Below are positions 1-64,000 of a DNA stretch of 64,000 bases, one piece after another. A program made the position numbers and the translations under genes. Location of the stretch: positions 310,001 through 374,000 of the forward strand of contig NZ_JOCA01000002.1 of NCBI RefSeq assembly GCF_000718785.1, given 5' to 3'. Under the pieces are notes generated by a model that did not search any database, was not told the origin of the DNA, and saw only the letters and a list, made by a program, of their open reading frames with translations. Each line of letters opens with the position of its first letter. The stretch's first letter is position 1. This DNA comes from Streptomyces sp. NRRL WC-3626 (GTDB lineage: Bacteria; Actinomycetota; Actinomycetes; Streptomycetales; Streptomycetaceae).

Positions 1-708
1 CTCCCGCATACTGCAGTCGTCCGTCGAAGTCGTGCCGGCCGAGCAGCAGTGTCCGGGGACGGTGGGGCGCCCCGGTGACCGCACCGACGATCATCTCCAG
101 GGTGTCGCGCACCCACTGGTGGACTTCCGCCAGGAGCGTTCTCCTGGCCGATAGCTTTCGCCGCCGTCCTTGAACACGCAGCCTTCCACGCCGGCCACGG
201 ACCAGGCCAGCCACCCTCGGGCCACTTCGGCATCGTTTGTTGACGGGCACAACGTCCACGGCGCAGCCAGCCCCTCCCGCTGGAACAGGGTTTCGAGTGC
301 CCGCCGTCTCTCGACGTATGAGCGTTCGCGCAGGCTCTGGCCCTCGACGTGGAGCAGGTCGAACACGACGTAGTGGGCCGGCTGGGCAGCCGCGGCCTGC
401 TGAGCGACGGCACCCCGGCGGTGCAACCGCTGCGTGAGCCGCCCGAACGCGAGCCTGTTCTCCTCCCACACGACCAATTCGCCGTCGAAGACGACGGAAA
501 AGGGCAACCACCGAAGGGCTGAGGTGATCTCCGGAAAGGCCGCGGATAGATGACTGCCCGTGCGCGAGCGCAGCACCGTAGGACCGGTAGCATCGTGTGC
601 CGCGAACGCCCGGAAGCCATCCCATTTCGGTTCGGCAAACCAGTTCAAGAGAAGTGCAAACGTCTCGACGGGATTCGCCAGCATTGGCTCGGAGGGAAGG
701 TCGATCAC
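1..708 (-). pseudogene. ATP-dependent DNA ligase (LigD/LigC type), frameshifted, runs off the left edge
   Basis: The adenylation domain of an ATP-dependent DNA ligase. Visible motifs are the nucleotidyl-lysine motif I (KWDGFR, about residue 28), motif III (FDGELVVW, about residue 73) and motif IV (GVEGCVFK, about residue 173). Just after SWRK, around position 115-124, the frame is lost. The expected continuation (VRDTLEMIVGAVTG, then a GRHDFDGRLQYAG stretch) is readable in another frame down to base 1. The reading frame therefore breaks at motif V, before the OB-fold. Such ligases repair nicks and ends with ATP, often with Ku. The start is a GTG at 708 without a clear ribosome binding site. 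It may be a dead cargo gene or a sequence error. Confidence 0.75.
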
Positions 709-1211
709 ATCGGAGGGCTACCACAAACGCCTCGCGGGACGAAGGAAGACACGAGGAAAAACGGCTCGTCAGTATGGGGTTAGATCACCTTCCACGCCAC
801 CGCAAGAGACCACCGGGAAATGTCTCCTTATCGACCAACCTGCCGTTCGTGGCGTGGTGTTCAGGATGGGGCGGAAGTTTGCCAAGTGATAGACGAGCTA
901 CGCGTGGGGCCTGAAAGTGTGCAACCCCGACACCCCTGTCATGAGGAAGGTGCACTTCCGCGCCGGCGTGTAGCCGACTGGTGCAATACCGACAGGTGTC
1001 AACGGCCAGTTTGTGCACCGGCGAAATGGCATCGCCACGCGCATATGCCTAGCGTTGCCGATGCAAGCCCGGCCAACCATGAGGCGAGTGAGGCTCAAGC
1101 CGAAATTGCCCACGGGGAAGCCGACAAAGCCCGCGGCGGTGAACCGCTGCACGCACCAGGAGGCGGGCGCTGAAAGGTGGTTGGAGCCACCGCATATGAA
1201 GGAGCGCACCG
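709..1211. other. 500 bp without a supportable gene
   Basis: Lies between the divergent ligase remnant and the next plus-strand gene. Both strands contain short open frames, but none has a ribosome binding site, a recognisable domain or convincing codon bias. It may be decayed coding DNA or the promoter region of the gene at 1212. No repeat or RNA gene was seen. Confidence 0.4.
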
Positions 1212-1730
1212 ATGATCCACCCCCACCCCGAAGCGTCCAACTCTGACGAGTTCAAAGGTTTCGATGAAGCCCGGCGCATCATGTGGTGCCATGAAGCTCG
1301 TGCCCGCGTGTACGAACGGTTCGAGCAGACGAGCTTCATCGGTGACACGAACGTTGCAGCGGTCCACGTCGACAACACCACCAGGGCAGACCGTGTGTTC
1401 CTCGTGGCTTTCGACAAGGCCGGCCAGCAGGTCGGCGTCGACACGCTCTACATCGACGAGCCGAATCAACACCTCGGCATCGCGCCCGAGTTCGACCACG
1501 ATTTCACCGGCATGGACGTCGTTCCGGACTCTCAGCTTGACCAGTCCATCTCTCGCGAGAACGGCTGGGTCGTCAACCTGAAGGTACTGCGCGAGTACGA
1601 CCCCTTGGCCGATCGCCGGGCCACGCAGCGTGCGGTGTTCCTGGCGCATCTGCAGGACATGATGAAGAACGGTGATGTCCGCGGATTCCTGTTTGGCCGG
1701 GGTGAGTCCGACGACACCGATGCGGCGTGA
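1212..1730 (+). CDS. Hypothetical protein, 172 aa
   Basis: Not recognised. The ATG is preceded at a good distance by AAGGAG, and the frame ends just before a perfect hairpin terminator, so it is probably a monocistronic gene. The product is soluble, with an acidic C-terminal end (GESDDTDAA). The middle is rich in alternating hydrophobic residues, suggesting a mixed alpha/beta fold. There is no signal peptide, membrane segment or catalytic motif that I can name. Confidence 0.7.
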   Translation: MIHPHPEASNSDEFKGFDEARRIMWCHEARARVYERFEQTSFIGDTNVAAVHVDNTTRADRVFLVAFDKAGQQVGVDTLYIDEPNQHLGIAPEFDHDFTGMDVVPDSQLDQSISRENGWVVNLKVLREYDPLADRRATQRAVFLAHLQDMMKNGDVRGFLFGRGESDDTDAA

Positions 1731-1750
1731 GAGACCACGACCTCGTACCT

Positions 1751-1792
1751 CAGACGACCCCCGCCGGCAGCCTGGCCGGCGGGGGTCGTCTG
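1751..1792 (+). terminator. Hairpin terminator after the 172-aa gene
   Basis: A perfect 18-bp inverted repeat (1751-1768 and 1775-1792) with a 6-nt loop starts 20 bp past the stop codon. There is no U-run, as is usual in Streptomyces. Confidence 0.85.
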
Positions 1793-1935
1793 ATCTCTGA
1801 CGCTGTTACGAGTGCTGCGTTTCGCAACAGGAGAGGGGATCAGCACAGCTGATCCGGGTGTCGAACCCAGGCCGAGTGCTTTGCGGGGAGACATGCCGTG
1901 GACCGGCTAACGCCGGTCCCGGGTGACGCCTCGCG

Positions 1936-2373
1936 GTGAGCTCTACGAGGCCCACGCAGTTCGTCTTCGACACCGTCGACCAGAACCTTCCCCCCGACCT
2001 CGAGCAGCGACTGGGCGGCAGAGCCCAGGACCGAAGCATGACCGCCTCCGCCGATTCCGGGCTCCCGCTGGACGACGTCCTCGATCTGAGCACAGCGCTC
2101 GATCTCGGCGATGCGAAGATCGAGCTGCTCAGCGAGTACAAGCTCAAATACCCGCAGGACTACACGCCGGATGGCATCCGGTCCATGAACGACGAGGTCG
2201 AGCAGCTGCACCAGCTGCGCACGCGCCTGATGGACCTGCGGGCCCGCCGGGAAGCAGAGTCCTCCGCCCTGAGAAGACGACGATGCCCTGACCGCCTCGT
2301 GGCGGTCAGGGCATCGAATCAGGCTCGGTACGCGGCAGTGCCGCCCTGCCGGGTCGTCACACCGGCGGGATGA
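1936..2373 (+). CDS. Hypothetical acidic helical protein
   Basis: Unknown function. From the GTG at 1936 the first 110 residues look protein-like: an acidic, leucine-rich stretch (LPLDDVLDLSTALDLGDAK) is followed by a predicted helix (NDEVEQLHQLRTRLMDL). The last 30 residues are Arg-rich and run across the terminator hairpin at 2282-2315 into the end of the convergent LysM gene. The natural end may thus have been lost by a frameshift near 2260. There is no clear ribosome binding site. Confidence 0.4.
   Translation: MSSTRPTQFVFDTVDQNLPPDLEQRLGGRAQDRSMTASADSGLPLDDVLDLSTALDLGDAKIELLSEYKLKYPQDYTPDGIRSMNDEVEQLHQLRTRLMDLRARREAESSALRRRRCPDRLVAVRASNQARYAAVPPCRVVTPAG
2282..2315. terminator. Bidirectional terminator between convergent genes
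   Basis: A perfect 15-bp inverted repeat (2282-2296 and 2301-2315) with a TCGT loop, placed between the plus-strand gene ending near 2270-2373 and the minus-strand LysM gene. Confidence 0.8.
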
Positions 2374-2914
2374 GCAGCGAGGCCCCCGCATAGATGAGAT
2401 CCGGATTCTGGATCTTGTTCGTCTCGACCAGGATGCCGATCGGCATCCCCGTCGTCCCCGAGATCGCGGTGAGCGTATCGCCTGGCTTGATGGTGTACGG
2501 CTTCGCCTTCGGCGAGGGCTTCGCCTCGGCCGGGGCACCCGATCCGTTGGGCTTGTCCTCGTCGCCGCGACCCGGCGTCGGATCCTGACTCGCCCCGTTC
2601 TCGTCCTGCTTCCCCGTGCCGCCCTCGCTCGGCTGCTGGGCGCTGCCGCCTCCGGCGTTCTTCTCGCCGGGATTCACCGGTGCCTCGACCGGGGCGTGAT
2701 TGCCCTGCAGTGCCTGGATGAAGCCGCCGTCGGACGTCGCGAGCTGCGTTAGGCCCCATCCGGCGAAGAGCGCCGCTCCGCCCACCATGACGCTGGCGGC
2801 GATGACGGGTCCATTGCCGAAGCCCATCGGGCCGGCGTGACTCCCGGCAGCTGCTCTCGTCTGCGCCGACGGCTTCGACGCCGTCCCCACTGGCCTCTGA
2901 ATCGTAGCCGTCAT
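2357..2914 (-). CDS. Membrane-anchored LysM-domain protein
   Basis: A 185-aa protein from the ATG at 2914. It has a short basic cytoplasmic N-terminus, one membrane segment at about residues 36-58 (VIAASVMVGGAALFAGWGL), a Gly/Pro/Glu-rich extracellular linker and a C-terminal LysM domain at about 138-185 (YTIKPGDTLTAISG ... GASLLIPPV). LysM binds the glycan of peptidoglycan, so the protein probably sits outside the membrane in contact with the wall. It is divergent from the gene at 3099. In a conjugative element it could tether or guide transfer machinery at the wall, which is inference. A longer start at 2953 is possible but less likely. Confidence 0.8.
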   Translation of the reverse strand: MTATIQRPVGTASKPSAQTRAAAGSHAGPMGFGNGPVIAASVMVGGAALFAGWGLTQLATSDGGFIQALQGNHAPVEAPVNPGEKNAGGGSAQQPSEGGTGKQDENGASQDPTPGRGDEDKPNGSGAPAEAKPSPKAKPYTIKPGDTLTAISGTTGMPIGILVETNKIQNPDLIYAGASLLIPPV

Positions 2915-2982
2915 CCCTGTCCCGACTCCTCTGCGAATAGCACGCACAATCATTCATGTCCGGCATTGGCATTCTACTCATA

Positions 2983-3004
2983 GTCGAACTGAAGTTGATA
3001 GAAT
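2983..3004 (+). promoter_or_regulatory. Candidate promoter: TCGA element plus TAGAAT box
   Basis: AT-rich stretch with GTCGA at 2983-2987 and TAGAAT at 2999-3004, about 95 bp upstream of the gene at 3099 and within the divergent intergenic region. It resembles promoters upstream of the transfer operons (33658, 41483, 50967, 58612, 60372). Confidence 0.5.
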
Positions 3005-3098
3005 AAGGGATTGGATGGCAGTCCGAATCCTGTCCGATAGCCCCCCAATGGACCCCTGAGTCACCGACCGCCAGACCGAACGAAGGAACCGCATCACC

Positions 3099-4025
3099 AT
3101 GGCCAACTACTCCATCTCCGCCAGCCAGATCACCGAGGGCAAGAACGTCTTCATCCGCGGGAAGCTCGGCTTCGCCGTACTCGCCCGCCTCATCGAAGGC
3201 GCGGAGCTCGTTGCCAGCGACCAGCGCAAGACGACGAACGGGATGAGCCCCGTCGGCAAGCCGCACACCACCGCGACGATCATTCACGCCGAGGTTCAGT
3301 TCGCCGATCCGAACAACCCCACCCTCGAAGAGCAGTTCGTCTCCGAGCGCCGCTACGACTCCCCGAAGCGGCCCGAAACCGGACCCAACTACTCCATCGA
3401 CTCCAAGGGCAGCACCCTGCCGGTCATCGCGATCCCTTCTCCGAAGGGCGACGGCACCTACGACCAGGACGAGTCCGGTCAGGAGCTCGCGCAGGGCCTC
3501 GACGTCACGCTCGTGCTGCGCACCTACAAGCCGAAGAACTTCAACAACCGAGGCCTGGCCCTCGAGCAGGTGATCGTCCACGAGGCGCCGCGCTACTACA
3601 AGGCCGGCGGCATCGACCAGGCTGAGCTGGCTGCGCGTGGCATCGTGCTCAACGGCACTCCGCGTCCCGTTCAGGCCACTCCTGCCAGCGCTGCCCCTGC
3701 CGCCGCCGTCCCGGTGGCGACCGAGGTCGAGGACGGCCTGTCCTTCCCGGCCCCCCAGCCGGCGTCCGCACCTGTGGCCGTGGCCGCGCAGGCTCCCGTT
3801 CAGGCTCAGGCCCCGGCGACCGCCGTGGCTGCGCCCGTCGCTGCGGCTCCTGCTCCGGCCGCGGCTCCTGCCCAGCAGGAGACCCTGGAGCAGAAGCTCG
3901 CGCGCCTTGAGGCCGAGAACGCCTCCCTCAAGGACGCCGGTTCGGCCGTGGGCTCGCCCGTGGCCACCGACCCCTGGAACGGCTCCGGCCTGGCCCAGCA
4001 GGCGGGGATCACCTACCAGGGCTGA
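3099..4025 (+). CDS. Putative single-stranded DNA-binding-like protein
   Basis: A 308-aa protein. Residues 1-180 are a beta-rich globular domain (MANYSISASQITEGKNVFIR ... TLVLRTYKPKNFNNRG). They are followed by a long Ala/Pro/Val linker (about 190-265), a short coiled-coil heptad (LEQKLARLEAENASLK) and a tail with DPWNGSGLAQQAGI. A compact beta domain plus a low-complexity linker and conserved tip is the layout of SSB-type proteins, and the primase gene follows. I see no diagnostic SSB motif, so this role is inference. The gene has its own promoter-like region and a terminator. It could equally be another plasmid replication or partition accessory protein. Confidence 0.6.
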   Translation: MANYSISASQITEGKNVFIRGKLGFAVLARLIEGAELVASDQRKTTNGMSPVGKPHTTATIIHAEVQFADPNNPTLEEQFVSERRYDSPKRPETGPNYSIDSKGSTLPVIAIPSPKGDGTYDQDESGQELAQGLDVTLVLRTYKPKNFNNRGLALEQVIVHEAPRYYKAGGIDQAELAARGIVLNGTPRPVQATPASAAPAAAVPVATEVEDGLSFPAPQPASAPVAVAAQAPVQAQAPATAVAAPVAAAPAPAAAPAQQETLEQKLARLEAENASLKDAGSAVGSPVATDPWNGSGLAQQAGITYQG

Positions 4026-4045
4026 TCCACGCTGACCCTCGATGA

Positions 4046-4080
4046 GACCCCCGTACTCGCATCCGTGCGGTACGGGGGTC
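4046..4080 (+). terminator. Hairpin terminator
   Basis: An 11-bp perfect inverted repeat (4046-4056 and 4070-4080) with a 13-nt loop, 20 bp after the stop of the SSB-like gene. Confidence 0.75.
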
Positions 4081-4132
4081 CTGTCTTTCTCTTCCCTTCC
4101 TGACGCCTCCGACCGAAAGCGTGCGTCCCACG

Positions 4133-5179
4133 ATGACTCCAGCCGACCCCCATGCCTGGTTCCCGCAGTTCTACGGCAACCCCGCGATCCGCACTCTCGC
4201 CAGTGCCTGTCGGTGGACCATCTCCGGACAGATCGGGGAAGAGACCCCCGACAATCCCACCAAGCCGCCGAAGCGCAAGGCCCCGATCGACGTACGGCAC
4301 CTGCTCGCCGGCTGCACGTCCAGCTGCAAGCACGCCAGCCCACTACGCGGAGCCTTCGCCCTGGACGAGACCTGCCTGCTCACCCTCGACGAACTCACCG
4401 CGGCGATACCGAACGCCGCGAACACCGCCTTCTACCTCCAGGCCCAGACTGACGGGCTGCTCGTCCTCGACATCGAGGCCGACTGCCCGCCAGGAGTGGC
4501 CACAGACCTGCTGCGGCTGCCGGGCATCCTCTACTCGGAGCTGTCGATGTCCGGCCAGGGCTTCCATCTCGTCATGCCGCTGCCGAAGAACTTCCACGAC
4601 TTCCCTGTAGCCGCCGGCAAGCGCGTCCTGCGTGAGGAACACGGCTGGTACGAGCTGCTCCTGGACCACTGGTCGACCTTCACCCGCCAGCCGGTGCCCG
4701 ATCGCATCGTCGCTCACGTCAACACAGCAACTAATGTGCCGGCCTTCGCCTCCATCGAGGACCTCTACGCGCAGCTGGCCGTGAACGCCAGCGAGAGCTC
4801 CGGTGCTTCAGCATCAGCTGTCGACACCACCGAGGACATGCCCGACATCCCGTACTCGCAGGCGATCGTCGAGCAGGCCCTGGCCAGTGCACGCCATCAG
4901 CTCCGGGATCCCGGCGACTTCAACCACGACATGTCCCGCTGGGAATTCTCGGTTCTCGCCTCGCTCTACGGCTGGATGCGGACGCAACTGCGCGCCTACA
5001 GCGCCCTCGGCGTCGAGTACTCGACGGGCGACACCGCGTGGTTGCTCTACAAGGCGGCGGTCGATGTCATCCCTGCGCGCCCCAAGCACCGCGAGCGACG
5101 CAACGGCCGGCCCTTCCTCCTCGACCGGGCGGCTGCGCTCGTGGCCGACCGCGAGGCCCGTTCCTCGTCGACCAACTGA
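4133..5179 (+). CDS. Putative archaeo-eukaryotic-type primase (prim-pol domain)
   Basis: A 348-aa protein from the ATG at 4133. The middle carries the marks of an AEP/prim-pol catalytic core. A hydrophobic strand ends in LVLDIEAD (residues 111-117, metal-binding acidic pair). It is followed by SGQGFHLVMPLP (140-151), matching the sGxGxH motif, and a later strand with YELLLDHWSTFTRQPVP. Such enzymes make primers, and sometimes extend them, for plasmid or phage replication. No helicase domain is attached; an SF1 helicase is encoded at 12556. The N-terminal 60 residues are Pro/Lys-rich. Unlike many prim-pol proteins it has no visible C-terminal PriCT or D5 domain. Function is by motif only. Confidence 0.65.
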   Translation: MTPADPHAWFPQFYGNPAIRTLASACRWTISGQIGEETPDNPTKPPKRKAPIDVRHLLAGCTSSCKHASPLRGAFALDETCLLTLDELTAAIPNAANTAFYLQAQTDGLLVLDIEADCPPGVATDLLRLPGILYSELSMSGQGFHLVMPLPKNFHDFPVAAGKRVLREEHGWYELLLDHWSTFTRQPVPDRIVAHVNTATNVPAFASIEDLYAQLAVNASESSGASASAVDTTEDMPDIPYSQAIVEQALASARHQLRDPGDFNHDMSRWEFSVLASLYGWMRTQLRAYSALGVEYSTGDTAWLLYKAAVDVIPARPKHRERRNGRPFLLDRAAALVADREARSSSTN

Positions 5180-5239
5180 CGCTCTGTGCCTGTTCCTGCT
5201 GCTGCTTCTGCTCCTGGTTCATCTGCTGCCTCCGGCAAC

Positions 5240-5402
5240 GGGGGTGGGGTGGGTGACGGGTGCTGCGGCGGGGCCGGGCACAGGTGGAGGACAGTGCTGG
5301 ATCGCGCGGAGCGCGATCGGGTGGCGATGTGCAGCGGGGCTCCATCGCCACCAATGGCGGGAGTGCAGGTCTCCGCCAGGCTCCGACGGCGCGGCCCGCG
5401 CC
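5240..5402. other. Hairpin and G-tract cluster, possible replication origin region
   Basis: The 336-bp gap between the primase and MoxR genes holds no convincing gene but much structure. Four G-runs (5240-5260; 5, 4, 3 and 3 Gs) fit a quadruplex motif. Perfect inverted repeats lie at 5300-5307/5311-5318, 5320-5329/5343-5352 and 5388-5394/5396-5402. Adjacent hairpins beside a primase gene would fit an origin or primase loading site; this is inference. Confidence 0.35.
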
Positions 5403-5515
5403 ACAGGACCTTCACGGCCTATGCAGCATCGGCGACGCCGAGAGCAGCAGCGCCGTCCTCCGACATCTCTTGGCTTTCTCTCTCTTCCTCGCCCACGCAC
5501 AGAAAAGACGTCGAC

Positions 5516-6757
5516 ATGAAGTTCAACGACACCCTGACGACCCTCATCAAGCAGTCCCTTGAGGTCGGCGCGACGCCCGCTCTCATGGGCGAACCCGGCA
5601 TCGGCAAGTCCAGCTTCGTCGAGGACCTGGCCTACTCCATGGGCACGCAGGCATTCACGCTGCCGTGCAACCAGCTCGCCGACAAAGCAGACCTCACCGG
5701 TGCGCGCCTGGTGCCGTACACCAAGGACGACGGCACGCAGAGCTACAAGCAGGTCTTTTACCCGCACCAGGTGATCCAGGAGTGCATCGACTACGCCGAG
5801 AAGAACCCGCGCGAGTGGCCGATCCTCTTCCTCGACGAGATCAACCGCACCACCTCCGACGTCACCTCCGGCGCGCTGACCCTGGTCACGCTGCGCCGCA
5901 TGGGGTACGTCGACCTGCCCAAGAACGTCCGCATCGTCGTGGCCGGCAACGACAGGGGCAACGTCACCTCGCTCGACGAGGCAAGCCTGTCCCGCTTCGC
6001 GATCTTTCACGTCGAGCCCGACGCCGCCACCCTCATGTCCGTCCTCGGCGACAACATGAACCCCTGGGTGAAGACGGTGCTCACGCAAGCCCCCGGGCTC
6101 GTCTTCCAGAAGTCGACGCCCGAGGCCATCGTCGCCGACGGCCAGGACGACGACGACAACGGCAACGTCACGATGGCCGATCTGTTCGACGGCGGCGAGG
6201 AGATGAACCAGCTCACCACGCCGCGCACCATCGACAACCTGTCGAAGTGGCTCAACGCGGCCGACCCGCAGCAGCTGGCGCAGTATCTGGCCACCCCGAT
6301 CCAGATCGGCGACCGCGAGACCTCGCTGCTGAACGAGGCCATCGAGGCCTACGTCGGGGACACCATGTTCACCACGCAGCTCGTGGCCACCATCGCCCAG
6401 GACTTGGCGAGCAACGTCGGCGGCGTGCAGCAGAACCGGGTGAACGTCCCGAAGCCGAACTGCTACCAGAGCTTGAAGGCCGCAGCGACCATGACCGACA
6501 TGGCCGCGGTCATCGCGACGCTGACCGACAACGAGAAGTCCGGGTCGCTGCTGTACGCGCTCAAGGAGAGCAAGGACAACGCGCGCCTCATCGAGCAGCT
6601 GGCCCAGGCCATCACCCAGATCGAGCCGGAGCACACCCGCACGCTCATCGAGATGGTGACCAGCCAGCAGATCGACCGCCAGAACCTCGAGGCCTTCATG
6701 GAGATCGACGCTCCGATCGTCAACCAGGCCAAGCCGGTCCTCTCGGCCTTCCTCTGA
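5516..6757 (+). CDS. MoxR-type AAA+ ATPase
   Basis: A 413-aa ATPase. Walker A is GEPGIGKS (residues 25-32), Walker B is ILFLDEINR (103-111), and sensor 1 lies around VVAGNDRGN. The order and spacing fit MoxR/RavA-like AAA+ proteins, which act as chaperones that remodel partners carrying VWA domains. The next gene (6866) encodes exactly such a VWA protein, so the two form a standard MoxR-VWA pair. The ATG at 5516 follows an AGAAAAG ribosome binding site. The second half (about 250-413) is helical and carries no motif that I recognise. The client of the pair on a mobile element is unknown. Confidence 0.85.
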   Translation: MKFNDTLTTLIKQSLEVGATPALMGEPGIGKSSFVEDLAYSMGTQAFTLPCNQLADKADLTGARLVPYTKDDGTQSYKQVFYPHQVIQECIDYAEKNPREWPILFLDEINRTTSDVTSGALTLVTLRRMGYVDLPKNVRIVVAGNDRGNVTSLDEASLSRFAIFHVEPDAATLMSVLGDNMNPWVKTVLTQAPGLVFQKSTPEAIVADGQDDDDNGNVTMADLFDGGEEMNQLTTPRTIDNLSKWLNAADPQQLAQYLATPIQIGDRETSLLNEAIEAYVGDTMFTTQLVATIAQDLASNVGGVQQNRVNVPKPNCYQSLKAAATMTDMAAVIATLTDNEKSGSLLYALKESKDNARLIEQLAQAITQIEPEHTRTLIEMVTSQQIDRQNLEAFMEIDAPIVNQAKPVLSAFL

Positions 6758-6865
6758 TCGCTCGCTCACCGGTGGTGGGGACTACTGCGGTGCAGTCCTT
6801 GCTGCAACTCCCCACCACCGGCGGCGTTCTGCCGCTGCCTTGTCCTCAGAAGGAGACCACGACCC

Positions 6866-8551
6866 ATGACGATCACCGTCACGAACCAGAAGCCGGCCGT
6901 ACTCGACGCACTGCACACCATCTCGTGCACCGGTGATTACGACCCGATGCCGGCGATCCAGCAGACCCTCATCGACCCGCTGCTGGAGCCGTTGAACCCC
7001 AACGCCCCGGCGAGCATCACCGACGCCCAGGGCGCTGATCTGACGGGGAACATCCCGGATCTGGTCCTGAGCTGCCTCGGCGACACGCTGAACGTGGCCA
7101 GCGAGCAGACCGTCAAGGAGCTGCTCGGGCAGACCCTGATCAACTTCGACCAGGGCACACCGCTGCCGGTCGCCGAGCTCTTCGCCGTCCAGGCCGGACA
7201 GCAGAACAAGATGCCCGCGCCCTCCCCGCGGGTGCTCTACACCGCGCAGGCTGATGTCCTCCCGGCCGCGAAGGCTCTGCTGGCGGGGACCGGCGACGAG
7301 AGCGCCTTCTTCGCCTCGATCGCCTACACCTTCCACCCCGACACCCTCGGGTTCTGGTTCCAGTCCTCCGCGGCCTTCGACGACTTCAAGATCTGGCTGT
7401 CCCAGCAGACACAGACGATGGCCAGTGCGTTGCCGCTGGCCACCACCAAGCTGCTCAACGACTTCACGGCCCTGTCCCTGAAGGGGCTCACCGAGTCGCT
7501 GCTGGTGCGCAAGGACGACTCTGACGCCAACGATGAGCACTCCTTCGCCCGCGTGCTCGTGCACATGCTCATGAACTACATCGAGCAGCAGCGGGTCCAG
7601 GCCAGCCAGCAGAACACCGCCCTGGACACAGGCGTCCTGCCGTTCACGATCGGGGAGTTGTTCTGCCCGCGCTCCCTCGTCCTGGTCAACGTCGAGGCCC
7701 ATGCCCGGGCCACTGCGGCGAAGATCACGGGGGAGTGGAACCTCATCAACCAGTCGCTGGCCTCGCCGGTGAAGGTCGTCTCGAACACGTCGCTGTCCAA
7801 GCTCACGTCGCTGCCACGGGCCGCCGCCCGGGCCGCCGCCCTGGGAGCCACGCAGCAACCGGGCCAGCCTGGCAGCCGTAGCGCCCAGGTGGCGTTCCGC
7901 AAGCAGCCGCCGAGCAAGCTCGACCTGCTCAAGGACATCACCCGGGTGCTGCGCCGGATGGGCAAGGTCAACAAGTCACAGAACATCTTCCGCACAACGA
8001 AGGCGACCTTCCTCAAGGCCAACCGCCGGGACCCGGACGACTGCAACAAGCCCGGCCGGATCACCTCGGTGCAGTACATGCCCGACCTGCACATCTACAT
8101 CGACACCTCCGGTTCGATCTCCGAGGAGAACTACCAGGAGGCGGTCATGATGCTCATCCGGATCGCCAAGAAGCTCAACATCAACCTGTACTTCAACTCG
8201 TTCAGCCACTTCCTGTCCCAGGAGGTGATGCTGCGCACGGAGAACAAGTCGACGACTCAGATCTGGAAGGAGTTCCGCAGGATCCCGAAGGTGTCGGGCG
8301 GAACGGAGTACACCCAGATCTGGCGGTACATCAACGCCAGCCGCGTGCGCCAGCGCAGGCTCTCGCTCGTGGTCACCGACTTCGACTGGCTGCCGCCGTC
8401 CACGCGCCAGGACCACCCGAAGAACCTGTACTACGCACCGTGCTCCGCCATGGACTGGTCGTTCATGGTTGACCTGGCAAAACGCTACGCCGACTCGATG
8501 CAGCACATCGATCCGAGCATCCGGCAGAAGCTCCTCGGCATGGTCGTCTGA
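6866..8551 (+). CDS. VWA-domain protein, partner of the MoxR ATPase
   Basis: A 561-aa protein with a C-terminal von Willebrand A domain. It opens with LHIYIDTSGS (residues 408-417), an intact metal-ion-dependent adhesion site DxSGS, and continues with AVMMLIRIAKKLNINLYF and a later VVTDFDW strand. The N-terminal 400 residues are unrecognised; they end in an Arg/Lys-rich section before the VWA domain. MoxR and VWA proteins work together, with the VWA part presenting substrates or metal to the client. It lies 108 bp after the MoxR gene with its own AGAAGGAG site and is followed by a strong terminator, so the two probably form one operon. Confidence 0.85.
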   Translation: MTITVTNQKPAVLDALHTISCTGDYDPMPAIQQTLIDPLLEPLNPNAPASITDAQGADLTGNIPDLVLSCLGDTLNVASEQTVKELLGQTLINFDQGTPLPVAELFAVQAGQQNKMPAPSPRVLYTAQADVLPAAKALLAGTGDESAFFASIAYTFHPDTLGFWFQSSAAFDDFKIWLSQQTQTMASALPLATTKLLNDFTALSLKGLTESLLVRKDDSDANDEHSFARVLVHMLMNYIEQQRVQASQQNTALDTGVLPFTIGELFCPRSLVLVNVEAHARATAAKITGEWNLINQSLASPVKVVSNTSLSKLTSLPRAAARAAALGATQQPGQPGSRSAQVAFRKQPPSKLDLLKDITRVLRRMGKVNKSQNIFRTTKATFLKANRRDPDDCNKPGRITSVQYMPDLHIYIDTSGSISEENYQEAVMMLIRIAKKLNINLYFNSFSHFLSQEVMLRTENKSTTQIWKEFRRIPKVSGGTEYTQIWRYINASRVRQRRLSLVVTDFDWLPPSTRQDHPKNLYYAPCSAMDWSFMVDLAKRYADSMQHIDPSIRQKLLGMVV

Positions 8552-8569
8552 CCCTGCTGCCCCAAGAAC

Positions 8570-8622
8570 CGCCAAGAGCGGTGCCATGCAACCAACTCAC
8601 CTGGCTGGCACCGCTCTTGGCG
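8570..8622 (+). terminator. Hairpin terminator of the MoxR-VWA operon
   Basis: A 17-bp perfect inverted repeat (8570-8586 and 8606-8622) with a 19-nt loop, 19 bp past the stop codon. Confidence 0.85.
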
Positions 8623-8728
8623 ACCCCTGACTTTCCCCTCTCACTCATCCATATCCCTGCTCGGGACACCGTGGCGCATCCACCCAGCGCGCCACCACGC
8701 CGAGCGACCCGCACCGAAGGAGGACCCG

Positions 8729-10636
8729 GTGGGTCTCAGCAACTTCACACCCGGCGGCTCCGACGACGACAAGGGCAACGGCGGTGGCGGCAGCTTCCCT
8801 CCGCAGTTCCCGTCCGCGGCCTTGCCGTCCAGCGGTGGCAGCGCCGATGACGTCAAGGAGCTCCTCGTCGACTACAACGAGAAGTTCAAGAACGCCGATC
8901 CGACCATGTTCCGTGACACGCTCATCGGGCAGGTCCTCTCGGTCATCATCAGCAAGACCAAGCCCAACGCTCTGCTGGTCGGTTCCGCCGGCGTCGGCAA
9001 GACGAAGATCGTCGAGGACGTTGCACGGCGCATCGCGCTCGGCGACGCCCTCATTCCCGACCAGCTCAAGGACTACACGATCTACGAGCTGCCCATCACC
9101 AACATCATCGCCGGGACCGGCATAGTCGGCTCGCTGGAGGAGAAGGTCAAGGCGATCGTCGAGTTCGCCTCGGACCCCAAGAACAAGGCCATCCTGTTCA
9201 TGGACGAGATCCACCAGATCACCGGAGGGTCCGGCAGCCATGGCGACGCCGTCGGCCGCAAGATCTCGCAGATCCTCAAGCCGGCCCTGGCCCGCGGCGA
9301 CATGTCCGTCATCGGTGCGACCACCAGCACGGAGTCTCGTGCCTTCGATGAGGACCCGGCCTTTGCCCGTCGCTTCACCCGGCTCATCGTCGACGAGCTG
9401 AGCGTGGAACAGACGCTGGCCGTGATGACCACGGTCCGGCCCGGCCTGATGGCGCACTACCGTCACCAGATCGGGGTCTCCGACGACGTCCTGGCCTCGG
9501 TGGTGCAGATCGCCGAAGCGAACTCCCGGGCTGGCCAGCACCGTCCGGACAACGCCATCACGCTGCTCGACCGGGCGATGGCTGACCGGGTCCTGGAGCA
9601 GAAGAAGCTCATCGTCCAGGCCGAGGTCGCCGGCGACACGGCGCTCGCGCAGACCTTGCGGTCCATTCCGCAGGTGCCGCTGACGAGCACCCGTGTGCTC
9701 GATGTGGCCAAGCGCCTGATGACCGGAAACGCCCAGCGCAAGGACCTCGACGTTGCCGCGCTGAGCGCCACGCTCACCAGCCGCCTGCAGGGCCAGGACG
9801 ACGTGCTCGCCAAGCTCACGGACCGTCTGGCCCGCGAAGAGCTCGACCTGTTCCCGACGAAGACGCCCACGACGTGGCTGTTCGCCGGGGCCTCGGGTGT
9901 GGGTAAGACCGAGGCGGTCAAGATCATCGCTGAGGAGACGACCGGCACCGAGCCGATCATCCTCAACCTGACCGAATTCCACAGCGAGTGGTCGACGTCG
10001 AAGATCATCGGCGCACCTCCCGGCTATGTCGGATCGGACTCCAACCAGGAGCTCCCGTTCGACACGCTGGAGTCCAACCCCCACCGGGTGATCCTGCTCG
10101 ACGAGTTCGAGAAGGCCGACAAGGCCGTGCAGCGCCTGTTCCTCTCGGCATTCGACGAAGGCTACATCCGCAATGCCCATGGCAAGATCCTGGACTTCTC
10201 CAAGGCCCTGGTCATCTGCACGACCAACGCCGCCCGTGATTCGCTCGACGGCAAGATGATCGGCTTCGGCAACAACCCGAAGACCATCTCGAACCAGAGC
10301 CTCAACAAGGCACTGGAGCAGTTCTTCGACGCCGAGCTGCTGGGCCGGTTCTCACTGGTCGTGGGGTTCAACCCCATCGACCGGCAGACCTACCGACAGA
10401 TCATGGCCGCCGACTACGAGCGGCAGCGTGAACGGATCGTCGAGGCCAAGCCGCGGCTGGCCCAGGCGCTTCCCGCGTCGATGCCCGACGACGAGCTGCG
10501 CGCCATCGAAGAGACCACCTACGTGGACTCCCAGGGTGCGCGGCCGGCGCGCAAGGCAGTTCGCACCTGGATCGAGGACTACCTGCTCGCTGCCCAGACC
10601 GGCGGCACAGCCTCGGCATCCCCCTCGGATGACTGA
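8729..10636 (+). CDS. ClpA/ClpB-type double AAA+ ATPase
   Basis: A 635-aa ATPase with two AAA modules. The first has Walker A GSAGVGKT (85-92), Walker B AILFMDE (154-160) and GATTSTESRAFDEDPAFARRF, as in Clp proteins. The second has Walker A GASGVGKT (387-394), a substrate-pore loop region GAPPGYVGSD (428-437) and Walker B VILLDEF (454-460). It lacks the Clp N-domain and the long ClpB middle coiled coil, and I see no ClpP-binding loop, so it is probably an unfolding or remodelling machine rather than a protease partner. The GTG start follows GAAGGAGG. A relative with an intein lies at 48004-50913; here the second P-loop is uninterrupted. Confidence 0.85.
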   Translation: MGLSNFTPGGSDDDKGNGGGGSFPPQFPSAALPSSGGSADDVKELLVDYNEKFKNADPTMFRDTLIGQVLSVIISKTKPNALLVGSAGVGKTKIVEDVARRIALGDALIPDQLKDYTIYELPITNIIAGTGIVGSLEEKVKAIVEFASDPKNKAILFMDEIHQITGGSGSHGDAVGRKISQILKPALARGDMSVIGATTSTESRAFDEDPAFARRFTRLIVDELSVEQTLAVMTTVRPGLMAHYRHQIGVSDDVLASVVQIAEANSRAGQHRPDNAITLLDRAMADRVLEQKKLIVQAEVAGDTALAQTLRSIPQVPLTSTRVLDVAKRLMTGNAQRKDLDVAALSATLTSRLQGQDDVLAKLTDRLAREELDLFPTKTPTTWLFAGASGVGKTEAVKIIAEETTGTEPIILNLTEFHSEWSTSKIIGAPPGYVGSDSNQELPFDTLESNPHRVILLDEFEKADKAVQRLFLSAFDEGYIRNAHGKILDFSKALVICTTNAARDSLDGKMIGFGNNPKTISNQSLNKALEQFFDAELLGRFSLVVGFNPIDRQTYRQIMAADYERQRERIVEAKPRLAQALPASMPDDELRAIEETTYVDSQGARPARKAVRTWIEDYLLAAQTGGTASASPSDD

Positions 10637-10656
10637 GCAGCCGTCCACATCGCACC

Positions 10657-10695
10657 GAGTGCTCCCGTTCCGGATGTTCCGGAACAGGAGCGCTC
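10657..10695 (+). terminator. Hairpin terminator after the Clp-type gene
   Basis: Inverted repeat with 15 of 17 pairs matching (10657-10673 and 10679-10695) and a 5-nt loop, 20 bp after the stop. Confidence 0.7.
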
Positions 10696-10864
10696 GGCGT
10701 CAAGTCCGTCGACGACATCACAGCGGCGCTGGCCCGGCCCTGACCAGCATCGCGGGGGCGAACACGCTCCCGCGTCGGGCGGCCGGGCCTGGACCAGACA
10801 GCGGCCGCCGCCGGCCCGGCTCCGAGGGGCCGGGCCGGTGCCACCCCACCGAACAGGAAGTGAC

Positions 10865-11509
10865 ATGACCGAGGAGATCCGGAGCACCGCAGGGCGCCCG
10901 ATCGGGGCACGCGGTCTGAAGACTCGCAGCCAACTGCTGCTCTGTCTCAAGGAGTTGCTGGCCGAGCACGGCTATCACGCGACGAGAGTGATCGATGTCG
11001 CCCGTCGCGCGCGTACCTCGCCCGCGACCTTTTATCAGTACTTCGCAGACGTCGACGCGGCCGCCCTGGAGCTGGCCCGGCCCGTGGCGCAGGAGGGAAG
11101 CGACGGACTGATCTACGCGGAGATCGGCAGTTGGTGGGGCGGCGGGCGTCACGCGGCCGGGAGCACGGTGGACGCCTTCTTCGCGTTCTGGCGGGAGCAC
11201 GAGGTGGTCCTGCGGGTGGTCGACCTGCGGGCGGCCGAGGACGACAGCCGGTTCGCCGAGATCCGCCGCCGCATACTCGCCGGTCTCCTGGGGCACCTGG
11301 AGTACGCGATCACCGCTCGTCCGTCATCACCCGGCGCGACGGACGACTCCTTCGCCGCGGCCGAGGCGCTGACGGTGCTGCTTGCCGCGGCCGCCGGGCA
11401 CCAAAACCCCGAGACAGCGGACTCACAGGTGGTTCGCCAGATGCTGGTCGAACTCATCGCCCGGGCCGTGTCCGGCGGAACCGTCGCCGTTCAGCTGCCG
11501 ACTGCGTGA
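10865..11509 (+). CDS. TetR-family transcriptional regulator
   Basis: A 214-aa protein from the ATG at 10865, with AGGAAG upstream. The N-terminal helix-turn-helix is clear: KTRSQLLLCLKELLAEHGYH, then TRVIDVARRARTSPATFYQYF, the standard TetR recognition helix with the YQYF signature. The rest is the all-helical ligand and dimerisation domain, without a ligand signature. TetR proteins repress neighbouring genes until a small molecule binds. No obvious target pump or enzyme is adjacent, only a truncated restriction gene. It is probably a passenger from a Streptomyces chromosome inserted between two backbone ATPase and helicase genes. Confidence 0.9.
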   Translation: MTEEIRSTAGRPIGARGLKTRSQLLLCLKELLAEHGYHATRVIDVARRARTSPATFYQYFADVDAAALELARPVAQEGSDGLIYAEIGSWWGGGRHAAGSTVDAFFAFWREHEVVLRVVDLRAAEDDSRFAEIRRRILAGLLGHLEYAITARPSSPGATDDSFAAAEALTVLLAAAAGHQNPETADSQVVRQMLVELIARAVSGGTVAVQLPTA

Positions 11510-11811
11510 CCCGTCAGGGACGCGAGTCGAGCACGCGATGTCCGACCGGCGACACGCTCGCGGTAGTGACGTGGTGCGCTAACCCCGGCCCAGACGGGCC
11601 GGGTACCCGCCACAACCCTCTCGGGAGTACCGCGTTGGCCGTGACCGCCAATGTGATCGACACGCTGATCGGGCGGCCACGGGCCAGCGACGGCTCGGGC
11701 CAGCCCGCACCTGGCCGGACCGCCCTTCCCCACCAGACGACTTCGGCGCCCCGCCTCCCGGCCGGGCACCACTGATTCCACTGCCCATGGGCCGTGCAAA
11801 GGACGTCCGTC
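11510..11811. other. 300 bp gap, no gene seen
   Basis: Between the TetR gene and the hsdM fragment. There is no ribosome binding site, domain or strong hairpin pair that I can support. It may be remnant DNA of the same insertion. Confidence 0.35.
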
Positions 11812-11946
11812 ATGCCACTGTCGCTCTCTCAGCTCGAGAGGCACCTGCTGGGCGCCGCCGAGGTGCTGCGCGGCCCGCTGAGCCCGCACCAATATCAGGA
11901 CTATCTGCTGCCGTTCGTCTTCCTGAAGCACGCCAGCGACGTACCT
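11812..11946 (+). pseudogene. N-terminal fragment of a type I restriction methyltransferase (HsdM)
   Basis: From the ATG at 11812 the frame reads PLSLSQLERHLLGAAEVLRG followed by PLSPHQYQDYLLPFVFLK and HASDV. This is the start of the HsdM N-terminal helical domain (L-W/L-GAA-D-LRG ... Y-LPL-FLKRLSDV in the family). The similarity stops after about 45 residues, where a normal HsdM has some 500. The remaining codons to 12126 are a shadow of the next gene. No hsdS or hsdR is present, so this is a dead scrap. Confidence 0.7.
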
Positions 11947-11984
11947 CACCCCCACGCCCTCATTGCTCAGAAAGGGGGACAGCC

Positions 11985-12239
11985 ATGTCCACCATGCTCC
12001 CCAAACCTCTGCTCCAAGAGCACCGAAAGCGAGCCATGGAGCTCTCCGCCGCGGCCCGAACGAACCTCACCGCCCATGTCCGGAGCACCGATGAACTCCG
12101 CGAACTGGGCCTCATGCTTGGTCTGATCGAGGTCGATCCCGCAGGATCCCTCGTCACGGCCTGTCCCTGGGATCTCGATGCCGACGATGCTGCCGTCGAT
12201 GGAACCGACCGGCGCCGCTCGGAGTCGACCTCGACGTGA
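11985..12239 (+). CDS. Small hypothetical protein, 84 aa
   Basis: Starts at an ATG with a strong AGAAAGGGGG site and ends with a Ser/Thr/Arg-rich tail. It contains a helical N-terminal part (LLQEHRKRAMELSAAARTNL) and an acidic section (PWDLDADDAAVDG). Unknown function. It follows the hsdM fragment directly, but its ribosome binding site matches those of the backbone genes. Confidence 0.55.
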   Translation: MSTMLPKPLLQEHRKRAMELSAAARTNLTAHVRSTDELRELGLMLGLIEVDPAGSLVTACPWDLDADDAAVDGTDRRRSESTST

Positions 12240-12358
12240 GGTGAGTTGCCGCTGATGAACGACCGCGCGCCTGGGTAGCGCGCGGTGTCCGGGGCGTGGC
12301 TTCGCCACATACCCCGGACTCAGGGGCCTAACGGCCCCTGACGGGTGGGTTGAGAGGA

Positions 12359-12400
12359 ACACGGGCGGGGCTCGTCGGCTGACGAGAGCCCCGCCCGTGT
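12359..12400 (+). terminator. Strong hairpin terminator
   Basis: Long GC-rich inverted repeat (12359-12376 and 12381-12400) with a GGCT loop and one 2-nt bulge. Three further small hairpins precede it between 12260 and 12350. Confidence 0.75.
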
Positions 12401-12555
12401 TCGTACCTGCGCCCCCATGGTCTAGCCCTGTCGCTGTGCTCTTCGCTCACCTTCGAGCATTCGACTTGCTGTTAATCTCTTGTCGGAATTGCTATGCGGC
12501 GTGATTCATGCCTTCTATCAATCCGCCTCTCAATCCACTCAAGAAAGGCAGCGAC

Positions 12556-15354
12556 ATGCCTGTCCTGCTTGATGACCTCGACCTCTCGGCCAATGCCGTT
12601 GCTCAGAAGGCCGTCGACCCGAAGTTCTTCTCCTCGAAGCTCACCGGCAACGGCAAGAAGATCGGCCTGCTCAACGAGTCCTTGCTGCCGATCAACACTG
12701 CCACCAACACCGCCTACGCCATGGCCACCGATATCGAGGTCAAGCAGAGCTCGACGCAGCATGACATCACCACGACGTCGATCCCGCTCGCGCCGATCAC
12801 GCGCCGCGCTCTGAACGCCGGCGGGTCCTTCACCTTGCCGAGCCCGCACGCCGACGACTGCTTCGCTGTCGACACCGCGTCCAGCCGATTCGACGACTGG
12901 GACGTCGCCTTCGACATGACCCCGCAGGCGCTCGTGTTCTACGAGGACAAGTCCGGCGGCAAGTCCACGCGCGACCTCGTCATCCAGTACCGGATGGAGC
13001 TGTACTTCTTCAAGAATGGGCTGCCCGACCCGGAGTACGCGACCGCTGTCTCGCGCTCGGCCGGCTACGGCAACCACGACGCCGCCGTCTTCCTGCAGTG
13101 GGACACCAGCCCGCTGGAGAACGCCCGTGACTACGTCCAGGACGTGCTCACATCCGCCGGCCTGACGGCCTCCAACCTCGGCGATGAGTTTGACGAGTGG
13201 ATGCGCCAGTACTCGATCTACGAGCGCATTACGCGCCTGGCCCAGATCTGGGACTCCGAGGTGATTGCCGACGAGGTCTGCCGCTACATCCAGGACATGC
13301 CCGCGGGCCCGACGGAGCAGCAGCTGAATATGCTCGCCGTCCAGCTGCGCTACCTGGAGAACTACAACGTCCCGCTGGAGGCCTACCGCCAGATCCACAA
13401 GCAGCTGGATGCGACCTTCTCCGACCGGATCGCCACGAAGCTGTCGAAGCAGAACCTCAGCCTGCTGATGAACCGCACGCTCGACCACCTGGAGCAGATG
13501 AAGCCTCAGCTGATCGTGCCTGCGCAGCCGGCCACGCCTCCGAATCTGCCGCCCCACCTGTCCAAGCAGCAGCTCGACGCGCTCACCACGCACGAGCCGC
13601 TGGTGATGACGCAGGCGGGAGCCGGCACCGGCAAGTCGACCGTGATCCTCGAACGGATTAAGTACCTCGAAGCCTGCGGCGTCCCCGCCTCGGACATCAC
13701 GGTGCTCTCGTTCACCAACGCCGCAGCCGACAACATCACGGAGAAGAACCCGGACGTCGGCTCGATGACGATCGCCAAGATGATCATCGACATCTACTCG
13801 ATGAACCACCCGAGGCACAAGGTCTCGGCCATCGACACCATCATCAACTCGATCGACATCTTCTACCCGAACAGCCAGTTCGCGGCGACGTTCCGCCACC
13901 GCCTGCTGGAGGTCGACCAGAACAGGACCGGTGCCTTCACGGCCCTGAACACCTTCGTCGAGAGCCACTTCGACGAGGTGATCGCCCTGCTCGACCGCAT
14001 CGAGCAGACGTCGCTGGAGCTGCAGATCATCATCTGCTACCAGAAGATCGACGACATGGCCGAGCCGGCCCACGTGCAGTCGAAGTACCTCATCATCGAC
14101 GAGGTGCAGGACAACAGCGTGTTTGAGTTCATCTACGTGCTGAAGTACATCACCAAGCACGCTCAGTCCCTGTTCATCGTCGGCGATGCCTCGCAGACGC
14201 TGTACGAGTTCCGCTCAGCGAACCCGCGCGCGCTCAACACGCTGGAGGGCTCGGGGGTCTTCGCGACTTTCAAGCTCACGACGAACTACCGGAGCAACCA
14301 GGAGATCCTGGACTTCGCGAACGTCGTGCTCGGCGGCCTGGAGACCAACCAGTTCGCCAACATCCAGCTGCAGGCGAACTCGCTCGCCATGCCTACGGCC
14401 GACTCGTTCCAGGAGAAGGTCACCCTGGAGTACCGCGAGGTGGCCAGACTCACTGGGTTCGTCACCCAGGACCTGCAGGCGATCGTGCGTAACACGGTCA
14501 TCCCCGACTACGTGGACAAGTGCCTGGACCGGGGCGAGCAGGTGGCTTTCCTGGCCTACTCGCGCCGCGAGGTGTCCTTGATCCAGGATGTGCTCGAAAA
14601 GCGCTACCCGGACCGCCACGTCGCCTCTCTGGTCAGCGATCGGGTCTACGCCACGGACATCTTCTCGAAGTACATCAAGTTCTTCTGGAACGACGTCCTG
14701 CAGGCACCGCCGGCCAACGCCGCGTTCGTGGTCTCCCAGGGGATCAAGGACAACATGGGCAAGCTGACAAAGAACGCTGCCAACGCCAACGTTGAGAAGG
14801 CGATCCTGCGCACGATCTCCGAGTGGTGGATCGAGAACAGCGCGACCATCAACGGCTGGGTCACGCTCTGCCACCAGGGCACGCTCACGCACGTGGCGTT
14901 CTTCGATCGGCTGCGCGACAACCTGCTCTCCTTCGAGATTCGGCGGAACCAGCAGAAGCTGAACATCAACAAGCAGAAGAACCAGGAGCGCAAGCGGAAG
15001 AACCTCGAGTCCAAGGCCGACCTGGTCGTTTCGACGATCCACGGTGCCAAGGGTCTCGAATTCGACAACGTTGTCGTCCTCTACAGGGAGGACACGAAGA
15101 TGACCCAGGACGTCAAGCGGATGTTCTACGTCGCCTTTACCCGCGCCATGAAGAGCCAGTACGTACTCGGCTACGGCACCGTGAAGAACCCGCCGATCCA
15201 GAGCAGTTACGAGCAGATCGTGACGGCTCTGACCGAGCGCGACAAGAGGAACGCCGCTCGCGCCCTCGGCATCGATCCGGACCTCTTGGACGACAACGAC
15301 AGCGCTGCTCCCGGCAACACCGAAGATCGCTCTGCGGTCACTGCGGCCGTCTGA
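12556..15354 (+). CDS. SF1A DNA helicase, UvrD/PcrA-like
   Basis: A 932-aa protein from the ATG at 12556 (AGAAAGG upstream). A 330-residue N-terminal region of unknown fold is followed by a complete SF1A core: motif I AGAGTGKST (354-362), motif Ia around TVLSFTNAAA, motif II DEVQD (515-519), motif III GDASQTLYEFRSANP, motif IV NYRSNQE, motif V STIHGAKGLEF and motif VI YVAFTRA (858-864). It should unwind DNA 3' to 5' with ATP. With the primase and the SSB-like protein it suggests that the element brings its own replication fork proteins. The unusual N-terminal extension may load it at an origin or bind a partner; that is inference. It has its own upstream region and a terminator. Confidence 0.9.
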   Translation: MPVLLDDLDLSANAVAQKAVDPKFFSSKLTGNGKKIGLLNESLLPINTATNTAYAMATDIEVKQSSTQHDITTTSIPLAPITRRALNAGGSFTLPSPHADDCFAVDTASSRFDDWDVAFDMTPQALVFYEDKSGGKSTRDLVIQYRMELYFFKNGLPDPEYATAVSRSAGYGNHDAAVFLQWDTSPLENARDYVQDVLTSAGLTASNLGDEFDEWMRQYSIYERITRLAQIWDSEVIADEVCRYIQDMPAGPTEQQLNMLAVQLRYLENYNVPLEAYRQIHKQLDATFSDRIATKLSKQNLSLLMNRTLDHLEQMKPQLIVPAQPATPPNLPPHLSKQQLDALTTHEPLVMTQAGAGTGKSTVILERIKYLEACGVPASDITVLSFTNAAADNITEKNPDVGSMTIAKMIIDIYSMNHPRHKVSAIDTIINSIDIFYPNSQFAATFRHRLLEVDQNRTGAFTALNTFVESHFDEVIALLDRIEQTSLELQIIICYQKIDDMAEPAHVQSKYLIIDEVQDNSVFEFIYVLKYITKHAQSLFIVGDASQTLYEFRSANPRALNTLEGSGVFATFKLTTNYRSNQEILDFANVVLGGLETNQFANIQLQANSLAMPTADSFQEKVTLEYREVARLTGFVTQDLQAIVRNTVIPDYVDKCLDRGEQVAFLAYSRREVSLIQDVLEKRYPDRHVASLVSDRVYATDIFSKYIKFFWNDVLQAPPANAAFVVSQGIKDNMGKLTKNAANANVEKAILRTISEWWIENSATINGWVTLCHQGTLTHVAFFDRLRDNLLSFEIRRNQQKLNINKQKNQERKRKNLESKADLVVSTIHGAKGLEFDNVVVLYREDTKMTQDVKRMFYVAFTRAMKSQYVLGYGTVKNPPIQSSYEQIVTALTERDKRNAARALGIDPDLLDDNDSAAPGNTEDRSAVTAAV

Positions 15355-15374
15355 CCAACCGCCGCCACCCCATG

Positions 15375-15420
15375 CCGCAGGGGCGGGTGTTCTCGACGAG
15401 CGAGACACCCACCCCTGCGG
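15375..15420 (+). terminator. Hairpin terminator after the helicase gene
   Basis: A 16-bp inverted repeat with one G-T pair (15375-15390 and 15405-15420), 20 bp after the stop. Confidence 0.8.
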
Positions 15421-15640
15421 TCTTCCACATTGCACAAACCTACCTCGTCCAATGGGCCATCCAGGGCGAGGTCCTCTTCGCCTTCAACGCCCTGGCAGAA
15501 CGCCAGGCGCAGCAAGCCGCACCCGCCATGTCCCCCTCCCGCACAGCGACCTAGCTAGGCGGAACGGCGGTGTTTGAGCAGCGCCGGGTCTTGCCTCCCG
15601 CCTCCACCACGCTTTCCCGCCGAAGAACAGGAATCCACCC

Positions 15641-16054
15641 ATGGACTTTCCCGGCCTGGAACTGAAGATCCGCATGACGCTCGTGGCCGGCCCGGACGCG
15701 CGTGTCTTCGTTCCCGTGCGGCTGTACTACACGGACTCCGACCCGTACGCGGTGCAGTTCTCCTTTGACGTCACGCCCGACGAGGTGGTCCGGTGGACGT
15801 TCGCCCGGGAACTGCTCGACCAGGGCCTCATCACACCCGCTGGCATCGGGGACGTGAAGATCACTCCGATCGGTCCTTACCGAAACCGCTGCTTCAGCAT
15901 CGAACTGGAATCCCCCGGCGGATACGCCTGCCTTGAAGGGCCGGCAGCTTCCGTGAAGGCATGGCTCGCCAAGACCTTCGAGGTCGTCCCCGCAGGCCGG
16001 GAGTCTGAATCCGTCGATATCGACAGCTTCCTCGACGAGCTTTTGACCCACTGA
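15641..16054 (+). CDS. SsgA-like sporulation and cell-division protein (SALP)
   Basis: A 137-aa protein matching the SsgA/SsgB-like family at its usual length. Family features include VRLYYTDSDPYAVQFSFDV, EVVRWTFARELLDQGL, the central GIGDVKI, SIELESPGGYACLEGPAASV and the C-terminal FEVVPAGRESE. SALPs are confined to sporulating actinomycetes and steer FtsZ positioning and wall remodelling during sporulation septation, so this gene is good taxonomic evidence. It has an AGGAA site and stands alone between backbone genes, next to a decayed vWA gene. On a mobile element it may alter host development or be a passenger. Confidence 0.88.
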   Translation: MDFPGLELKIRMTLVAGPDARVFVPVRLYYTDSDPYAVQFSFDVTPDEVVRWTFARELLDQGLITPAGIGDVKITPIGPYRNRCFSIELESPGGYACLEGPAASVKAWLAKTFEVVPAGRESESVDIDSFLDELLTH

Positions 16055-16116
16055 GCCAAGCACCGCCCCGCACGCCCGCAACGGGCCCAGCGCAAGAAGA
16101 CCCGCGCCGCCATGTC

Positions 16117-16455
16117 ACACGAGCGGCGCGCAGCAGCCTTCGCAAAAGCGGCGGCCTCGGCGACCGCGCCGCCGTCTACCTCGTGATCGACCGCTCCTAC
16201 TTCATGAAGAACTACTTCACCGACGGCACCGTCCAGCGGCTGAGCGACCAGATCCTCAGCCTGTCGGCACACCTCGACGACGGGCAAGGTCCCGGTCGGC
16301 GCGGCTTCTTCTCCGGCGGAATACACGCCCTCACGCGAGGCGGCTTGTTCCGCCGCTCCCAGAGTTTCGTCGTCGTCGCACTCGGCGCTCACCAGGGTCG
16401 CATCGCGGAGCTGCACAACTCCCTGGGGCACCTCCCTATTGCCCTCGGACAACAG
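16117..16455 (+). pseudogene. Remnant of a vWA (TerY-like) protein
   Basis: Reading in the frame of 16141 gives RKSGGLGDRAAVYLVIDRS, then MKNYFTDGTVQRLSDQILSL and SAHLDD. This matches the start of vWA proteins of tellurium-resistance-type clusters, where DRSGSM is the metal site; here that site reads DRSYFM. After about 16270 the frame shifts, and a later family piece (GRIAELHNSLGHL) appears near 16395-16435. The relic is short, shifted and lacks the metal-site residues, so it is dead. Confidence 0.65.
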
Positions 16456-16523
16456 GGGGCTTCCGATCCGCTGGTCCGCCGCCATCTCCATCCACTCAAC
16501 TCCCGCGAAAGCGAGAAGTCTTC

Positions 16524-17606
16524 ATGCCCGCATCCACGATCGTCGCCTCCGGCGGGGAGTTCCGCCTCTACGGGGACTCCGTGCAGACCTTCGCTGACCT
16601 GCCCGTGGCCACCTACACGATCGCCTTCTCTCAGACGACCGGCTACAGCCTGCGCCAGACGGAGCCGCTGGGATGCGCCGGAGAGACCGTCTACGGCAGC
16701 CACGCCTCCCGTGTACGGAGGATCGTCACCGGCTACTCCGCCATGGACCGCTCGCTCGGCGTCATCCTCTCCGGCGACAAGGGCATGGGTAAGAGCCTCA
16801 TGCTCCGCCTGCTCGCCGAGCGGATGCGCGAGGAGCACCACCTGCCCACCGTGCTCGTACACCACGACACACCGGGGCTGGCAGCCTTCCTCGACGAGCT
16901 GGGCGAAGTCGTCGTCGTCTTCGACGAGTTCGAGAAGATCTTCTCCAACGAGGACGACGAGTCGCAGAACCAGTTCCTGAGTCTGTTCGACGGGCTGAGC
17001 ACGACGAAGCGCCTCTACGTCCTGTCGGTCAACGAGCTGCACCGCGTCAACGACTACATGCTCAACCGCCCCGGCCGCTTCCACTACCACATGCGCTTCG
17101 CCTACCCCGAGCCCGAGACGGTGGCCACCTACCTGCGCGACCAGGTGCCCGGAGTAGCCGAGAAGCAAGTGGCCGAGATCGTCGACTTCTCCCGGAAGTA
17201 CGACATCAACTTCGACCACCTGCGGGCGATCGCCTTCGAGCTGCGCCTGGGAGAGTCGTTCGCCGAGGTGATCGGTGACCTGAATATCAAGCGCAGCGAG
17301 CACGCCGGCTCGCGGATCGAGGCCCACATCACCTGGAAGAACGGCGACACCGACGTCTTCGACGGTCGTGTCGATCTGTTCAACAGCGACAGCCTGCAGA
17401 CCATCAACGACTGGGACACCGGCATCGGGCTGCAGTTCCGCATGCGCGACGCCGTCCCGTCCGAGGACGGCTACCAGCTCCCGGATGGTGCCTTCACGCT
17501 CACCGACCTCCGTGACGAGGACGACAGGTCGCCCGACGACGAGAAGGACCTGCGTGCCGCCGCGGTGATCCTGCGCCGTCCCCCGAAGTACTCCATCGAC
17601 TTCTGA
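16524..17606 (+). CDS. AAA-family ATPase, 360 aa
   Basis: Walker A is GDKGMGKS (84-91) and Walker B is VVVFDEFEK (130-138). A downstream segment, NELHRVNDYMLNRPGRFHYH, resembles the sensor and arginine-finger part of AAA proteins (NRPGRF). The last 100 residues form an acidic C-terminal domain (ITWKNGDTDVFDGRVDL ...) that I do not recognise. It could be a plasmid maintenance or remodelling ATPase. The start follows GCGAGAAG, and a hairpin terminator follows the gene. It is the fifth nucleotide-driven machine in the left module, after MoxR, Clp and helicase. Confidence 0.8.
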   Translation: MPASTIVASGGEFRLYGDSVQTFADLPVATYTIAFSQTTGYSLRQTEPLGCAGETVYGSHASRVRRIVTGYSAMDRSLGVILSGDKGMGKSLMLRLLAERMREEHHLPTVLVHHDTPGLAAFLDELGEVVVVFDEFEKIFSNEDDESQNQFLSLFDGLSTTKRLYVLSVNELHRVNDYMLNRPGRFHYHMRFAYPEPETVATYLRDQVPGVAEKQVAEIVDFSRKYDINFDHLRAIAFELRLGESFAEVIGDLNIKRSEHAGSRIEAHITWKNGDTDVFDGRVDLFNSDSLQTINDWDTGIGLQFRMRDAVPSEDGYQLPDGAFTLTDLRDEDDRSPDDEKDLRAAAVILRRPPKYSIDF

Positions 17607-17620
17607 GGACGCCCCCATCT

Positions 17621-17658
17621 GAACCGCCGAGGCGCCACTCCAGTCTCCTCGGCGGTTC
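17621..17658 (+). terminator. Hairpin terminator
   Basis: A 12-bp perfect inverted repeat (17621-17632 and 17647-17658) with a 14-nt loop. Confidence 0.75.
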
Positions 17659-17702
17659 GCTGTCCGGCTCACGCGTTCCTGTACAGAAAGCAGCCTTCGA
17701 CC

Positions 17703-17873
17703 ATGCCCGAGTACCACATCGTCTCCGAGCCCCGCCCCGGCGCAGAGCATCGTGAGCCCCGAAGGGCCAACCTTTGCCTCGGCAAGGTCAGTCTCGTCAC
17801 GGCCATCGACTCCGAGGATCTGTTCCGGGTGACCAGGCGTGAGCTGATCTCCTTCGGCAACGACCTGCACTGA
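17703..17873 (+). CDS. Small hypothetical protein, 56 aa
   Basis: A short frame from the ATG at 17703, preceded by AGAAAGCAG, the same style as neighbouring backbone genes. The product begins MPEYHIVSEPRPG, is Arg-rich in the middle and ends REL ISFGNDLH. It stops six bases before the HNH gene, so it may be co-transcribed with it. Function unknown. Confidence 0.5.
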   Translation: MPEYHIVSEPRPGAEHREPRRANLCLGKVSLVTAIDSEDLFRVTRRELISFGNDLH

Positions 17874-17878
17874 GCGCT

Positions 17879-18436
17879 ATGCAGCCAGATCCGACTGTGC
17901 TGCTCGCCTGCCTGGCCGTCGCTGCGCTCGGTGTCCTGTGTCTCGCCATCGGCGTTGGCCGTAAGCGGCGTTGGCGTGATCCCACCCGGCTCTTCAGCTG
18001 GCCCCAGAAGCAGCAGCTCATCCGCCAGGCCAACGGCCGGTGCGAGCACAAGCCGCCCCTCTGGTTCCGGTGCCCGGCACCGGGAACTGAGGCCGATCAC
18101 ATACACCCCTGGAGCCGCGGCGGGGCGACTGAACTGTGGAACGGCCAGATGCTCTGCCGCCGGCACAACCGGCGGAAGTCCAACCGTGTGCCGAGCCCCC
18201 TCTACCGCTGGCGTCTCGCGCGCCGGCGCAAGAGATACGCGGACGACTCCTGGAGCCGTCGCGACTCGTTCGGCCGTTACGAGCGCGAGGAGTACGAGGT
18301 CGGAATGCGCAGGGCCTCGGAACTGATCGACCCCGACGAGGACGGCGGCCCGAATCCGTCACAGCTCCAGTGCTCGCAGCACAACGGCTTCGGCCCCTGC
18401 CCCGGCGCCCCCTACTGCACTCCGAAGGATTCCTGA
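17879..18436 (+). CDS. HNH endonuclease with an N-terminal membrane segment
   Basis: A 185-aa protein. Residues 6-30 (TVLLACLAVAALGVLCLAIG) form one membrane helix followed by positive residues, which would place the rest in the cytoplasm. The HNH domain has metal-binding cysteines (CEHKPPLWFRC), ADHIHPWSRGG (the D-H of the beta-beta-alpha metal site), LWNGQMLCRRHNRRKS (the N and H of HNH) and a basic helix after it. The C-terminal part has two more Cys pairs. HNH enzymes cut DNA; anchoring one to the membrane is unusual and suggests acting on incoming or outgoing DNA. Its stop overlaps the start of the next gene (ATGA). Confidence 0.75.
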   Translation: MQPDPTVLLACLAVAALGVLCLAIGVGRKRRWRDPTRLFSWPQKQQLIRQANGRCEHKPPLWFRCPAPGTEADHIHPWSRGGATELWNGQMLCRRHNRRKSNRVPSPLYRWRLARRRKRYADDSWSRRDSFGRYEREEYEVGMRRASELIDPDEDGGPNPSQLQCSQHNGFGPCPGAPYCTPKDS

Positions 18437-18822
18437 TGACCGACCTGACCCCGAACGACTGGCAGCGTGAGAACCTGCCGCCGCTCGCCGTCGCCTGCCC
18501 GGACTGCGGCTCGGCGGCCGGCGAACTGTGCACGAGCCACGGCGGCACCCGCGCCCGCAACTCCCAGGTGCACCAAGGACGTTCCGCCGCATGGAACCAG
18601 GCCCGGATCGACGGCAACCCAGCCGTCCGCCTCATCCTCGACGCCACCAAGACCCGGCGGGGCATGCACGGCACGCACGCCGCCGAGCTGCTCGACGCCC
18701 ATGGCCACACGGCCGAGGCCGAGCGGATCCGCCGCGCCGTGTCCGAGCGGAACGGACTGCTGTCCGCCAAACAGGCCGCCGCGCTCATCCTCGACGAAGC
18801 CGAGGGAGGTAAGACCCAGTGA
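18436..18822 (+). CDS. Hypothetical zinc-ribbon-like protein, 128 aa
   Basis: The ATG overlaps the HNH stop codon. Near the N-terminus it has CPDCGSAAGELCTSHGG and RNSQVHQGR, a Cys/His pattern that recurs in small Streptomyces proteins and probably binds zinc. A helical rest follows (HAAELLDAHGHTAEAERIRR). Translationally coupled on both sides, so part of the HNH operon. Function unknown. Confidence 0.65.
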   Translation: MTDLTPNDWQRENLPPLAVACPDCGSAAGELCTSHGGTRARNSQVHQGRSAAWNQARIDGNPAVRLILDATKTRRGMHGTHAAELLDAHGHTAEAERIRRAVSERNGLLSAKQAAALILDEAEGGKTQ

Positions 18823-20027
18823 GCGCCCGCGACACACTCATCGGGATCCTCCGACAGTGGGCCGAGCGGCACGACGCCGCCCCCCAGACGTCCGAAGCGC
18901 TGGTGGCGGCTTCCGACGCAGAGTTGCTGCGCGAGTGGTCCGTGAAGATCCGCGAGGTCGGCACCGCGAGGGGTTGGTCGCTGTGGGCTGCCGCCTACAT
19001 GGACCCCGATGTTGAGTTCGTCGACACCGGCATGCCGTCGACCGAGACTATCGTTGCCGCGCTGCGCCGCCTCGATCGCGTCTCGGTCCTGCGCGAGGTC
19101 GACGAGCAGTTCGCCGCGATGAAGCTGCCCGACGAGTTGAAGGGCACGTTCAACGCCGGTTCCTATGCCGACGCGTGGCGCCGTTGCCGGGTGATCGTCC
19201 AGGCCATGGCCAAGGAGAAGGGAAGCCGCCCAGAGCACGAACCGCTGGTCGTGTCGCGGTACGACGTCGCCATGGAGCCCGCCTCGGAGGAAGAGCCGGT
19301 CTTCACGGTCGGCGCGGTCACCGAGGACGGGCGGCCCGTGGCGCTGTGCTTCGACCCAGAGACGCGCCGGAAGGTCGCGGCCTGGCTCGCACCGGGCGAG
19401 ATCGCCGAGCTGGAGCGGCTGCGGGCTCGATTCAGTCGAGGCCCGGCACAGAGTCAGGACCTCACCCAGCGAATCGCCGCGCTGAAGACGGCCAACGCCC
19501 AGTGCCGGGCGGCAACGTTCGTTGCTCTCGCCCTGGCGCTGCGCCAGGAGCCGTCGTATGACCTGGTGACCAAGCTGGAGGACCTCGGAGAACTCGCGTT
19601 GACGGGTGAGCCGGATGAGATTGGAACGCTGGTAGAGCAGATCAGTGAACTGGCTTCGGTCGATGAAGTCGCCACTCGGCTCGGCGGAGAGATCCCGTAT
19701 GTGCCGGGCCCGAACAGCCAGGACGCGCCGGAGGCCCCGGCCGCTCCCGACTTCTTCCAGCCGGAGCGCACCTATCAGCGCGGACGCTGGATGTTCCAGT
19801 GCCTCGCCGTAGCCCCCGCGCCCCACAACGGCCAGGTCCACGCGGTCGGCTACCTCGCCCGCCAAGACGGAACCGCGACCGTGCACGGAATGAGCCCCGA
19901 GAACTGGAAGCACGACGGCTGGACCGACGTCACCGAGACGGAGGCGGCGTACCCGGACGTCTCACCCGTGGCTCACGCCGATGCGCCGTCGCGCACTACC
20001 GGCGACACCGCGGGGGAGGACCGGTGA
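18819..20027 (+). CDS. Hypothetical protein, 402 aa
   Basis: The GTG start overlaps the previous stop by four bases. The first 300 residues are mostly helical (LIGILRQWAERHDAAPQTSE; a leucine-rich stretch near LVTKLEDLGELALTGEPDEI). The last 90 form a compact beta-rich section (WMFQCLAVAPAPHNGQVHAV, FLARQDGT-like strands), after a Pro-rich linker. No catalytic motif, membrane segment or signal peptide seen. Not recognised. It looks like a long Streptomyces phage or plasmid hypothetical. Confidence 0.65.
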   Translation: MSARDTLIGILRQWAERHDAAPQTSEALVAASDAELLREWSVKIREVGTARGWSLWAAAYMDPDVEFVDTGMPSTETIVAALRRLDRVSVLREVDEQFAAMKLPDELKGTFNAGSYADAWRRCRVIVQAMAKEKGSRPEHEPLVVSRYDVAMEPASEEEPVFTVGAVTEDGRPVALCFDPETRRKVAAWLAPGEIAELERLRARFSRGPAQSQDLTQRIAALKTANAQCRAATFVALALALRQEPSYDLVTKLEDLGELALTGEPDEIGTLVEQISELASVDEVATRLGGEIPYVPGPNSQDAPEAPAAPDFFQPERTYQRGRWMFQCLAVAPAPHNGQVHAVGYLARQDGTATVHGMSPENWKHDGWTDVTETEAAYPDVSPVAHADAPSRTTGDTAGEDR

Positions 20028-20307
20028 GCCAGCCGCACGACCCGCACGATCCTCAGCGAAGGGCCTCGACGGCTCCACCGGCGCGAAGGCCGCCTTCTTC
20101 CAGGAGCGCATCAGCGACGCCATGAGCCGCGCCGCCAACGACGTGAGCGATCTCGCGCCCGAGAACGAGCAGGTACGTGACGCGGCCAACCTCATCGACA
20201 GCGCCGCGCTGCACTACCTCGAGAACCCCGGCGCGACCCCGCGCCAGGCGATCAAGGCCAGCTGCGACCAGGACGTCGACGACGTCCTCGGCTGGATCCA
20301 GGACTGA
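20024..20307 (+). pseudogene. Small gene with a probable frameshift near its start
   Basis: A GTG at 20024 overlaps the upstream stop (GTGA) and reads SQPHDPHDPQ, then turns to low-quality sequence and stops at 20125. In another frame, from about 20065 to 20307, a convincing protein follows: GLDGSTGAKAAFFQERISDA, then NEQVRDAANLIDSAALHYLE and DQDVDDVLGWIQD. Joining the two needs one indel near 20060. Alternatively a shorter gene starts at the ATG 20122 (61 aa). Function unknown. Confidence 0.5.
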
Positions 20308-20348
20308 TTCGACCCACTAATTCTTCCATCCTTGAGGAGCAGATCATC

Positions 20349-21071
20349 ATGGGCGCGAGCATGCTCACCGCCACCATCGCCTTCCCGGCCGGAAGCACCG
20401 AACCGCCGAACTTCGACCGAGGCCGTCAGCTGCTCGAGAAGATCGAAGATCCCTCGCTCTTCACCTTCGACGAGCCCGGAACTGAGCTGGAGGAGCTGCT
20501 ACCGGATCTGGACGACGAGTCCGACCTCTTCGACGAGAACGGCGCAGTGCTCATCGAGTACGCCCGGCGCGCCGGGCTCGTCATCATCAACAACCTCGAA
20601 ATGGCCCTCGACTCCCGTGAGACGACATTCCTCACGGTCGCCGACTACAGGCTCTATATCTCCGGCGGGCTCTCCAACGGCGACACCCCCACGAACGTGA
20701 CCCAAGCGATCTGGGACGCCTACAAGCTGCCCGAGAGCGTGATCCTCGCCATGGGCTTCATCCCGGACTACGAGCAGCCGCTCTCCCACACGAACAGCCG
20801 CGGGGCCAGCGCGCCCCTCACTGACACCGATGTGGTCGACGCGATCGCGCTCGGCCTGGGCACCTCGCCGGAGTGGCCCGGCACGGACACCCTCAAGTGG
20901 ATCGCCGAGGCCATCGGCAAGGTGCGTGACGAACCCGGCAACGCTGAGCCCGTCGAGTACCTCAAGCGCTGGTCAGAGCGGTACGGCCTCGACCCGCTGT
21001 CGAGCAAGTTCCTCTCGGCGTACATCGTCGAAGAGATCGGCAAGGCCGGCGAAGACGAGAGCGAGGACTGA
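20349..21071 (+). CDS. Hypothetical acidic protein, 240 aa
   Basis: Good ribosome binding site (GAGGAG) before the ATG. The N-terminal half is strongly acidic (ELEELLPDLDDESDLFDENG). The C-terminal half contains an XRE-like helical pattern (VTQAIWDAYKLPESVILAMG; SKFLSAYIVEEIG) but no certain DNA-binding motif. No membrane segment. Not recognised. Confidence 0.65.
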   Translation: MGASMLTATIAFPAGSTEPPNFDRGRQLLEKIEDPSLFTFDEPGTELEELLPDLDDESDLFDENGAVLIEYARRAGLVIINNLEMALDSRETTFLTVADYRLYISGGLSNGDTPTNVTQAIWDAYKLPESVILAMGFIPDYEQPLSHTNSRGASAPLTDTDVVDAIALGLGTSPEWPGTDTLKWIAEAIGKVRDEPGNAEPVEYLKRWSERYGLDPLSSKFLSAYIVEEIGKAGEDESED

Positions 21072-21690
21072 CAGCGCTCGCACGACCCATAATCTGCAGC
21101 ACTTGGTCAACCAGCTCAACCACCCCTCGAAGAGGCCGGATACGAGACCCCCAGGCCGCCGGTGGAGGAGTTCGGCTACCGGAAGCGACCAGGGAGCCCA
21201 CCAACAAGGGCACCTTCCGGCACGAGCAGGTGGTATGGGATGACCCGGAGCTTCAGGGCGAGCCACCAGCCGGCGCCGGAGAATCCGCCGAAATCGGGCC
21301 ATCAGGGACGGGGAAACCGGCGCCGGTGTGCCAGTGACCACCACCCCGACGCATGTCCGCGCCCATGACCACTCTCCACGTGACCCCGGACGCCCTGTAT
21401 GCCGCAGCTGTGGAAACGGAGTAGACCGGGCCCGGCGCATATGGGTCGACCAAGGCGGCGAAACAGTCGTACCGATCCCGCCCGCCACCAACGACGACCC
21501 CACACCTGACACCTCGCCACCGACAGGGTGGGGAATTACGTGACCACACGGCCGGGGAATTACGTGATCGTCCACAGTTCTTGCGGGAGGGCTGCTCCCA
21601 ATGGCTGTCCGAGACGGATTTCGACTGATCGCCCGCTGTCGACCACCACGCCCGCGTGCTGCACGCTCCTACTGGAAGGAAGACCCTGTG
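21072..21690 (+). other. 600 bp of degenerate sequence
   Basis: No intact gene that I can support. Pieces look like old coding sequence: a 71-codon frame ending at 21543 contains CRSCGNGV. In another frame a 19-codon piece (21365-21424) reads MTTLHVTPDALYAAAVETE. Two 14-bp direct repeats (see the separate entry) lie just before the ATPase gene at 21691. Confidence 0.4.
21530..21567 (+). repeat. Two direct copies of GGGGAATTACGTGA
   Basis: Identical 14-mers at 21530-21543 and 21554-21567, start-to-start spacing 24 bp, about 120 bp upstream of the P-loop ATPase gene. The spacing is a little over two helical turns, as for paired operator sites. Confidence 0.7.
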
Positions 21691-23157
21691 ATGACGCTCC
21701 CCACCCCCGGCCAGTTGCGCACGCTCATACATGACGCGCTCACCACAGCGCTGACCCGCGACGCCGCCACACTGCCGGCCTCCATGCTCTACACGCCCGG
21801 CTGCCGCCCCGCGCTGTTCATCGACAGCAGCGTGGTCCGAGGCGGTCCCGGAGTCGGCAAGACGTTGTGGGCCCGGGTCCTGACCGACCCTGACCTCCGT
21901 GCGGCAGCCGCCCATGACCTGAAGATGCCGCGCCTGGAGGATACCCGGGTGATCTCCGCCCCAGGGGCCGCAGGAGACAGCGACGGCTATCCGGCCGCGC
22001 CGGAGCTGGAGGCACTGATCGGCGAAGGAATCCGCCCCGTGACGGTGTGGACCGCTGTCGCCCTGACCGCCCTGGGCGTCTGCGACCTCACACACCTGCC
22101 CAGCTGGCGCGACCGCGCGCAGTGGTTGCTGCGTAACCCCGACGCCCTGCGCCAGGCCGTGGCCGACCTGAACTCGCAGGGCCACACTCATCTGGTTGTC
22201 TTCGACAGCTTGGACCGTCTCCACCCCGATCAGCGCATTACGGACCGCCTCGCCTCCGGAGTCCTCCAGCTCGCTGCCGACCTGGCCCGCCTCGGGCCGC
22301 GCGTGAGGGCGAAGGTCTTCCTACGCCCCGACACCCTCGACGCGGCCCTGTGGGCGCTCAGGTCCGAGGCCCGACGTGCTCTGCGTACGACCGACTTGAA
22401 CTGGAGCACGCCGGACCACTGGGGCCAGGTGACCGGAACGCACCTCTACGGGCTGTTCTTCCAGCTCCTGGCGAACCACCCCAGTGAAGGTGCCGCCGCC
22501 TTCCGTTCTCTGACCCCGGGCTGGAGGCTCACCCCCGACGGTCGCTTCAGCGCGCCCGAGCAACTGACCTCCGATCCCGCCGCGCAGGAACGCCTCTTCA
22601 CCGTGATCGCGGACCCGTACATGGGCGCGACCGCCCGCAAGGGCTCCACGTACCGGTTCATGCTCACGTATCTCCAGGACGGTGTCGGCGGACTCAGCCC
22701 GCGCCCGTTCCTCATCGCACTGAGGCAGGCCGTGCGCCACGCCCTGGACGATCACCCCGACCACCCGCGCGCCCTTCACCACCGGGACATCCGCCGGGGC
22801 GTGCCAGACGGAGCGCGTGCGCGCGCCGCAGAGGTCGAGCAGGCCATGCCGTGGGTGCAGGCGGCACTCGCTCCGCTGGCCGGGCAGCAGCTGCCCGTCG
22901 ACTCCGACCAGGTCATCGCCCAGTGGGACCATGCGTGCCTGCCAGACCGTCTTCGCCGTCTCGGCTCCCGCGCGGCGGACCCGTACCCCAGCGGCATGCG
23001 GCACCTGGCTCGCTACCACGACCTCCTCGAAGAGCTCACTGCCGCTGGCGTCGTGCACCCCAGGACCGATGGGTCCTGGGACATGCCCGAGCCGTTCCGC
23101 ATCGCGTACGGCCTGGGACGCCGACGAGGTGTGAAACCGGCCTCGGCCCCTGTCTAG
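21691..23157 (+). CDS. P-loop ATPase, 488 aa
   Basis: From the ATG at 21691 (GTG 21688 also possible), with a GGAAGGAAG site upstream. Walker A is GGPGVGKT (51-58); a Walker B-like strand is LVVFDSLDRL, followed by a helical region. The C-terminal third contains a winged-helix-like section near the end (HLARYHDLLEELTAAGVVHP). The layout of a single P-loop NTPase with helical lid and C-terminal winged helix resembles STAND or AAA-type regulatory ATPases found in Streptomyces. It may bind DNA or act in defence; there is no effector domain to decide. The gene is intact, unlike many nearby. Confidence 0.7.
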   Translation: MTLPTPGQLRTLIHDALTTALTRDAATLPASMLYTPGCRPALFIDSSVVRGGPGVGKTLWARVLTDPDLRAAAAHDLKMPRLEDTRVISAPGAAGDSDGYPAAPELEALIGEGIRPVTVWTAVALTALGVCDLTHLPSWRDRAQWLLRNPDALRQAVADLNSQGHTHLVVFDSLDRLHPDQRITDRLASGVLQLAADLARLGPRVRAKVFLRPDTLDAALWALRSEARRALRTTDLNWSTPDHWGQVTGTHLYGLFFQLLANHPSEGAAAFRSLTPGWRLTPDGRFSAPEQLTSDPAAQERLFTVIADPYMGATARKGSTYRFMLTYLQDGVGGLSPRPFLIALRQAVRHALDDHPDHPRALHHRDIRRGVPDGARARAAEVEQAMPWVQAALAPLAGQQLPVDSDQVIAQWDHACLPDRLRRLGSRAADPYPSGMRHLARYHDLLEELTAAGVVHPRTDGSWDMPEPFRIAYGLGRRRGVKPASAPV

Positions 23158-23798
23158 CCCAGGCTGAGGCGCGCCCGGACTCCGGCCACGCACCGGCACG
23201 CGCACCAGCTTCGCGCTGCCCCGCCGCCGGATACCGATAGTGGGGGTGCGCCTCCCGTCGGCTGCGACGAGTGGTCGCACAGCGTGAGCGCAGGCGCTGG
23301 TTGGCTCGTCGATTCCTGAAGCCGAAGGCGTTGCGTGCTTCGAACCGCGCATCACCCGCGCCCTCAAGGTCCTCGCCGAGGCGGGCAAGCCTGTGACGCT
23401 CGGCACCTTGCAGTGAGAGCTGGAAGGGCCGCCGACGTTCGAGCGGCAGCCGCGCACGGCTGACGACCCGTGAGTGACCCCCGACTACGTCCCCGGCTCC
23501 CGGCCTCCAGCGGCCCCACCGCCCGCAGAGCACCACTTCGGCTAGCCGGGCACCGTACCCGTGGGCCGAGTGCAGGTGCACGCACGAGCCTCCGTGCGTG
23601 GCGGGCTGGATCGACACCGTCGAGCAGGAGCCCGAGAGCGGCGCCGACAGCCGACCGTACCCGGGACAGCCAGCCCGTCACCCACCAGACGAAACGCCCT
23701 TGTCCCAACTGCCGCTCCGAGGCGGCCCAAGCCCTGGCCGACTCGATGCCCGCGCGGCCAGTAATTCTCGAAGTTCCGTAAGCGCAAGGAGCGCTGAT
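23158..23798 (+). other. 640 bp without an intact gene; decayed small gene near the end
   Basis: From 23545 to 23781 two frames contain the halves of what looks like one zinc-binding protein. CRCTHEPPCV is followed by AGWIDTVEQEPE in one frame, and RPCPNCRSEAAQALAD, ending ARPVILEVP, in another. One indel separates them. The earlier 380 bp show nothing supportable. Confidence 0.4.
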
Positions 23799-24251
23799 AT
23801 GTCCTTAGCCCAACCCACCGAGACGCGCCCCCCGACCTGGCGCGAGGAACTGACCCACGACCTGGCCGACGCCACAGAGAAGACGCGGGCGGCCTGGCTG
23901 TCGCAGCGCAACGTCGTCGCCACCTACCTGCGGGCCGTCATGCCCCACTTGGAGGCGGCGTTCCACCGGGGCAGGCGCGGCCACCTCCGCGACCTGGGGA
24001 TGCTCCCGCCCTCGCTGACGCACCCGCTCACCGGCCGCGAGAAGCAGGTCATCGTCCGCGTGGCGCGCGGCATGTCCAACGCGAAGACCGGCGTGGACCT
24101 GTTCCTCTCCGAGGACACGATCAAGACCCACCTGCGGCGCATCTACAAGAAGACCGGCACGCACGACCGGGCCCACGCTGTCGCCCTCCTGCTGATCCGG
24201 GGCGACATCACGGCGGCCGACGTCCTGGAGCCCCTGGATGACGACCGTTGA
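23799..24251 (+). CDS. LuxR/GerE-type helix-turn-helix regulator, 150 aa
   Basis: The ATG at 23799 has AAGGAG eight bases upstream. Residues 70-140 form the GerE HTH: LTGREKQVIVRVARGMSNAK, then FLSEDTIKTHLRRIYKKTG, then HDRAHAVALLL. The N-terminal 65 residues are helical and carry no receiver aspartate pocket, so it is not a two-component response regulator. The usual T of the GerE recognition region is kept. A likely regulator of local genes; targets unknown. Confidence 0.82.
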   Translation: MSLAQPTETRPPTWREELTHDLADATEKTRAAWLSQRNVVATYLRAVMPHLEAAFHRGRRGHLRDLGMLPPSLTHPLTGREKQVIVRVARGMSNAKTGVDLFLSEDTIKTHLRRIYKKTGTHDRAHAVALLLIRGDITAADVLEPLDDDR

Positions 24252-24586
24252 CGCCCCTCTCCCGCACCTGGCGCCCGCAGACAGCACCGAGCGCCCGGTC
24301 CACCTCGTCGAAATCCGGTGCCCCGACGACGAGTACCCAGCCGCTGCGCCGGTGGGCATGGTGCGGCGGCTGCCAGTTTCACAGCGCCACTGTGAACGCC
24401 TGGCCCCCGGACGGCTCGTATCCCATCGAGGCGACCACGCTCACCGACACCTAGGAGTTCCAGGGCTTCTCATGGGGCCACGGGTACGAGCGCGAGATGC
24501 CGCTCGACACCCCCGCGAAGGAAGTGGCCGACGCCGTCCTCGTCACGCTCCCGGCCCAGGAGAAGCAGAGCGTGCCGGTCAGCTGA
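24238..24586 (+). pseudogene. Zinc-ribbon-like gene broken by a frameshift and an in-frame TAG
   Basis: From an ATG overlapping the end of the regulator gene the frame reads TERPVHLVEIRCPDDEYPAA. Around 24345-24360 the likely coding frame moves to LRRWAWCGGCQFHSATVNAW, which runs to a TAG at 24452. The same frame then continues with EFQGFSWGHGYEREMPLDTP and ends at 24586. So the gene has one indel and one nonsense codon. It probably encoded a small Cys-pair protein of unknown function. Confidence 0.6.
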
Positions 24587-24668
24587 GCCCCGGCTTCGTC
24601 ATGCCGTCGTGCTCGCCGCCTCCCCACAACATCCCACCGCACGTCAGAGAAAGCGCAGCACACTCATC

Positions 24669-25004
24669 ATGACCAAGCCGACCAACCCCTACGCCCACGC
24701 CTACGCGGACTTCCTGCGCGAAACCGCCGAGCACCAGCTCGTGGTGCTCCACAATGACGGCCTCTACCGCCATCTGCGGATCCAGGAGCCCGGCACGCGC
24801 ATCTGGTCCTGGGACATCACCACCTGGCAGAGCCACTACTCCGACGGCGCGCCGAGCATCGACGTGCACTACTGGGCCGAGAAGCTCTGCGGCGGCCGTT
24901 CGTACGAGGTGGAAATGTACGACGCCGACGTGCGCGGCTTCCGCGCGCGCGGCCGTCCGCGACGGCGGAGCAGCCACCCGACGACTGAGGCGGTGCAGTC
25001 ATGA
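24669..25004 (+). CDS. Hypothetical protein, 111 aa
   Basis: Starts at the ATG 24669 and ends in ATGA shared with the next gene, so it is translationally coupled to it. It has aromatic-rich strands (IWSWDITTWQSHY, DVHYWAEKLCGG) and a basic C-terminal tail. The tail may result from an indel, since another frame gives a shorter natural end (AEQPPDD). Not recognised. Confidence 0.55.
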   Translation: MTKPTNPYAHAYADFLRETAEHQLVVLHNDGLYRHLRIQEPGTRIWSWDITTWQSHYSDGAPSIDVHYWAEKLCGGRSYEVEMYDADVRGFRARGRPRRRSSHPTTEAVQS

Positions 25005-25711
25005 GCCGCCGTCCTGTCCAGGACCCAGTGATTGACGCAGCGCAGGGCGATGAGATCCACCCCGCCTTCGGCGTCGCGGTCGTGACACGGAGGAGCGGCG
25101 GAGGTCGTTCGCTGTTCCAGTCCGACCTGCTCCACAACGAGACCATCTCGCTCTCGGTCCACCAGGCCACGCGCAAACGCGACCTCAACCACGACTGGGT
25201 TCATCCAGGCCGAGAGCTCGTGGAGATCGAGATGAGCCTCGCGCAGTGGGGCTCGCTCGTGTCCTCCATGGGGCTCGGCAGCGGCGTGCCGGTGACCATC
25301 CGGTGTACCGAGCACGACGCCTTCGTGCCCGAGATCCCTCATCAGCCCCGCACCGCCGAGAGCCTGCGGGAGGTCCGCGAGGTCACCGACCGGATGTACG
25401 CCCGTGTCAAGGCCGCCACGGCGGCACTGCACGAGGCGATCCACGAGAAGAAGGGCGTGAGAGCCACCAAGGAGGCACTCAACGCACTGGAGAACGCCGT
25501 CGCCGGTGCGGGCAGCAACGCCCAGTTCACCGTCGACTCACTCGTGAAGGCCGGCGAGCAGGTCGTCGCCCAGGCCCGCGCCGACATCGAGGCCCACGTC
25601 CTGGAGGTTGTCCGGCTGACGGGTGCCGAGCCCTCCATCGAAAGCTCGTCATTCGATGCCCCGGCGCTGCCGGGGCCCACTACCAGCCGAGAGGAGCCCA
25701 CCGATGCCTGA
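25001..25711 (+). CDS. Hypothetical coiled-coil protein, 236 aa
   Basis: Coupled to the upstream gene (ATGA). The N-terminal 110 residues are beta-rich with MSLAQWGSLVSSMG and PVTIRCTEHD. The rest is a long helix or coiled coil (MYARVKAATAALHEAIHEKK; NAQFTVDSLVKAGEQVVAQA), followed by a Ser/Pro tail. The layout of a small beta domain plus coiled coil recurs in phage and plasmid hypotheticals. Function unknown. Confidence 0.65.
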   Translation: MSRRPVQDPVIDAAQGDEIHPAFGVAVVTRRSGGGRSLFQSDLLHNETISLSVHQATRKRDLNHDWVHPGRELVEIEMSLAQWGSLVSSMGLGSGVPVTIRCTEHDAFVPEIPHQPRTAESLREVREVTDRMYARVKAATAALHEAIHEKKGVRATKEALNALENAVAGAGSNAQFTVDSLVKAGEQVVAQARADIEAHVLEVVRLTGAEPSIESSSFDAPALPGPTTSREEPTDA

Positions 25712-26012
25712 ACTCACCGTGCCCGACGAGCTGTTCGACGCCGATTCCGTCGCCTCCGACGAGCACAGGCTGGCCGACCGCTTCGACTGGATCATCCAGG
25801 ACGGCCAGATCGTCCACGCTCCCGTCGTCGGCTGGACCTGGGCGTGCCCCAAGTGCGGCGAGTCCGGAACCCTGCCGGAGGCCCCTGTTGCTCTTTTCCA
25901 CAGTGCCTCCCCGCACGGGAAACAGCACGCAGCTGGCCCGTTCGACACCCTCGTGCCGTTCCTGGTCTCCGTCGTGCGCGAGTTCCCTGGCTCTGCTCCG
26001 GGAGCCGACTGA
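25704..26012 (+). CDS. Hypothetical protein with one Cys pair, 102 aa
   Basis: Overlaps the upstream stop by eight bases; GAGGAG lies ten bases before the ATG. It contains WTWACPKCGESGTL, half of a zinc ribbon, and an acidic N-terminus. The C-terminal part lacks the second Cys pair, so it either dimerises around zinc or is shifted. Unknown function. Confidence 0.5.
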   Translation: MPELTVPDELFDADSVASDEHRLADRFDWIIQDGQIVHAPVVGWTWACPKCGESGTLPEAPVALFHSASPHGKQHAAGPFDTLVPFLVSVVREFPGSAPGAD

Positions 26013-26196
26013 AGCACCAGCCTCGATACGGAGAGACGTTCGACCTCGAGGAGATCGACGGCGGCGAACGCTGGCGCTGCAAACATGCGGGGCGCATGGC
26101 GAGACGTGGAAGCCCATGCCCGGCCTCTACGACTACCCGCACGCCATCGGCACCGCCGCCCACCGCCACCCCACCTGCGAAAGGACCAGCGCGTGA
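26009..26196 (+). pseudogene. Small gene split by a frameshift
   Basis: One frame reads KHQPRYGETFDLEEIDGGER and WRCKHAG. After about 26090 the sensible continuation is in another frame (HGETWKPMPGLYDYPHAIGT, then HRHPTCERTSA), ending at 26196 in a GTGA overlap with the next gene. Only a CTG precedes the first part. The pieces look like one 60-aa protein with a single indel. Function unknown. Confidence 0.5.
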
Positions 26197-27020
26197 CCGA
26201 TCAGCCGACCGCAGACACGATCACTCCGGAGGAACTCGCCGACCTGCGGCGCGAACTCGCTGGTCTGCACATCACGATGGGCCTGCGCACCTGCCTGACA
26301 CCGGGCTGCCTGAAGCAGTACGACCACTTCGCCACGCTCACCGGCGGCCAGCCGGCCCGCCCCGAGTGGTCAGGGGAGGGATGGCGGCAGGTAACCCGCG
26401 GGCCCGCCACGGGCAGCATCTGCCCCGAGCACCTCGATGCCGTCACCGCGCACCTGCCCCGCACCGTGGACCTGCCCAACGGACGGTGGATGGTGGCCTG
26501 CGCATGCGAGTGGATGTCCCGCCCGCAGACGTACGGCGGTCTCCTGCGCCCCCTGTGGGAGGAACATCTCCTGCTCGCCACGGGCCAGCTCGAGGCCCCT
26601 GTCTCGCTCGCTGAGAAGCTCGGCCGGCTCCCGCTGGAGGAGCACACCGAGGACAGCCTGCGCGAGCTGTACGAGGCCGTCGAAGACACCGAGCACGACC
26701 GTGCGGAGACCTACGACGCCGCGCAGGCCATGTTCAAGGCCTGGGACTGGCACCGGCAGACCCTCGGCGGCGTATCCAGCGCCATCGCCGCGGTCCGCAA
26801 CATGATGCGGACGTCGGCCGACTTCCTGGATCACCGCGACTGGACAGTCGACCGGATCGACGCCTACCTGTGGGCGATCCTCATCGGTTGGGACGACCGC
26901 ACCCTCCAGGAGGTCGCGGTCAGGCACCGGTGGGACGAGCACAGCATCAAGTACGTACGGCGGATGCACGGCTACCTCGCACCGATCACCGACCCGCAGC
27001 CGAAGGAAGACCAGCGATGA
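26193..27020 (+). CDS. Hypothetical protein, 275 aa
   Basis: GTG start overlapping the upstream stop. It contains scattered Cys (TCLTPGCLKQYDHF, CACEWMSRP) and a helical second half with WTVDRIDAYLWAILIGWDD. The C-terminal segment TLQEVAVRHRWDEHSIKYVR looks like a helix-turn-helix and may bind DNA. The end of the gene (last 15 codons) lies inside a 46-bp tandem duplication that also creates an extra stop-start pair. Not otherwise recognised. Confidence 0.6.
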   Translation: MTDQPTADTITPEELADLRRELAGLHITMGLRTCLTPGCLKQYDHFATLTGGQPARPEWSGEGWRQVTRGPATGSICPEHLDAVTAHLPRTVDLPNGRWMVACACEWMSRPQTYGGLLRPLWEEHLLLATGQLEAPVSLAEKLGRLPLEEHTEDSLRELYEAVEDTEHDRAETYDAAQAMFKAWDWHRQTLGGVSSAIAAVRNMMRTSADFLDHRDWTVDRIDAYLWAILIGWDDRTLQEVAVRHRWDEHSIKYVRRMHGYLAPITDPQPKEDQR

Positions 27021-27065
27021 CCTCGCACCGATCACCGACCCGCAGCCGAAGGAAGACCAGCGATG
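26974..27065 (+). repeat. Perfect 46-bp tandem duplication
   Basis: The unit at 26974-27019 is repeated exactly at 27020-27065. It spans the last codons and the ATGA stop-start junction of the 275-aa gene, so the junction to the following gene now exists twice. Since 46 is not a multiple of three, the second copy is not read in the same frame. Confidence 0.9.
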
Positions 27066-27451
27066 ACCTCCCAGCTTCCCGAGACCACGCCGCTGGTCTG
27101 GTACCGCTCGCGCTGCCGCAAGTCCTAGAAGGTGCAGGACCCCGCCTGCCGCTGTAAGACTCCTGTGCCGAGTCTGCGCCCCACCCAGGTCACCGTTGCA
27201 CGCTCCGACGCGGCGCCCCCTGCACGCGCTCAGCGACGAAGAGGCCAGGACCCGCGCGCTCCCCCGCAAGAGCACCAAGGTCCGCGTCACCTTTCGGAGC
27301 CGAAGTCGTCGACGCCTGGCAGTGGTCCAGCGCAGGCAACCGCAGCCTGGGCTTCACCGTTCGCACCTCGGACGGCCGCAGTTTCACCATCAACCCTCAA
27401 CTGCTCGGTCTCTCCATCGAACGCATCAATGACAGCGTGGAGGAGCCGTGA
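27063..27451 (+). pseudogene. Decayed gene(s) downstream of the tandem duplication
   Basis: The ATG at 27063 starts a protein (TSQLPETTPLVWYRSRCRKS) that hits TAG after 21 codons. Further on, RTRALPRKSTKVRVTF in one frame and GAEVVDAWQWSSAGNRSLGF in the next are separated by an indel near 27292. The second continues with RSFTINPQLLGLSIERINDS to a stop at 27451 that overlaps the next ATG. At least two former small genes are involved, neither intact. Confidence 0.55.
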
Positions 27452-28083
27452 TGGATGAACAGAGGAGGCAGGAATTGCAGGACAGCCTGCCGGACGACCC
27501 GGTCAACGCCGAGCGGCTCCCGGAGTCCCTCCAGCAGAAGACAGACCGAATCGCCTCTGCCACCGGCCATCCCACCGAGGACAACATCACCCTGCCGTCC
27601 CAACTGGAGCGCCTGGCCGACCAGCTGGCCCGCCAGTACGACTACCGGCCCCTGGCCGAGCTCGAGCAGGAAGACCCCGAACGCGCCCAGGAACACTGGG
27701 ACGCGGCCGCGCACCTGGCGCCGTGGATCCAGGGGTGCCCCCGCGAGGAACGCCGTGCCGCCTTTGGCCGCGGCTTCGACAAGGGCAAGGAACGCCAGAA
27801 GCTGCGCACTGCCGGCGACGTACGGCGTCTCAAGGACGAGGTAGCCGAACTACGGCAGGACCGTGACCCGGACGGGCTGCGGGCTCGTATCCGGGACCTG
27901 GAGTACGCGCTGGAAGGCTGGGACCGCTTCATGACCGGCCGGGTCCTTCCTCGGCCGGACGTGCCAGCGGACTGGAAGATGCAGGCCGCCGAGTACCTGG
28001 CCAAGTTGACCGCGGTACAGCGGGAACTTGCCGTGCTGAAGGGCGTGCAGCCATCCAACGCCACCCGGAGCAGCTCGTCGTGA
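27451..28083 (+). CDS. Hypothetical coiled-coil protein, 210 aa
   Basis: ATG overlaps the upstream stop (TGATG). It is rich in Glu, Arg and Leu with heptads (RRLKDEVAELRQDRDPDGLR; LRARIRDLEYALEGWDRFMT; KLTAVQRELAVLKG). N-terminal half acidic, C-terminal tail Ser-rich. No domain recognised. The stop overlaps a following GTG. Confidence 0.65.
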   Translation: MDEQRRQELQDSLPDDPVNAERLPESLQQKTDRIASATGHPTEDNITLPSQLERLADQLARQYDYRPLAELEQEDPERAQEHWDAAAHLAPWIQGCPREERRAAFGRGFDKGKERQKLRTAGDVRRLKDEVAELRQDRDPDGLRARIRDLEYALEGWDRFMTGRVLPRPDVPADWKMQAAEYLAKLTAVQRELAVLKGVQPSNATRSSSS

Positions 28084-28275
28084 CCGAAGGCACCTTGTAC
28101 GCGCGGCTGGACGGGTTACAGGCGGCCTTGTCCCGGCCCACACCGGCCCCGCTGGACGGCCAGAGGTCATCGACCTGACCCACCCCGCCGTAAACGGCCA
28201 GACCCTGGCCCCCGCACTCGCCCCGTGGGTGGGCCCGGCCTGCCCGCGGGGTCACTACCCGAACGGATACAGACC
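28080..28275 (+). pseudogene. Small gene with a frameshift
   Basis: A GTG overlapping the upstream stop reads TEGTLYARLDGLQAALSRPT and ends at a stop near 28178. In a second frame EVIDLTHPAVNGQTLAPALA and PWVGPACPRGHY follow directly. The two parts fit one short protein with an indel near 28160. Confidence 0.45.
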
Positions 28276-29034
28276 ATGTCCTCACCCGATAAAACCCCCA
28301 CCCCCGGCGGCACTCCGGAGGTCCCGGGTCCTGGGCCGCTGCTCGTCGGTGCGCAGGTCGAGGCGTACGCCCTCGTGGTCCGCCGCCAGACCTGCGATGA
28401 CCTTGCGGGGGAGCTCCGCGATGATGGCCAGGTTCTGGCCGCCGATCTCGTGGACGAGAACCACGACTTCACCGAGATATCCCGCTCCCTGGCCGCCATC
28501 CCCGCCGCACCGAAGACGGAACACGGTGCCCACTGCCGCCCCTTCGACTGCCGGTGCGGCTGCGACCGGGCCCAGAACTGTCTCGACTGTCGGCGACGTG
28601 CTGGCGCGCGCAGTGCTGCGCCCAGGTTGCCACCGACTACGCCCGCGCACGGGCCCGCAAGACCGCCCTGCGGGCACTCCTCGACGCCGTGGACCCGGTG
28701 ATGCTGACCGAGGCTGCGGGAGACCGTCGCCGAGGCCGAGGAAGCCGCCCTGCGCGACACGATCGCCCGCCGGGTCCGCTTGCTCACGCCGACCGACGGC
28801 CCCCGCTACACGCATGCCGTCTTCGCGGCCTATGACTCCAAGCTGGGCATGGGCCATGCCGACTACCGCCTCCACGACGTGGAGCTGCACGAAGACGAGA
28901 ACAAGCACGAGGACGAGGGCGGGCTTGCGACCGTCGACCTGGACGACGATGTCCTGTCCGCCGCGCTCGGCACTCTCGCCGGGCTGCTGCGCCCCGACGA
29001 AGGCGCGGACCTCGCCGTCGACCTCACCGACTGA
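28276..29034 (+). pseudogene. Hypothetical gene with two frameshifts
   Basis: Three frames each hold a third of one protein. From the ATG 28276: GAQVEAYALVVRRQTCDDLA and CRCGCDRAQNCLDC. From about 28600 in the next frame: QVATDYARARARKTALRALL and DAVDPVMLTEA. From about 28715 in the third: LRETVAEAEEAALRDTIARR, YTHAVFAAYDSKLGMGHADY and the end VLSAALGTLAGLLRPDEGAD. The C-terminal 30 residues recur at 31240-31350. Function unknown. Confidence 0.6.
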
Positions 29035-29178
29035 CCCCGTACACCGAAACGGCGGGGCGCGCGTGGCCTAGGGGGTCGCCCGAGGGCGCCTCGCCGCAGC
29101 GCTTCTGGCCCGCGCGCCACAGGAACCATGCGCGCCCTGCACCCCTTTGCTTTCACTACCCACCAGGAGAACCGCGTC

Positions 29179-30702
29179 ATGTCCGCGATCACCACCGCCC
29201 CAGCCCAGGTCGGCAATGGCAAGGCCGTGCACTACGTCCGCAAGGACACGTTCCACTCCCACACCATCGGCTGCGGTCGACTGGTGTCCCGGGAGCTGAC
29301 CGCCCAGGAGGCCGCCGACCGCAGGGCGTGCGGCCCCTGCAAGCGCGCCGTGGAGGTCCTGGCTACCGAGCCGCCGGCCGAGACCGAGGCCCCCGCCGCC
29401 GGCGCCGCCGAGCAGACCCCGGCAGCCCCAGCGGAGGACGACCAGGCCGCCAAGGTCGCCGACATCGAGCGGCGCGTGCGCCCCCTGGATGCCGACACCG
29501 TCACGACCGCGACCATGTTCGACCCGGAGTTGACCTACTACACGGACGGCACCCGGGTGGTCATGCGCGCCAAGGACACCGAGCGCACCGGCACCACGTT
29601 CGGCGTGGCGGACGGCGCCGCCCCCTACGCCTACCAGGCCGTGCGCTGGGACGACGGCGGCGCCGACCTGGTCGCCCCCCACGTCCTTCACCGCGCCGAC
29701 CAGGACGACCAGGCGCGCCGTCAGGAGCTGGTGACCGAGGTCGCTGCCCGGACGCTCGTCCTGGCCAGCCACGCCACCGCCCACGCCTTCCAGCCGGTCG
29801 ACCTGCCGGACGGCGAGCGTATCGCCTGGACGTTCCGCACCGGCCACGGCGCCCGCGCCCACTACCACTGGGTGTCCGTCCGCAACATCATCAGCCAGGG
29901 CGACGGCAGCGAGTACCGGTGGCAGGCTGACCAGGCCGCCCTCCTCGCCCGCCGCACCGGCCTGGACGACGCCCCCATGGCTGAGCACATCGCCGTGGTG
30001 ACCGCCGAGCCCACCGAGGTTCTGGAGTGCATGGCCGCCGCCCTGGACCCGGACACAGTGCGCCTGGAGTCGGACGGCGCCGCCCGCTGGGCCGTCGTCC
30101 GCGGCGGCACCTTCCTGGGCACCGTCCACGATGAGGGCGCCCGCATGCGCCGCGGCCGCTACGCCGCCTGGGCCCCCTACGCTGAGCGCCGCGACGGCAA
30201 GGTCGGGTTCCACCACGACCTGGACGCCGCCAAGGACGCCGTGGCCCAGGCGTGGCCCGTGGAGGTCGCCGAGATCGCCGGCGAACTGGGCGTGCCGGTC
30301 ACCCAGGTGATGGAGGTCGCCGAGCAGGTCGACCAGGATTGGAAGGTCCAGGGACGCCGCGCCGTCCTGCGTGCCGAGGCGTACACGGGCACGGACGGCC
30401 GGGTGACCCAGGCCGCCGCCGTCGAGGTGCGCAGCCGCCTGGCCGTGCCGTTCCACGGCCCGGCCGAGTACGACGGCCCGACCGGCTTGTGCGGCTACGA
30501 CGACCACACCGCGCCCCTGCTGCCCTCCGGCAAGCTCGCCCAGTACGACCGCCAGCAGGGCGTCATGTGGGTGTGCCCGGGGAGCTGCCGCCCCGCACGC
30601 GGCAGCCGCGAGAAGCTGACCATGCGCGACACCACGGCCGTCTTCTACCACCCGCCGCCCCCCGCGGCCTGGCCTGCCACGCCAAGGACGGCGACCTGGT
30701 AG
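29179..30702 (+). CDS. Large hypothetical protein, 507 aa; probably shifted at its end
   Basis: CAGGAG precedes the ATG at 29179. The N-terminus has Cys residues (IGCGRLVSRELTAQEA, CGPCKRA) resembling a small metal site, then an Ala/Pro/Glu linker. Two repeated-looking regions with conserved Trp and Tyr follow (TYYTDGTRVVMRAKDTERTG; RWAVVRGGTFLGTVHDEGAR). The last 15 residues (PPPPAAWPATPRTATW) look out of frame. Adding one C to the run of six at about 30655-30662 would give PPPPRGLACHAKDGDLVVVD and join it to the next gene. So it may be one gene of about 690 codons with an indel, or a site of ribosomal slippage. Confidence 0.6.
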   Translation: MSAITTAPAQVGNGKAVHYVRKDTFHSHTIGCGRLVSRELTAQEAADRRACGPCKRAVEVLATEPPAETEAPAAGAAEQTPAAPAEDDQAAKVADIERRVRPLDADTVTTATMFDPELTYYTDGTRVVMRAKDTERTGTTFGVADGAAPYAYQAVRWDDGGADLVAPHVLHRADQDDQARRQELVTEVAARTLVLASHATAHAFQPVDLPDGERIAWTFRTGHGARAHYHWVSVRNIISQGDGSEYRWQADQAALLARRTGLDDAPMAEHIAVVTAEPTEVLECMAAALDPDTVRLESDGAARWAVVRGGTFLGTVHDEGARMRRGRYAAWAPYAERRDGKVGFHHDLDAAKDAVAQAWPVEVAEIAGELGVPVTQVMEVAEQVDQDWKVQGRRAVLRAEAYTGTDGRVTQAAAVEVRSRLAVPFHGPAEYDGPTGLCGYDDHTAPLLPSGKLAQYDRQQGVMWVCPGSCRPARGSREKLTMRDTTAVFYHPPPPAAWPATPRTATW

Positions 30703-31253
30703 TGGTCGACGGCCAGGCGATGGAGGTCAAGGGTCTCCAGGTGGACAAGACCACCAACGCTCACGTGTGGCTGGTCCTGGACGGCATCAGCGCCGGGCCG
30801 CTCCGCTTCACGCTCGAAGACCGGCTGGAGTTCCGCCGGCGCGTGCGCCGCGTGGACGTGCCGTGCCGGGAGTGCTGCGTGTACGTGGTCATAGAGGTGG
30901 ACGAGGTGGTCGACGGCGTGCCCAACACCCGCCTGTGCGGCCTGTGCGGCCTGTGCGACCGCCCGCAGCCGGACGAGCTGACCGAGGACCAGGCCCGCGC
31001 CCGCGTGGAACGCACGTACCCGCACGCCGAGGCATTCCAGGCCGAGCGTACCGAGCGCGGTCGGCTGACCGGCTACACGTTCCGGGCCGGCCGCCTGCAC
31101 TCCGCCCGGTACGGCTGGATCACCGCGGCCGGGACGTACGCCCAGGGCCTGGAGGACTACCGGTCGCAGGCTGCCGCCATGCTGCCCATGGCCGTCCGCG
31201 ACGAGCAGGCCGCCCGCCCCTCTACCCCCGGCCGGGACTGCCGACCTGGATGA
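30702..31253 (+). CDS. Hypothetical zinc-ribbon protein or the C-terminal part of the preceding gene
   Basis: A GTG at 30702 overlaps the upstream TAG (TAGTG), allowing separate translation. The product (183 aa) has CRECC, then CGLCGLC, a two-pair metal-binding pattern. It is followed by EDQARARVERTYPHAEAFQA and a beta-rich section. A sensible protein frame extends upstream of the GTG, supporting the idea of one frameshifted gene. The C-terminal end also appears to shift: 31240-31350 continues in another frame. Confidence 0.5.
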   Translation: MVDGQAMEVKGLQVDKTTNAHVWLVLDGISAGPLRFTLEDRLEFRRRVRRVDVPCRECCVYVVIEVDEVVDGVPNTRLCGLCGLCDRPQPDELTEDQARARVERTYPHAEAFQAERTERGRLTGYTFRAGRLHSARYGWITAAGTYAQGLEDYRSQAAAMLPMAVRDEQAARPSTPGRDCRPG

Positions 31254-31350
31254 CGAGGTTCTGTCCGCGGCGCTCGGTACTCTCGCGCTGCTGCGCCCCG
31301 ACGAGGGCGCTGACCTCACCGTCGACCTCACCGACGAGGGGAACTTCTGA
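31240..31350 (+). pseudogene. Duplicated C-terminal tail
   Basis: The frame ADLDDEVLSAALGTLALLRP DEG... DLTVDLTDEGNF ends at 31350 and is nearly the same as the last residues of the broken gene ending at 29034. It has no start of its own and follows the 30702 frame after an indel. Either a shared C-terminal domain of two paralogues or the trace of a duplication. Confidence 0.55.
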
Positions 31351-31375
31351 AGTCGCGACCGTCCATCCATCAGGG

Positions 31376-31416
31376 CCCGTGCCCCGGCTCCGCACCGTGC
31401 GGGACTGGGGCACGGG
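31376..31416 (+). terminator. Terminator closing the cargo block
   Basis: A 10-bp perfect GC-rich repeat (31376-31385 and 31407-31416) with a 21-nt loop that can pair further. Confidence 0.65.
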
Positions 31417-31479
31417 TCTCTTCTTTCCCCTAACCGCTCCGTCTCTCAGAGGCGCAGCGATCGACCATTCGATGTCCTT

Positions 31480-31531
31480 ATCGACTCGGCGAACAAAGTC
31501 GTATGCGAGTCGATGACAAGCTATTTAGGCT
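31480..31531 (+). promoter_or_regulatory. Promoter-operator of the toxin-antitoxin-like pair
   Basis: A 9-bp inverted repeat, ATCGACTCG (31480-31488) and CGAGTCGAT (31506-31514), precedes a TAGGCT box (31526-31531) that ends seven bases before the ATG at 31538. A start site there would give a leaderless message. A further CATTCGAT lies at 31466-31473. The repeat is a good candidate site for autorepression. Confidence 0.55.
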
Positions 31532-31537
31532 GAAGCT

Positions 31538-31945
31538 ATGACTCACAACAGCAACGCTCACGACAACGGCACTCCCGACGCCGAGCTCCCGAAGTTCTCC
31601 GTCAATGTCGTCCCGACCGACCAGCTCAGGCGCGAGGACCTCGCCACGATGCTGAACCTCTATCGCCGCGGCGAGATCACGCCGCTGATCTTCGGGGACG
31701 GCAACAAGCCCGAGGCCGCGATCATCCCCTTCGCCGCGTTCGTGCGCCTCATGAAGTACGACCACGCGGCCCACGTCCACGCTGAGGCTGCTTTCCAGGC
31801 CGAGCTCTCCCGTCGCACCCAGGAGTCCGACGCTTCCGGCGAGGCGAGCATGACCATCGAAGAGCTCGCCGAGAGCCTTGGCCCGCTCGGTCAGCAGTGG
31901 GCGGATGGGCATCGTGCTGCCCAGCAGGAGAAGCGTGATGAGTGA
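31538..31945 (+). CDS. Putative antitoxin (Phd/YefM-like), 135 aa
   Basis: A small acidic protein. Its middle (FSVNVVPTDQLRREDLATML, then RRGEITPLIFGDGNKPEAAI, then IPFAAFVRLMKY) resembles Phd/YefM-type antitoxins, which have a DNA-binding N-terminal half and a C-terminal tail that wraps the toxin. It overlaps the following gene by eight bases and has an inverted repeat at its promoter, as expected for an autoregulated antitoxin. Assignment is by pattern and context. Confidence 0.55.
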   Translation: MTHNSNAHDNGTPDAELPKFSVNVVPTDQLRREDLATMLNLYRRGEITPLIFGDGNKPEAAIIPFAAFVRLMKYDHAAHVHAEAAFQAELSRRTQESDASGEASMTIEELAESLGPLGQQWADGHRAAQQEKRDE

Positions 31946-32450
31946 GCGTCGGTCTCCCGTCCGCCTTCTGCCGACGACCGGTCTCAAGCAGGACCTCCAG
32001 ACGCTCCACGACGCCGCGGTGATGCACCCTCATGGACCGGAGGACCGGCTCCTGCGCGTGGCTCTCAACCAGCTGGGCCGGATCCAGCAGGGCGCGCCGA
32101 GCACGCACCCGCTGGAGTACATGCCCAGTTATCCCGACCTCTCTGATTGCGAGACCACGTACGTCGGCGCGGATCCGAATGCGAAGCCCTCGCACCGGAT
32201 CGTCTGGCGGGAGCGCGCGCCCCAACGCCCGGGCGAGCCCGTCACCCGCGAGATCATCGCCCTGGGTGAACGCGCGAACGGGCAGGCCTACTACATGGCC
32301 GGCCAGCGCCTCGGTCGCCCCCTGGGCTTCACTCTCGCCGAGCTGGCTGCGCAGCGCGAGCCGATCGCGAGTCCCTCACGACCCCGACAGCGCTCGATCA
32401 GCAGCTTCGGCACGCCATACGCGGGTGAGCCTGACCTCCAGTTCGAGTGA
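31938..32450 (+). CDS. Putative toxin partner, 170 aa
   Basis: Overlaps the antitoxin-like gene. The segment SHRIVWRERAPQRPGEPVTR, then EIIALGERANGQAYYMAGQR LGRP, resembles the end of RelE/ParE-like toxins of Streptomyces, in which a HRIVW strand and a late Arg-rich helix sit at the active face. It is longer than usual, with an N-terminal extension containing DRLLRVALNQLGRI. A nuclease or gyrase target cannot be told. It could also be an unrelated two-gene operon. Confidence 0.45.
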   Translation: MSERRSPVRLLPTTGLKQDLQTLHDAAVMHPHGPEDRLLRVALNQLGRIQQGAPSTHPLEYMPSYPDLSDCETTYVGADPNAKPSHRIVWRERAPQRPGEPVTREIIALGERANGQAYYMAGQRLGRPLGFTLAELAAQREPIASPSRPRQRSISSFGTPYAGEPDLQFE

Positions 32451-32489
32451 CCTGTAATTCGCGATTCTTCTGACCATTGATGGTTTCTC

Positions 32490-32495
32490 ATAGAA
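32490..32495 (+). promoter_or_regulatory. TAGAAT box of the small membrane protein operon
   Basis: Sits in an AT-rich stretch (32460-32520) 31 bp before the ATG at 32526, the same TAG(A/G)NT form as the transfer promoters; no TCGA element is near, but GGAGG follows closely. Confidence 0.45.
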
Positions 32496-32525
32496 TGGAG
32501 GTAATAGCTATTTGATAAGAGCGAG

Positions 32526-32867
32526 ATGGTGGCGATGTACGACTACGAGTCAGTGACCCAGGCGGCAGCTCTGGATGCTGAACCCCAGTCCAGCACAACC
32601 GCGGGACGCCGCCGGTTGATCAGTCCTCGTTGCGCCCTCTTCGTACGGCGCGGCATCGGACTGGCGATCGCCCTCGGCATGGCCTACGGCACCTTCCACG
32701 TCATCTTCCGCACTGAGCTGTTCGCCCCCGTACTGGCCTACGTCGGACCCGTCAGGGACTTCATCGGCTGGGTGGTCGAGGACCCGGGGCGGGCCTGGAT
32801 CGCGCTGGCGGCCCTCGTCATCCCGCACATCGGGCTGTACTACCTGCTCTTCGAGGACCGGAAGTAG
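32526..32867 (+). CDS. Membrane protein with two or three helices, 113 aa
   Basis: Alternative ATGs at 32526 and 32535. A 35-residue hydrophilic N-terminus is followed by helices at about 42-58 (RRGIGLAIALGMAYG), about 67-80 (FAPVLAYVGPV) and 91-109 (RAWIALAALVIPHIGLYYLL). First of three small membrane proteins linked by overlapping stops and starts. Position ahead of the transfer region suggests a part of the conjugation channel. Confidence 0.65.
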   Translation: MVAMYDYESVTQAAALDAEPQSSTTAGRRRLISPRCALFVRRGIGLAIALGMAYGTFHVIFRTELFAPVLAYVGPVRDFIGWVVEDPGRAWIALAALVIPHIGLYYLLFEDRK

Positions 32868-33013
32868 TGCGGGGCGTCATGTGTAGGACCATGTTCAAGA
32901 GTGCTCGTGCCATCATCGCTCTCGGTCTGATCGGCGGCGTCAGTCTGGCGGTCATCGGCGGATGGGTCACCGGCTTCTTCGCCTCGATCGCGAGCACCGT
33001 CGCCGGCCTGTGA
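32867..33013 (+). CDS. Very small membrane protein, 48 aa
   Basis: The GTG at 32867 overlaps the previous TAG (TAGTG); ATGs at 32879 and 32891 are in frame. From the latter the product is FKSARAIIALGLIGGVSLAV, then IGGWVTGFFASIASTVAGL, one long membrane helix ending in a small-residue C-terminus. Its TGA overlaps the next GTG. A pilin-like or channel-forming role is conceivable. Confidence 0.6.
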   Translation: MRGVMCRTMFKSARAIIALGLIGGVSLAVIGGWVTGFFASIASTVAGL

Positions 33014-33132
33014 ACGACTTCATGGGCTGGATCAACTCGCCGCTTGGGTGGGAGCACCTCCTCGCCGGGGCTGGCGTGCTCATCGTCCTGGTCATCGTGC
33101 TCGTGCTGATCTTTGCCATCGCCCACGGCTGA
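33010..33132 (+). CDS. Very small membrane protein, 40 aa
   Basis: GTG start inside the upstream stop (GTGA). The sequence begins NDFMGWINSPLGWEHLLAG and continues as one hydrophobic helix (VLIVLVIVLVLIFAIAHG). Coupled translation and size match its neighbour. A strong terminator follows 28 bp downstream. Confidence 0.6.
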   Translation: MNDFMGWINSPLGWEHLLAGAGVLIVLVIVLVLIFAIAHG

Positions 33133-33159
33133 GCGTCGCAACTGGGCTCGTCCCGCCAT

Positions 33160-33205
33160 AAAGAGAACCCCCGTGATGCCTGTGCATCACGGGGGTTCTC
33201 TTTTT
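33160..33205. terminator. Rho-independent terminator, bidirectional
   Basis: A perfect 20-bp inverted repeat (33160-33179 and 33184-33203) with a CTGT loop and a T-run. It separates the convergent small-membrane-protein operon and HU-like gene. Confidence 0.92.
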
Positions 33206-33223
33206 CTGCTGGCTCCTCGTTGC

Positions 33224-33607
33224 CTACGACGCGGCCCGTAGCTCACGATCCTCAATGACGTTCTCGAACTCGTCGGCATCCTCGATCATCCCGTAGGTCT
33301 CCGGTGAGATCTCGTCCTCATCGCCGCCGAGCCGGCGGTTGAAGCTGCTCGACGCGGAGAACTTCAGCACCACGTAGTCGTCGACGTTGCTCTTGCCGAA
33401 GCGCACCTTGTGGCCCTTGTGGTCCTGTCGGTAGAAGCGGCCGAAGCTCGTGAGCACGACCGTCTCTCCGCAGCTGACTGCGCCCGTGAGTTCGCCGAGC
33501 AGCGACTCGTACACCTTGTTCACCACCCGGATCGGCAACCCACTGCGAGTCGCGACCCGAGAGATGAACTCGCGCTTACTGACACGCGGATTCGTCGTCG
33601 TCTCCAT
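33224..33607 (-). CDS. HU/IHF-family DNA-binding protein with an acidic tail
   Basis: 127 aa from the ATG at 33607 (GTG 33613 possible). The first 90 residues follow the HU fold: VSKREFISRVATRSGLPIRV, then VNKVYESLLGELTGAVSCGE, then VVLTSFGRFYRQDHKGHKVR, with GRF as in the family. The beta-arm tip and conserved Pro of classic HU are weak or absent. The last 35 residues are an acidic tail (DEDEISPETYGMIEDADEFE) not found in common HU proteins. It may bend DNA at the promoters or at the transfer origin. Own promoter with CGAGTCGA nearby. Confidence 0.78.
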   Translation of the reverse strand: METTTNPRVSKREFISRVATRSGLPIRVVNKVYESLLGELTGAVSCGETVVLTSFGRFYRQDHKGHKVRFGKSNVDDYVVLKFSASSSFNRRLGGDEDEISPETYGMIEDADEFENVIEDRELRAAS

Positions 33608-33657
33608 ACCCACACCCTGTCCTGTCGTCCTTCATGACGCGGTTTCGCTGAGAAACC

Positions 33658-33684
33658 AGTCTATCGAAGATAGTAACGAGTCGA
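33658..33684 (-). promoter_or_regulatory. Promoter of the HU-like gene with TCGA elements
   Basis: On the minus strand TAGACT (33658-33663) lies inside the near-palindrome CTATCTTCGATAG (33661-33673), with TCGACTCG at 33677-33684 upstream. Same style as the transfer promoters. Confidence 0.5.
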
Positions 33685-33740
33685 GAAGGAGAGACGGGCT
33701 TATAGAGTGCCACTCGCTACGCTTGTCTTGGCCCATTCGG

Positions 33741-34106
33741 CTAGAGCTCCAGATCCAGCTCGATCTCCTCCCGGTCGTCCTTGGGCTCGTAGTCGACCGA
33801 TTCGATGCTGTTCCGCGTGTTCGGATCGCGGCGCTGGTTCACGACCCTGTCGTGGGACTCCTCGAACCGCTGCTGCGCCGCTACGCGGTGGGCGGCATCG
33901 AGCTTTGCGCCGATGTTGCGCTCCCCGAACTCCATCATCGAGCCCAGCGCCGACTTTGTGCCCTGCTTGATCGCGTTGACGTTCGGCTTGTTCTGCGCCC
34001 GCTGCTGCTCCCATCGGCTCCGGTCCTCCGGCGTGACGTAGCCGAACATCCGCGCAAAACGTGAGCCGAACCTGACCTGCTGTCCCTCATTCTGTTCCTG
34101 GCTCAT
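33741..34106 (-). CDS. Hypothetical protein, 121 aa
   Basis: A hydrophilic, helical protein with many Gln, Arg and Glu (FGYVTPEDRSRWEQQRAQNK; ALGSMMEFGERNIGAKLDAA) and an acidic C-terminus (DDREEIELDLEL). It is the third gene of the apparent RNA polymerase operon, 41 bp after the 579-aa gene. Function unknown; it could be a small subunit or regulator of the polymerase. Confidence 0.65.
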   Translation of the reverse strand: MSQEQNEGQQVRFGSRFARMFGYVTPEDRSRWEQQRAQNKPNVNAIKQGTKSALGSMMEFGERNIGAKLDAAHRVAAQQRFEESHDRVVNQRRDPNTRNSIESVDYEPKDDREEIELDLEL

Positions 34107-34147
34107 GGCCCTTCCTCCTGCTCCTTGTTCGTGTTCTCGGATCGCCC

Positions 34148-35887
34148 TCAGGCGGGCTGGTAGTCCTCGGAATCGGCCTCAGCGTTCGGGCTCTCGTTCT
34201 GCGGGCCGGCCTCCTGCTCGGACGACGGACCCGTAGGGCGCGACCGCGGCTTGAGCCGCTGCTCCTCGAAGAAGGCACCCGGGTCGTCGACCGCCGTCTG
34301 CAGCGTCTGCTGCCAGTTCTCCCCGAGGCTCCGTTTCAGCTCGGCCTCAAGATCCGGGTACTTCTCGTTCACCGCCTCCATCGCGTCGACGTAAGCGTTG
34401 GAGTAGACCCGCTGCTGCTCCTCGGGCGGCAGGCCGTCGATGTCCATGCTCGCGATCATCACCTCGGACTGGTCCAGGCGGTGCTGGAGCGTGTCGGGCA
34501 GTCCGCTGGTGTCCAGGCCCTGCTTCTGTGCCGCGAAGCCGACCAGGTAGCCGAGCATGTTGCCCCCGTAGCCCTCTTGGTCGCTGCGGCCCAGCGCGTC
34601 GAGCAGCGAGGTCTTCATCGTCTCGGCGAGCTGGACCTGGTGGGCGTCCGCATCCATGGGCCGGCGCAGCGTGAACATCCCGTCCTCGGGCAGACGCTGA
34701 CCCAGCTGGTCGTCGAACTCCCCGCTCCAGACCGTGCGGACCCGGTCGGAGCCTGCGATCCGCTCCTCGTGCGCGGGAGCCTTGACGATCCGGCCGTGGG
34801 CCACGCCGTTGAACATCGTGCGCAGCTCGGGCTCGTACTCCATCCGCTCGCCGATGATCATTCGCGCGCGCTGGACGACCTCCTGGCGCTCCAGGCCGTC
34901 TTCGCGCATCTGCTCGTGCAGCCGCTTGCGCATCGCCCGGTAGCTGTCGCGGATCAGGCCGGCGTCCGCGCCCGGCTCACGCATCTTCCAGAAGGCGTTC
35001 TCCATGAGCGCGACCTCGGTCATGGCTGCCGAGTCCGGGGTGAACATCTCCCGGTGGCCGCGCTCACGGTGCTGCATGGCGTCGAAGCGCTGGCGCCACT
35101 TCTTCGTCAGGTGGTCACGCGGATCGGTGCTGCCGATGAGGCGCTCGCGCCGGGCGTCGCTCGGCACGTCCTTGAAGATCCTCTGCCGGTGCGCGATGCC
35201 GCTCTCGGCAGAGGCGATCATGCCGCGGGTCCTGGTGTCGATGCGTTCCTGGATCTTGTCCTTGAGGGGCTGAAGGTAGCTGTCCATCTCCTTCTTGAAG
35301 TCCGGGGCGAGCATCCGCATCGTCATCACCATGCCGACGGCCTGGATGATCGAGTTGGCATTCACTCCGCGCGAGAGCGGCTTGAGACACGACTGCATCA
35401 TCATCTGCATGTAGACGTGGTGCATGACGCCGAGCTCCTGCGTCCGTTCCTCGTCGTTGAAGCCGGGCACCAGCAGCTTCGAGTCACGCAGCGAGGCCAT
35501 GTACTTCTCGCCGGCCAGCCGCGTCTCCGCCCGAAGCTTGAGCATCTGCTCGCGCTGTTCCAGGCCCTCGGTCTCGTCCTCTGCCCGGTCGACGTCGATC
35601 CCGTGCACGCGCTCGCGGTCGGCCATCCGATCCTGTGTCTTCGCGCCGAAGAACCCGCGAGCGCGGTCCCGGAGCCACTCGCGCCAGGCGCGCGAACCGT
35701 CGGCGTCCTCCGGTCCGGGCTCGTCGATCACCTCGGCGTCGATCGGCTCGTTCGAGCGCGAGTCCCAGTAGGCGTATGCGCTGCTCTGCGGCTCGTCGGC
35801 CTGCTGCCGATCGTCGTCCACCGGAAGCTCCTTGGCCGCGCGCGGGCGGCCCGCAGGGCCCGTTCCCAGTTCCTTGTGCTGTGCCAT
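34148..35887 (-). CDS. Hypothetical protein, 579 aa, co-transcribed with the RNA polymerase
   Basis: The ATG at 35887 lies one base after the stop of the giant polymerase gene, so the two are almost certainly translated from one message. The protein is hydrophilic and mainly helical. It has acidic N- and C-terminal regions and a central part of about 400 residues (RDHLTKKWRQRFDAMQHRER; ALMENAFWKMREPGADAGLI; VQRARMIIGERMEYEPELRT). I recognise no sigma-factor, zinc or nuclease motif. By position it is the best candidate for an accessory or promoter-recognition subunit; that is inference. It could also be an unrelated structural protein of the transfer system. Confidence 0.7.
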   Translation of the reverse strand: MAQHKELGTGPAGRPRAAKELPVDDDRQQADEPQSSAYAYWDSRSNEPIDAEVIDEPGPEDADGSRAWREWLRDRARGFFGAKTQDRMADRERVHGIDVDRAEDETEGLEQREQMLKLRAETRLAGEKYMASLRDSKLLVPGFNDEERTQELGVMHHVYMQMMMQSCLKPLSRGVNANSIIQAVGMVMTMRMLAPDFKKEMDSYLQPLKDKIQERIDTRTRGMIASAESGIAHRQRIFKDVPSDARRERLIGSTDPRDHLTKKWRQRFDAMQHRERGHREMFTPDSAAMTEVALMENAFWKMREPGADAGLIRDSYRAMRKRLHEQMREDGLERQEVVQRARMIIGERMEYEPELRTMFNGVAHGRIVKAPAHEERIAGSDRVRTVWSGEFDDQLGQRLPEDGMFTLRRPMDADAHQVQLAETMKTSLLDALGRSDQEGYGGNMLGYLVGFAAQKQGLDTSGLPDTLQHRLDQSEVMIASMDIDGLPPEEQQRVYSNAYVDAMEAVNEKYPDLEAELKRSLGENWQQTLQTAVDDPGAFFEEQRLKPRSRPTGPSSEQEAGPQNESPNAEADSEDYQPA

Positions 35888-35888
35888 T

Positions 35889-38800
35889 TCAGTAGCCCGC
35901 CCCGTAGTCGTCGTCGCCCTGCGGCTGATCGATCTCGATGCTCGGCGTGTAGACCGGGCGCGACGCGCCCACGCCCACGGCATGCGCAGAGCGGCGGTGC
36001 GAGCCGCGGGTGCGGGAGGCCCCCGCGTCCTGAGAGATCACGTCGCGCTTGACCGCCGAGTCATCGACGGCGATCGCAGCGCTGTCCAGGCCCTGCGCCT
36101 CGGCGGAGCTCAGCTGATCGAGCTGCCGGGACATCTCCGCCCGGGCCTTCCGGGTCCCCGAGGACGCGAACTGCTCGTTCTTCTCGCCGTCGTAGACGCT
36201 CTCGCGGTTCTTGGCCGCCTGCACGAGCGCCTCGAAGCCACCGCCGTAGGCCATCCGGTCCATGACGGTGCCCCGCAGCGACGGGTCCTCTTCGAGGTTG
36301 CGGATGAGCCCGGTTTTCGGGTCCTCCAGCGAACTGGCCACGCGGGCCACGTAGGCCGGGTTGACCGTGACGCCGAAGCCCTCCTTGGACTCGTAGAACT
36401 CGATGAACTTCTTCTCCCACTCCTCGGCCGTGGCCTGGACGGGCTCACCGTCGAGGAATGCCGTGCGCCACTGACCGGGGCCGACGTGTTCGATGCTGCG
36501 GCCCCTCCAGAGCTCGCGGCCGGGGCCCTGGAGCATCGCGTACTTGTGCCGGGCCTCGGCGGCGTCGTGCTTGGCCTGCAGGATCGACTGGGTCACCGGG
36601 TAGGTGACCTCCAGGACGGCCTTGAGGTCTTCGCCGCGCAGCGCGCGCACGGCGCGCTGGCTGAACGAGCCGCCCAGGCCGGTGCCGTGAGCCTTGATCG
36701 CCGTGGCGAACATCGAGGCTTCCTGGTCGGCCTGCGTGATGCCGGGCGTGCCCTGCGCATCGCCCAGGTTCCGGGCGTAGTCGGTGAGCTTCTTCTCGCT
36801 GCCCTTGGCACCGGTCTCGACGCAGACCTCGCGCACGCTCTGCAGGTGCGCCTCGCGGTCCGAGAACGTCAGTGCCGCGCCGAACTCGCCACGCTGCGCC
36901 TGGCGGTACAGCGCGCTCAGCTCCTCCGTCACGACCTGCTGGTCGAGCTTGATGTCCTCAGGCGACTCTGCGCCCGTGAGCGCTTGCAGCCGGAGCCGGT
37001 TCGCCTCGCTGCGCGAGCTCTCCAGCTCCTCAGCCAGAGCAGTGTCCTTGGAGAGCGCGACCTGGGTGTCCAGCGAGACCTGCATGGCCAGCGGGTGCGA
37101 GCCGTCGCCCTTGACCACGCCGGTGTCCAGCAGGTTGGCCGGCACCGAGAGCTTCGCCAGGGCTTCCCCCTTGGCGGCCTCGCTGTGCAGCTTCACCACG
37201 GCGACCGCGTCGCCGTCGAAGTCGCCGTCGAAGCAGGCGTCCATCACCGGGTTGATCGCGGCACCGGTGAGCCGGTCGTCGATCGCGACCCGCATGTAAC
37301 GCACGCCGGCGTCACGGAGCACCGGGTCACGCCACACCAGCGCGTGGTCACCCTCGGCCAGCCCCAGCTGCTCGGCCTTGACCGAGCTCAGCGCAACCTG
37401 GTCGACGTCCAGCCGCGGGTCCGCAGTCCACACCATCGTCGCCGAGTCGGTCAACCGCGAGGCCATCAGCCCGGTCTTGAAGATGTTGTTCTTGCCCGTG
37501 AGCACCCGGTTCTGCACGTCGGTCGTGATCGCCTCGAAGGCGCGCTGAGCGCGCGAGACCGACTCGCTCATGCCGCGGCGCACCTCGGAGCGCTTTTCCG
37601 CGGACAGACCCTGGCCGTCCAGCTGCTCGGTCATGTAGCGGTAGCGGCAGGCCTCGACGAAGACGTCCTGGTAGCTGCGGGTGTAGTCGTGCGTGACGGA
37701 GGACCCGTCCTCGAACTCCTGGCCACTGCGCAGATGTGAGGACATCACCGGCAGCTTCCACGAGCTCGCGCTCACCGTCTCGGTCTGCTCACCGGTCGGA
37801 TACGTGAGCGGGAACGGGATCTCCATGTCGCCGCCGCGGTCGCCGATGAGATTGCCGAAGGACTTGCGCATCGCCGTGGTGTTCAGTCCCGGGAGCTGGC
37901 CCTCCTTGCGCGGCTGAGTGCGCAGCAGCTCGGGCATCGGGATGAACCGGCGCTCGGGGCGCTCGTCGATGCCCTCGGCCTGGCCGACCACCCGCAGTGT
38001 GCCGTCAGCCTCCATGTCCATGCCGGTCACCAGCAGGTACTCGCGCAGGTTCGACTCGGCCCCGCTGTTGTGGCCGTAGAACTCGCCCATGATCGCCGGG
38101 CAGTCCTGAGACTGCAGCGCCCAGGCCAGCTGCGAGGAGGCTTTGCGGCCCTTGCCAGCACGCACCTGCTCGTCGTCGTAGATCTTTGTCTTCTCGTCGA
38201 CGGCCATGTGGGTGACCACGAAGCGCATCTCGCCCAGGGCACTCGGCCGCAGTTCTCCGTTGGGGGAGCGCAGGTCGGAGACGTTTCCGCTCATCAGCTC
38301 GCGCGCCGAGCCCGCGTTGCGCCGGGAGATCAGGCTGAACGGGCTCATCACTACGTCCAGGCCCGGGTTGGCCCGGAACCAGTTGACCTCTTCGACGACA
38401 TCCTGCTCCTGCGCGTCCTGCAGCGGCATGTCCCGGTCGACGATCAGCGAGATCACGCCCTTGTTGCCGTGCAGATCCGAGATCTTGTCGCCCACGACGA
38501 GATCGCGCTCCTGGCCGCCGGCGCCGCGGATGCGGTGGCGCTCGGCGAACTCCTTCGACACCACGATCGGGTCATCAGCCGTCCAGCCGCCGAAGGTCAT
38601 CAGCGCCGTCTTCGCCGGCGCGGTGACCTCAGAAGACTGCATGATCGTCGAGGCCGTCATCTGCTGGCGGTCGAACGGGTCGTACCGCAGCGTCTCGAGC
38701 TCGGGGAGAGCCATGAGCGGCGCACGCTGTCCGGCCACGCTCTCGTCGCCCGGCACGATCTGGCCGTCGGCGTCGACCTGGGCCTGAGTGGTCAGGTACC

Positions 38801-41435
38801 GCACGATGCCCTGGTTGGTCGCGCCTCCGGTCATCACCGGGTCGAAGTAGCCGCTGGGCGCAGCGACGTTGTTCCGGTCCTTGCCGGTGAGTACCGTCAT
38901 GTTCCGCCCGCCGGTGAGCCGCCAGGCGTCGAAGCGGTTGTCGTCAGCCGGGTCAGTTTGGTCGCGCTGGGCCCGGTACTCGGCGTAGATCGTCGAGCCG
39001 GCCTTGATTTCGTTGGAGTAGCGCACACGGCGCGCCTCGGTCTGCAGGATCGCGGCCGTCCACTCGTCCAGGTGCTCCTTGATCTCGCCGGTGGACTCGT
39101 CGAGCTGGTACGTGGTGGCGCGCTCGATGAAGTCGATCGGGTGCTTCGTGCCGTACAGCTGCGAGTAGACCGCGTTGAGCGAGGAGGGCTCGCCGGTCTC
39201 GCTGCGCCCGGCGATGAGGTCGCCGGCGATCTGGTACTGGATGCGCTCGTGCATGAGCTGCTCGTAGCCGCGCAGGCGCGTGCGTTCCTCGACCGAGGTC
39301 GGAGCCTCGCCCGGAGTCTGGGCCGTGATCGTGGCCTCGTAGCCCGGCACGACCAGGGCGTTATCCCCGCTGGCGAAGGCGGTGGTGATCTCGCCGTACT
39401 CGCCGACATCGAAGACCTGGCCGATCTCACCCGAGATCGGAGTCCCCTTGCCGTCACGGCGCTGCTTCTCGCCGCTCCAGCGGATGACGCCCTGCTCGTC
39501 GACCAGGATCTCGGAGACCGTCGCCGCGTTGCGCTCGATGCTCTCGCGCACGGTGGCCCCGATGCGCCGCATGAATGCAGATTCGTGATCGGCGATCGGC
39601 ACGGAGCGCTCGGCGTCGAAACGGACGAGCCGGTCCTTGAACCGGGTCGTCTGGAAGGTCGAGCCCATCATCTCGTCGGGGGAGATTCCGCAACGACGAA
39701 GCGCCGAGGCGAGGTTGTCGAGGTTCGACCACTGCCCGGTGGGGCTGGTCATGTACCGCGCCACCCGGTCCGGGTTGAAGCGCTGGTCGACCCACTCGCC
39801 GTCGACGTCGTGGGGCTCCGCCTCCCAGGTCCCGATGAGTTCGAAGGGGACGTCCTCGGCGTGCTGCCGGACCTTCTCGACGGCGGTGCCGCCGTAGACG
39901 AGGTTGCCCATCTCGGGCACCTCCTCGGCCTGCAACTCGCCGATCTCCTCCAGCCTTTCCTGGTACATCTCTTCGGTCGCCCCCGGGCGCAGCAGATCGC
40001 TGTGCGCGCCGGTGAGGACGTCCCAGTAGGAGCGCTGGATCGCAGCGACCTCAGAGTCAGCCGAGTACTCCGGCGGCTCGATCGCATCCAGCTGTCCGCC
40101 GGTTCGCTCCAGCTCGGCCTCAGCACGAGCGATCAGGTCTTCGACGCCAAGAGCTGCCTGCAGGTTCTGCCGCGCGCTCTCGACGGCGGCCTTCGCGTAG
40201 GCCTCAGCGGGCTGGGCGTCGATGAAGAAGGTCGGCAGGGAGCGGTTCTTCGCGTCTCGGCGCAGCATCACCTTCGACCCGGGCCGGGGACCGGACTCGC
40301 CCGGGGCCACATAGTTGCCGACCACGAACATCGACTCCCGGTCGACGTGGTAGCTGTCGGGCACATCCACCAGCGTGCGGCCACGGCCGCGCTCCTGGTG
40401 CGTCGTGCCCATCTCGCCGGCGGCGTGCCCCGGAAGATCCGTGCGCTCGATGCGGTGGCCCTGGGCGAAGCGCAGCAGCTGAACGGCTTCCGTCGGCGAG
40501 GGGGAGTAGACCGCCATGCCGCCGGGGACCCGGTAGTTCGTCGAGTAGCGCAGCACGGTGCCGTTGTCGTAAATCCGGGCTCCGGCGTACTCCTCCTGGC
40601 GCGTGTCGGTGAGGCGGATCTCCATGCCGGTCTGGGCGATCTTCGCCTTGATCTGACCGGGCTCGCGGTCGCGCATCACCTCGTAGGACACGCCCTGGGC
40701 CTTCAGCTCTTCGAGCAGTGCTGCCGAGCGTGCCACGGCGCGCCGGGACATGAAGCGGTTGCGGTCGACACGGTTCGTCTGGGGATCTCGGCCGCCGTCG
40801 ATGACCCACTCGCGGACCTGGTCGTACTCCTGCTGGCTCATCTTGTCCATCAGCGCGGTGAGCCCAGCGGCGTCATCGTTCGTCATCGCTCGGCCGGCCT
40901 CGAAAGGTTTGCCCTCGTCGTCGATGCGCCAGAGCACCATGTTCCCGCGACGGGGATCGGCTAGGGTCTTCACCTCGCCGCCGGCCACGCGTGCGATCGT
41001 CTCGTCCGGCAGGTACACAAGCGCAGTCCCGGCGCGCTTCACGGTCGCGCGTTCGGACCAGTCGGGGTCGTAGGGGCTGATCGGCAGCCGGGCCGACTTC
41101 GGGTCGGCCTGGGCACCGACGCCGGTGGCACGGATGAACTCCCGCTGCGACTGCTGGTAGCTCTCGTTCTGCGGGGAATGGTCACCGAACTGCGGCTCGT
41201 AGTCAGACACCTTCTCCGCGAATGCCTGGTCGATGGCGGTGAGGCAGTCCGTGACGCCCAGCCGCGGGTCGGCCAGCGCGGTGCCCCGCTGTCCGAGGAT
41301 CTCGTCGACCCGGGCGCGGATCGCCTTGGCCTGGGAGATCGGGATGACCTGTCCGGTCTGATCCCGGGCCTGCTCGACTGCCTTGTAGTAGACGTACTCA
41401 TAGAAGTACCTGCGCAGTCCGTGTGCCTTCTTCAT
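35889..41435 (-). CDS. Giant single-chain two-barrel RNA polymerase (beta and beta' fused)
   Basis: 1,848 aa from the ATG at 41435. Signatures of both large RNA polymerase subunits appear once and in the cellular order. Beta-like: MTFGGWTADDPIVVSKEFAE (from residue 946; cellular form is MPW-GYN-EDAI-LSE), GDKISDLHGNKGVIS (from 982; cellular GDKMAGRHGNKGVIS), DMP, and DVVMSPFSLISRRNAG (from 1027; cellular DIVLNPLGVPSRMNIGQ). Beta'-like: WRDPVLRDAGVRYMRVAI, then NPVMDACFDGDFDGDAVAVV, with DFDGD at 1405-1409 (cellular NADFDGDQMAVH, the three catalytic Asp that bind Mg). A later segment (GLGGSFSQRAVRALRGEDLK) may be the bridge or trigger region. It should polymerise RNA on a DNA template. The first 900 residues are not recognised. 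Single-chain forms are known in yeast killer plasmids and in phages; on a Streptomyces conjugative element it is striking. Its own promoter lies at 41483-41504. Confidence 0.88.
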   Translation of the reverse strand: MKKAHGLRRYFYEYVYYKAVEQARDQTGQVIPISQAKAIRARVDEILGQRGTALADPRLGVTDCLTAIDQAFAEKVSDYEPQFGDHSPQNESYQQSQREFIRATGVGAQADPKSARLPISPYDPDWSERATVKRAGTALVYLPDETIARVAGGEVKTLADPRRGNMVLWRIDDEGKPFEAGRAMTNDDAAGLTALMDKMSQQEYDQVREWVIDGGRDPQTNRVDRNRFMSRRAVARSAALLEELKAQGVSYEVMRDREPGQIKAKIAQTGMEIRLTDTRQEEYAGARIYDNGTVLRYSTNYRVPGGMAVYSPSPTEAVQLLRFAQGHRIERTDLPGHAAGEMGTTHQERGRGRTLVDVPDSYHVDRESMFVVGNYVAPGESGPRPGSKVMLRRDAKNRSLPTFFIDAQPAEAYAKAAVESARQNLQAALGVEDLIARAEAELERTGGQLDAIEPPEYSADSEVAAIQRSYWDVLTGAHSDLLRPGATEEMYQERLEEIGELQAEEVPEMGNLVYGGTAVEKVRQHAEDVPFELIGTWEAEPHDVDGEWVDQRFNPDRVARYMTSPTGQWSNLDNLASALRRCGISPDEMMGSTFQTTRFKDRLVRFDAERSVPIADHESAFMRRIGATVRESIERNAATVSEILVDEQGVIRWSGEKQRRDGKGTPISGEIGQVFDVGEYGEITTAFASGDNALVVPGYEATITAQTPGEAPTSVEERTRLRGYEQLMHERIQYQIAGDLIAGRSETGEPSSLNAVYSQLYGTKHPIDFIERATTYQLDESTGEIKEHLDEWTAAILQTEARRVRYSNEIKAGSTIYAEYRAQRDQTDPADDNRFDAWRLTGGRNMTVLTGKDRNNVAAPSGYFDPVMTGGATNQGIVRYLTTQAQVDADGQIVPGDESVAGQRAPLMALPELETLRYDPFDRQQMTASTIMQSSEVTAPAKTALMTFGGWTADDPIVVSKEFAERHRIRGAGGQERDLVVGDKISDLHGNKGVISLIVDRDMPLQDAQEQDVVEEVNWFRANPGLDVVMSPFSLISRRNAGSARELMSGNVSDLRSPNGELRPSALGEMRFVVTHMAVDEKTKIYDDEQVRAGKGRKASSQLAWALQSQDCPAIMGEFYGHNSGAESNLREYLLVTGMDMEADGTLRVVGQAEGIDERPERRFIPMPELLRTQPRKEGQLPGLNTTAMRKSFGNLIGDRGGDMEIPFPLTYPTGEQTETVSASSWKLPVMSSHLRSGQEFEDGSSVTHDYTRSYQDVFVEACRYRYMTEQLDGQGLSAEKRSEVRRGMSESVSRAQRAFEAITTDVQNRVLTGKNNIFKTGLMASRLTDSATMVWTADPRLDVDQVALSSVKAEQLGLAEGDHALVWRDPVLRDAGVRYMRVAIDDRLTGAAINPVMDACFDGDFDGDAVAVVKLHSEAAKGEALAKLSVPANLLDTGVVKGDGSHPLAMQVSLDTQVALSKDTALAEELESSRSEANRLRLQALTGAESPEDIKLDQQVVTEELSALYRQAQRGEFGAALTFSDREAHLQSVREVCVETGAKGSEKKLTDYARNLGDAQGTPGITQADQEASMFATAIKAHGTGLGGSFSQRAVRALRGEDLKAVLEVTYPVTQSILQAKHDAAEARHKYAMLQGPGRELWRGRSIEHVGPGQWRTAFLDGEPVQATAEEWEKKFIEFYESKEGFGVTVNPAYVARVASSLEDPKTGLIRNLEEDPSLRGTVMDRMAYGGGFEALVQAAKNRESVYDGEKNEQFASSGTRKARAEMSRQLDQLSSAEAQGLDSAAIAVDDSAVKRDVISQDAGASRTRGSHRRSAHAVGVGASRPVYTPSIEIDQPQGDDDYGAGY

Positions 41436-41482
41436 AGTCAATCAGCCTCTGTGGACGCTCGGGGTTACATAAGCATGTATAG

Positions 41483-41504
41483 AGCCTACTCTGCCTATCG
41501 AAAG
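41483..41504 (-). promoter_or_regulatory. Promoter of the RNA polymerase operon
   Basis: On the minus strand CTTTCGATAG (41495-41504) is followed 13 bases after its TCGA by TAGGCT (41483-41488), about 50 bp from the ATG, in an AT-rich patch. Confidence 0.5.
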
Positions 41505-41526
41505 GAAGTGAGGGGTCATCCAGAAA

Positions 41527-41578
41527 GGCCAGTGCCGAGGCAGTCTCCCTTAGTCGAGAGACGACCTCGGCACTGGCC
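41527..41578 (-). terminator. Terminator downstream of the coupling-protein gene
   Basis: A 14-bp perfect repeat (41527-41540 and 41565-41578) with inner partial pairing, between the coupling-protein stop and the next promoter. Confidence 0.8.
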
Positions 41579-41611
41579 GTGATCCTTGGCTGGCCCCCAA
41601 GTGGCCGTCGG

Positions 41612-44600
41612 CTACTTCGAGTTCATCTCGATGGCCATGGCCCGGTCGAACCGGCCGTCGGCCAGTACCTCCCAGCTCGGCAGCGAGGCCAGGTACTGGT
41701 AGAAGGCCGAGTGCACCTTCACCGTCGCCAGGGACTTCAGGTCCTCCTCGGTGACGTCCCCCTCCGCGAACACCCGCGAGTCCTCGTTGTTCACATGGCC
41801 GTTGATCCGGCGGGCCGCATGGGCGTACGCGTCCGAGCGGATCTGGCTGATGTACGTCTGAGACCCGTCGGCGCTGCGCAGCTCGCCGTCGCCGCCGACC
41901 GAGAAGTGCTCGCGATCCTGTTCCAACTCGGTCTGCGCCGACTTGTAGGCCTCACCGATCTCGATGTCCAGGCTCTTGACCTTCGCCGAGCCGTCGGGGT
42001 TGACCAGCATCTCCTTGCTGATCGTCCCCTCGGCGTAGAGCAGACGCTGCCGCTCGGCGCTGACCGCCTGACTCTCGGCGACCGCAACCCCGACCTCGAC
42101 GTTCTCGATGAACTGGTCCTCGTCGAACATGCTCATCCCCTCGTACGCGTCGGGGTCGACGACCACCGGAGCGTTGGGGTCCTGGCCCTCGTCGACCGTG
42201 GTCATCGTCGTGATGACCTCCATGACCTCGTCGGCGTAGACATCGGGATCCAGGCGCTCGATGTCGACCTCCTGGTAGCTGTAGATCTCCTTGTACTGCG
42301 CCTTCGCGTCTGCGGCCTTGACTGCCTGCCGCATGCGCTTCTCCAGCATCTTCACGAAGTCCGGCTGGTTCATTCGCACGTCGAAGTCCATGGCACTGGA
42401 CAGCGTCGGGATCGTCTGCAGCGAGTACGTGTGCCCCGGGTGCTTGATCGTGTTGCCCAGCAGCCGGAACGACATCGGCAGGATCGTCTGGTTGCGGTTC
42501 CAGATCGGCGCGTCGCCGGCCCGGAAGACGATCGAGTTGCGCGGCGAGAGGAATGCCATGTCGTTGTAGCTGATCAGCGGCTCTTCCTTGGTGTTCATCG
42601 TGTAGGAGACCCGGCCCTCGGTCTTGCCGCCGATGACCTTGTCGAGATCCTGGCTGATCTGCTTGCTGTCACGGTACGACCGGTGCGTCTTGCCGCTCAT
42701 CTTCTCCAGCGTCTCGATCATCGAATCGTCCGTGGACTTCAAGAAGACGATGTTCGAGGTGTTGCCCTGTACGATCTTGTCGACGCTCTCGCCGTAGACG
42801 TCGCGCAGCTGCTGCAGGGTCTGCAGGATGAGCGTGAACTGCTGCTCCTGGCCCAGGCCGATGGAGAGCATCGTCTCGAAGCCGTCGATGCCTTTGCCCT
42901 CGGACTGCAGGTTGCCGAGCTCGTCGAGCATGAACCGCGTGCGGTAGAGCGGCTTCTGGTTCGACTTCGTCATGTACGCCTGGTCGGCGCTCACGTCGAA
43001 CAGCTGCTTGACCAGGATCAGGATCAGCTTCGCGTACTTCATCAGGTGGGGTGGAGTCACCAGGAACAGCGCCTTGGGGGACTCCGAGTAGCGCGACAGC
43101 GTCTGCGTGATCGCCCGTGCCTGGTACGAGACCTTCTCCGGGTTGCCGACGCCGGAGAAGTCGAGTCGCGTGTCCGGGTAGAGCGTGTCCCCGGGCTGGA
43201 AGGACAGGATCTTCCCGTCCCGGGTGCCGCCCTCACGCACCGGCTTCAGCTCACGCATCACGCCGTTCTTCACGATCTTATTGCCCGTCACCGGCTCGAC
43301 CACGTAGTGCCGGCCGTTGAGCGAGACCTGGTAGTTCTTCGTGAAGCTGAAGTAGAAGGTGCGCACCAGCATCTTTGTCTGCGGATTGACCAGCTCCAGC
43401 TTGAGCCAGGCCTCGTCGTCAGGGAACTTGCCCTTGAAGTTGTACCGGGCCCAACCCTCGCGGCCGACGATCTCCTCGTGCTCGAAGTCCTCACCCAGGT
43501 GCTCGGTGAACATCGGGTCCGCGTAGGCCGACCACACGGCTTGCTGACCGACGAGGTGGTCGCGCTTGACGTAGTTCGGCGCGAAGCGCACGCCGAGGCG
43601 ACGCGGGAAGCTCAGGCCGGCCAGGTCGGTGTTCTGCGAGGGCTTGCCCGAGGTCAGCGTCGAGATCGTGGGGTCGGTGAAGAACGACATGGCGGTGATC
43701 GCGATTCCGTACACCGAGGCCAGCATCTTCTCCGCCCCGGCCATCGAGCGCAGCGCGTTGTGGGCGTTGCCCACCAGCGTGCGCATGTTGTTGCGGGGCA
43801 GCTCCTCGCTCGCGTTGAAGTACAGGCTGAGCATGTCCTGATCGGCCTTGCCCTCCCACATGAAGGCCTGGGCCGCAGCCTTCTCCTGCTCCTCGGCCAG
43901 GGCGTCCTCGTTGTTCTCGAACTCGCCGGCCTTGACCCGCTTCTCCAGCTCGGCCTCAGGGTTCTTGATCTTCTTCGAGCTCATCTGCACGAAGAGCTGG
44001 TAGCAGTTGTAGAGCGTGGCCTTGCCCCAGAGGTCATCGAGCTTCTGCTCCAGCAGCGCCGGGTCCATATTCAGCACGGCTGCGGCGCTGCGCAGCTCCC
44101 GCTCCTCCTCCAGATAGAAGTCGATGAGTCCGTAGGCCGCGCGCTTGAAGGCGTTGTTGGCGGCGTTGGGCCAGACCGGGTCCTCGCCGCCGTCGAGCGG
44201 AAAGAAGATCCCGGCGATGTTCTCCACGTACAGCGCGCACTTGGTGAAGTTGCCCTCACGCGCCGCGTCGGCCGCCAGTCCCAGGGGGTTGTAGATGTCG
44301 GTCTTCATGGAGTTGATCAGGTTGAACTGCACCGGCTCGAACCCGCGTGTGACCAGGGGCACGTAGTTCTTCACCAACAACTCGCCCTTGGGGTCGTTGA
44401 TGACCATGTTCGAGGGCTTCTTCTCCCGCGACCACATGTCGATGATCGGCTCGATGTACGTCTGGCCCTTACCGGCTCGGGTGATGGCCAGCACCATGGT
44501 GTTCACCGGCGCGGTATCGACCACGTACGCCCCGGCCGGGCGCTGGACCTCGTACGCCGGGAACTCCCAGTCCTTCTTGATCAGGTCAGCGACGGTCTTG

Positions 44601-45658
44601 TACGTGTCCGATCCGAAGCCGAGCTTGTCCCGGTTCTTGCCGTCAGGGTTGTACGGGATCCGTGCCGTGTCGTACTTCTGCCGCAGCGTCTTGTCATCGG
44701 GGAGCCCGGATGCCTCGAACAGCTCGTCGCCGAAGTCTTCGTCGATGATCGGCAGGGTCTGCGTCAGCGGATCGCCCTCGTCGTCGTCCATGACCTCGCC
44801 AGCGTAGTAGACGAGGTTCCCCTCCTCATCGATGACGTCGTTCTTGGCGCGCTGGGCGACCTCGACGGTGCCCAGGCCCTTCTTCTTGAGCATCATGTGG
44901 CTGAGCATCGAGCTGACCTGCACGCTTGAGTGAGCACCGGCGTCGGGGAACCAGTCGTAGTTTTGCTGGATCTCTTCCGGCAGGGAGATGTGCTGGTCGT
45001 TCTGGTACTGGTTGATGTCGCTCGTGGTGTTCATCAGGTTCGCCGCGGCGACCTTCCGCGAGAACCACGTACCGATGATGAGGGCGACCATCAGACCCGA
45101 GCCGAGCGTGATGAAGAGCTTGAACCCCGAGACGTCGGCCAGCTGCTCGCCGACCGTCGTCTCGCTCTTCTTGGGCTCAGCCGGCTTCTCGGCGCTGGGC
45201 TTGCCGTCCTTCGCCGCGGTGTACCAGCTGGGGACCGGAACAGCCTCAGCGCTGTGGTAGCACTTCGCCTTCACGTCCGGGTTGCCGTCCTTGGCCAGGG
45301 GCCGGTAGCACTTCACGACCGAGCCGCCCGCACCCGTCGTGGTGTCCTGGACGTAGTACACGCTCGGCTTGCCGGTGCCGTTGCCGGGCACGCCCGAACC
45401 CACGGACGCGCCCACCGAGAGCACCGCCGTGGCGATGAGGGAGTAGAAGACCCAGGCGACGATCGTCACCAGCACGCCGGTAATCACCGCGACGACGATG
45501 CCCGGTCTGGTCGACCTCAGAGTCAGGAACGTGCTGCGGTCCAGCTGCTGGTTGTCGTGGACGTCTCGGTTCGTCAGCGTCTCGCCGGGCGTCCGCGCCG
45601 AGATCTTGTCCCAGCTGCTCGCCTTCGGCCGTGTTGCCTTCCGCCTGTTCGTGGCCAT
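41612..45658 (-). CDS. Type IV coupling protein (VirD4/TraG family), very large
   Basis: 1,348 aa, about twice the usual coupling protein. The N-terminal part has two membrane helices (about 52-82, GIVVAVITGVLVTIVAWVF; about 175-200, FITLGSGLMVALIIGTWFS) separated by an extracellular loop of about 90 residues. The motor domain has a P-loop MVLAITRAGKGQTY (GKG at 396-398) followed by PSNMVINDPKGELL, the VirD4/TraG signature. Walker B is FMLDELGNL (from about 910), then LSIGLGQEQQFTLILQTLQQ and GNTSNIVFLKSTDD. It would bring the relaxase-DNA complex to the secretion channel. The last 300 residues are acidic and unrecognised. A terminator follows. Confidence 0.92.
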   Translation of the reverse strand: MATNRRKATRPKASSWDKISARTPGETLTNRDVHDNQQLDRSTFLTLRSTRPGIVVAVITGVLVTIVAWVFYSLIATAVLSVGASVGSGVPGNGTGKPSVYYVQDTTTGAGGSVVKCYRPLAKDGNPDVKAKCYHSAEAVPVPSWYTAAKDGKPSAEKPAEPKKSETTVGEQLADVSGFKLFITLGSGLMVALIIGTWFSRKVAAANLMNTTSDINQYQNDQHISLPEEIQQNYDWFPDAGAHSSVQVSSMLSHMMLKKKGLGTVEVAQRAKNDVIDEEGNLVYYAGEVMDDDEGDPLTQTLPIIDEDFGDELFEASGLPDDKTLRQKYDTARIPYNPDGKNRDKLGFGSDTYKTVADLIKKDWEFPAYEVQRPAGAYVVDTAPVNTMVLAITRAGKGQTYIEPIIDMWSREKKPSNMVINDPKGELLVKNYVPLVTRGFEPVQFNLINSMKTDIYNPLGLAADAAREGNFTKCALYVENIAGIFFPLDGGEDPVWPNAANNAFKRAAYGLIDFYLEEERELRSAAAVLNMDPALLEQKLDDLWGKATLYNCYQLFVQMSSKKIKNPEAELEKRVKAGEFENNEDALAEEQEKAAAQAFMWEGKADQDMLSLYFNASEELPRNNMRTLVGNAHNALRSMAGAEKMLASVYGIAITAMSFFTDPTISTLTSGKPSQNTDLAGLSFPRRLGVRFAPNYVKRDHLVGQQAVWSAYADPMFTEHLGEDFEHEEIVGREGWARYNFKGKFPDDEAWLKLELVNPQTKMLVRTFYFSFTKNYQVSLNGRHYVVEPVTGNKIVKNGVMRELKPVREGGTRDGKILSFQPGDTLYPDTRLDFSGVGNPEKVSYQARAITQTLSRYSESPKALFLVTPPHLMKYAKLILILVKQLFDVSADQAYMTKSNQKPLYRTRFMLDELGNLQSEGKGIDGFETMLSIGLGQEQQFTLILQTLQQLRDVYGESVDKIVQGNTSNIVFLKSTDDSMIETLEKMSGKTHRSYRDSKQISQDLDKVIGGKTEGRVSYTMNTKEEPLISYNDMAFLSPRNSIVFRAGDAPIWNRNQTILPMSFRLLGNTIKHPGHTYSLQTIPTLSSAMDFDVRMNQPDFVKMLEKRMRQAVKAADAKAQYKEIYSYQEVDIERLDPDVYADEVMEVITTMTTVDEGQDPNAPVVVDPDAYEGMSMFDEDQFIENVEVGVAVAESQAVSAERQRLLYAEGTISKEMLVNPDGSAKVKSLDIEIGEAYKSAQTELEQDREHFSVGGDGELRSADGSQTYISQIRSDAYAHAARRINGHVNNEDSRVFAEGDVTEEDLKSLATVKVHSAFYQYLASLPSWEVLADGRFDRAMAIEMNSK

Positions 45659-45730
45659 CGTGATCCCTTAATCTCGAGCCTCGCTCGTCCTGCTGTCCTG
45701 CTGTCCGGTGCGCCTGCCTGCGCAGACGAC

Positions 45731-45763
45731 GACGGCGCATGGGGAATGCGCCCATGCGCCGTC
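45731..45763 (-). terminator. Hairpin terminator
   Basis: A 13-bp repeat (45731-45743 and 45751-45763, GACGGCGCATGGG and its complement), 31 bp after the stop of the tail-anchored protein gene. Confidence 0.75.
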
Positions 45764-45793
45764 AGATCACCCCGTCGGTCATGACCGGTCCGC

Positions 45794-47860
45794 TCAACGG
45801 GTCAAGACCACCCCGACGATGAAGCCGGCCGCGCCCATCAGGAGCGAGAGCGTGACGATCATGACGACGAGGATCTTGTTCGAGCGGCTTTGCATCTCGG
45901 AGGCCCGCGCCAGCTCGTTGGCGTAGGACTCCTTGTCGGCCTGCATCTCCGCCAGGCGCACCTCATACCGCCTGGCCACTGAATCCTCGACCGTCGACAG
46001 CTGCTGGAGCAGGTCGGTGACCCGTGCCACCTGGGAGTTGGTCTTCTCCTTCTCCAGGTCGAGGTTGTGCTGCCACTCGGCGTCCCGAGCCGTCATCTGC
46101 GTGATGGCGTCCTTGCGGTTGCGTTCGAGCTCGTCCTCCATCCGGCGGATCCGGTCGGCGTGCTCAGAGCGCACCGACTCCAGGAGGTCCTGCTGCTCCC
46201 GGCGCAGGGCGCCGATCTCGTCCGTGGTCCGCAGGTGCTCGGCCAGCGCCTCGGACTGGGCGATGTCGGCCTTGCGGTTGTCGTCGACGATCCGCTGGAT
46301 CTCGGACTTCCACTGGTTCAGGCGCTCTTCCTCGGCCGCCAGGTATTTTGACTGCTGCTCGGCCAGCACCTCGAAGATCCGCGTCTGCCCGGTCTGCATC
46401 TTCAGCGTCGCGTCCGAACGCCGGACGCGCAGGATCTCCTGCTGGTTGTGCGCGTGGGTGTCCTCGATGTCCCGCTCGATCCCGGCGATGGAGTCGGTCT
46501 GCTCGCGCTCCATCTTCGAGCGGTTGCGCTCCTTGTACTGCAGTTCCGCCGAGAGCGCCGCCTGCTGGGCCACCTTGGAGGCCTGAGACTCGTAGTCCTT
46601 GGCGATCTCCGCCCGGCGGGCCCGGATCTTCTCATCCTTCTCCGTCTGCCGCTGCTGGTGCTCGGCCTCGGCGGCGTCCTTGAGCAGCTTGTACCGGGAG
46701 CCCGCGCGGTCGGTGGCCACATCGCGGATGACCTGCTCGGTGTGCGCCGACATGAGGTTGACGTAGAGCGCACGCAGCTCATCCTCATGCGCGGAACGGA
46801 GCTGCATCAGGTCTGCGTTGGCCTGCCGGTTGAGCTGGGCGACCTGGTCCCCGAGCCACTCCGTCGCGCCCTCGGGCACAGCGATCTGCACGACCGGCGC
46901 GCCGATGGCGAAGGTTGCGTTGAACTCATCGAGCCGGACGTCCAGGTCCAGCTCCTCGGAGAGGAACCGACGGGCGATGACGTCGCGCACCTGGGCCTGA
47001 TCGGCCAGCAGCACAGTGTCGCCGGCCTCCTGGTAGTCGCCCTCGACGCCGTAGCCGGCGTCGGTCTCGTCGAAACCCTCGTAGCCGGCCACCTCGTCGC
47101 CGTCGTAGTCCGGCTCCGACTCGACCGGGACGGCGCCCGCGTCGTCGATACCTGCGGCGTCCTCGCCGAGCATGGATGCGTCCGCCCCTTCATCCGCGTC
47201 GACGACGTCGCTGAAGAGCGGCTCGTCGTCCAGGCCCTCGGCAGCCCCCTCGTCACCGGGGATTCCGTCGAAGATCGCATCCCCCTCGTCCTCCCCGAGG
47301 ACCGCGGGGGCAGTGGCTCCAGCTTCGGCGACCAGGCCGCTGTGCTCCTCCCATGCCTTCTTGCCCACGGCTTCTTCGAGGCTCGTGGTACCTGCAGCGA
47401 CAAAGCGTGCCTGCGCGAAGGTCGCATCGTTCACGAGATCGACGAGCAGATCGCCGCTGGGCTTCTGCCACACGACGGCCCAGGCGTAGGTGGCACCGGT
47501 GAGCAGCGAGTACTCCTCCATCCGCGCGAGAGTCTCGTCGGTGGGGATGATGCCGAAGACCTCCTCTTCGAGCATCTCCGCCGTGGCCACCGTGCGGATC
47601 TGGTCGGAGCTGATGAGCTCGATGATCGAGCCCTTCGCCTCGTCCCGGCCGTGCCGCTTGCTCAAGCCACCGATCGAGTCGGCTGCGAGCACGAGCATCA
47701 CCCAGGCCGTACCGCTGGGAAAGACGAACTGCGTGTTCGACCGCAGCAGCTCTACCGCCGCCGGGATTGCCGTTTCTCTCACCACGGAGGCCAGAAGCTC
47801 GTCGGGCTTCTTCTTCCGCTCCTTCCTGCGGCTTCCCGTTGCCGTACCCAGAATGCCCAT
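45794..47860 (-). CDS. Tail-anchored coiled-coil protein, 688 aa
   Basis: A basic N-terminal 20 residues, a globular domain (about 20-170; VFPSGTAWVMLVLAADSIGG), an acidic low-complexity linker (about 190-275), a second small domain (about 285-340) and a long coiled coil (about 350-640; KDAAEAEHQQRQTEKDEKIR; EELERNRKD-type heptads). It ends in one membrane helix (NKILVVMIVTLSLLMGAAGF). This shape places a rod in the cytoplasm attached to the membrane at its C-terminus. It might position DNA or the coupling protein encoded next to it. Not recognised as a family. Confidence 0.72.
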   Translation of the reverse strand: MGILGTATGSRRKERKKKPDELLASVVRETAIPAAVELLRSNTQFVFPSGTAWVMLVLAADSIGGLSKRHGRDEAKGSIIELISSDQIRTVATAEMLEEEVFGIIPTDETLARMEEYSLLTGATYAWAVVWQKPSGDLLVDLVNDATFAQARFVAAGTTSLEEAVGKKAWEEHSGLVAEAGATAPAVLGEDEGDAIFDGIPGDEGAAEGLDDEPLFSDVVDADEGADASMLGEDAAGIDDAGAVPVESEPDYDGDEVAGYEGFDETDAGYGVEGDYQEAGDTVLLADQAQVRDVIARRFLSEELDLDVRLDEFNATFAIGAPVVQIAVPEGATEWLGDQVAQLNRQANADLMQLRSAHEDELRALYVNLMSAHTEQVIRDVATDRAGSRYKLLKDAAEAEHQQRQTEKDEKIRARRAEIAKDYESQASKVAQQAALSAELQYKERNRSKMEREQTDSIAGIERDIEDTHAHNQQEILRVRRSDATLKMQTGQTRIFEVLAEQQSKYLAAEEERLNQWKSEIQRIVDDNRKADIAQSEALAEHLRTTDEIGALRREQQDLLESVRSEHADRIRRMEDELERNRKDAITQMTARDAEWQHNLDLEKEKTNSQVARVTDLLQQLSTVEDSVARRYEVRLAEMQADKESYANELARASEMQSRSNKILVVMIVTLSLLMGAAGFIVGVVLTR

Positions 47861-47910
47861 TGATGCACGATCCCTCCGCTAATAAAACACAGTTCACCTG
47901 ATTTATGAGT

Positions 47911-47977
47911 ATCTTATCGCCTCTCTATCGCGATAGGCAATCATGGGGCATGGATGGGCTATCGACTCGTGAGTCGA
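47911..47977 (-). promoter_or_regulatory. Promoter-operator region with two palindromes
   Basis: A perfect 12-bp palindrome CTATCGCGATAG (47925-47936) and an inverted repeat TCGACTC-GT-GAGTCGA (47962-47977) sit upstream of a minus-strand TAAGAT box (47911-47916), about 50-115 bp before the start at 47860. Both are built from the TCGA/CGAGTCGA word found at other transfer promoters. Confidence 0.55.
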
Positions 47978-48003
47978 CTCGTTCCCGCCGTCCTCGGACC
48001 GGT

Positions 48004-50913
48004 TCATCGCACCGCGCTGACCTCGACGTAGGCGTCGGAACTCAGCAGGTTCTTGTCGTCGCTGACCAGGTCGCCGACGACGTCGATGCGGATACGCCGT
48101 TCCGAGGGGTGCTCGTTGAGGAAGGTCGCCACCGCGGTGGTGACCTCGTCGGTCAGCTTCGCCACAGCCGCACGCGCACCGCCGGCATCAGAGGCGGTAT
48201 CGCCCTTGTCCTCGATGAGGTACTGCAGGACCCTCGCATCGACGTCGATGCGCACGTTGTGCTTGACGAACACCTCCTGCACCATCTGGCGCAGCTTCTT
48301 CCGCACGATCTTTTGCTGCGTCAGCAGCGACAGCGGCTGGAAAGGCACGATCGCGTCGATACGACCCAGCAGCTCGGGCGGAAATCGGTTGTCGCCCGTC
48401 GTCGAGGAGATCGAGCGGCGGATGAGCTTCTCGTACTCCAGCAGCTGCTTGCCCGACCCGGTGTCGTCCGCCGCGTACTGCGCGATGTCCTTGTAGATCT
48501 CCGAGCCGGCGTTCGTCGTCAGCACGATGTAGGTGTTGAGGAAGCTCACCTCGCGGTTGTTGGCGTCGTTGAGCCGGCCGTCGTCGAGCACCTGCAGCAG
48601 CACGCGTGTCACCATCGCCGAGGCCTTCTCGACCTCGTCGAAAAGCAGCACAGCGTGGGAGAGGGCCCACACGCGCTTGGTGAGCTCAGAACGGAACGCC
48701 GCGAACGACGAGTCCTCGGCGTACTCCGTCATGTCGAACCGGATCAGGTGCCGCTGGTCGTCACCGAACAGCAGTCGTGCCAGCTGCTTCGTGAGCTCCG
48801 TGTTGTGCGTGACCACGAACTGACCAGCCTGGTAGAGGTGCTCCTCGTCGTTGACGTAGATGCACGACGAGCTCTGCTGCTCCGGCAGCTTCTCGATCGA
48901 CGCGATGCCGACCATGTCGAACTTCTTCACGCGCTTACGACCCGAGGTCTCGATGGCCGCGCGCCGTGCGATCTCCTGCTTGCGGGGGAGGGAGAAGAAC
49001 CCGGCCTTATCCTCGTTGCCGACCTTCACGTGCACGCCGTACTCGACCAGTTCGCGCCCGTCCTCCTTCGTGCGTGTCCACGATTTGATCGTGTTCGAGA
49101 CGCCGAGCGAGAACAGCACCTCCCTAAGGTCCTCCGTGAGCCCCTTGGAGAACGTCGAGTACGAGACGTTGAAGCGGTCGTTCGAGGCACCGATCGATCC
49201 GTCGGTGTCGAAAAGGCCCCGCACCAGCGCCCACCGCTGCTGTACCGATCCGTGTTTGTACCTCTCCGGGATACGGCGCTCCGCCGAGCGCGCACCGATC
49301 AGATCGGGAACCGAGGCAAGCACGTCCTTCGTCTGGTACAGCGAATCGCGGCGGTCCTCCACCGGGCCAACACCGACAGGGAAAACCCAGCTGTAGTTGC
49401 GTCCGTACGACTTCGGTGCCGACCCCAGCCATTCGCCCACCATCCACACGGTGTGGTCGGCGTCGTCCCCGTCAGACGAGAGCGTCAGCTGCCTCTCAGT
49501 GAGGCACCCGTTACCGATGAGGACGCCCAAGACGTACGGGTCGACGTCGAAGTCCTGCTCCGGCCAGTGCACCGGTCCGTTCGCCGGGATGAAGAACTTC
49601 AGATCTTCCCGAGAGTCGCCGGGGTAGGTCCGCACGACGCCACGCTCGACCATTTCCTGCGTGCTCAGGACCATCGGCGCGACGTCCTTGCCCGCATGCT
49701 TCTTCGACCGCTGCTTGGCTGTGTAGACCGTCCACAAGTGCGGTCCTCCAACGTCGAGAGTCCGGCCGTCCCAGAGCGTGACCCGGTAGACGTCCTGCAT
49801 GCCCTGCGGGAAGTGTCCGAGCACCTCGACCGGGTGACCTTGGCGACCGAACACTCTGTCGCCCGGGACCAGGTCGCCGTGCAGCTTCCAGGTGGTCTCG
49901 CCGTCGCTCGAGTAGACAGGAACCTGCGTCGAGTCGACGCAGAATTTCCCCGTTCCCGTCGATCCCGTGAACAGCAGGCTCGCCATCGGCTTCCCCTTGT
50001 CGTTGAGGTCCGCCACCGACAACTGCAGACGACGCGCCACCGCGCCGGTCGCCCAGTCCTGGCTGAACACCTTGGCGTCCAGCTGCTTCTTGATCTTCGC
50101 GCCGTCGACCCGGAATGCGACGTTCACGTTCAGGGACTCCATGAGCACGTCCGAGAGCAGGTCCCGATCCATCGGTCGGTGCGTCAGGCGATGCCAGCCG
50201 ACCATGGAGTCGAGCACGAGGATCGACTTGCGCGGCTGGGCGCTGGCCGGCATGTAGCGCTGGGTGTACTCGTAGATCTGCTGGAAGACGTGGTCGTCGT
50301 AGAACTCGTCGGCCACCCCGTACCGTTCGGCCATGCCCTGCAGGATCTTGATGGTCGTCGCCTGGTCCGGCGGGTTGAGGTTGATGCGCTGCAGGCGCTC
50401 GACGAGCGGCTGGTTCGGCGAGATGTGCTTGTGGAACTCCTCGTAGGTCGTCGCCGCGATGATCCTGATGCCTCGGGTTCCCGAAGCCGCGAGGACCGGC
50501 TTGATGGCCTCGACAGCGGCGTCGGAGAGCTGGATGATCTGGTGGAACTCGTCGATGAAGAGCACCACTTCGTGCTTCTCGTCCTTGACGAAGTCCTCGG
50601 CCTCGTCGAAGAAACCCTTGAGCTTCGAGGCCATGTTCTCGGCGTTGCCCGCCTCGGAGATCATGCGCGCCGGGTCCACCTCCAGGTAGAGGCGGCCCGG
50701 ATCCACGAGCATCGTGGCCTGGACCAATGCGGTCTTTCCCGTTCCGGCCTCGGCCAGTAGAAGCGCATTGCACAGCTCAGGGCGGCTCATCGAGGCCAGC
50801 AGCTGCATCGTCTCGTGCTCACGGCCGACGATGTCGCGCTCGGCCTTCTTCAGTGGCTCCGAGAGCTTGGACAGGAGTGGGTAGCGCTCGTTGAGCTGTG
50901 CCTCGTGGAACAT
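48004..50913 (-). CDS. Clp-type double AAA+ ATPase interrupted by an intein
   Basis: 969 aa precursor from the ATG at 50913; about 588 aa after splicing. First AAA module: Walker A AEAGTGKT (54-61), Walker B VVLFIDEFHQ (116-125), then IIAATTYEEFHKHISPNQPL as in ClpA/B. Second module: TGSTGTGK (316-323), intein, then TELTKQLARLLFGDDQRHL, Walker B VLLFDEVEKA and a Clp-type C-terminal domain (RFPPELLGRIDAIVPF). Removal of the intein rebuilds a GTGKT P-loop. A related uninterrupted gene is at 8729. It probably unfolds or assembles a component of the transfer system. The frame also extends upstream to 51072, across a terminator, so the start at 50913 is preferred. Confidence 0.9.
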   Translation of the reverse strand: MFHEAQLNERYPLLSKLSEPLKKAERDIVGREHETMQLLASMSRPELCNALLLAEAGTGKTALVQATMLVDPGRLYLEVDPARMISEAGNAENMASKLKGFFDEAEDFVKDEKHEVVLFIDEFHQIIQLSDAAVEAIKPVLAASGTRGIRIIAATTYEEFHKHISPNQPLVERLQRINLNPPDQATTIKILQGMAERYGVADEFYDDHVFQQIYEYTQRYMPASAQPRKSILVLDSMVGWHRLTHRPMDRDLLSDVLMESLNVNVAFRVDGAKIKKQLDAKVFSQDWATGAVARRLQLSVADLNDKGKPMASLLFTGSTGTGKFCVDSTQVPVYSSDGETTWKLHGDLVPGDRVFGRQGHPVEVLGHFPQGMQDVYRVTLWDGRTLDVGGPHLWTVYTAKQRSKKHAGKDVAPMVLSTQEMVERGVVRTYPGDSREDLKFFIPANGPVHWPEQDFDVDPYVLGVLIGNGCLTERQLTLSSDGDDADHTVWMVGEWLGSAPKSYGRNYSWVFPVGVGPVEDRRDSLYQTKDVLASVPDLIGARSAERRIPERYKHGSVQQRWALVRGLFDTDGSIGASNDRFNVSYSTFSKGLTEDLREVLFSLGVSNTIKSWTRTKEDGRELVEYGVHVKVGNEDKAGFFSLPRKQEIARRAAIETSGRKRVKKFDMVGIASIEKLPEQQSSSCIYVNDEEHLYQAGQFVVTHNTELTKQLARLLFGDDQRHLIRFDMTEYAEDSSFAAFRSELTKRVWALSHAVLLFDEVEKASAMVTRVLLQVLDDGRLNDANNREVSFLNTYIVLTTNAGSEIYKDIAQYAADDTGSGKQLLEYEKLIRRSISSTTGDNRFPPELLGRIDAIVPFQPLSLLTQQKIVRKKLRQMVQEVFVKHNVRIDVDARVLQYLIEDKGDTASDAGGARAAVAKLTDEVTTAVATFLNEHPSERRIRIDVVGDLVSDDKNLLSSDAYVEVSAVR
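48802..49944 (-). other. Intein with LAGLIDADG endonuclease, apparent class 3
   Basis: 381 residues inserted between the Lys and Thr of a P-loop (GTGK/TELTK). It begins FCVDSTQVPVYSSDG and ends VVTHN before +1 Thr. If residue 1 were the Cys, the ligated P-loop would carry an extra Phe; with Phe as residue 1 the motif is restored. The three marks of class 3 inteins are visible: Trp in block B (GGPHLW), Cys in block F (SSCIYV) and Thr in block G (VVTHN). Two LAGLIDADG-like motifs, YVLGVLIGNG and LVRGLFDTDG, indicate a homing endonuclease, possibly still active. Confidence 0.85.
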
Positions 50914-50966
50914 GCCGCGCAAGACCTCTCGACTGGACTGAAGATTTAACTGGAAAATCAGTCGAA

Positions 50967-50992
50967 ACCCTATCACGGGTAGCATTCGATAG
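50967..50992 (-). promoter_or_regulatory. Promoter of the intein-containing Clp gene
   Basis: On the minus strand CTATCGAATG (50983-50992) precedes GATAGGGT with TAGGGT at 50967-50972, TCGA lying 17 bases upstream of it. Start codon 54 bp downstream. Confidence 0.5.
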
Positions 50993-51010
50993 GGCATTGA
51001 ATGGAGAATG

Positions 51011-51044
51011 CGAAAGGCCCCGGAGTGAACTCCGGGGCCTTTCG
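51011..51044 (-). terminator. Strong hairpin terminator
   Basis: A 16-bp perfect repeat (51011-51026 and 51029-51044) with a 2-nt loop at the tip; it separates the secreted-protein genes from the Clp promoter. Confidence 0.85.
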
Positions 51045-51204
51045 TTCCATGCACTGGTCGCGGGTCGCTCACTCGCCGTATTCGGACTCGCGGAACCCTG
51101 CCGGACTGGGGTGAGGGCTGGAGTGGAAGCGCGGCGCCGAGGGGGCAGGCCAGGCGGAGGTGCCCCGGGCCGGGCGGCCCGGGGCACGGAAGTGAGGCGG
51201 TGCC

Positions 51205-51564
51205 TCAGTCCAGGCACATGCGCACGTCGCGGTAGACGTACTTGCCGGAGACCCAGCCCGTCTTCTTGGTGTTCTTGTCGGTGATGTACACCCAGGTCGC
51301 GCCCTTGGTGGTCTTGTGCACCGTGAACTTGTGCGACTTGTAGAGGACCCCGACTGCGGTCGACTTGGTGGTCGCCTTCGAGCGGATGGTCACCGCGCTG
51401 GTGCCGTGCACCGCCCACGGAAGGTAGGGGTTGGTGGTGCAGGACGAGGCGGGCACCGCGGTGGCGACCGACTGCGGCGCGGCGGTGGCCGCCGGGGCGG
51501 ACAGCAGCGGCAGGGCGACGGCGGCCGCGGTGGCCGCGAGTACGGCTATGCGACGTGCAGACAT
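51205..51564 (-). CDS. Secreted bacterial SH3-like protein, 119 aa
   Basis: A Sec signal peptide (SARRIAVLAATAAAVALPLL with an APAATAA cleavage region) is followed by an SH3-like domain: NPYLPWAVHGTSAVTIRSKA, then TTKSTAVGVLYKSHKFTVHK, then WVYITDKNTKKTGWVSGKYV. Such domains bind cell-wall peptides or proteins. One conserved Cys near the domain start and one at the end may form a disulfide. It is one of two similar genes here and looks like a Streptomyces passenger. Confidence 0.82.
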   Translation of the reverse strand: MSARRIAVLAATAAAVALPLLSAPAATAAPQSVATAVPASSCTTNPYLPWAVHGTSAVTIRSKATTKSTAVGVLYKSHKFTVHKTTKGATWVYITDKNTKKTGWVSGKYVYRDVRMCLD

Positions 51565-51771
51565 GTGCAAACCTCCATAAAAGGGGTGTGGTTGGGTAGG
51601 GGTGTGCCTCGGCGAGAGGTTGGTGGGCAGGCGCTGGCGGGGTGTCGTGTCACCGGCGTCGCCAGGGGCCTGGAAGGCAGGCCTGGCCGTGGTCAGGTCA
51701 GGGCGTTTCTGCCAGGTCGCTCCAGGAGGGAGCGGTCTGGGGGCGCGTCGCGTCGGCGTCGCGCGGTGGTG

Positions 51772-52110
51772 CTAGAACCAGCTGGCGGCGACCCGGCCCT
51801 TCGTGCCGTACGAGCTGGAGGAGAGACTCTCCCCGTAGTACCAGCGGTTGCCGTACTTGTTGACGGCGGAGCACTCCACCCAGAACTCGCCGGCGGAGTC
51901 GAGGTGGCCCTTGGACTTGTATGCCACGCCGGGGCCGGTGCGAATGTTCGGCCACTCCAGGTTGGGGCCCCACACGGAGTGGTTGCGGTCGTTGCGGGTG
52001 CAGGCGGACGAGCCGACGGCGGACGCGGGCGTGGCGACGGCGGCGAGGCCGCCGAGCAGGACCGCGGTGGCCGTCGTCGTCATGACGGCGTTGCGGATGG
52101 CGGATCGCAT
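51772..52110 (-). CDS. Secreted SH3-like protein, 112 aa
   Basis: From the ATG at 52110: signal peptide (RSAIRNAVMTTTATAVLLGG, then LAAVATPASA), a Cys, then NIRTGPGVAYKSKGHLDSAG and CSAVNKYGNRWYYGESLSSS, the SH3b pattern (rRsGPgt.y...G.l..G......C......W). No catalytic domain. Paired with the gene at 51205, with about 200 bp between. Confidence 0.8.
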   Translation of the reverse strand: MRSAIRNAVMTTTATAVLLGGLAAVATPASAVGSSACTRNDRNHSVWGPNLEWPNIRTGPGVAYKSKGHLDSAGEFWVECSAVNKYGNRWYYGESLSSSSYGTKGRVAASWF

Positions 52111-52207
52111 GAGAAGAAACCTTCGGTTGGAGGTGTTCGTCGAGGTGCGGGGGACGCTGGAGACGCGGCCCCCGCCCAGCGCGGCGGACGCGCTGGGGAT
52201 CTGTGGA

Positions 52208-52333
52208 TCAGCCGTGCGAAGCTGGCTGATCGCCCTGACGGGAGCGGCGCCGTGAGTACGTCGAGGCACCCACGGCAGCGAGGCCGACAGCGAGCATTCC
52301 GCTTGCGACGACGGCGAGTTCACCAAGTGACAT
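52208..52333 (-). CDS. Very small membrane protein, 41 aa
   Basis: An ATG at 52333 opens SLGELAVVASGMLAVGLAAV, then GASTYSRRRSRQGDQPASHG. This is one hydrophobic helix followed by a basic tail. There is no strong ribosome binding site. Plausible because the helix-plus-positive tail design is common, but it could be chance. Confidence 0.4.
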   Translation of the reverse strand: MSLGELAVVASGMLAVGLAAVGASTYSRRRSRQGDQPASHG

Positions 52334-52372
52334 CCAGGGGCTTTTCGAACAAGGCTTAACTCGACCTCGGTC

Positions 52373-52921
52373 TCAGCCGACCGCCGGCTCGTCGACCTCG
52401 ACCTCAGCTGCCTGCTCCTGCTTGGCCTCGGGAGCCGGGGCCTGAGCCCGCGACTCCTTGGCCGCCGCCCGTGCCTCGCGGGCGGCGCGCATGGACGCGA
52501 ACTGGTTGTCCAGCGTCTTGTCGTCGACCTTGAACTCGGAGGCCTCGACGGACTTGGTGTTGACCACCAGGCCAGTGCCGCGCGTCGCGGGCATCACGTT
52601 GCCCTTGAAGCCGTAGATGGTGCCGACCTCGTTGCCGTCCTTGTTCAGGATCGGCTCGGTGTTCGGACCCGCGGCCTTGATGATCTCCTCCATCTGACCG
52701 GTGGAGTACGGAGCGCCGTTGTTGTAGCGGACCTTGCCGTCCTCACCCTGAACCCGATCGGACTTCAGATGTAGGTTCGTCTGCTCCGGACCGCGCGGAT
52801 CTCGAGCGTCGAGCTGGACGTCGGCGTACTGGGACTTGCCGTCCTTGGTGACGCCGTTCTTGTAGACCTTCGCGATGAGGTTGACTCCGGTCATCGCGCC
52901 CTTGCCCTTGAGAAGTGCCAT
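52373..52921 (-). CDS. Hypothetical protein, 182 aa, next to the relaxase
   Basis: ATG at 52921 with AGGAAGAGA upstream. Residues 1-125 form a beta-rich domain (ALLKGKGAMTGVNLIAKVYK; QYADVQLDARDPRGPEQTNL; TIYGFKGNVMPATRGTGLVV). The rest is an Ala/Glu/Gln tail. The beta domain plus low-complexity tail resembles in outline the SSB-like protein at 3099. As the gene nearest the relaxase it could be a relaxosome or ssDNA-binding accessory protein. Preceded by a promoter-like AT-rich region. Confidence 0.6.
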   Translation of the reverse strand: MALLKGKGAMTGVNLIAKVYKNGVTKDGKSQYADVQLDARDPRGPEQTNLHLKSDRVQGEDGKVRYNNGAPYSTGQMEEIIKAAGPNTEPILNKDGNEVGTIYGFKGNVMPATRGTGLVVNTKSVEASEFKVDDKTLDNQFASMRAAREARAAAKESRAQAPAPEAKQEQAAEVEVDEPAVG

Positions 52922-53032
52922 GATCTCTTCCTTCCGCTTGTTCCGACTGCCCTCTGACAAGTCGGCCGCGATCAGTCACATCGTCCGGGCAAGGCATTGA
53001 GTCCCGCCGAACGCTCTTTACGCTAATACTCT

Positions 53033-53046
53033 CATAGAGCATTCGA
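53033..53046 (-). promoter_or_regulatory. AT-rich region with TCGA element upstream of the 182-aa gene
   Basis: Minus strand TCGAATGCTCTATG (53033-53046) followed by GAGAGTATTAGCG. The TCGAATG word matches 50983-50992 and 60411-60420; the exact box is uncertain. Confidence 0.4.
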
Positions 53047-53103
53047 CAAGACTGGAGACTAGTCTTTCTGTCCGCGTTCGAAGTCGGTCGGGATAGGGGA
53101 TGA

Positions 53104-55347
53104 CTACGAGTCGAATACCATTCCGGCATCCGCTGTGGTCACAGCCTGATCGACCTGGGCCTGGACCCGCACGACGAGGCCGGCGTCCAGTGACGAAGCC
53201 TTGGACCGCCGCATCCGCTCGGCCTGCTCGCGCTCGGCGCGCAGCTCCGCGATCCGGGAGCGCAACACGAGGGTGCTGGCTTTTTCGTCCGTCTGCTGAG
53301 GTGCCAGCTCCCGGGAGACCCGTGTCATCGCCGCGACATCGTCCACCGGCAGATCGGGAATTGCCTCGGCCTGGCCGGACTGGTCCAGGTAGTCCATCGC
53401 CGCCAGCAGCAGCCGCCGGCGGTCCCTGGTCGTCTCGACGAAGGTCTGGTGTGCGTGCGGCCCGATCTCGACGTCGGTGACGAAGTCGTAGCCCAGGTGG
53501 TGCAGGTCCAGGGCCTTGACCTCGTCGAAGTCATACGCGGCACCGGCGACGATCTTGAAGTCCGTGCTGACCGCGTCGGTCTCCGTACTCGCCTGATCCT
53601 CGGCGCTCGACCCCACGCGCAGCACCAGGCCGGAGGAAGCGAGATCGGCCCGCAGGTTATTCAGCTTCTGGTCATAGGACTGCTTCATTGTCCGGATACG
53701 CGCGTCCAGCACCGCCCGGCCGCGCTTGCCCTCGGTCAGGAGCCTGCCGCCGGGCTGATCGTAGATCGTCCGGCCCAGGTTCTCGGCCTCCTCGGGGTCT
53801 TTCATCCGCTGCAGGGAGGCATCCGCGCGCAGCGCCATGAGTGAGAGCAGCCGCTGGCCGTAGGTCGCCACGTCCTGCTCCTGCTCGTACCACTGGCCGC
53901 CGTCCCCGGGGAAGGGCAGGAAGTGCCGGTACTTGCTCATCAGCCGCCGGTGGTAGTTCTCCTCGAAGCGGTAGAAGTCGTAGAGCGGGCGCGAGTCCTC
54001 GGCGGCGACGTCGGCCTTCTCGGCCTGTTCCCACTGGTGCGCGAGGTCGCGGTAGACCCCGGCCTTCTCCCGGTGGTGCTGCAAGCGTGAGGCGTAACTG
54101 CGCAGCCGGAAGCCGAAGGAGACCAAGTCGGCCTCCCTATTCTCGTCTTCGCCCTGCCGGTCCGCAGCGAGCACCGCCATCTGCTGGTAGTCCATCCCCA
54201 TGACTTCGAGCATCGGCGTGCGCACCCGCAGCTCCCACTCCGGCATGGCCCGCAGCATCTGGTAGATGCCGTTGACGGCGCGCTCCATGATCTGCGTACG
54301 TCCCTGCTCGACCAGCTTCTGCCATTCCTCCGTGCTCAGAGACTCCTTCGCGCGGCGCTCGTTGGCGTAGTCGACGATGCGTTCCATGGCCTCCGGCATC
54401 GGGGACCCGGCACGGTCGAGTTGCTCCTTCACGACCTCGGTCACCAGTTGGTTCGCCTTGCGCATGCGGGCGTCATGCGAGCCGGCGCGCCACAACGATC
54501 GGTCTGCAGGCAGGCAGGCGAGCAGGAACTGCGGCAGGGACTCGGCGCGGATCCGCTCGTGCGCCCACCGCTTGATGAAGGTGGTGACGTTGCGCCGCTC
54601 GTAGCCGACGGCGCTGGAGAGATGAGCCACCGCATGCTTCTCATCGAGCCAGGCGTCAACACCGCGGCGGAGCCTGGACTTGTGCCGGTCCAGGAGCTTG
54701 CCGCGCTGCGTACCGTTCTTCGTCACCTGGCCCCGGCCGCCGTCGACCATGGCCAGGTGGCAGTGCACGTGCTCGGTGTCGACCTGGATGACCCCGACGT
54801 AGCGCAGGTCGTCGAAGCCGCTGGTGCCTGAGCTCATCCGCTCCAGACCGTGCATGATCGCCATGCGCAGCTTCATCTGGTCGATGTGGCCGCGGTAGTC
54901 GCCGCGTGCCTCGCAGTGGAAGTCCTGATCGACGATGCGGTGCTTCCTCAGGTACTCCTCGTCGAAGGACAGCACCGTCTTGAGCACGGTCTTGCCGTTC
55001 TCGAAGTGCTGCTGGATGTCGTTGCCGGCCGCGCGCAGCTGCTCGTCGGAGAGTGAGACCGAGCCGTAGCCGAAGGCCACGCCGCCGTCGCCCTGGGCCT
55101 GGCGCATCTCATGCTTCGCCGCGCCCCGCGAGATACCGGCGCGCTCAACGGCAGACTCCCGCGCCATGTAGCGCATGATGAAGTCGTCGGTGCGCAGGCG
55201 CTGGATGGGAGCCAGCGACTCGGTCGCCTGCTCGCGGGCCATGTACCGAGTGACGTAGTCGCTTGGCGTCGCACCGCGCGATCCCCTGCCGCCGGGCAGC
55301 GGCACGCTGAATTCGTTGACCACGATGATGTCCTGCTTCAGGCCCAT
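53104..55347 (-). CDS. Conjugative relaxase (HUH, MobV-like)
   Basis: 747 aa. The HUH metal site is VDTEHVHCHLAMVDG, with His 193, 195 and 197, in a setting (RYVGVIQVDTEHVHCHLA) like MobV/Pre-type relaxases. N-terminal Tyr residues (e.g. TRYMAREQ at 33-40 and FIMRYMARES at 56-65) could be catalytic. The first 60 residues contain two copies of a TRYMARE/MRYMARE segment. The C-terminal 450 residues are helical and highly charged without a helicase motif. It would nick the transfer origin and pilot the strand. It ends close to a promoter region that may include the origin. Confidence 0.78.
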   Translation of the reverse strand: MGLKQDIIVVNEFSVPLPGGRGSRGATPSDYVTRYMAREQATESLAPIQRLRTDDFIMRYMARESAVERAGISRGAAKHEMRQAQGDGGVAFGYGSVSLSDEQLRAAGNDIQQHFENGKTVLKTVLSFDEEYLRKHRIVDQDFHCEARGDYRGHIDQMKLRMAIMHGLERMSSGTSGFDDLRYVGVIQVDTEHVHCHLAMVDGGRGQVTKNGTQRGKLLDRHKSRLRRGVDAWLDEKHAVAHLSSAVGYERRNVTTFIKRWAHERIRAESLPQFLLACLPADRSLWRAGSHDARMRKANQLVTEVVKEQLDRAGSPMPEAMERIVDYANERRAKESLSTEEWQKLVEQGRTQIMERAVNGIYQMLRAMPEWELRVRTPMLEVMGMDYQQMAVLAADRQGEDENREADLVSFGFRLRSYASRLQHHREKAGVYRDLAHQWEQAEKADVAAEDSRPLYDFYRFEENYHRRLMSKYRHFLPFPGDGGQWYEQEQDVATYGQRLLSLMALRADASLQRMKDPEEAENLGRTIYDQPGGRLLTEGKRGRAVLDARIRTMKQSYDQKLNNLRADLASSGLVLRVGSSAEDQASTETDAVSTDFKIVAGAAYDFDEVKALDLHHLGYDFVTDVEIGPHAHQTFVETTRDRRRLLLAAMDYLDQSGQAEAIPDLPVDDVAAMTRVSRELAPQQTDEKASTLVLRSRIAELRAEREQAERMRRSKASSLDAGLVVRVQAQVDQAVTTADAGMVFDS

Positions 55348-55384
55348 CGTCGCTCCCTTTCCTGTCTCGGTACCGATGCACTAC

Positions 55385-55417
55385 GGCCCCGGCTGCTGTT
55401 CGCCAGCAACCGGGGCC
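55385..55417 (-). terminator. Hairpin terminator
   Basis: Inverted repeat 55385-55398 and 55404-55417, 13 of 14 pairs, 5-nt loop, after the stop of the 349-aa gene. Confidence 0.78.
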
Positions 55418-55441
55418 GCGCTCGTCATGCCTGATACGTCC

Positions 55442-56491
55442 TCAGGACCCCAGGCTCTGCTCGCCGTCCTCGCCGAAGTCCAGATCGGCCGCACGCTGGG
55501 CCACCTGGCGCTTGCGCTTGTCCAGGCTCGGGACGGGCTTGACCTCACGTCGTCGGGTCTCCTGTTCCTGCTCCTCCAGCTCCAGGTCGAGATCCAGGTT
55601 CGGGTCGCGCTGCGCCTCACGGGCCGAAATCGGGGGAGCGAACGGCTCCTCCTGCTCCTCGGCCGGGTGCAGAGCCCCAGCCACGCGCTCCCGGTAGAGG
55701 TTCTCCGTGGTGCCCTCGGTGCTCGCGCGCTCGGTCTGGTACTGCTCCCGTTCGGCGGCGATCTCCGCCTCGATCTGCTGCAGACGCGCGCTCATGCCGT
55801 CAGCGACCGGCGCTGCCTCAGGCACGGGCGATCCGACGACCTGCTTGACCTCGGTGTCCAGGCCCAGCTCGTCCTCGGTGAACAACGAGTTGATCGCGTC
55901 CGAGCGCGCCTTCAGCCCACGTGTATCGACTACGGCCTCAGCCCGCGGGACGCCGTCCTTGGAGTGGTCGGCGAAGTAGCCGGCGAGGTCGTAGCCGCTG
56001 GACTCGAGATCGATCTCCAGGCCTCCGATGTCGTGGATCTGGGTGAAGACCACGGGCGCATCGCCTTCGGTCTGCGCCCCCGACGGAGCGAGGACAAGCA
56101 TGTCCGCCGTGGCCGGCAGCTCCCACTCGATCCCGGTGACCTGCTCGGGCACGGCGAAGCCGCTCGTGAAGTAGCCCTTGCTGGCGAGCACGACCAGCTG
56201 CTGGTCGTCGAACTCGTAGAAGGCGTCTACCTTCTCGCCCTGGCCGGGGGAGTAGGTCACCTGGGAGATGCCGAACGGCAGGGCCTTGGCCGGGGTGACC
56301 GAGCGCAGTTCGCCCGTCATGTGCAGATACGGGCGGTAGTTCTCCTCCTTGCCCCGGTGCTTGAGGTCGAGCGATGCGACCATGACGCCGAGCTCGGCGG
56401 TCACCCCCTCCAGCCGGTACGTCTCCACTCCTCGTTCACGCAGGACACGGTGGGCCCATACGTCGTTCATCGTCAGTCCTGCGGTGCGCAT
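55442..56491 (-). CDS. Hypothetical protein, 349 aa
   Basis: The ATG at 56491 overlaps the upstream TGA (TGATG). The first 200 residues are beta-rich (TYRLEGVTAELGVMVASLDL; GEKVDAFYEFDDQQLVVLAS); the rest is an acidic, Gln/Glu-rich helical tail with MSARLQQIEAEIAAEREQYQ. No membrane segment. Translational coupling to a membrane protein suggests a cytoplasmic partner of the secretion channel. Not recognised. Confidence 0.65.
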   Translation of the reverse strand: MRTAGLTMNDVWAHRVLRERGVETYRLEGVTAELGVMVASLDLKHRGKEENYRPYLHMTGELRSVTPAKALPFGISQVTYSPGQGEKVDAFYEFDDQQLVVLASKGYFTSGFAVPEQVTGIEWELPATADMLVLAPSGAQTEGDAPVVFTQIHDIGGLEIDLESSGYDLAGYFADHSKDGVPRAEAVVDTRGLKARSDAINSLFTEDELGLDTEVKQVVGSPVPEAAPVADGMSARLQQIEAEIAAEREQYQTERASTEGTTENLYRERVAGALHPAEEQEEPFAPPISAREAQRDPNLDLDLELEEQEQETRRREVKPVPSLDKRKRQVAQRAADLDFGEDGEQSLGS

Positions 56492-57015
56492 CACTTGCTC
56501 CTCTTGCGGTTGGTCTTGCTCTGGTTGGTGATCTTGGTCCTGGACTTCGGTGTGACGTCGGCGCCGGTCGCCTCGCCCCGGGCGTCCCGGATCTTCGCGA
56601 TCATCCGCGTTGCCCAGCGCCACATGCCGCGCATCACGACGATCTCGCCCGCGGCGAGCAGTGCGACCAGGAAGAGAAGCGGCATCAGCCACATGGCGAT
56701 GGTTCCGTCCGCACTGAGCGCACCCCGGGATGCGCCCGACCGCTGGTGCAGCCATGCGCCCAGCAGCGGGATGATGACCCGGGCTGTGATGAACGCCAGC
56801 AGGTAGTCGGCGAGAAGAACGATGGCCCGGAAGAACCCCGCCCACACCACGACGGAGAACCTGCCGGTCTCCTTCTTCGGGGCCAGACGCCGCCATCCAG
56901 TGCGCAGCTTCGAGTCCTTCTGCTCCTTCACGGGCTTCACCGTGGTCTTCTTCGCCGTCGCGGCCGTGCTCGTCGGGGCGGTCGTCTCGGTCTTCTCCAG
57001 AGTCTGGGTCGACAT
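56491..57015 (-). CDS. Membrane protein with two to three helices, 174 aa
   Basis: A Thr/Lys-rich cytoplasmic N-terminus (about 50 residues) is followed by hydrophobic segments at 55-75 (FSVVVWAGFFRAIVLLADYL), about 76-90 and 108-130 (MWLMPLLFLVALLAAGEIVV), with a basic C-terminal tail. Probably a component of the transfer channel. Coupled to the genes on both sides. Confidence 0.65.
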   Translation of the reverse strand: MSTQTLEKTETTAPTSTAATAKKTTVKPVKEQKDSKLRTGWRRLAPKKETGRFSVVVWAGFFRAIVLLADYLLAFITARVIIPLLGAWLHQRSGASRGALSADGTIAMWLMPLLFLVALLAAGEIVVMRGMWRWATRMIAKIRDARGEATGADVTPKSRTKITNQSKTNRKRSK

Positions 57016-57078
57016 GTTCGTGTCCTTACGTCTCGTCGGGGTCTTCTGGGACGCGTGCTGCAGCGGTGGGCGCTTTGC

Positions 57079-57789
57079 TCACCCGGTCGGCTTGAGGGAG
57101 GGCTGCTCCTCGCTGGCGGCAGCGAGGGCGTCGCGGGTCTTGCTGGAGGCCCGATAGGCGTCCAGCGACGTCACCGTGCCGTCCTGAGAGGTGGAGTAGG
57201 TGAAGACCAGGAACTCGCTCTTGGCAGCGCTGTTCTGATCCGGTCCGACGCGGACTGGATCGAGCCGGGCCACCCCTGTGTAGGAGTAGTTCAGGCCCTG
57301 CACCCGACTCACACCGATGTCCAGATCAGCGAGCGTGTACGTCGTCCCAGCGCCCTTCGTGGCTCCGGTCGCCGTCATCCACTCCGGTACGAACTCGGTG
57401 AGCACCCGGGACTTGTGGTCGAGGAAGCCGTAGCGCGTGTCGAGCAGTACCTGCTGCTCCTTGACGGTCCGGGTCGACGCCGAGCTGTCGGTGAGGCTGA
57501 GCAGGAGGGACCGGCCCGTCGCCCTGTCACGGTTCACCCGCTCGATGTCCATGCCCGGCAGCTGAACCAGCAGCGCCGTGTGCTGTGTTGCGAGCTTGGC
57601 CCGGGCGTCGCCGAGGTTGCCTTCGAGCTTCTGAATAACCGCATCGGCCTGGGTGTCCGACGCGGCCGGGCCGTCGCTGAGCAGACTGGCTCCGAGCGTG
57701 ACCACCGAGAGCGCGAGCAGCGCCCCGGTACCGCCGAGCAGGATCTTCCCGGCGTGCTGGCGCAGCTTGTCCTTGATCTCCTCCTTCAC
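57079..57789 (-). CDS. Single-pass membrane protein with soluble outer domain (VirB8-like candidate), 236 aa
   Basis: A GTG at 57789 inside the upstream stop. Cytoplasmic 15 residues, one helix (GKILLGGTGALLALSVVTLG), then an exported part with a short coiled coil and a domain of about 130 residues (LTEFVPEWMTATGATKGAGT; NYSYTGVARLDPVRVGPDQN). This design, repeated in four neighbours, matches VirB8/TcpC-type NTF2-fold scaffold proteins of type IV secretion; the fold is inferred from layout, not from a motif. Confidence 0.6.
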   Translation of the reverse strand: MKEEIKDKLRQHAGKILLGGTGALLALSVVTLGASLLSDGPAASDTQADAVIQKLEGNLGDARAKLATQHTALLVQLPGMDIERVNRDRATGRSLLLSLTDSSASTRTVKEQQVLLDTRYGFLDHKSRVLTEFVPEWMTATGATKGAGTTYTLADLDIGVSRVQGLNYSYTGVARLDPVRVGPDQNSAAKSEFLVFTYSTSQDGTVTSLDAYRASSKTRDALAAASEEQPSLKPTG

Positions 57790-58574
57790 GGTGCCTTCAC
57801 CTCCTGCTTCAAGGCCTCGCCGCTGGCCGTCGTGCCGGTCTGGATGTTCACGAACGCCTTGCGGACCAGGTCGTAATCGGCGCGGGCCCAGGCCAGCACT
57901 GCCGGCTTCTCGCCCGCACCGGTCCTGGTCTCCATCGCCAGCCAGGTCACCGTGATGGTGCTGTCGTCGTTGACCAGGTAGGGCACCTGGGCGACCCACA
58001 CAAAGCCGGAGTTGAAGCTCATCGGGATCCCGACGCCGGCCGCCACGTCCTTGTCACTGGCGAGCAGGTACCACGGCCCCAGGTCCGCCTGGTGCACCGA
58101 GGGGGCGAAGTAGGGGATGAGGTTGCGCAGCGTCGACTGAGACGTCGCCGTGTCGAGCGTGCCGCCGGCTGCCGCCACGCTGGGCGTCAGGTAGCGGTAG
58201 TTGTTCTGCAGCTTTGCGACCTGACCAGCCGCCGTCAGGGCCGCGGTCAGACCACGCTCGGCGTCGTCGGCCTTCGGCAGCGCCGCCGTCTTCGCCTCGG
58301 TGATCCTGATCTGCTCCTGCAGAGAGGAGATCTCCGGCGCAGCCGTATCGCTCACCGCGCTCTGACCGCCGGAGAACCCCGCGGAGAGTACGAAGCACAG
58401 CAGTGCGCCCACACCCATGCTCACGCCGGCCACGAGGGTGCGCTTGCGCAGGCCGCCCGCGGGCTCCGTTTGCTCAGGAGTGTCCGCGCCCTCCTGCGAG
58501 AACGTGGACGTCGCGACGAAGCGCGTCTTGCGCACTGCGCTCCCACCCGACTCATCGGTCTGTGTCGATGCCAT
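57786..58574 (-). CDS. Single-pass membrane protein with soluble outer domain (VirB8-like candidate), 262 aa
   Basis: Cytoplasmic 43 residues, one helix (RTLVAGVSMGVGALLCFVLS), a short coiled coil (SLQEQIRITEAKTAALPKAD), then a domain with LRNLIPYFAPSVHQADLGPW and WVAQVPYLVNDDSTITVTWL and a final PAVLAWARADYDLVRK. The last motif (LAWA.A.Y) recurs in the gene at 59346, which supports common descent. Has its own promoter at 58612-58634. Confidence 0.62.
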   Translation of the reverse strand: MASTQTDESGGSAVRKTRFVATSTFSQEGADTPEQTEPAGGLRKRTLVAGVSMGVGALLCFVLSAGFSGGQSAVSDTAAPEISSLQEQIRITEAKTAALPKADDAERGLTAALTAAGQVAKLQNNYRYLTPSVAAAGGTLDTATSQSTLRNLIPYFAPSVHQADLGPWYLLASDKDVAAGVGIPMSFNSGFVWVAQVPYLVNDDSTITVTWLAMETRTGAGEKPAVLAWARADYDLVRKAFVNIQTGTTASGEALKQEVKAP

Positions 58575-58611
58575 TGGTCCTCAACTCGCGTTTCACTCGA
58601 ATATCAGTGCA

Positions 58612-58634
58612 ACTCTATCAACGAGTCGAGTCGA
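58612..58634 (-). promoter_or_regulatory. Promoter with triple TCGA/CGAGTCGA
   Basis: Minus strand TCGACTCGACTCG (58622-58634) then TTGATAGAGT, with TAGAGT at 58612-58617, 38 bp before the start at 58574. One of the clearest examples of the shared pattern. Confidence 0.55.
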
Positions 58635-58647
58635 AAGGGAGTCTTGG

Positions 58648-59349
58648 TTATCCGGAATGGCGAGTCTCGCCACTCGCCGGGACGCCGGAGAGATTCGAGA
58701 CCTTGCCCTGGGCGTCGACCGTGACGAATAGCAGCGCGCGCCGGTGCGCCGTGACACTGGCTTTGCTCGACTTGTTCTGGGTCACTGCGTCGGAGGTGAC
58801 CTCGACATCGGCCAGGATGGCGTAGGTGTAGACGCCCGCCTTGACGTCGACGACCTCGATGTCCGGATCCGCGCCGAGGGCCGAGTTCAGGCCGACCGTG
58901 TCGATGTAGTAGTAACGCCGCCCCTGGGAGTCCTCGTTGAACCTCGACGGAGGCATGAACGACTTCAGGAACGTCTCGTTCTCGGCGAGGCTGAACCGGC
59001 TCTTCAGGCTCTCGCGCGCCGCGTCGTAGCTTTGTCCTGAGTCCCATGTGAAGGCCATCGAAAGCAGCGACTTGATGCGCTCACCGTCGGTGCTCATCCG
59101 GTTCTGGCTGACACCCAGGGCCGCCATAACGTCCGCGTTCACCTGCTCGGCGTTCTGCTTCCGGATGCCTGCTAGATGTCCCTCGACGTCGTTGATCTGG
59201 GCTTCCTGCTCAGCCCGGGCCGCGTGCTGGCTGCTCCAGGTCGCACCGGCAGCCGTCGCGACGACCGTGAGGACCGCTGCCGTCACCAGGACCGAGAGGT
59301 TGCGCCGGAAGAATCCCCGCCGCGTGGGTGCTGCCGTCTGCTCCGTCAC
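58648..59349 (-). CDS. Single-pass membrane protein with soluble outer domain (VirB8-like candidate), 233 aa
   Basis: Helix at about 18-37 (LSVLVTAAVLTVVATAAGAT), coiled coil, then a domain with SLLSMAFTWDSGQSYDAARE, EDSQGRRYYYIDTVGLNSAL and HRRALLFVTVDAQGKVSN. Starts in an ATGA overlap with the gene at 59346. Same architecture as its neighbours. Confidence 0.62.
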   Translation of the reverse strand: MTEQTAAPTRRGFFRRNLSVLVTAAVLTVVATAAGATWSSQHAARAEQEAQINDVEGHLAGIRKQNAEQVNADVMAALGVSQNRMSTDGERIKSLLSMAFTWDSGQSYDAARESLKSRFSLAENETFLKSFMPPSRFNEDSQGRRYYYIDTVGLNSALGADPDIEVVDVKAGVYTYAILADVEVTSDAVTQNKSSKASVTAHRRALLFVTVDAQGKVSNLSGVPASGETRHSG

Positions 59350-60329
59350 CGCTTCCCGCCCTTCTTCTGTGCGCCCGTGCCACTGAGTTCAGGGACTCCG
59401 GACCCGGCCGGCATCTTGATCGCGGGGTTCTCGTACTGAGCCCCGGCAGCGGTCACCACGAGCGCCAAGTGGTCGAAGGCCCCCGTCGTGCCGTTGTGCA
59501 CGTAGCGCGCGCTCGCCCAGGCGAGCACCTCGCCGCTCTTCGTGTCCCGGCACAGCCAGACGACCTTTGCCTCGTTCGTCGCGCCCGAGCCGTCCTTCAC
59601 GCTCAGATCGGGCATCACAGTCTCGACCTTCCACGCGTACGTGCTCGGGGCAACTGCGTTCTGGCCGACGTAGCGGATGTACCAGGCGTGGCGCGGATCG
59701 ATCTCGGTAGTCGCATCGAACGGCGTCAACGACGAGGTGCCGTATGCCTCCTTGTCACTGACCAGGAAGGAGTCCTTGCTGAACAGCGGCGCCATGTCCC
59801 GGCGGTGCTTGATGATCTCCAGCGTGGCCTGGTTCGGAGCTCCGTTGTTCCGGCTGGGCTGGACGCTGGCCTGGTGGTACAACGCGGCGAAGGTCTGCTC
59901 CCCGGTCGCGACCTTCTTCGCGTCGGCGGCTGCCGCCTCGGTGAGCTTGGACAACTGCGCGCCGGCGTCCGCCTTCACGGGCGTGGACCGGGCATCGTCC
60001 AGTTGCCCCTTGAGCTGGACGATCTGGGCCTCGTTGTCCGACGTGCTCGCCTTGCAGCTCTCGCCGGCCACGCCCGTGGCGACGATCAGGGCGAGGATCC
60101 CGACCCCCATCACTGCGGTCACGCTGCGTCGGATCAGGCGCGCGTTGTCCTCCGGGCTGCGTGTCTGGACCCGTTCGTGCTGGCGCGTCGTCCAGCCCGC
60201 GAAGCGCTCTTCGAGCTCAGCTCCGGTGATCTTCTTGCGTGTCTTCGGTGCCGCGGGCTTCTCCTCGGGCATCGACCCGGTCTTCTGCTCGGGACCTGTG
60301 CTCTCGGACTCGTCATGGGCTGTCGTCAC
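59346..60329 (-). CDS. Single-pass membrane protein with soluble outer domain (VirB8-like candidate), 327 aa
   Basis: The GTG at 60329 is preferred because AGGAG lies eight bases upstream (GTG 60338 also open). A 90-residue basic and Pro-rich cytoplasmic part is followed by one helix (SVTAVMGVGILALIVATGVA), a coiled coil and an outer domain with HRRDMAPLFSKDSFLVSDKE and VVWLCRDTKSGEVLAWASAR, then a Gly/Lys-rich end. Likely scaffold of the secretion channel. Own promoter at 60372-60420. Confidence 0.62.
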   Translation of the reverse strand: MTTAHDESESTGPEQKTGSMPEEKPAAPKTRKKITGAELEERFAGWTTRQHERVQTRSPEDNARLIRRSVTAVMGVGILALIVATGVAGESCKASTSDNEAQIVQLKGQLDDARSTPVKADAGAQLSKLTEAAAADAKKVATGEQTFAALYHQASVQPSRNNGAPNQATLEIIKHRRDMAPLFSKDSFLVSDKEAYGTSSLTPFDATTEIDPRHAWYIRYVGQNAVAPSTYAWKVETVMPDLSVKDGSGATNEAKVVWLCRDTKSGEVLAWASARYVHNGTTGAFDHLALVVTAAGAQYENPAIKMPAGSGVPELSGTGAQKKGGKR

Positions 60330-60371
60330 GGAACACACTCCTCACTCCATGTTGCTCTCATAAACGACTCA

Positions 60372-60420
60372 AGTCTATCCGTAAAGGCATCTGAGACCGA
60401 CTCTGGCTCCATTCGATAAG
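60372..60420 (-). promoter_or_regulatory. Promoter region with TAGACT box and TCGAAT element
   Basis: Minus strand CTTATCGAAT (60411-60420) and GGATAGACT with TAGACT at 60372-60377, about 43 bp before the GTG at 60329. Confidence 0.45.
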
Positions 60421-60467
60421 CGTTCCGAAAAGCGAAGCTGGCGCGCAGTGCCTGCACCGGACAGGAA

Positions 60468-60501
60468 GAAGCCGGTGCCCGGATCGCCCGGCACCGGCTT
60501 C
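60468..60501 (-). terminator. Hairpin terminator
   Basis: A 12-bp perfect repeat (60468-60479 and 60490-60501), 26 bp after the hydrolase stop codon. Confidence 0.8.
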
Positions 60502-60526
60502 TCGCTCCCGGATCAGATACAGCGCA

Positions 60527-62716
60527 TCAGACTGTCTTGATCTTGTCGGAGGGGAGCATCGAATCCGACATGTCCACGAACTTCCAGCCCTCGGCCGCCA
60601 TCCGCGCCGCGCTGTCGACGCGGACCCGGCCCATGTAAGCGCAGTAGCCGGCCTCGCCGAGGATGACCTTGTCGCCCTGGATGCCGAGCACCACGAGAGT
60701 GTGGCCGGCGGGGGTGCTGCCCGGGGCGGAGCCCACCGAGTAGGCCGTCGGAGTCGAGGACATCTGCTTGCCGGTCACCCTCGCAATCGTGTACGCCGTC
60801 TCCTTGCCGTCACCGGCCGGGTAGGTCTGGAACGTCGTGTACTTGTTCACGAAGTAGGTCGAGAACGATGTGCAGTTCTGCGCGTGATTGCCCCCGCACG
60901 AGCCAGGACCACCTTGGTCGCCGTAGCGGTCGTCGAGGAACTTGTCACCCTCCTTGTTGAAGAGGTCGACGAGGGCCTGAGCCTCTTCCTGGGTCATCCC
61001 GCCGTCCTTCAATGAAACAGAAGTACCGCCCTTGGTACCGCAGTTGCCCAGGATCGTGTTGATGCCGTCGACGATGTTCTCGATGATCCCGCCGACGATG
61101 TTCTTGACGCCGTCCACGATCGAGTGGTCGACCGACCAGCCGCTCATCTTGCCGAACCACATCTCGGCGTTGTCGCCTCGTGCGGTGAGCCCGGCCGCGC
61201 CGTCAGTCGAACGCTCCCAGTTCTCGTGGAAGTGCAGCGCGGCCGCACGCGGGGAGCCCTGCGACGTCTTGAGCATGTCCTTGAAGACCGTGACATCGCC
61301 CGGATTGTCCCCGTCGGCCATGAACGCCAGCTGGGCCTTGATCGTGAACCAGTCGATGCCCTTGCTCTTCGCGTACTGGCGCAGCAACGTGCTGCGGCCG
61401 AACGTCCACTGCCCGAGACCGATGCCGTTGTCCGTGTTCTGTGCGGCGCTGGCCTTCTCGGCGGTCATGGCATACGTCCCCGTGGGGAAGTTCTGCACGC
61501 TCGTCGGATCGATCCCGGACTCCTGCGACCAGTTGCCGAGGATGCCCGCGATGTTCTCCTTCGGCATCCCCCAGCTGCTGAGCACCGAGTAGATCTCCTT
61601 GGCGTTCTTCTCCACGCCCGCCGGGACGGTGGCCCCGGAACCGTTGCCGGCGCTACCCGCGTTGACGACGCACGCCGTCCCGTTCGCGTTGATGCTGCCC
61701 TCGGTCAGTGCCGTCGAGTTGAGGACGCCGGTCAGGACCGTGCCCAGCAGGGCCACGGTGGCGGTCACCGCGACCGCACCCGACATGGCTGCCGCTACAG
61801 GGGTCATCGTCGCCGTGACGGTGACGCCCAGGACCGCGCCCGCCCCCTTGGCTATAAAGCTGCCGATCGCCATGAACGGCGCAGCGATCGCATGACCGAT
61901 CGCCTTGGCGATGTTGACGATGAGCGTCCACAGCAGCTTCCCTGCGTTGACGGCCATCGCCATGGCGGCGAAGAACATGGACTTCAGCCAGTTCAGAAGG
62001 GCCATGGCCATGATCACCCCGATGGCTGGCGGAGCGGCAGCCGCGCCACCGCCGACGGCGGCACCCTTGGCCGCCTTCGAGCCGAGGCCCTCGTCGTCAT
62101 TCGACGCACCGCGCTCGTAGCCCGTGCCGCCGGCACCCAGCTCGCGCTGGTCGGCAGGCTTGGCGTCCGGGCTGCCGCCGGTGACCTTGGACACGCCCTT
62201 AACCGCGTCCTGGGCCCCCTCGACACCGACGTTCTTCGCTGCCCCAACGGCGGCTCCCGGAAGCCCGCCGGCCTGTGCGCCAGCCACGGCACCGGAGACG
62301 GCAGCTCCCGCGTAACGCCCGGCGTTACGGCGGGTCGCGCTGCTGCCGTCTCCCTCGATGGCCTTCTGGGCCGCGCCTCCGGCCATGTTCCCGGCGACGC
62401 CGTTCATGCCCTGCTTGATCTTCGCCCCGGCATTCGCGGCACCGGCCGCCTTGCCTGCGGTTTCTGCGGTGTCTGCCGCGTCCGGCATCTTCGGCGCAGT
62501 GTTTGCCGCGCCAGAAGGACCAGAAGAAGCAGCTCCCGGGGCCGGGAGCTGCTTGGGCACGCTGGCCTTGCCCTCGGGAGGCTTCTCGATGCCCTCCTCA
62601 GGGCCGAGGCTCTTGGTCCCGCGACCTTGCCGGGGCATCCCCTGACTCACCGACGTGCTCGGCTGGTCCTTCGTCGTCCCCTTCTTGGGACTCCGATTCG
62701 GCTTGTCGGTGGCCAT
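60527..62716 (-). CDS. VirB1-like cell-wall hydrolase: lysozyme-like plus CHAP domain
   Basis: 729 aa. A long Ala/Gly/Pro-rich region (1-230), hydrophobic helices between about 225 and 335 (IGVIMAMALLNWLKSMFFAA; GAVLGVTVTATMTPVAAAMS; AVTATVALLGTVLTGVLNST), then a phage-lysozyme-type domain from about 370 (IAGILGNWSQESGIDP, catalytic Glu about 399; GIGLGQWTFGRSTLLRQYAK). A C-terminal CHAP-type domain has NCTSFSTYFVNKY (Cys about 615) and AGHTLVVLGIQGDK (His about 672). It would cut glycan and peptide of peptidoglycan so that the channel can pass the wall. Several membrane helices before the enzymes are unusual for VirB1 relatives. Confidence 0.85.
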   Translation of the reverse strand: MATDKPNRSPKKGTTKDQPSTSVSQGMPRQGRGTKSLGPEEGIEKPPEGKASVPKQLPAPGAASSGPSGAANTAPKMPDAADTAETAGKAAGAANAGAKIKQGMNGVAGNMAGGAAQKAIEGDGSSATRRNAGRYAGAAVSGAVAGAQAGGLPGAAVGAAKNVGVEGAQDAVKGVSKVTGGSPDAKPADQRELGAGGTGYERGASNDDEGLGSKAAKGAAVGGGAAAAPPAIGVIMAMALLNWLKSMFFAAMAMAVNAGKLLWTLIVNIAKAIGHAIAAPFMAIGSFIAKGAGAVLGVTVTATMTPVAAAMSGAVAVTATVALLGTVLTGVLNSTALTEGSINANGTACVVNAGSAGNGSGATVPAGVEKNAKEIYSVLSSWGMPKENIAGILGNWSQESGIDPTSVQNFPTGTYAMTAEKASAAQNTDNGIGLGQWTFGRSTLLRQYAKSKGIDWFTIKAQLAFMADGDNPGDVTVFKDMLKTSQGSPRAAALHFHENWERSTDGAAGLTARGDNAEMWFGKMSGWSVDHSIVDGVKNIVGGIIENIVDGINTILGNCGTKGGTSVSLKDGGMTQEEAQALVDLFNKEGDKFLDDRYGDQGGPGSCGGNHAQNCTSFSTYFVNKYTTFQTYPAGDGKETAYTIARVTGKQMSSTPTAYSVGSAPGSTPAGHTLVVLGIQGDKVILGEAGYCAYMGRVRVDSAARMAAEGWKFVDMSDSMLPSDKIKTV

Positions 62717-62774
62717 GTCGTTTTCCTTTCCGGGTCAATGTCAGGCAGCGGGATGCATCACTTCATCGCCGTAC

Positions 62775-64000
62775 TCAATGGAGCGTGGCGAGGAAGTCCT
62801 TGTCGTCTCGAATGGTGCTGTTGGACTGCACGTCCCGCAGACTCACGTCCAGTCGGAGCAGATCGAGCGACAGATCAGACTCGTACTGCGACTTGTTTCG
62901 GGAGTAGTCCTGATACGCCTGTGAAAGGTTGTTCATGATGCTCATGAGCGGGCGCATCGTCACGTCAGAGGACTGGTAGTCCTTGGTGAGGCTGGTGCCG
63001 TCCGAGAGGATCCACTGCATGTCCGAGATCTGCTGGCTCGTCGGATCCGAGCCCTCGTCACGCTTCTTGGTGAAGAACTGGGCGTAGCTCTGACCGGCCG
63101 GCACCAGGGCGTCGAGGTAGCCGTCGTAGACGTTGCCTGCACGCCAGTTGAGGTCGAAGCCGCCGGGGACGACATGCTTGGTCTGCAGCGCCAGCGTCGA
63201 GACGCCGTCCTTGGCCGCGGCCGCGGAGACGCCCGTGATCTTGTCGGTGGCAATCGAGACCGGGACGGTCGGCGGACGCAGGAACAGGCCGTCGATCTTC
63301 GTCGTCTGCAGGTCGGAGGTATACGACTGAATCTGCGTCAGATTCGTGCGCATCTCGACGAGCTTCTGGTCCAGGGCATCCCTGGCCTCGGCCTCCATCT
63401 CCTTGAGCGCGACCTCGTAGTAGGCCTGCGCAGGGTCGAAGGTCAGAGCGTCGAGCGCCGCGATCTTCTGGACCCCGGACGCGCCGGGGTTGAAGAAGAC
63501 CCGCCACTGGTCGTACTTGGAGAAGGTCTCGTCGCCGGCCAGCTTGCCGCTGCTATGCGCCTGCTCCGCTGCGGGCGTGGTGAGTTCGGCATTCGCACGG
63601 ACCGTCAGGTTCAACACCTGACGGTCAAAGGGCCGGTCGGCGTTGAGGAGGACCCCGACGTAGCCGGTCGAACCGAAGGCGAAGAAGGAGCCCTTGATCC
63701 CGCTGGTGCTGACCGGCTCGCTGTTCAGCGAGGTGTCCGACCCGAGCAGGAACGCCCTGTAATCCGCGGCGTTGTACGAGATCTGAGCGGTCGGACTGAA
63801 GTGCATCATCACGAGCGCCTTGCTGCCGCTCTCGTTGGTGTAGACCCCGTCGACGGCGCCGTCGAGATTCGTCTTCGACGTCTTGAAGTCGCTGGTGTAC
63901 AGCGCCGTCTGCGACAGCGAGTCACGCCCCGCCTGGTACGCCGAGGCACCCGATGCGCTGATCACGATCGCGCCCGTGACCGCGAAGATGCCGAAGAACA
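62775..64000 (-). CDS. Membrane protein with large outer domain, 5' end beyond the window
   Basis: The visible 408 codons begin inside a membrane helix (FFGIFAVTGAIVISAS) and continue as an extracellular region with two domains (SGSKALVMMHFSPTAQISYN; WRVFFNPGASGVQKIAALDA) and helices (LDQKLVEMRTNLTQIQSYTS; SLDLLRLDVSLRDVQSNS). No start codon or Walker motif is seen because the upstream part is cut. It is the fifth protein of the membrane-anchored type here and probably continues the secretion operon. Confidence 0.65.
   Translation of the reverse strand, partial: FFGIFAVTGAIVISASGASAYQAGRDSLSQTALYTSDFKTSKTNLDGAVDGVYTNESGSKALVMMHFSPTAQISYNAADYRAFLLGSDTSLNSEPVSTSGIKGSFFAFGSTGYVGVLLNADRPFDRQVLNLTVRANAELTTPAAEQAHSSGKLAGDETFSKYDQWRVFFNPGASGVQKIAALDALTFDPAQAYYEVALKEMEAEARDALDQKLVEMRTNLTQIQSYTSDLQTTKIDGLFLRPPTVPVSIATDKITGVSAAAAKDGVSTLALQTKHVVPGGFDLNWRAGNVYDGYLDALVPAGQSYAQFFTKKRDEGSDPTSQQISDMQWILSDGTSLTKDYQSSDVTMRPLMSIMNNLSQAYQDYSRNKSQYESDLSLDLLRLDVSLRDVQSNSTIRDDKDFLATLH

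Follow-up and report, generated by a model that had tools for sequence, protein, structure and literature searches.

A putative single-chain, two-barrel RNA polymerase linked to the coupling protein of Gram-positive conjugative elements

The window, the 64,000 nucleotide stretch of Streptomyces sp. NRRL WC-3626 DNA analyzed here, contains a series of minus-strand genes that encode, in order, a lysozyme, several small proteins, MobL, a 182 residue protein, an AAA ATPase, a 688 residue protein, TraG, an RNA polymerase (RNAP), a 579 residue protein, a 121 residue protein, and HU. The phage-tail-type lysozyme (60527–62716; PF18013, E 3.7e-37) is a likely cell-wall hydrolase of the transfer apparatus. 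The MobL relaxase (53104–55347; PF18555, E 3.7e-114) and a 1,348 residue TraG/VirD4-type coupling protein (41612–45658; PF02534, PF12696) lie in one locus and on one strand, the combination that marks a MobL-type conjugative element, and the conjugative setting originally proposed for this DNA agrees with this gene content. Between them lie a double AAA (Clp/Cdc48-like) ATPase (48004–50913) identified by Pfam, in which a LAGLIDADG stretch is likely an intein by comparison with a plasmid copy, and the 688 residue protein (45794–47860), which is kept in related elements, has no Pfam match, and appears by eye to be helical with a C-terminal membrane segment. The plasmid copy of the ATPase, from Streptomyces NBC_01454 (L008, 9129–13424), carries an extra ~460 residue insert in its first AAA domain. 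The 182 residue protein and ATPase genes are separated by ~1.4 kb in the window versus ~190 bases in NBC_01454, which suggests an insertion at 50914–52372.

The TraG and RNAP genes are separated by a gap (41436–41611) with a hairpin followed by a T-run (41527–41578, identified by eye) and, ahead of the RNAP start codon, an AT-rich stretch resembling a promoter. Immediately after the RNAP gene comes the 579 residue protein (34148–35887), which has no assigned function or Pfam match and whose homologues adjoin RNAP in related loci; the 121 residue protein (33741–34106), which ends in IELDLEL, and an HU-like DNA-binding protein (33224–33598; PF00216, E 7.6e-8) follow. No VirB4-type Pfam match was found among the selected window frames scanned, and an Rfam scan of positions 30000–64000 returned no match. 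The Lactococcus plasmids discussed below encode a CpaF/VirB11-type ATPase (PF00437; L164, 38145–39878, and L007, 40227–41873), and UvrD-like helicases are present in the window (12508–15354, plus strand) and in a related locus (L043, 19842–22547).

The RNAP gene (35889–41435, minus strand) begins with an ATG at 41435 and ends with a stop codon at 35889, with 1,848 codons uninterrupted between them. The original prediction had described an intact frame of this length and given no strand; the frame is borne out, as are its beta signatures followed by beta' signatures (all five quoted strings are found in the frame) and the intact catalytic aspartates, in DFDGD at residues 1405–1409 (37209–37223). 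The protein was said to be about 600 residues shorter than beta plus beta', and it is 628 residues shorter than the RpoB and RpoC frames of its own genome combined (1171 + 1305). It is the sole match to itself in that genome (contig 2, 345892–351435). The frame is not a product of chance, since relatives are found by the hundreds (708 proteins at E<=1e-3 among 7,991 candidates scored, 120 of them listed) and dN/dS is 0.20–0.29 against four relatives. One related locus, in Streptomyces sp. SM1 (L036), has a best-segment identity of 100%.

Profile and structural comparisons, both of which had been proposed as checks, relate the protein to both large subunits of cellular RNAP. Pfam identifies Rpb2 domain 6 (PF00562) at residues 975–1055 with E 2.5e-8 and, slightly below the cut-off, Rpb1 domain 2 (PF00623) with E 2.2e-4. 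Alignment with hhalign to the subunits of the same genome yields E 5.8e-13 for RpoC and E 2.7e-7 for RpoB, and searching the PDB with the family profile retrieves beta'/Rpb1 chains of cellular enzymes (best E 8.6e-20). Predicted models match RNAP structures at the level of overall fold, and the polymerase core of phage AR9 is among the matches. In a viral structure library, the top matches are mostly RNAP subunits and unnamed proteins, with the 'minor tail protein' of a phage ranked seventh.

Three regions can be delineated from these comparisons. First, residues 1–618 (39582–41435) form an N-terminal extension with no significant structural match: Foldseek returned no match at E<=1e-3, and the matched rows (VIA) begin at residues 614–619. 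The model of residues 1–900 has a pLDDT of 87.7; residues 1–618 were assessed as part of this longer model, and that they are missing from the fold lists does not establish a novel fold. The original prediction of an unrecognized N-terminal part thus stands, although its size is ~618 rather than 900 residues, since residues 619–900 resemble the beta protrusion. Second, residues 619 to ~1111 (38103–39581) constitute a beta-like half with protrusion/fork and the first double-psi barrel, in which lobe and flap are shortened or absent; in the hhalign alignment, the flap, RpoB residues 739–870, is reduced to ~10 residues. This half contains the GDKxSDxHGNKGVIS motif (residues 982–996; 38448–38492), of which D983, K984, G990 and K992 are invariant in a 30-sequence alignment. 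Third, residues 1144–1759 (36159–38006) constitute a beta'-like half with a clamp-helix hairpin and the second barrel. Here a bridge-helix-like motif (TGAKGS; residues 1534–1558, 36762–36836), weak alone, aligns with SGARGN of RpoC, and a trigger-helix-like motif (TQxxLQxKHD; residues 1611–1625, 36561–36605) aligns by eye with GTQLTMRTFH of RpoC. The last 45 residues are modeled with pLDDT <50, and this disordered tail closes with an acidic/hydrophobic end motif (35892–35921). Bacillaceae and Lachnospiraceae members (L044, L046, L055, L057) carry a long insert of unassigned fold at the flap position, where actinobacterial members have ~10 residues.

The catalytic motifs are conserved across the family. 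DxDGD is present in 264/264 members, DK..GNK in 262/264, and QxxLxxKH in 248/264, each pattern being sought anywhere in the sequence and not by alignment position; these counts use members P0001 and P0003–P0265 and leave out 31 rows (P0266–P0296), most of which are RNAP proteins of a different, multi-domain type. The window protein resembles cellular RNAP (RpoB/RpoC; Rpb2/Rpb1) in the order of its two double-psi-barrel halves and in having DxDGD, GDK..HGNKG, the clamp hairpin and the bridge and trigger motifs. It differs in being one chain of 1,848 residues, in its missing flap and apparently missing lobe, in its unmatched 618 residue N-terminal part, and in being carried by conjugative elements alongside the host's own enzyme. 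A beta-type barrel motif with two lysines and a beta'-type barrel with DxDGD are both present, as in two-barrel (msRNAP-type) enzymes, whereas two features of the cellular core, separate beta and beta' chains and a flap for sigma region 4, are absent. Yeast virus-like elements and jumbo phages, which are cytoplasmic or viral elements, also own two-barrel RNAPs; these consist of more than one chain and are not known to be linked to a coupling protein. The SPbeta phage enzyme YonO, named in the original prediction, offers a partial parallel in that it too is a single-chain enzyme with the Asp triad on a mobile element (PMC5467207, as excerpted). No sequence relation between the two is detectable (hhalign probability <1% with a single YonO sequence), and YonO is 839 residues as annotated and phage-borne rather than conjugative. 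Moreover, the excerpted text of Forrest et al. 2017 (PMC5467207) reports YonO to be without trigger-loop homology, while the present family keeps bridge-helix and trigger-helix motifs and can be aligned with cellular subunits. Judged from sequence and predicted models, the product of the window gene is very probably a single-chain RNAP, related to the cellular core enzyme and part of a conserved conjugation module. The features first proposed, a beta/beta' fusion in cellular order with its catalytic residues kept and in a conjugation-type locus, are supported.

The family has no model of its own in Pfam, NCBIfam or PHROGs, where only partial RNAP matches are found; those in NCBIfam lie far under the model cut-offs, and those in PHROGs are weak. 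Most listed relatives are annotated 'hypothetical protein', although UniRef calls some of them 'DNA-directed RNA polymerase' and NCBI calls one 'RNA polymerase Rpb2'; thus, the resemblance has previously been noticed by annotation pipelines. Homologues were collected from 51 genome loci, two of them weak (L058, L061), in Streptomyces, Arthrobacter, Kribbella, Nocardiopsis, Actinomadura, Paenibacillus, Shouchella, Virgibacillus, Evansella, Lachnospiraceae and others, as well as one Muribaculaceae metagenome-assembled genome in which misbinning is possible. Among 72,556 plasmid records, the RNAP is present on 13 plasmids of Streptomyces, Rhodococcus, Gordonia, Staphylococcus and Lactococcus; one of this group, CP016746, is presumably pMPJM1. 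A single-protein search identifies the gene in 4/199 Streptomyces genomes, the window's own included, and 2/51 genomes of an Arthrobacter-containing family are clear carriers, both already known, with a third match (E 9.5e-4) likely to be RpoB. The family profile reaches E<=1e-3 in 391/398 Bacillota genomes, where the listed matches, except that of G213, score ~70–79 bits and are ones we take to be RpoC; because the profile picks up cellular RpoC nearly everywhere, only G213, the centre genome, stood out. A phage origin was considered and rejected: 4/50,697 phage records match, all weakly, and only two (L062, L063) of the 39 loci returned from IMG/VR match over >1,000 residues.

Four observations tie the RNAP to a particular type of transfer system. 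First, the gene immediately upstream of the RNAP gene is TraG-like in 40/51 loci, with a median gap of 167 nt. Many of these 40 loci are close relatives, and Bacillaceae, Lachnospiraceae and Oscillospiraceae are included; the pairing spans two phyla, Actinomycetota and Bacillota. Among the 11 loci without a recognized upstream TraG, three start within 150 nt of a contig edge, and another (L058) has a diverging coupling-protein gene. Second, the window TraG matches 834 of the 72,556 plasmid records at E<=1e-4, and the top 12, at 322–2472 bits, are every one an RNAP record; a stricter limit gave the same 12. The other TraG records fall well below these in score, with 33 listed at 123–149 bits and the remaining 789 ranking lower. 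Thus, 12/12 plasmids of the window-TraG clade carry the RNAP versus 0/822 plasmids with a looser TraG homologue (Fisher 4.6e-27, for records that are not independent). Third, RNAP and TraG distances are correlated across 23 elements (r = 0.815, a value reached by 0/5000 Mantel permutations) and across 15 divergent elements (r 0.715). Fourth, a MobL gene is present in 25/30 RNAP-bearing genomes searched, 24 of them over the cut-off, a count of presence in the genome with position checked in part. The arrangement is not invariant: in Lactococcus, the RNAP lies ~32 kb from TraG, and a search of all 90,767 bases of the thirteenth RNAP plasmid, pJM4A, gave no match to TraG. Given the linkage, plasmid co-occurrence, distance correlation and MobL presence, the RNAP behaves as a fixed part of one TraG/MobL transfer module. 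In three loci (L047 and L048, Bacillaceae; L062, viral collection), the TraG gene is interrupted by large inserts that contain reading frames and may be group II introns.

The association with the coupling protein points to a role in transfer or establishment. The mechanism that we favor is that the RNAP is an active, sigma-independent enzyme owned by the element that acts in recipient-side establishment, either delivered or made first on entry, and that transcribes or primes the incoming strand; taken as a whole, this statement is plausible, with somewhat less than an even chance of being correct. The single-chain RNAP, whose activity is predicted, would make RNA on DNA. In cellular RNAPs, the flap anchors sigma region 4; its absence here argues against host-like sigma-dependent initiation, and start sites would instead be found by the RNAP's own N-terminal part or by a partner. 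The TraG machine would deliver the RNAP along with the relaxase-DNA, or the RNAP would be made first upon entry, and it would then transcribe or prime the incoming strand in the recipient, so that the host enzyme would no longer be needed. Precedents exist for making RNA on plasmid DNA that has just entered a cell, as described in excerpts of PMC8406263: proteins including the SogL primase pass through the conjugation systems of the F and ColIb plasmids, and host RNAP starts on entering single-stranded DNA of F at Frpo. These systems differ from the one proposed here in that SogL (IncI) is a primase and Frpo uses the host polymerase. Several points weigh against a recipient-side role. The linkage to TraG would also fit a job in the donor, and the distant Lactococcus RNAP and the pJM4A RNAP lack the close association with TraG seen elsewhere.

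For delivery in particular, the RNAP C-terminus is the candidate signal. Sequence information in the RNAP ends concentrates in the last seven residues (85 clusters). A matrix built from these ends, scored leave-one-out with 434 phage-contig frames as controls, places 36% of the 85 clusters above the control 95th percentile. The same threshold is exceeded by the ends of 5/10 MobL proteins (some partial), 10/12 of the 121 residue frames (close relatives), and 5/31 of the 579 residue frames, by 9% of 300 other same-strand frames and 4% of 334 opposite-strand frames, and by 1/54 TraG, 0/46 AAA and 0/15 HU ends, these counts being derived from printed fractions. In two plasmids, the ends are alike: ..KDIELEL in MobL (identified by Pfam) and ..GFELEM in the RNAP of SAP020A, and ..KDIELDI in the gene at the MobL position (a putative relaxase) and ..KDVEMEMS in the RNAP of pHD75-1. 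Most actinobacterial MobL ends examined have no RNAP-type end motif, nor does a relaxase-like frame in Lactococcus. A C-terminal tag common to the RNAP, MobL and their neighbors is thus only partly borne out, since most MobL ends do not fit. Several unnamed proteins downstream of the RNAP end in a near-identical acidic tail of the DGPE/DL type and are among the top matrix scorers (L046, 14791–15537; L047, 13970–14809; L048, 14007–14867; L063, 14712–15716; L062, 16870–18081); they are candidate co-cargo. The specific proposal is that one class of Gram-positive conjugation systems ships its own RNAP to the recipient via the coupling protein, with recognition of a C-terminal tag, and that this RNAP transcribes or primes the entering strand ahead of the host enzyme and independently of it; this is tentative and less likely than not. 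The motif is weak and absent from most actinobacterial MobL ends examined, and an enzyme of 1,848 residues would have to unfold for export.

The same linkage to transfer genes would be expected of a dedicated polymerase on the donor side that transcribes the element's transfer (or cargo) genes from promoters of its own, in the style of phage late polymerases, much as YonO specifically transcribes its own phage according to the excerpted PMC5467207. We consider this reading unlikely, if still a serious competitor. Several separate upstream gaps are present in the tra regions of the window and of Gordonia and Rhodococcus plasmids, and the sequence TATCGAA, picked from a k-mer scan, is common to intergenic gaps: 4/4 of its occurrences in 34 kb (window positions 30000–64000) are intergenic, each before a transfer-region gene. 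Judging from its placement, it may serve as an operator for the transfer genes. A common promoter, however, was not established. The repeat TATCGAATG was rejected, as its seven matches at one mismatch are no rarer than in shuffles (4.3 expected) and are not significant; only its exact core, TATCGAA, is confined to gaps. A reading of the upstream regions as promoters of host type is feasible, but a test of conserved -10 boxes did not discriminate: although TA...T is conserved in 5/10 tra regions and is joint first among eight all-AT patterns, 7/64 comparable patterns are better conserved and 13 equal it, and such boxes were discarded as evidence against the original suggestion that the RNAP transcribes the whole transfer system. 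That suggestion itself is not supported by these results.

A role as primer maker is less probable again. Here, short RNAs would mainly prime the complementary strand of transferred or replicating DNA in place of a plasmid primase, consistent with the lack of a Pfam primase among the selected window frames scanned and with a DNA topoisomerase gene that follows the RNAP, with one or two genes between, in all three staphylococcal plasmids read (L006, L162, L163); a processive enzyme, however, would have more use for trigger-helix and clamp-hairpin motifs than a primer maker. That the protein is a decayed or repurposed polymerase now acting as a structural component of the relaxosome or coupling complex might account for its divergent sequence, its large extension and its physical neighbor TraG, but is very improbable in the face of the nearly universal DxDGD and DK..GNK motifs and of purifying selection.

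We know of no conjugation system with its own multisubunit-type RNAP as a constant part. A literature search, from which most subscription papers fell outside, found no study of such an RNAP in a conjugation region and none on the transfer of the staphylococcal, lactococcal or actinobacterial plasmids that bear this family. The RNAP is a natural single-chain enzyme that can be aligned with cellular RNAP but is devoid of the flap and probably no longer sigma-dependent, and it may serve as a test bed for the minimal needs of a two-barrel polymerase. Its delivery, if true, would be the conjugative counterpart of virion-packaged phage polymerases such as the N4/crAss-type virion RNAPs. More broadly, an RNAP acting on the recipient side would change the view of how gene expression starts right after DNA entry in Gram-positive recipients.
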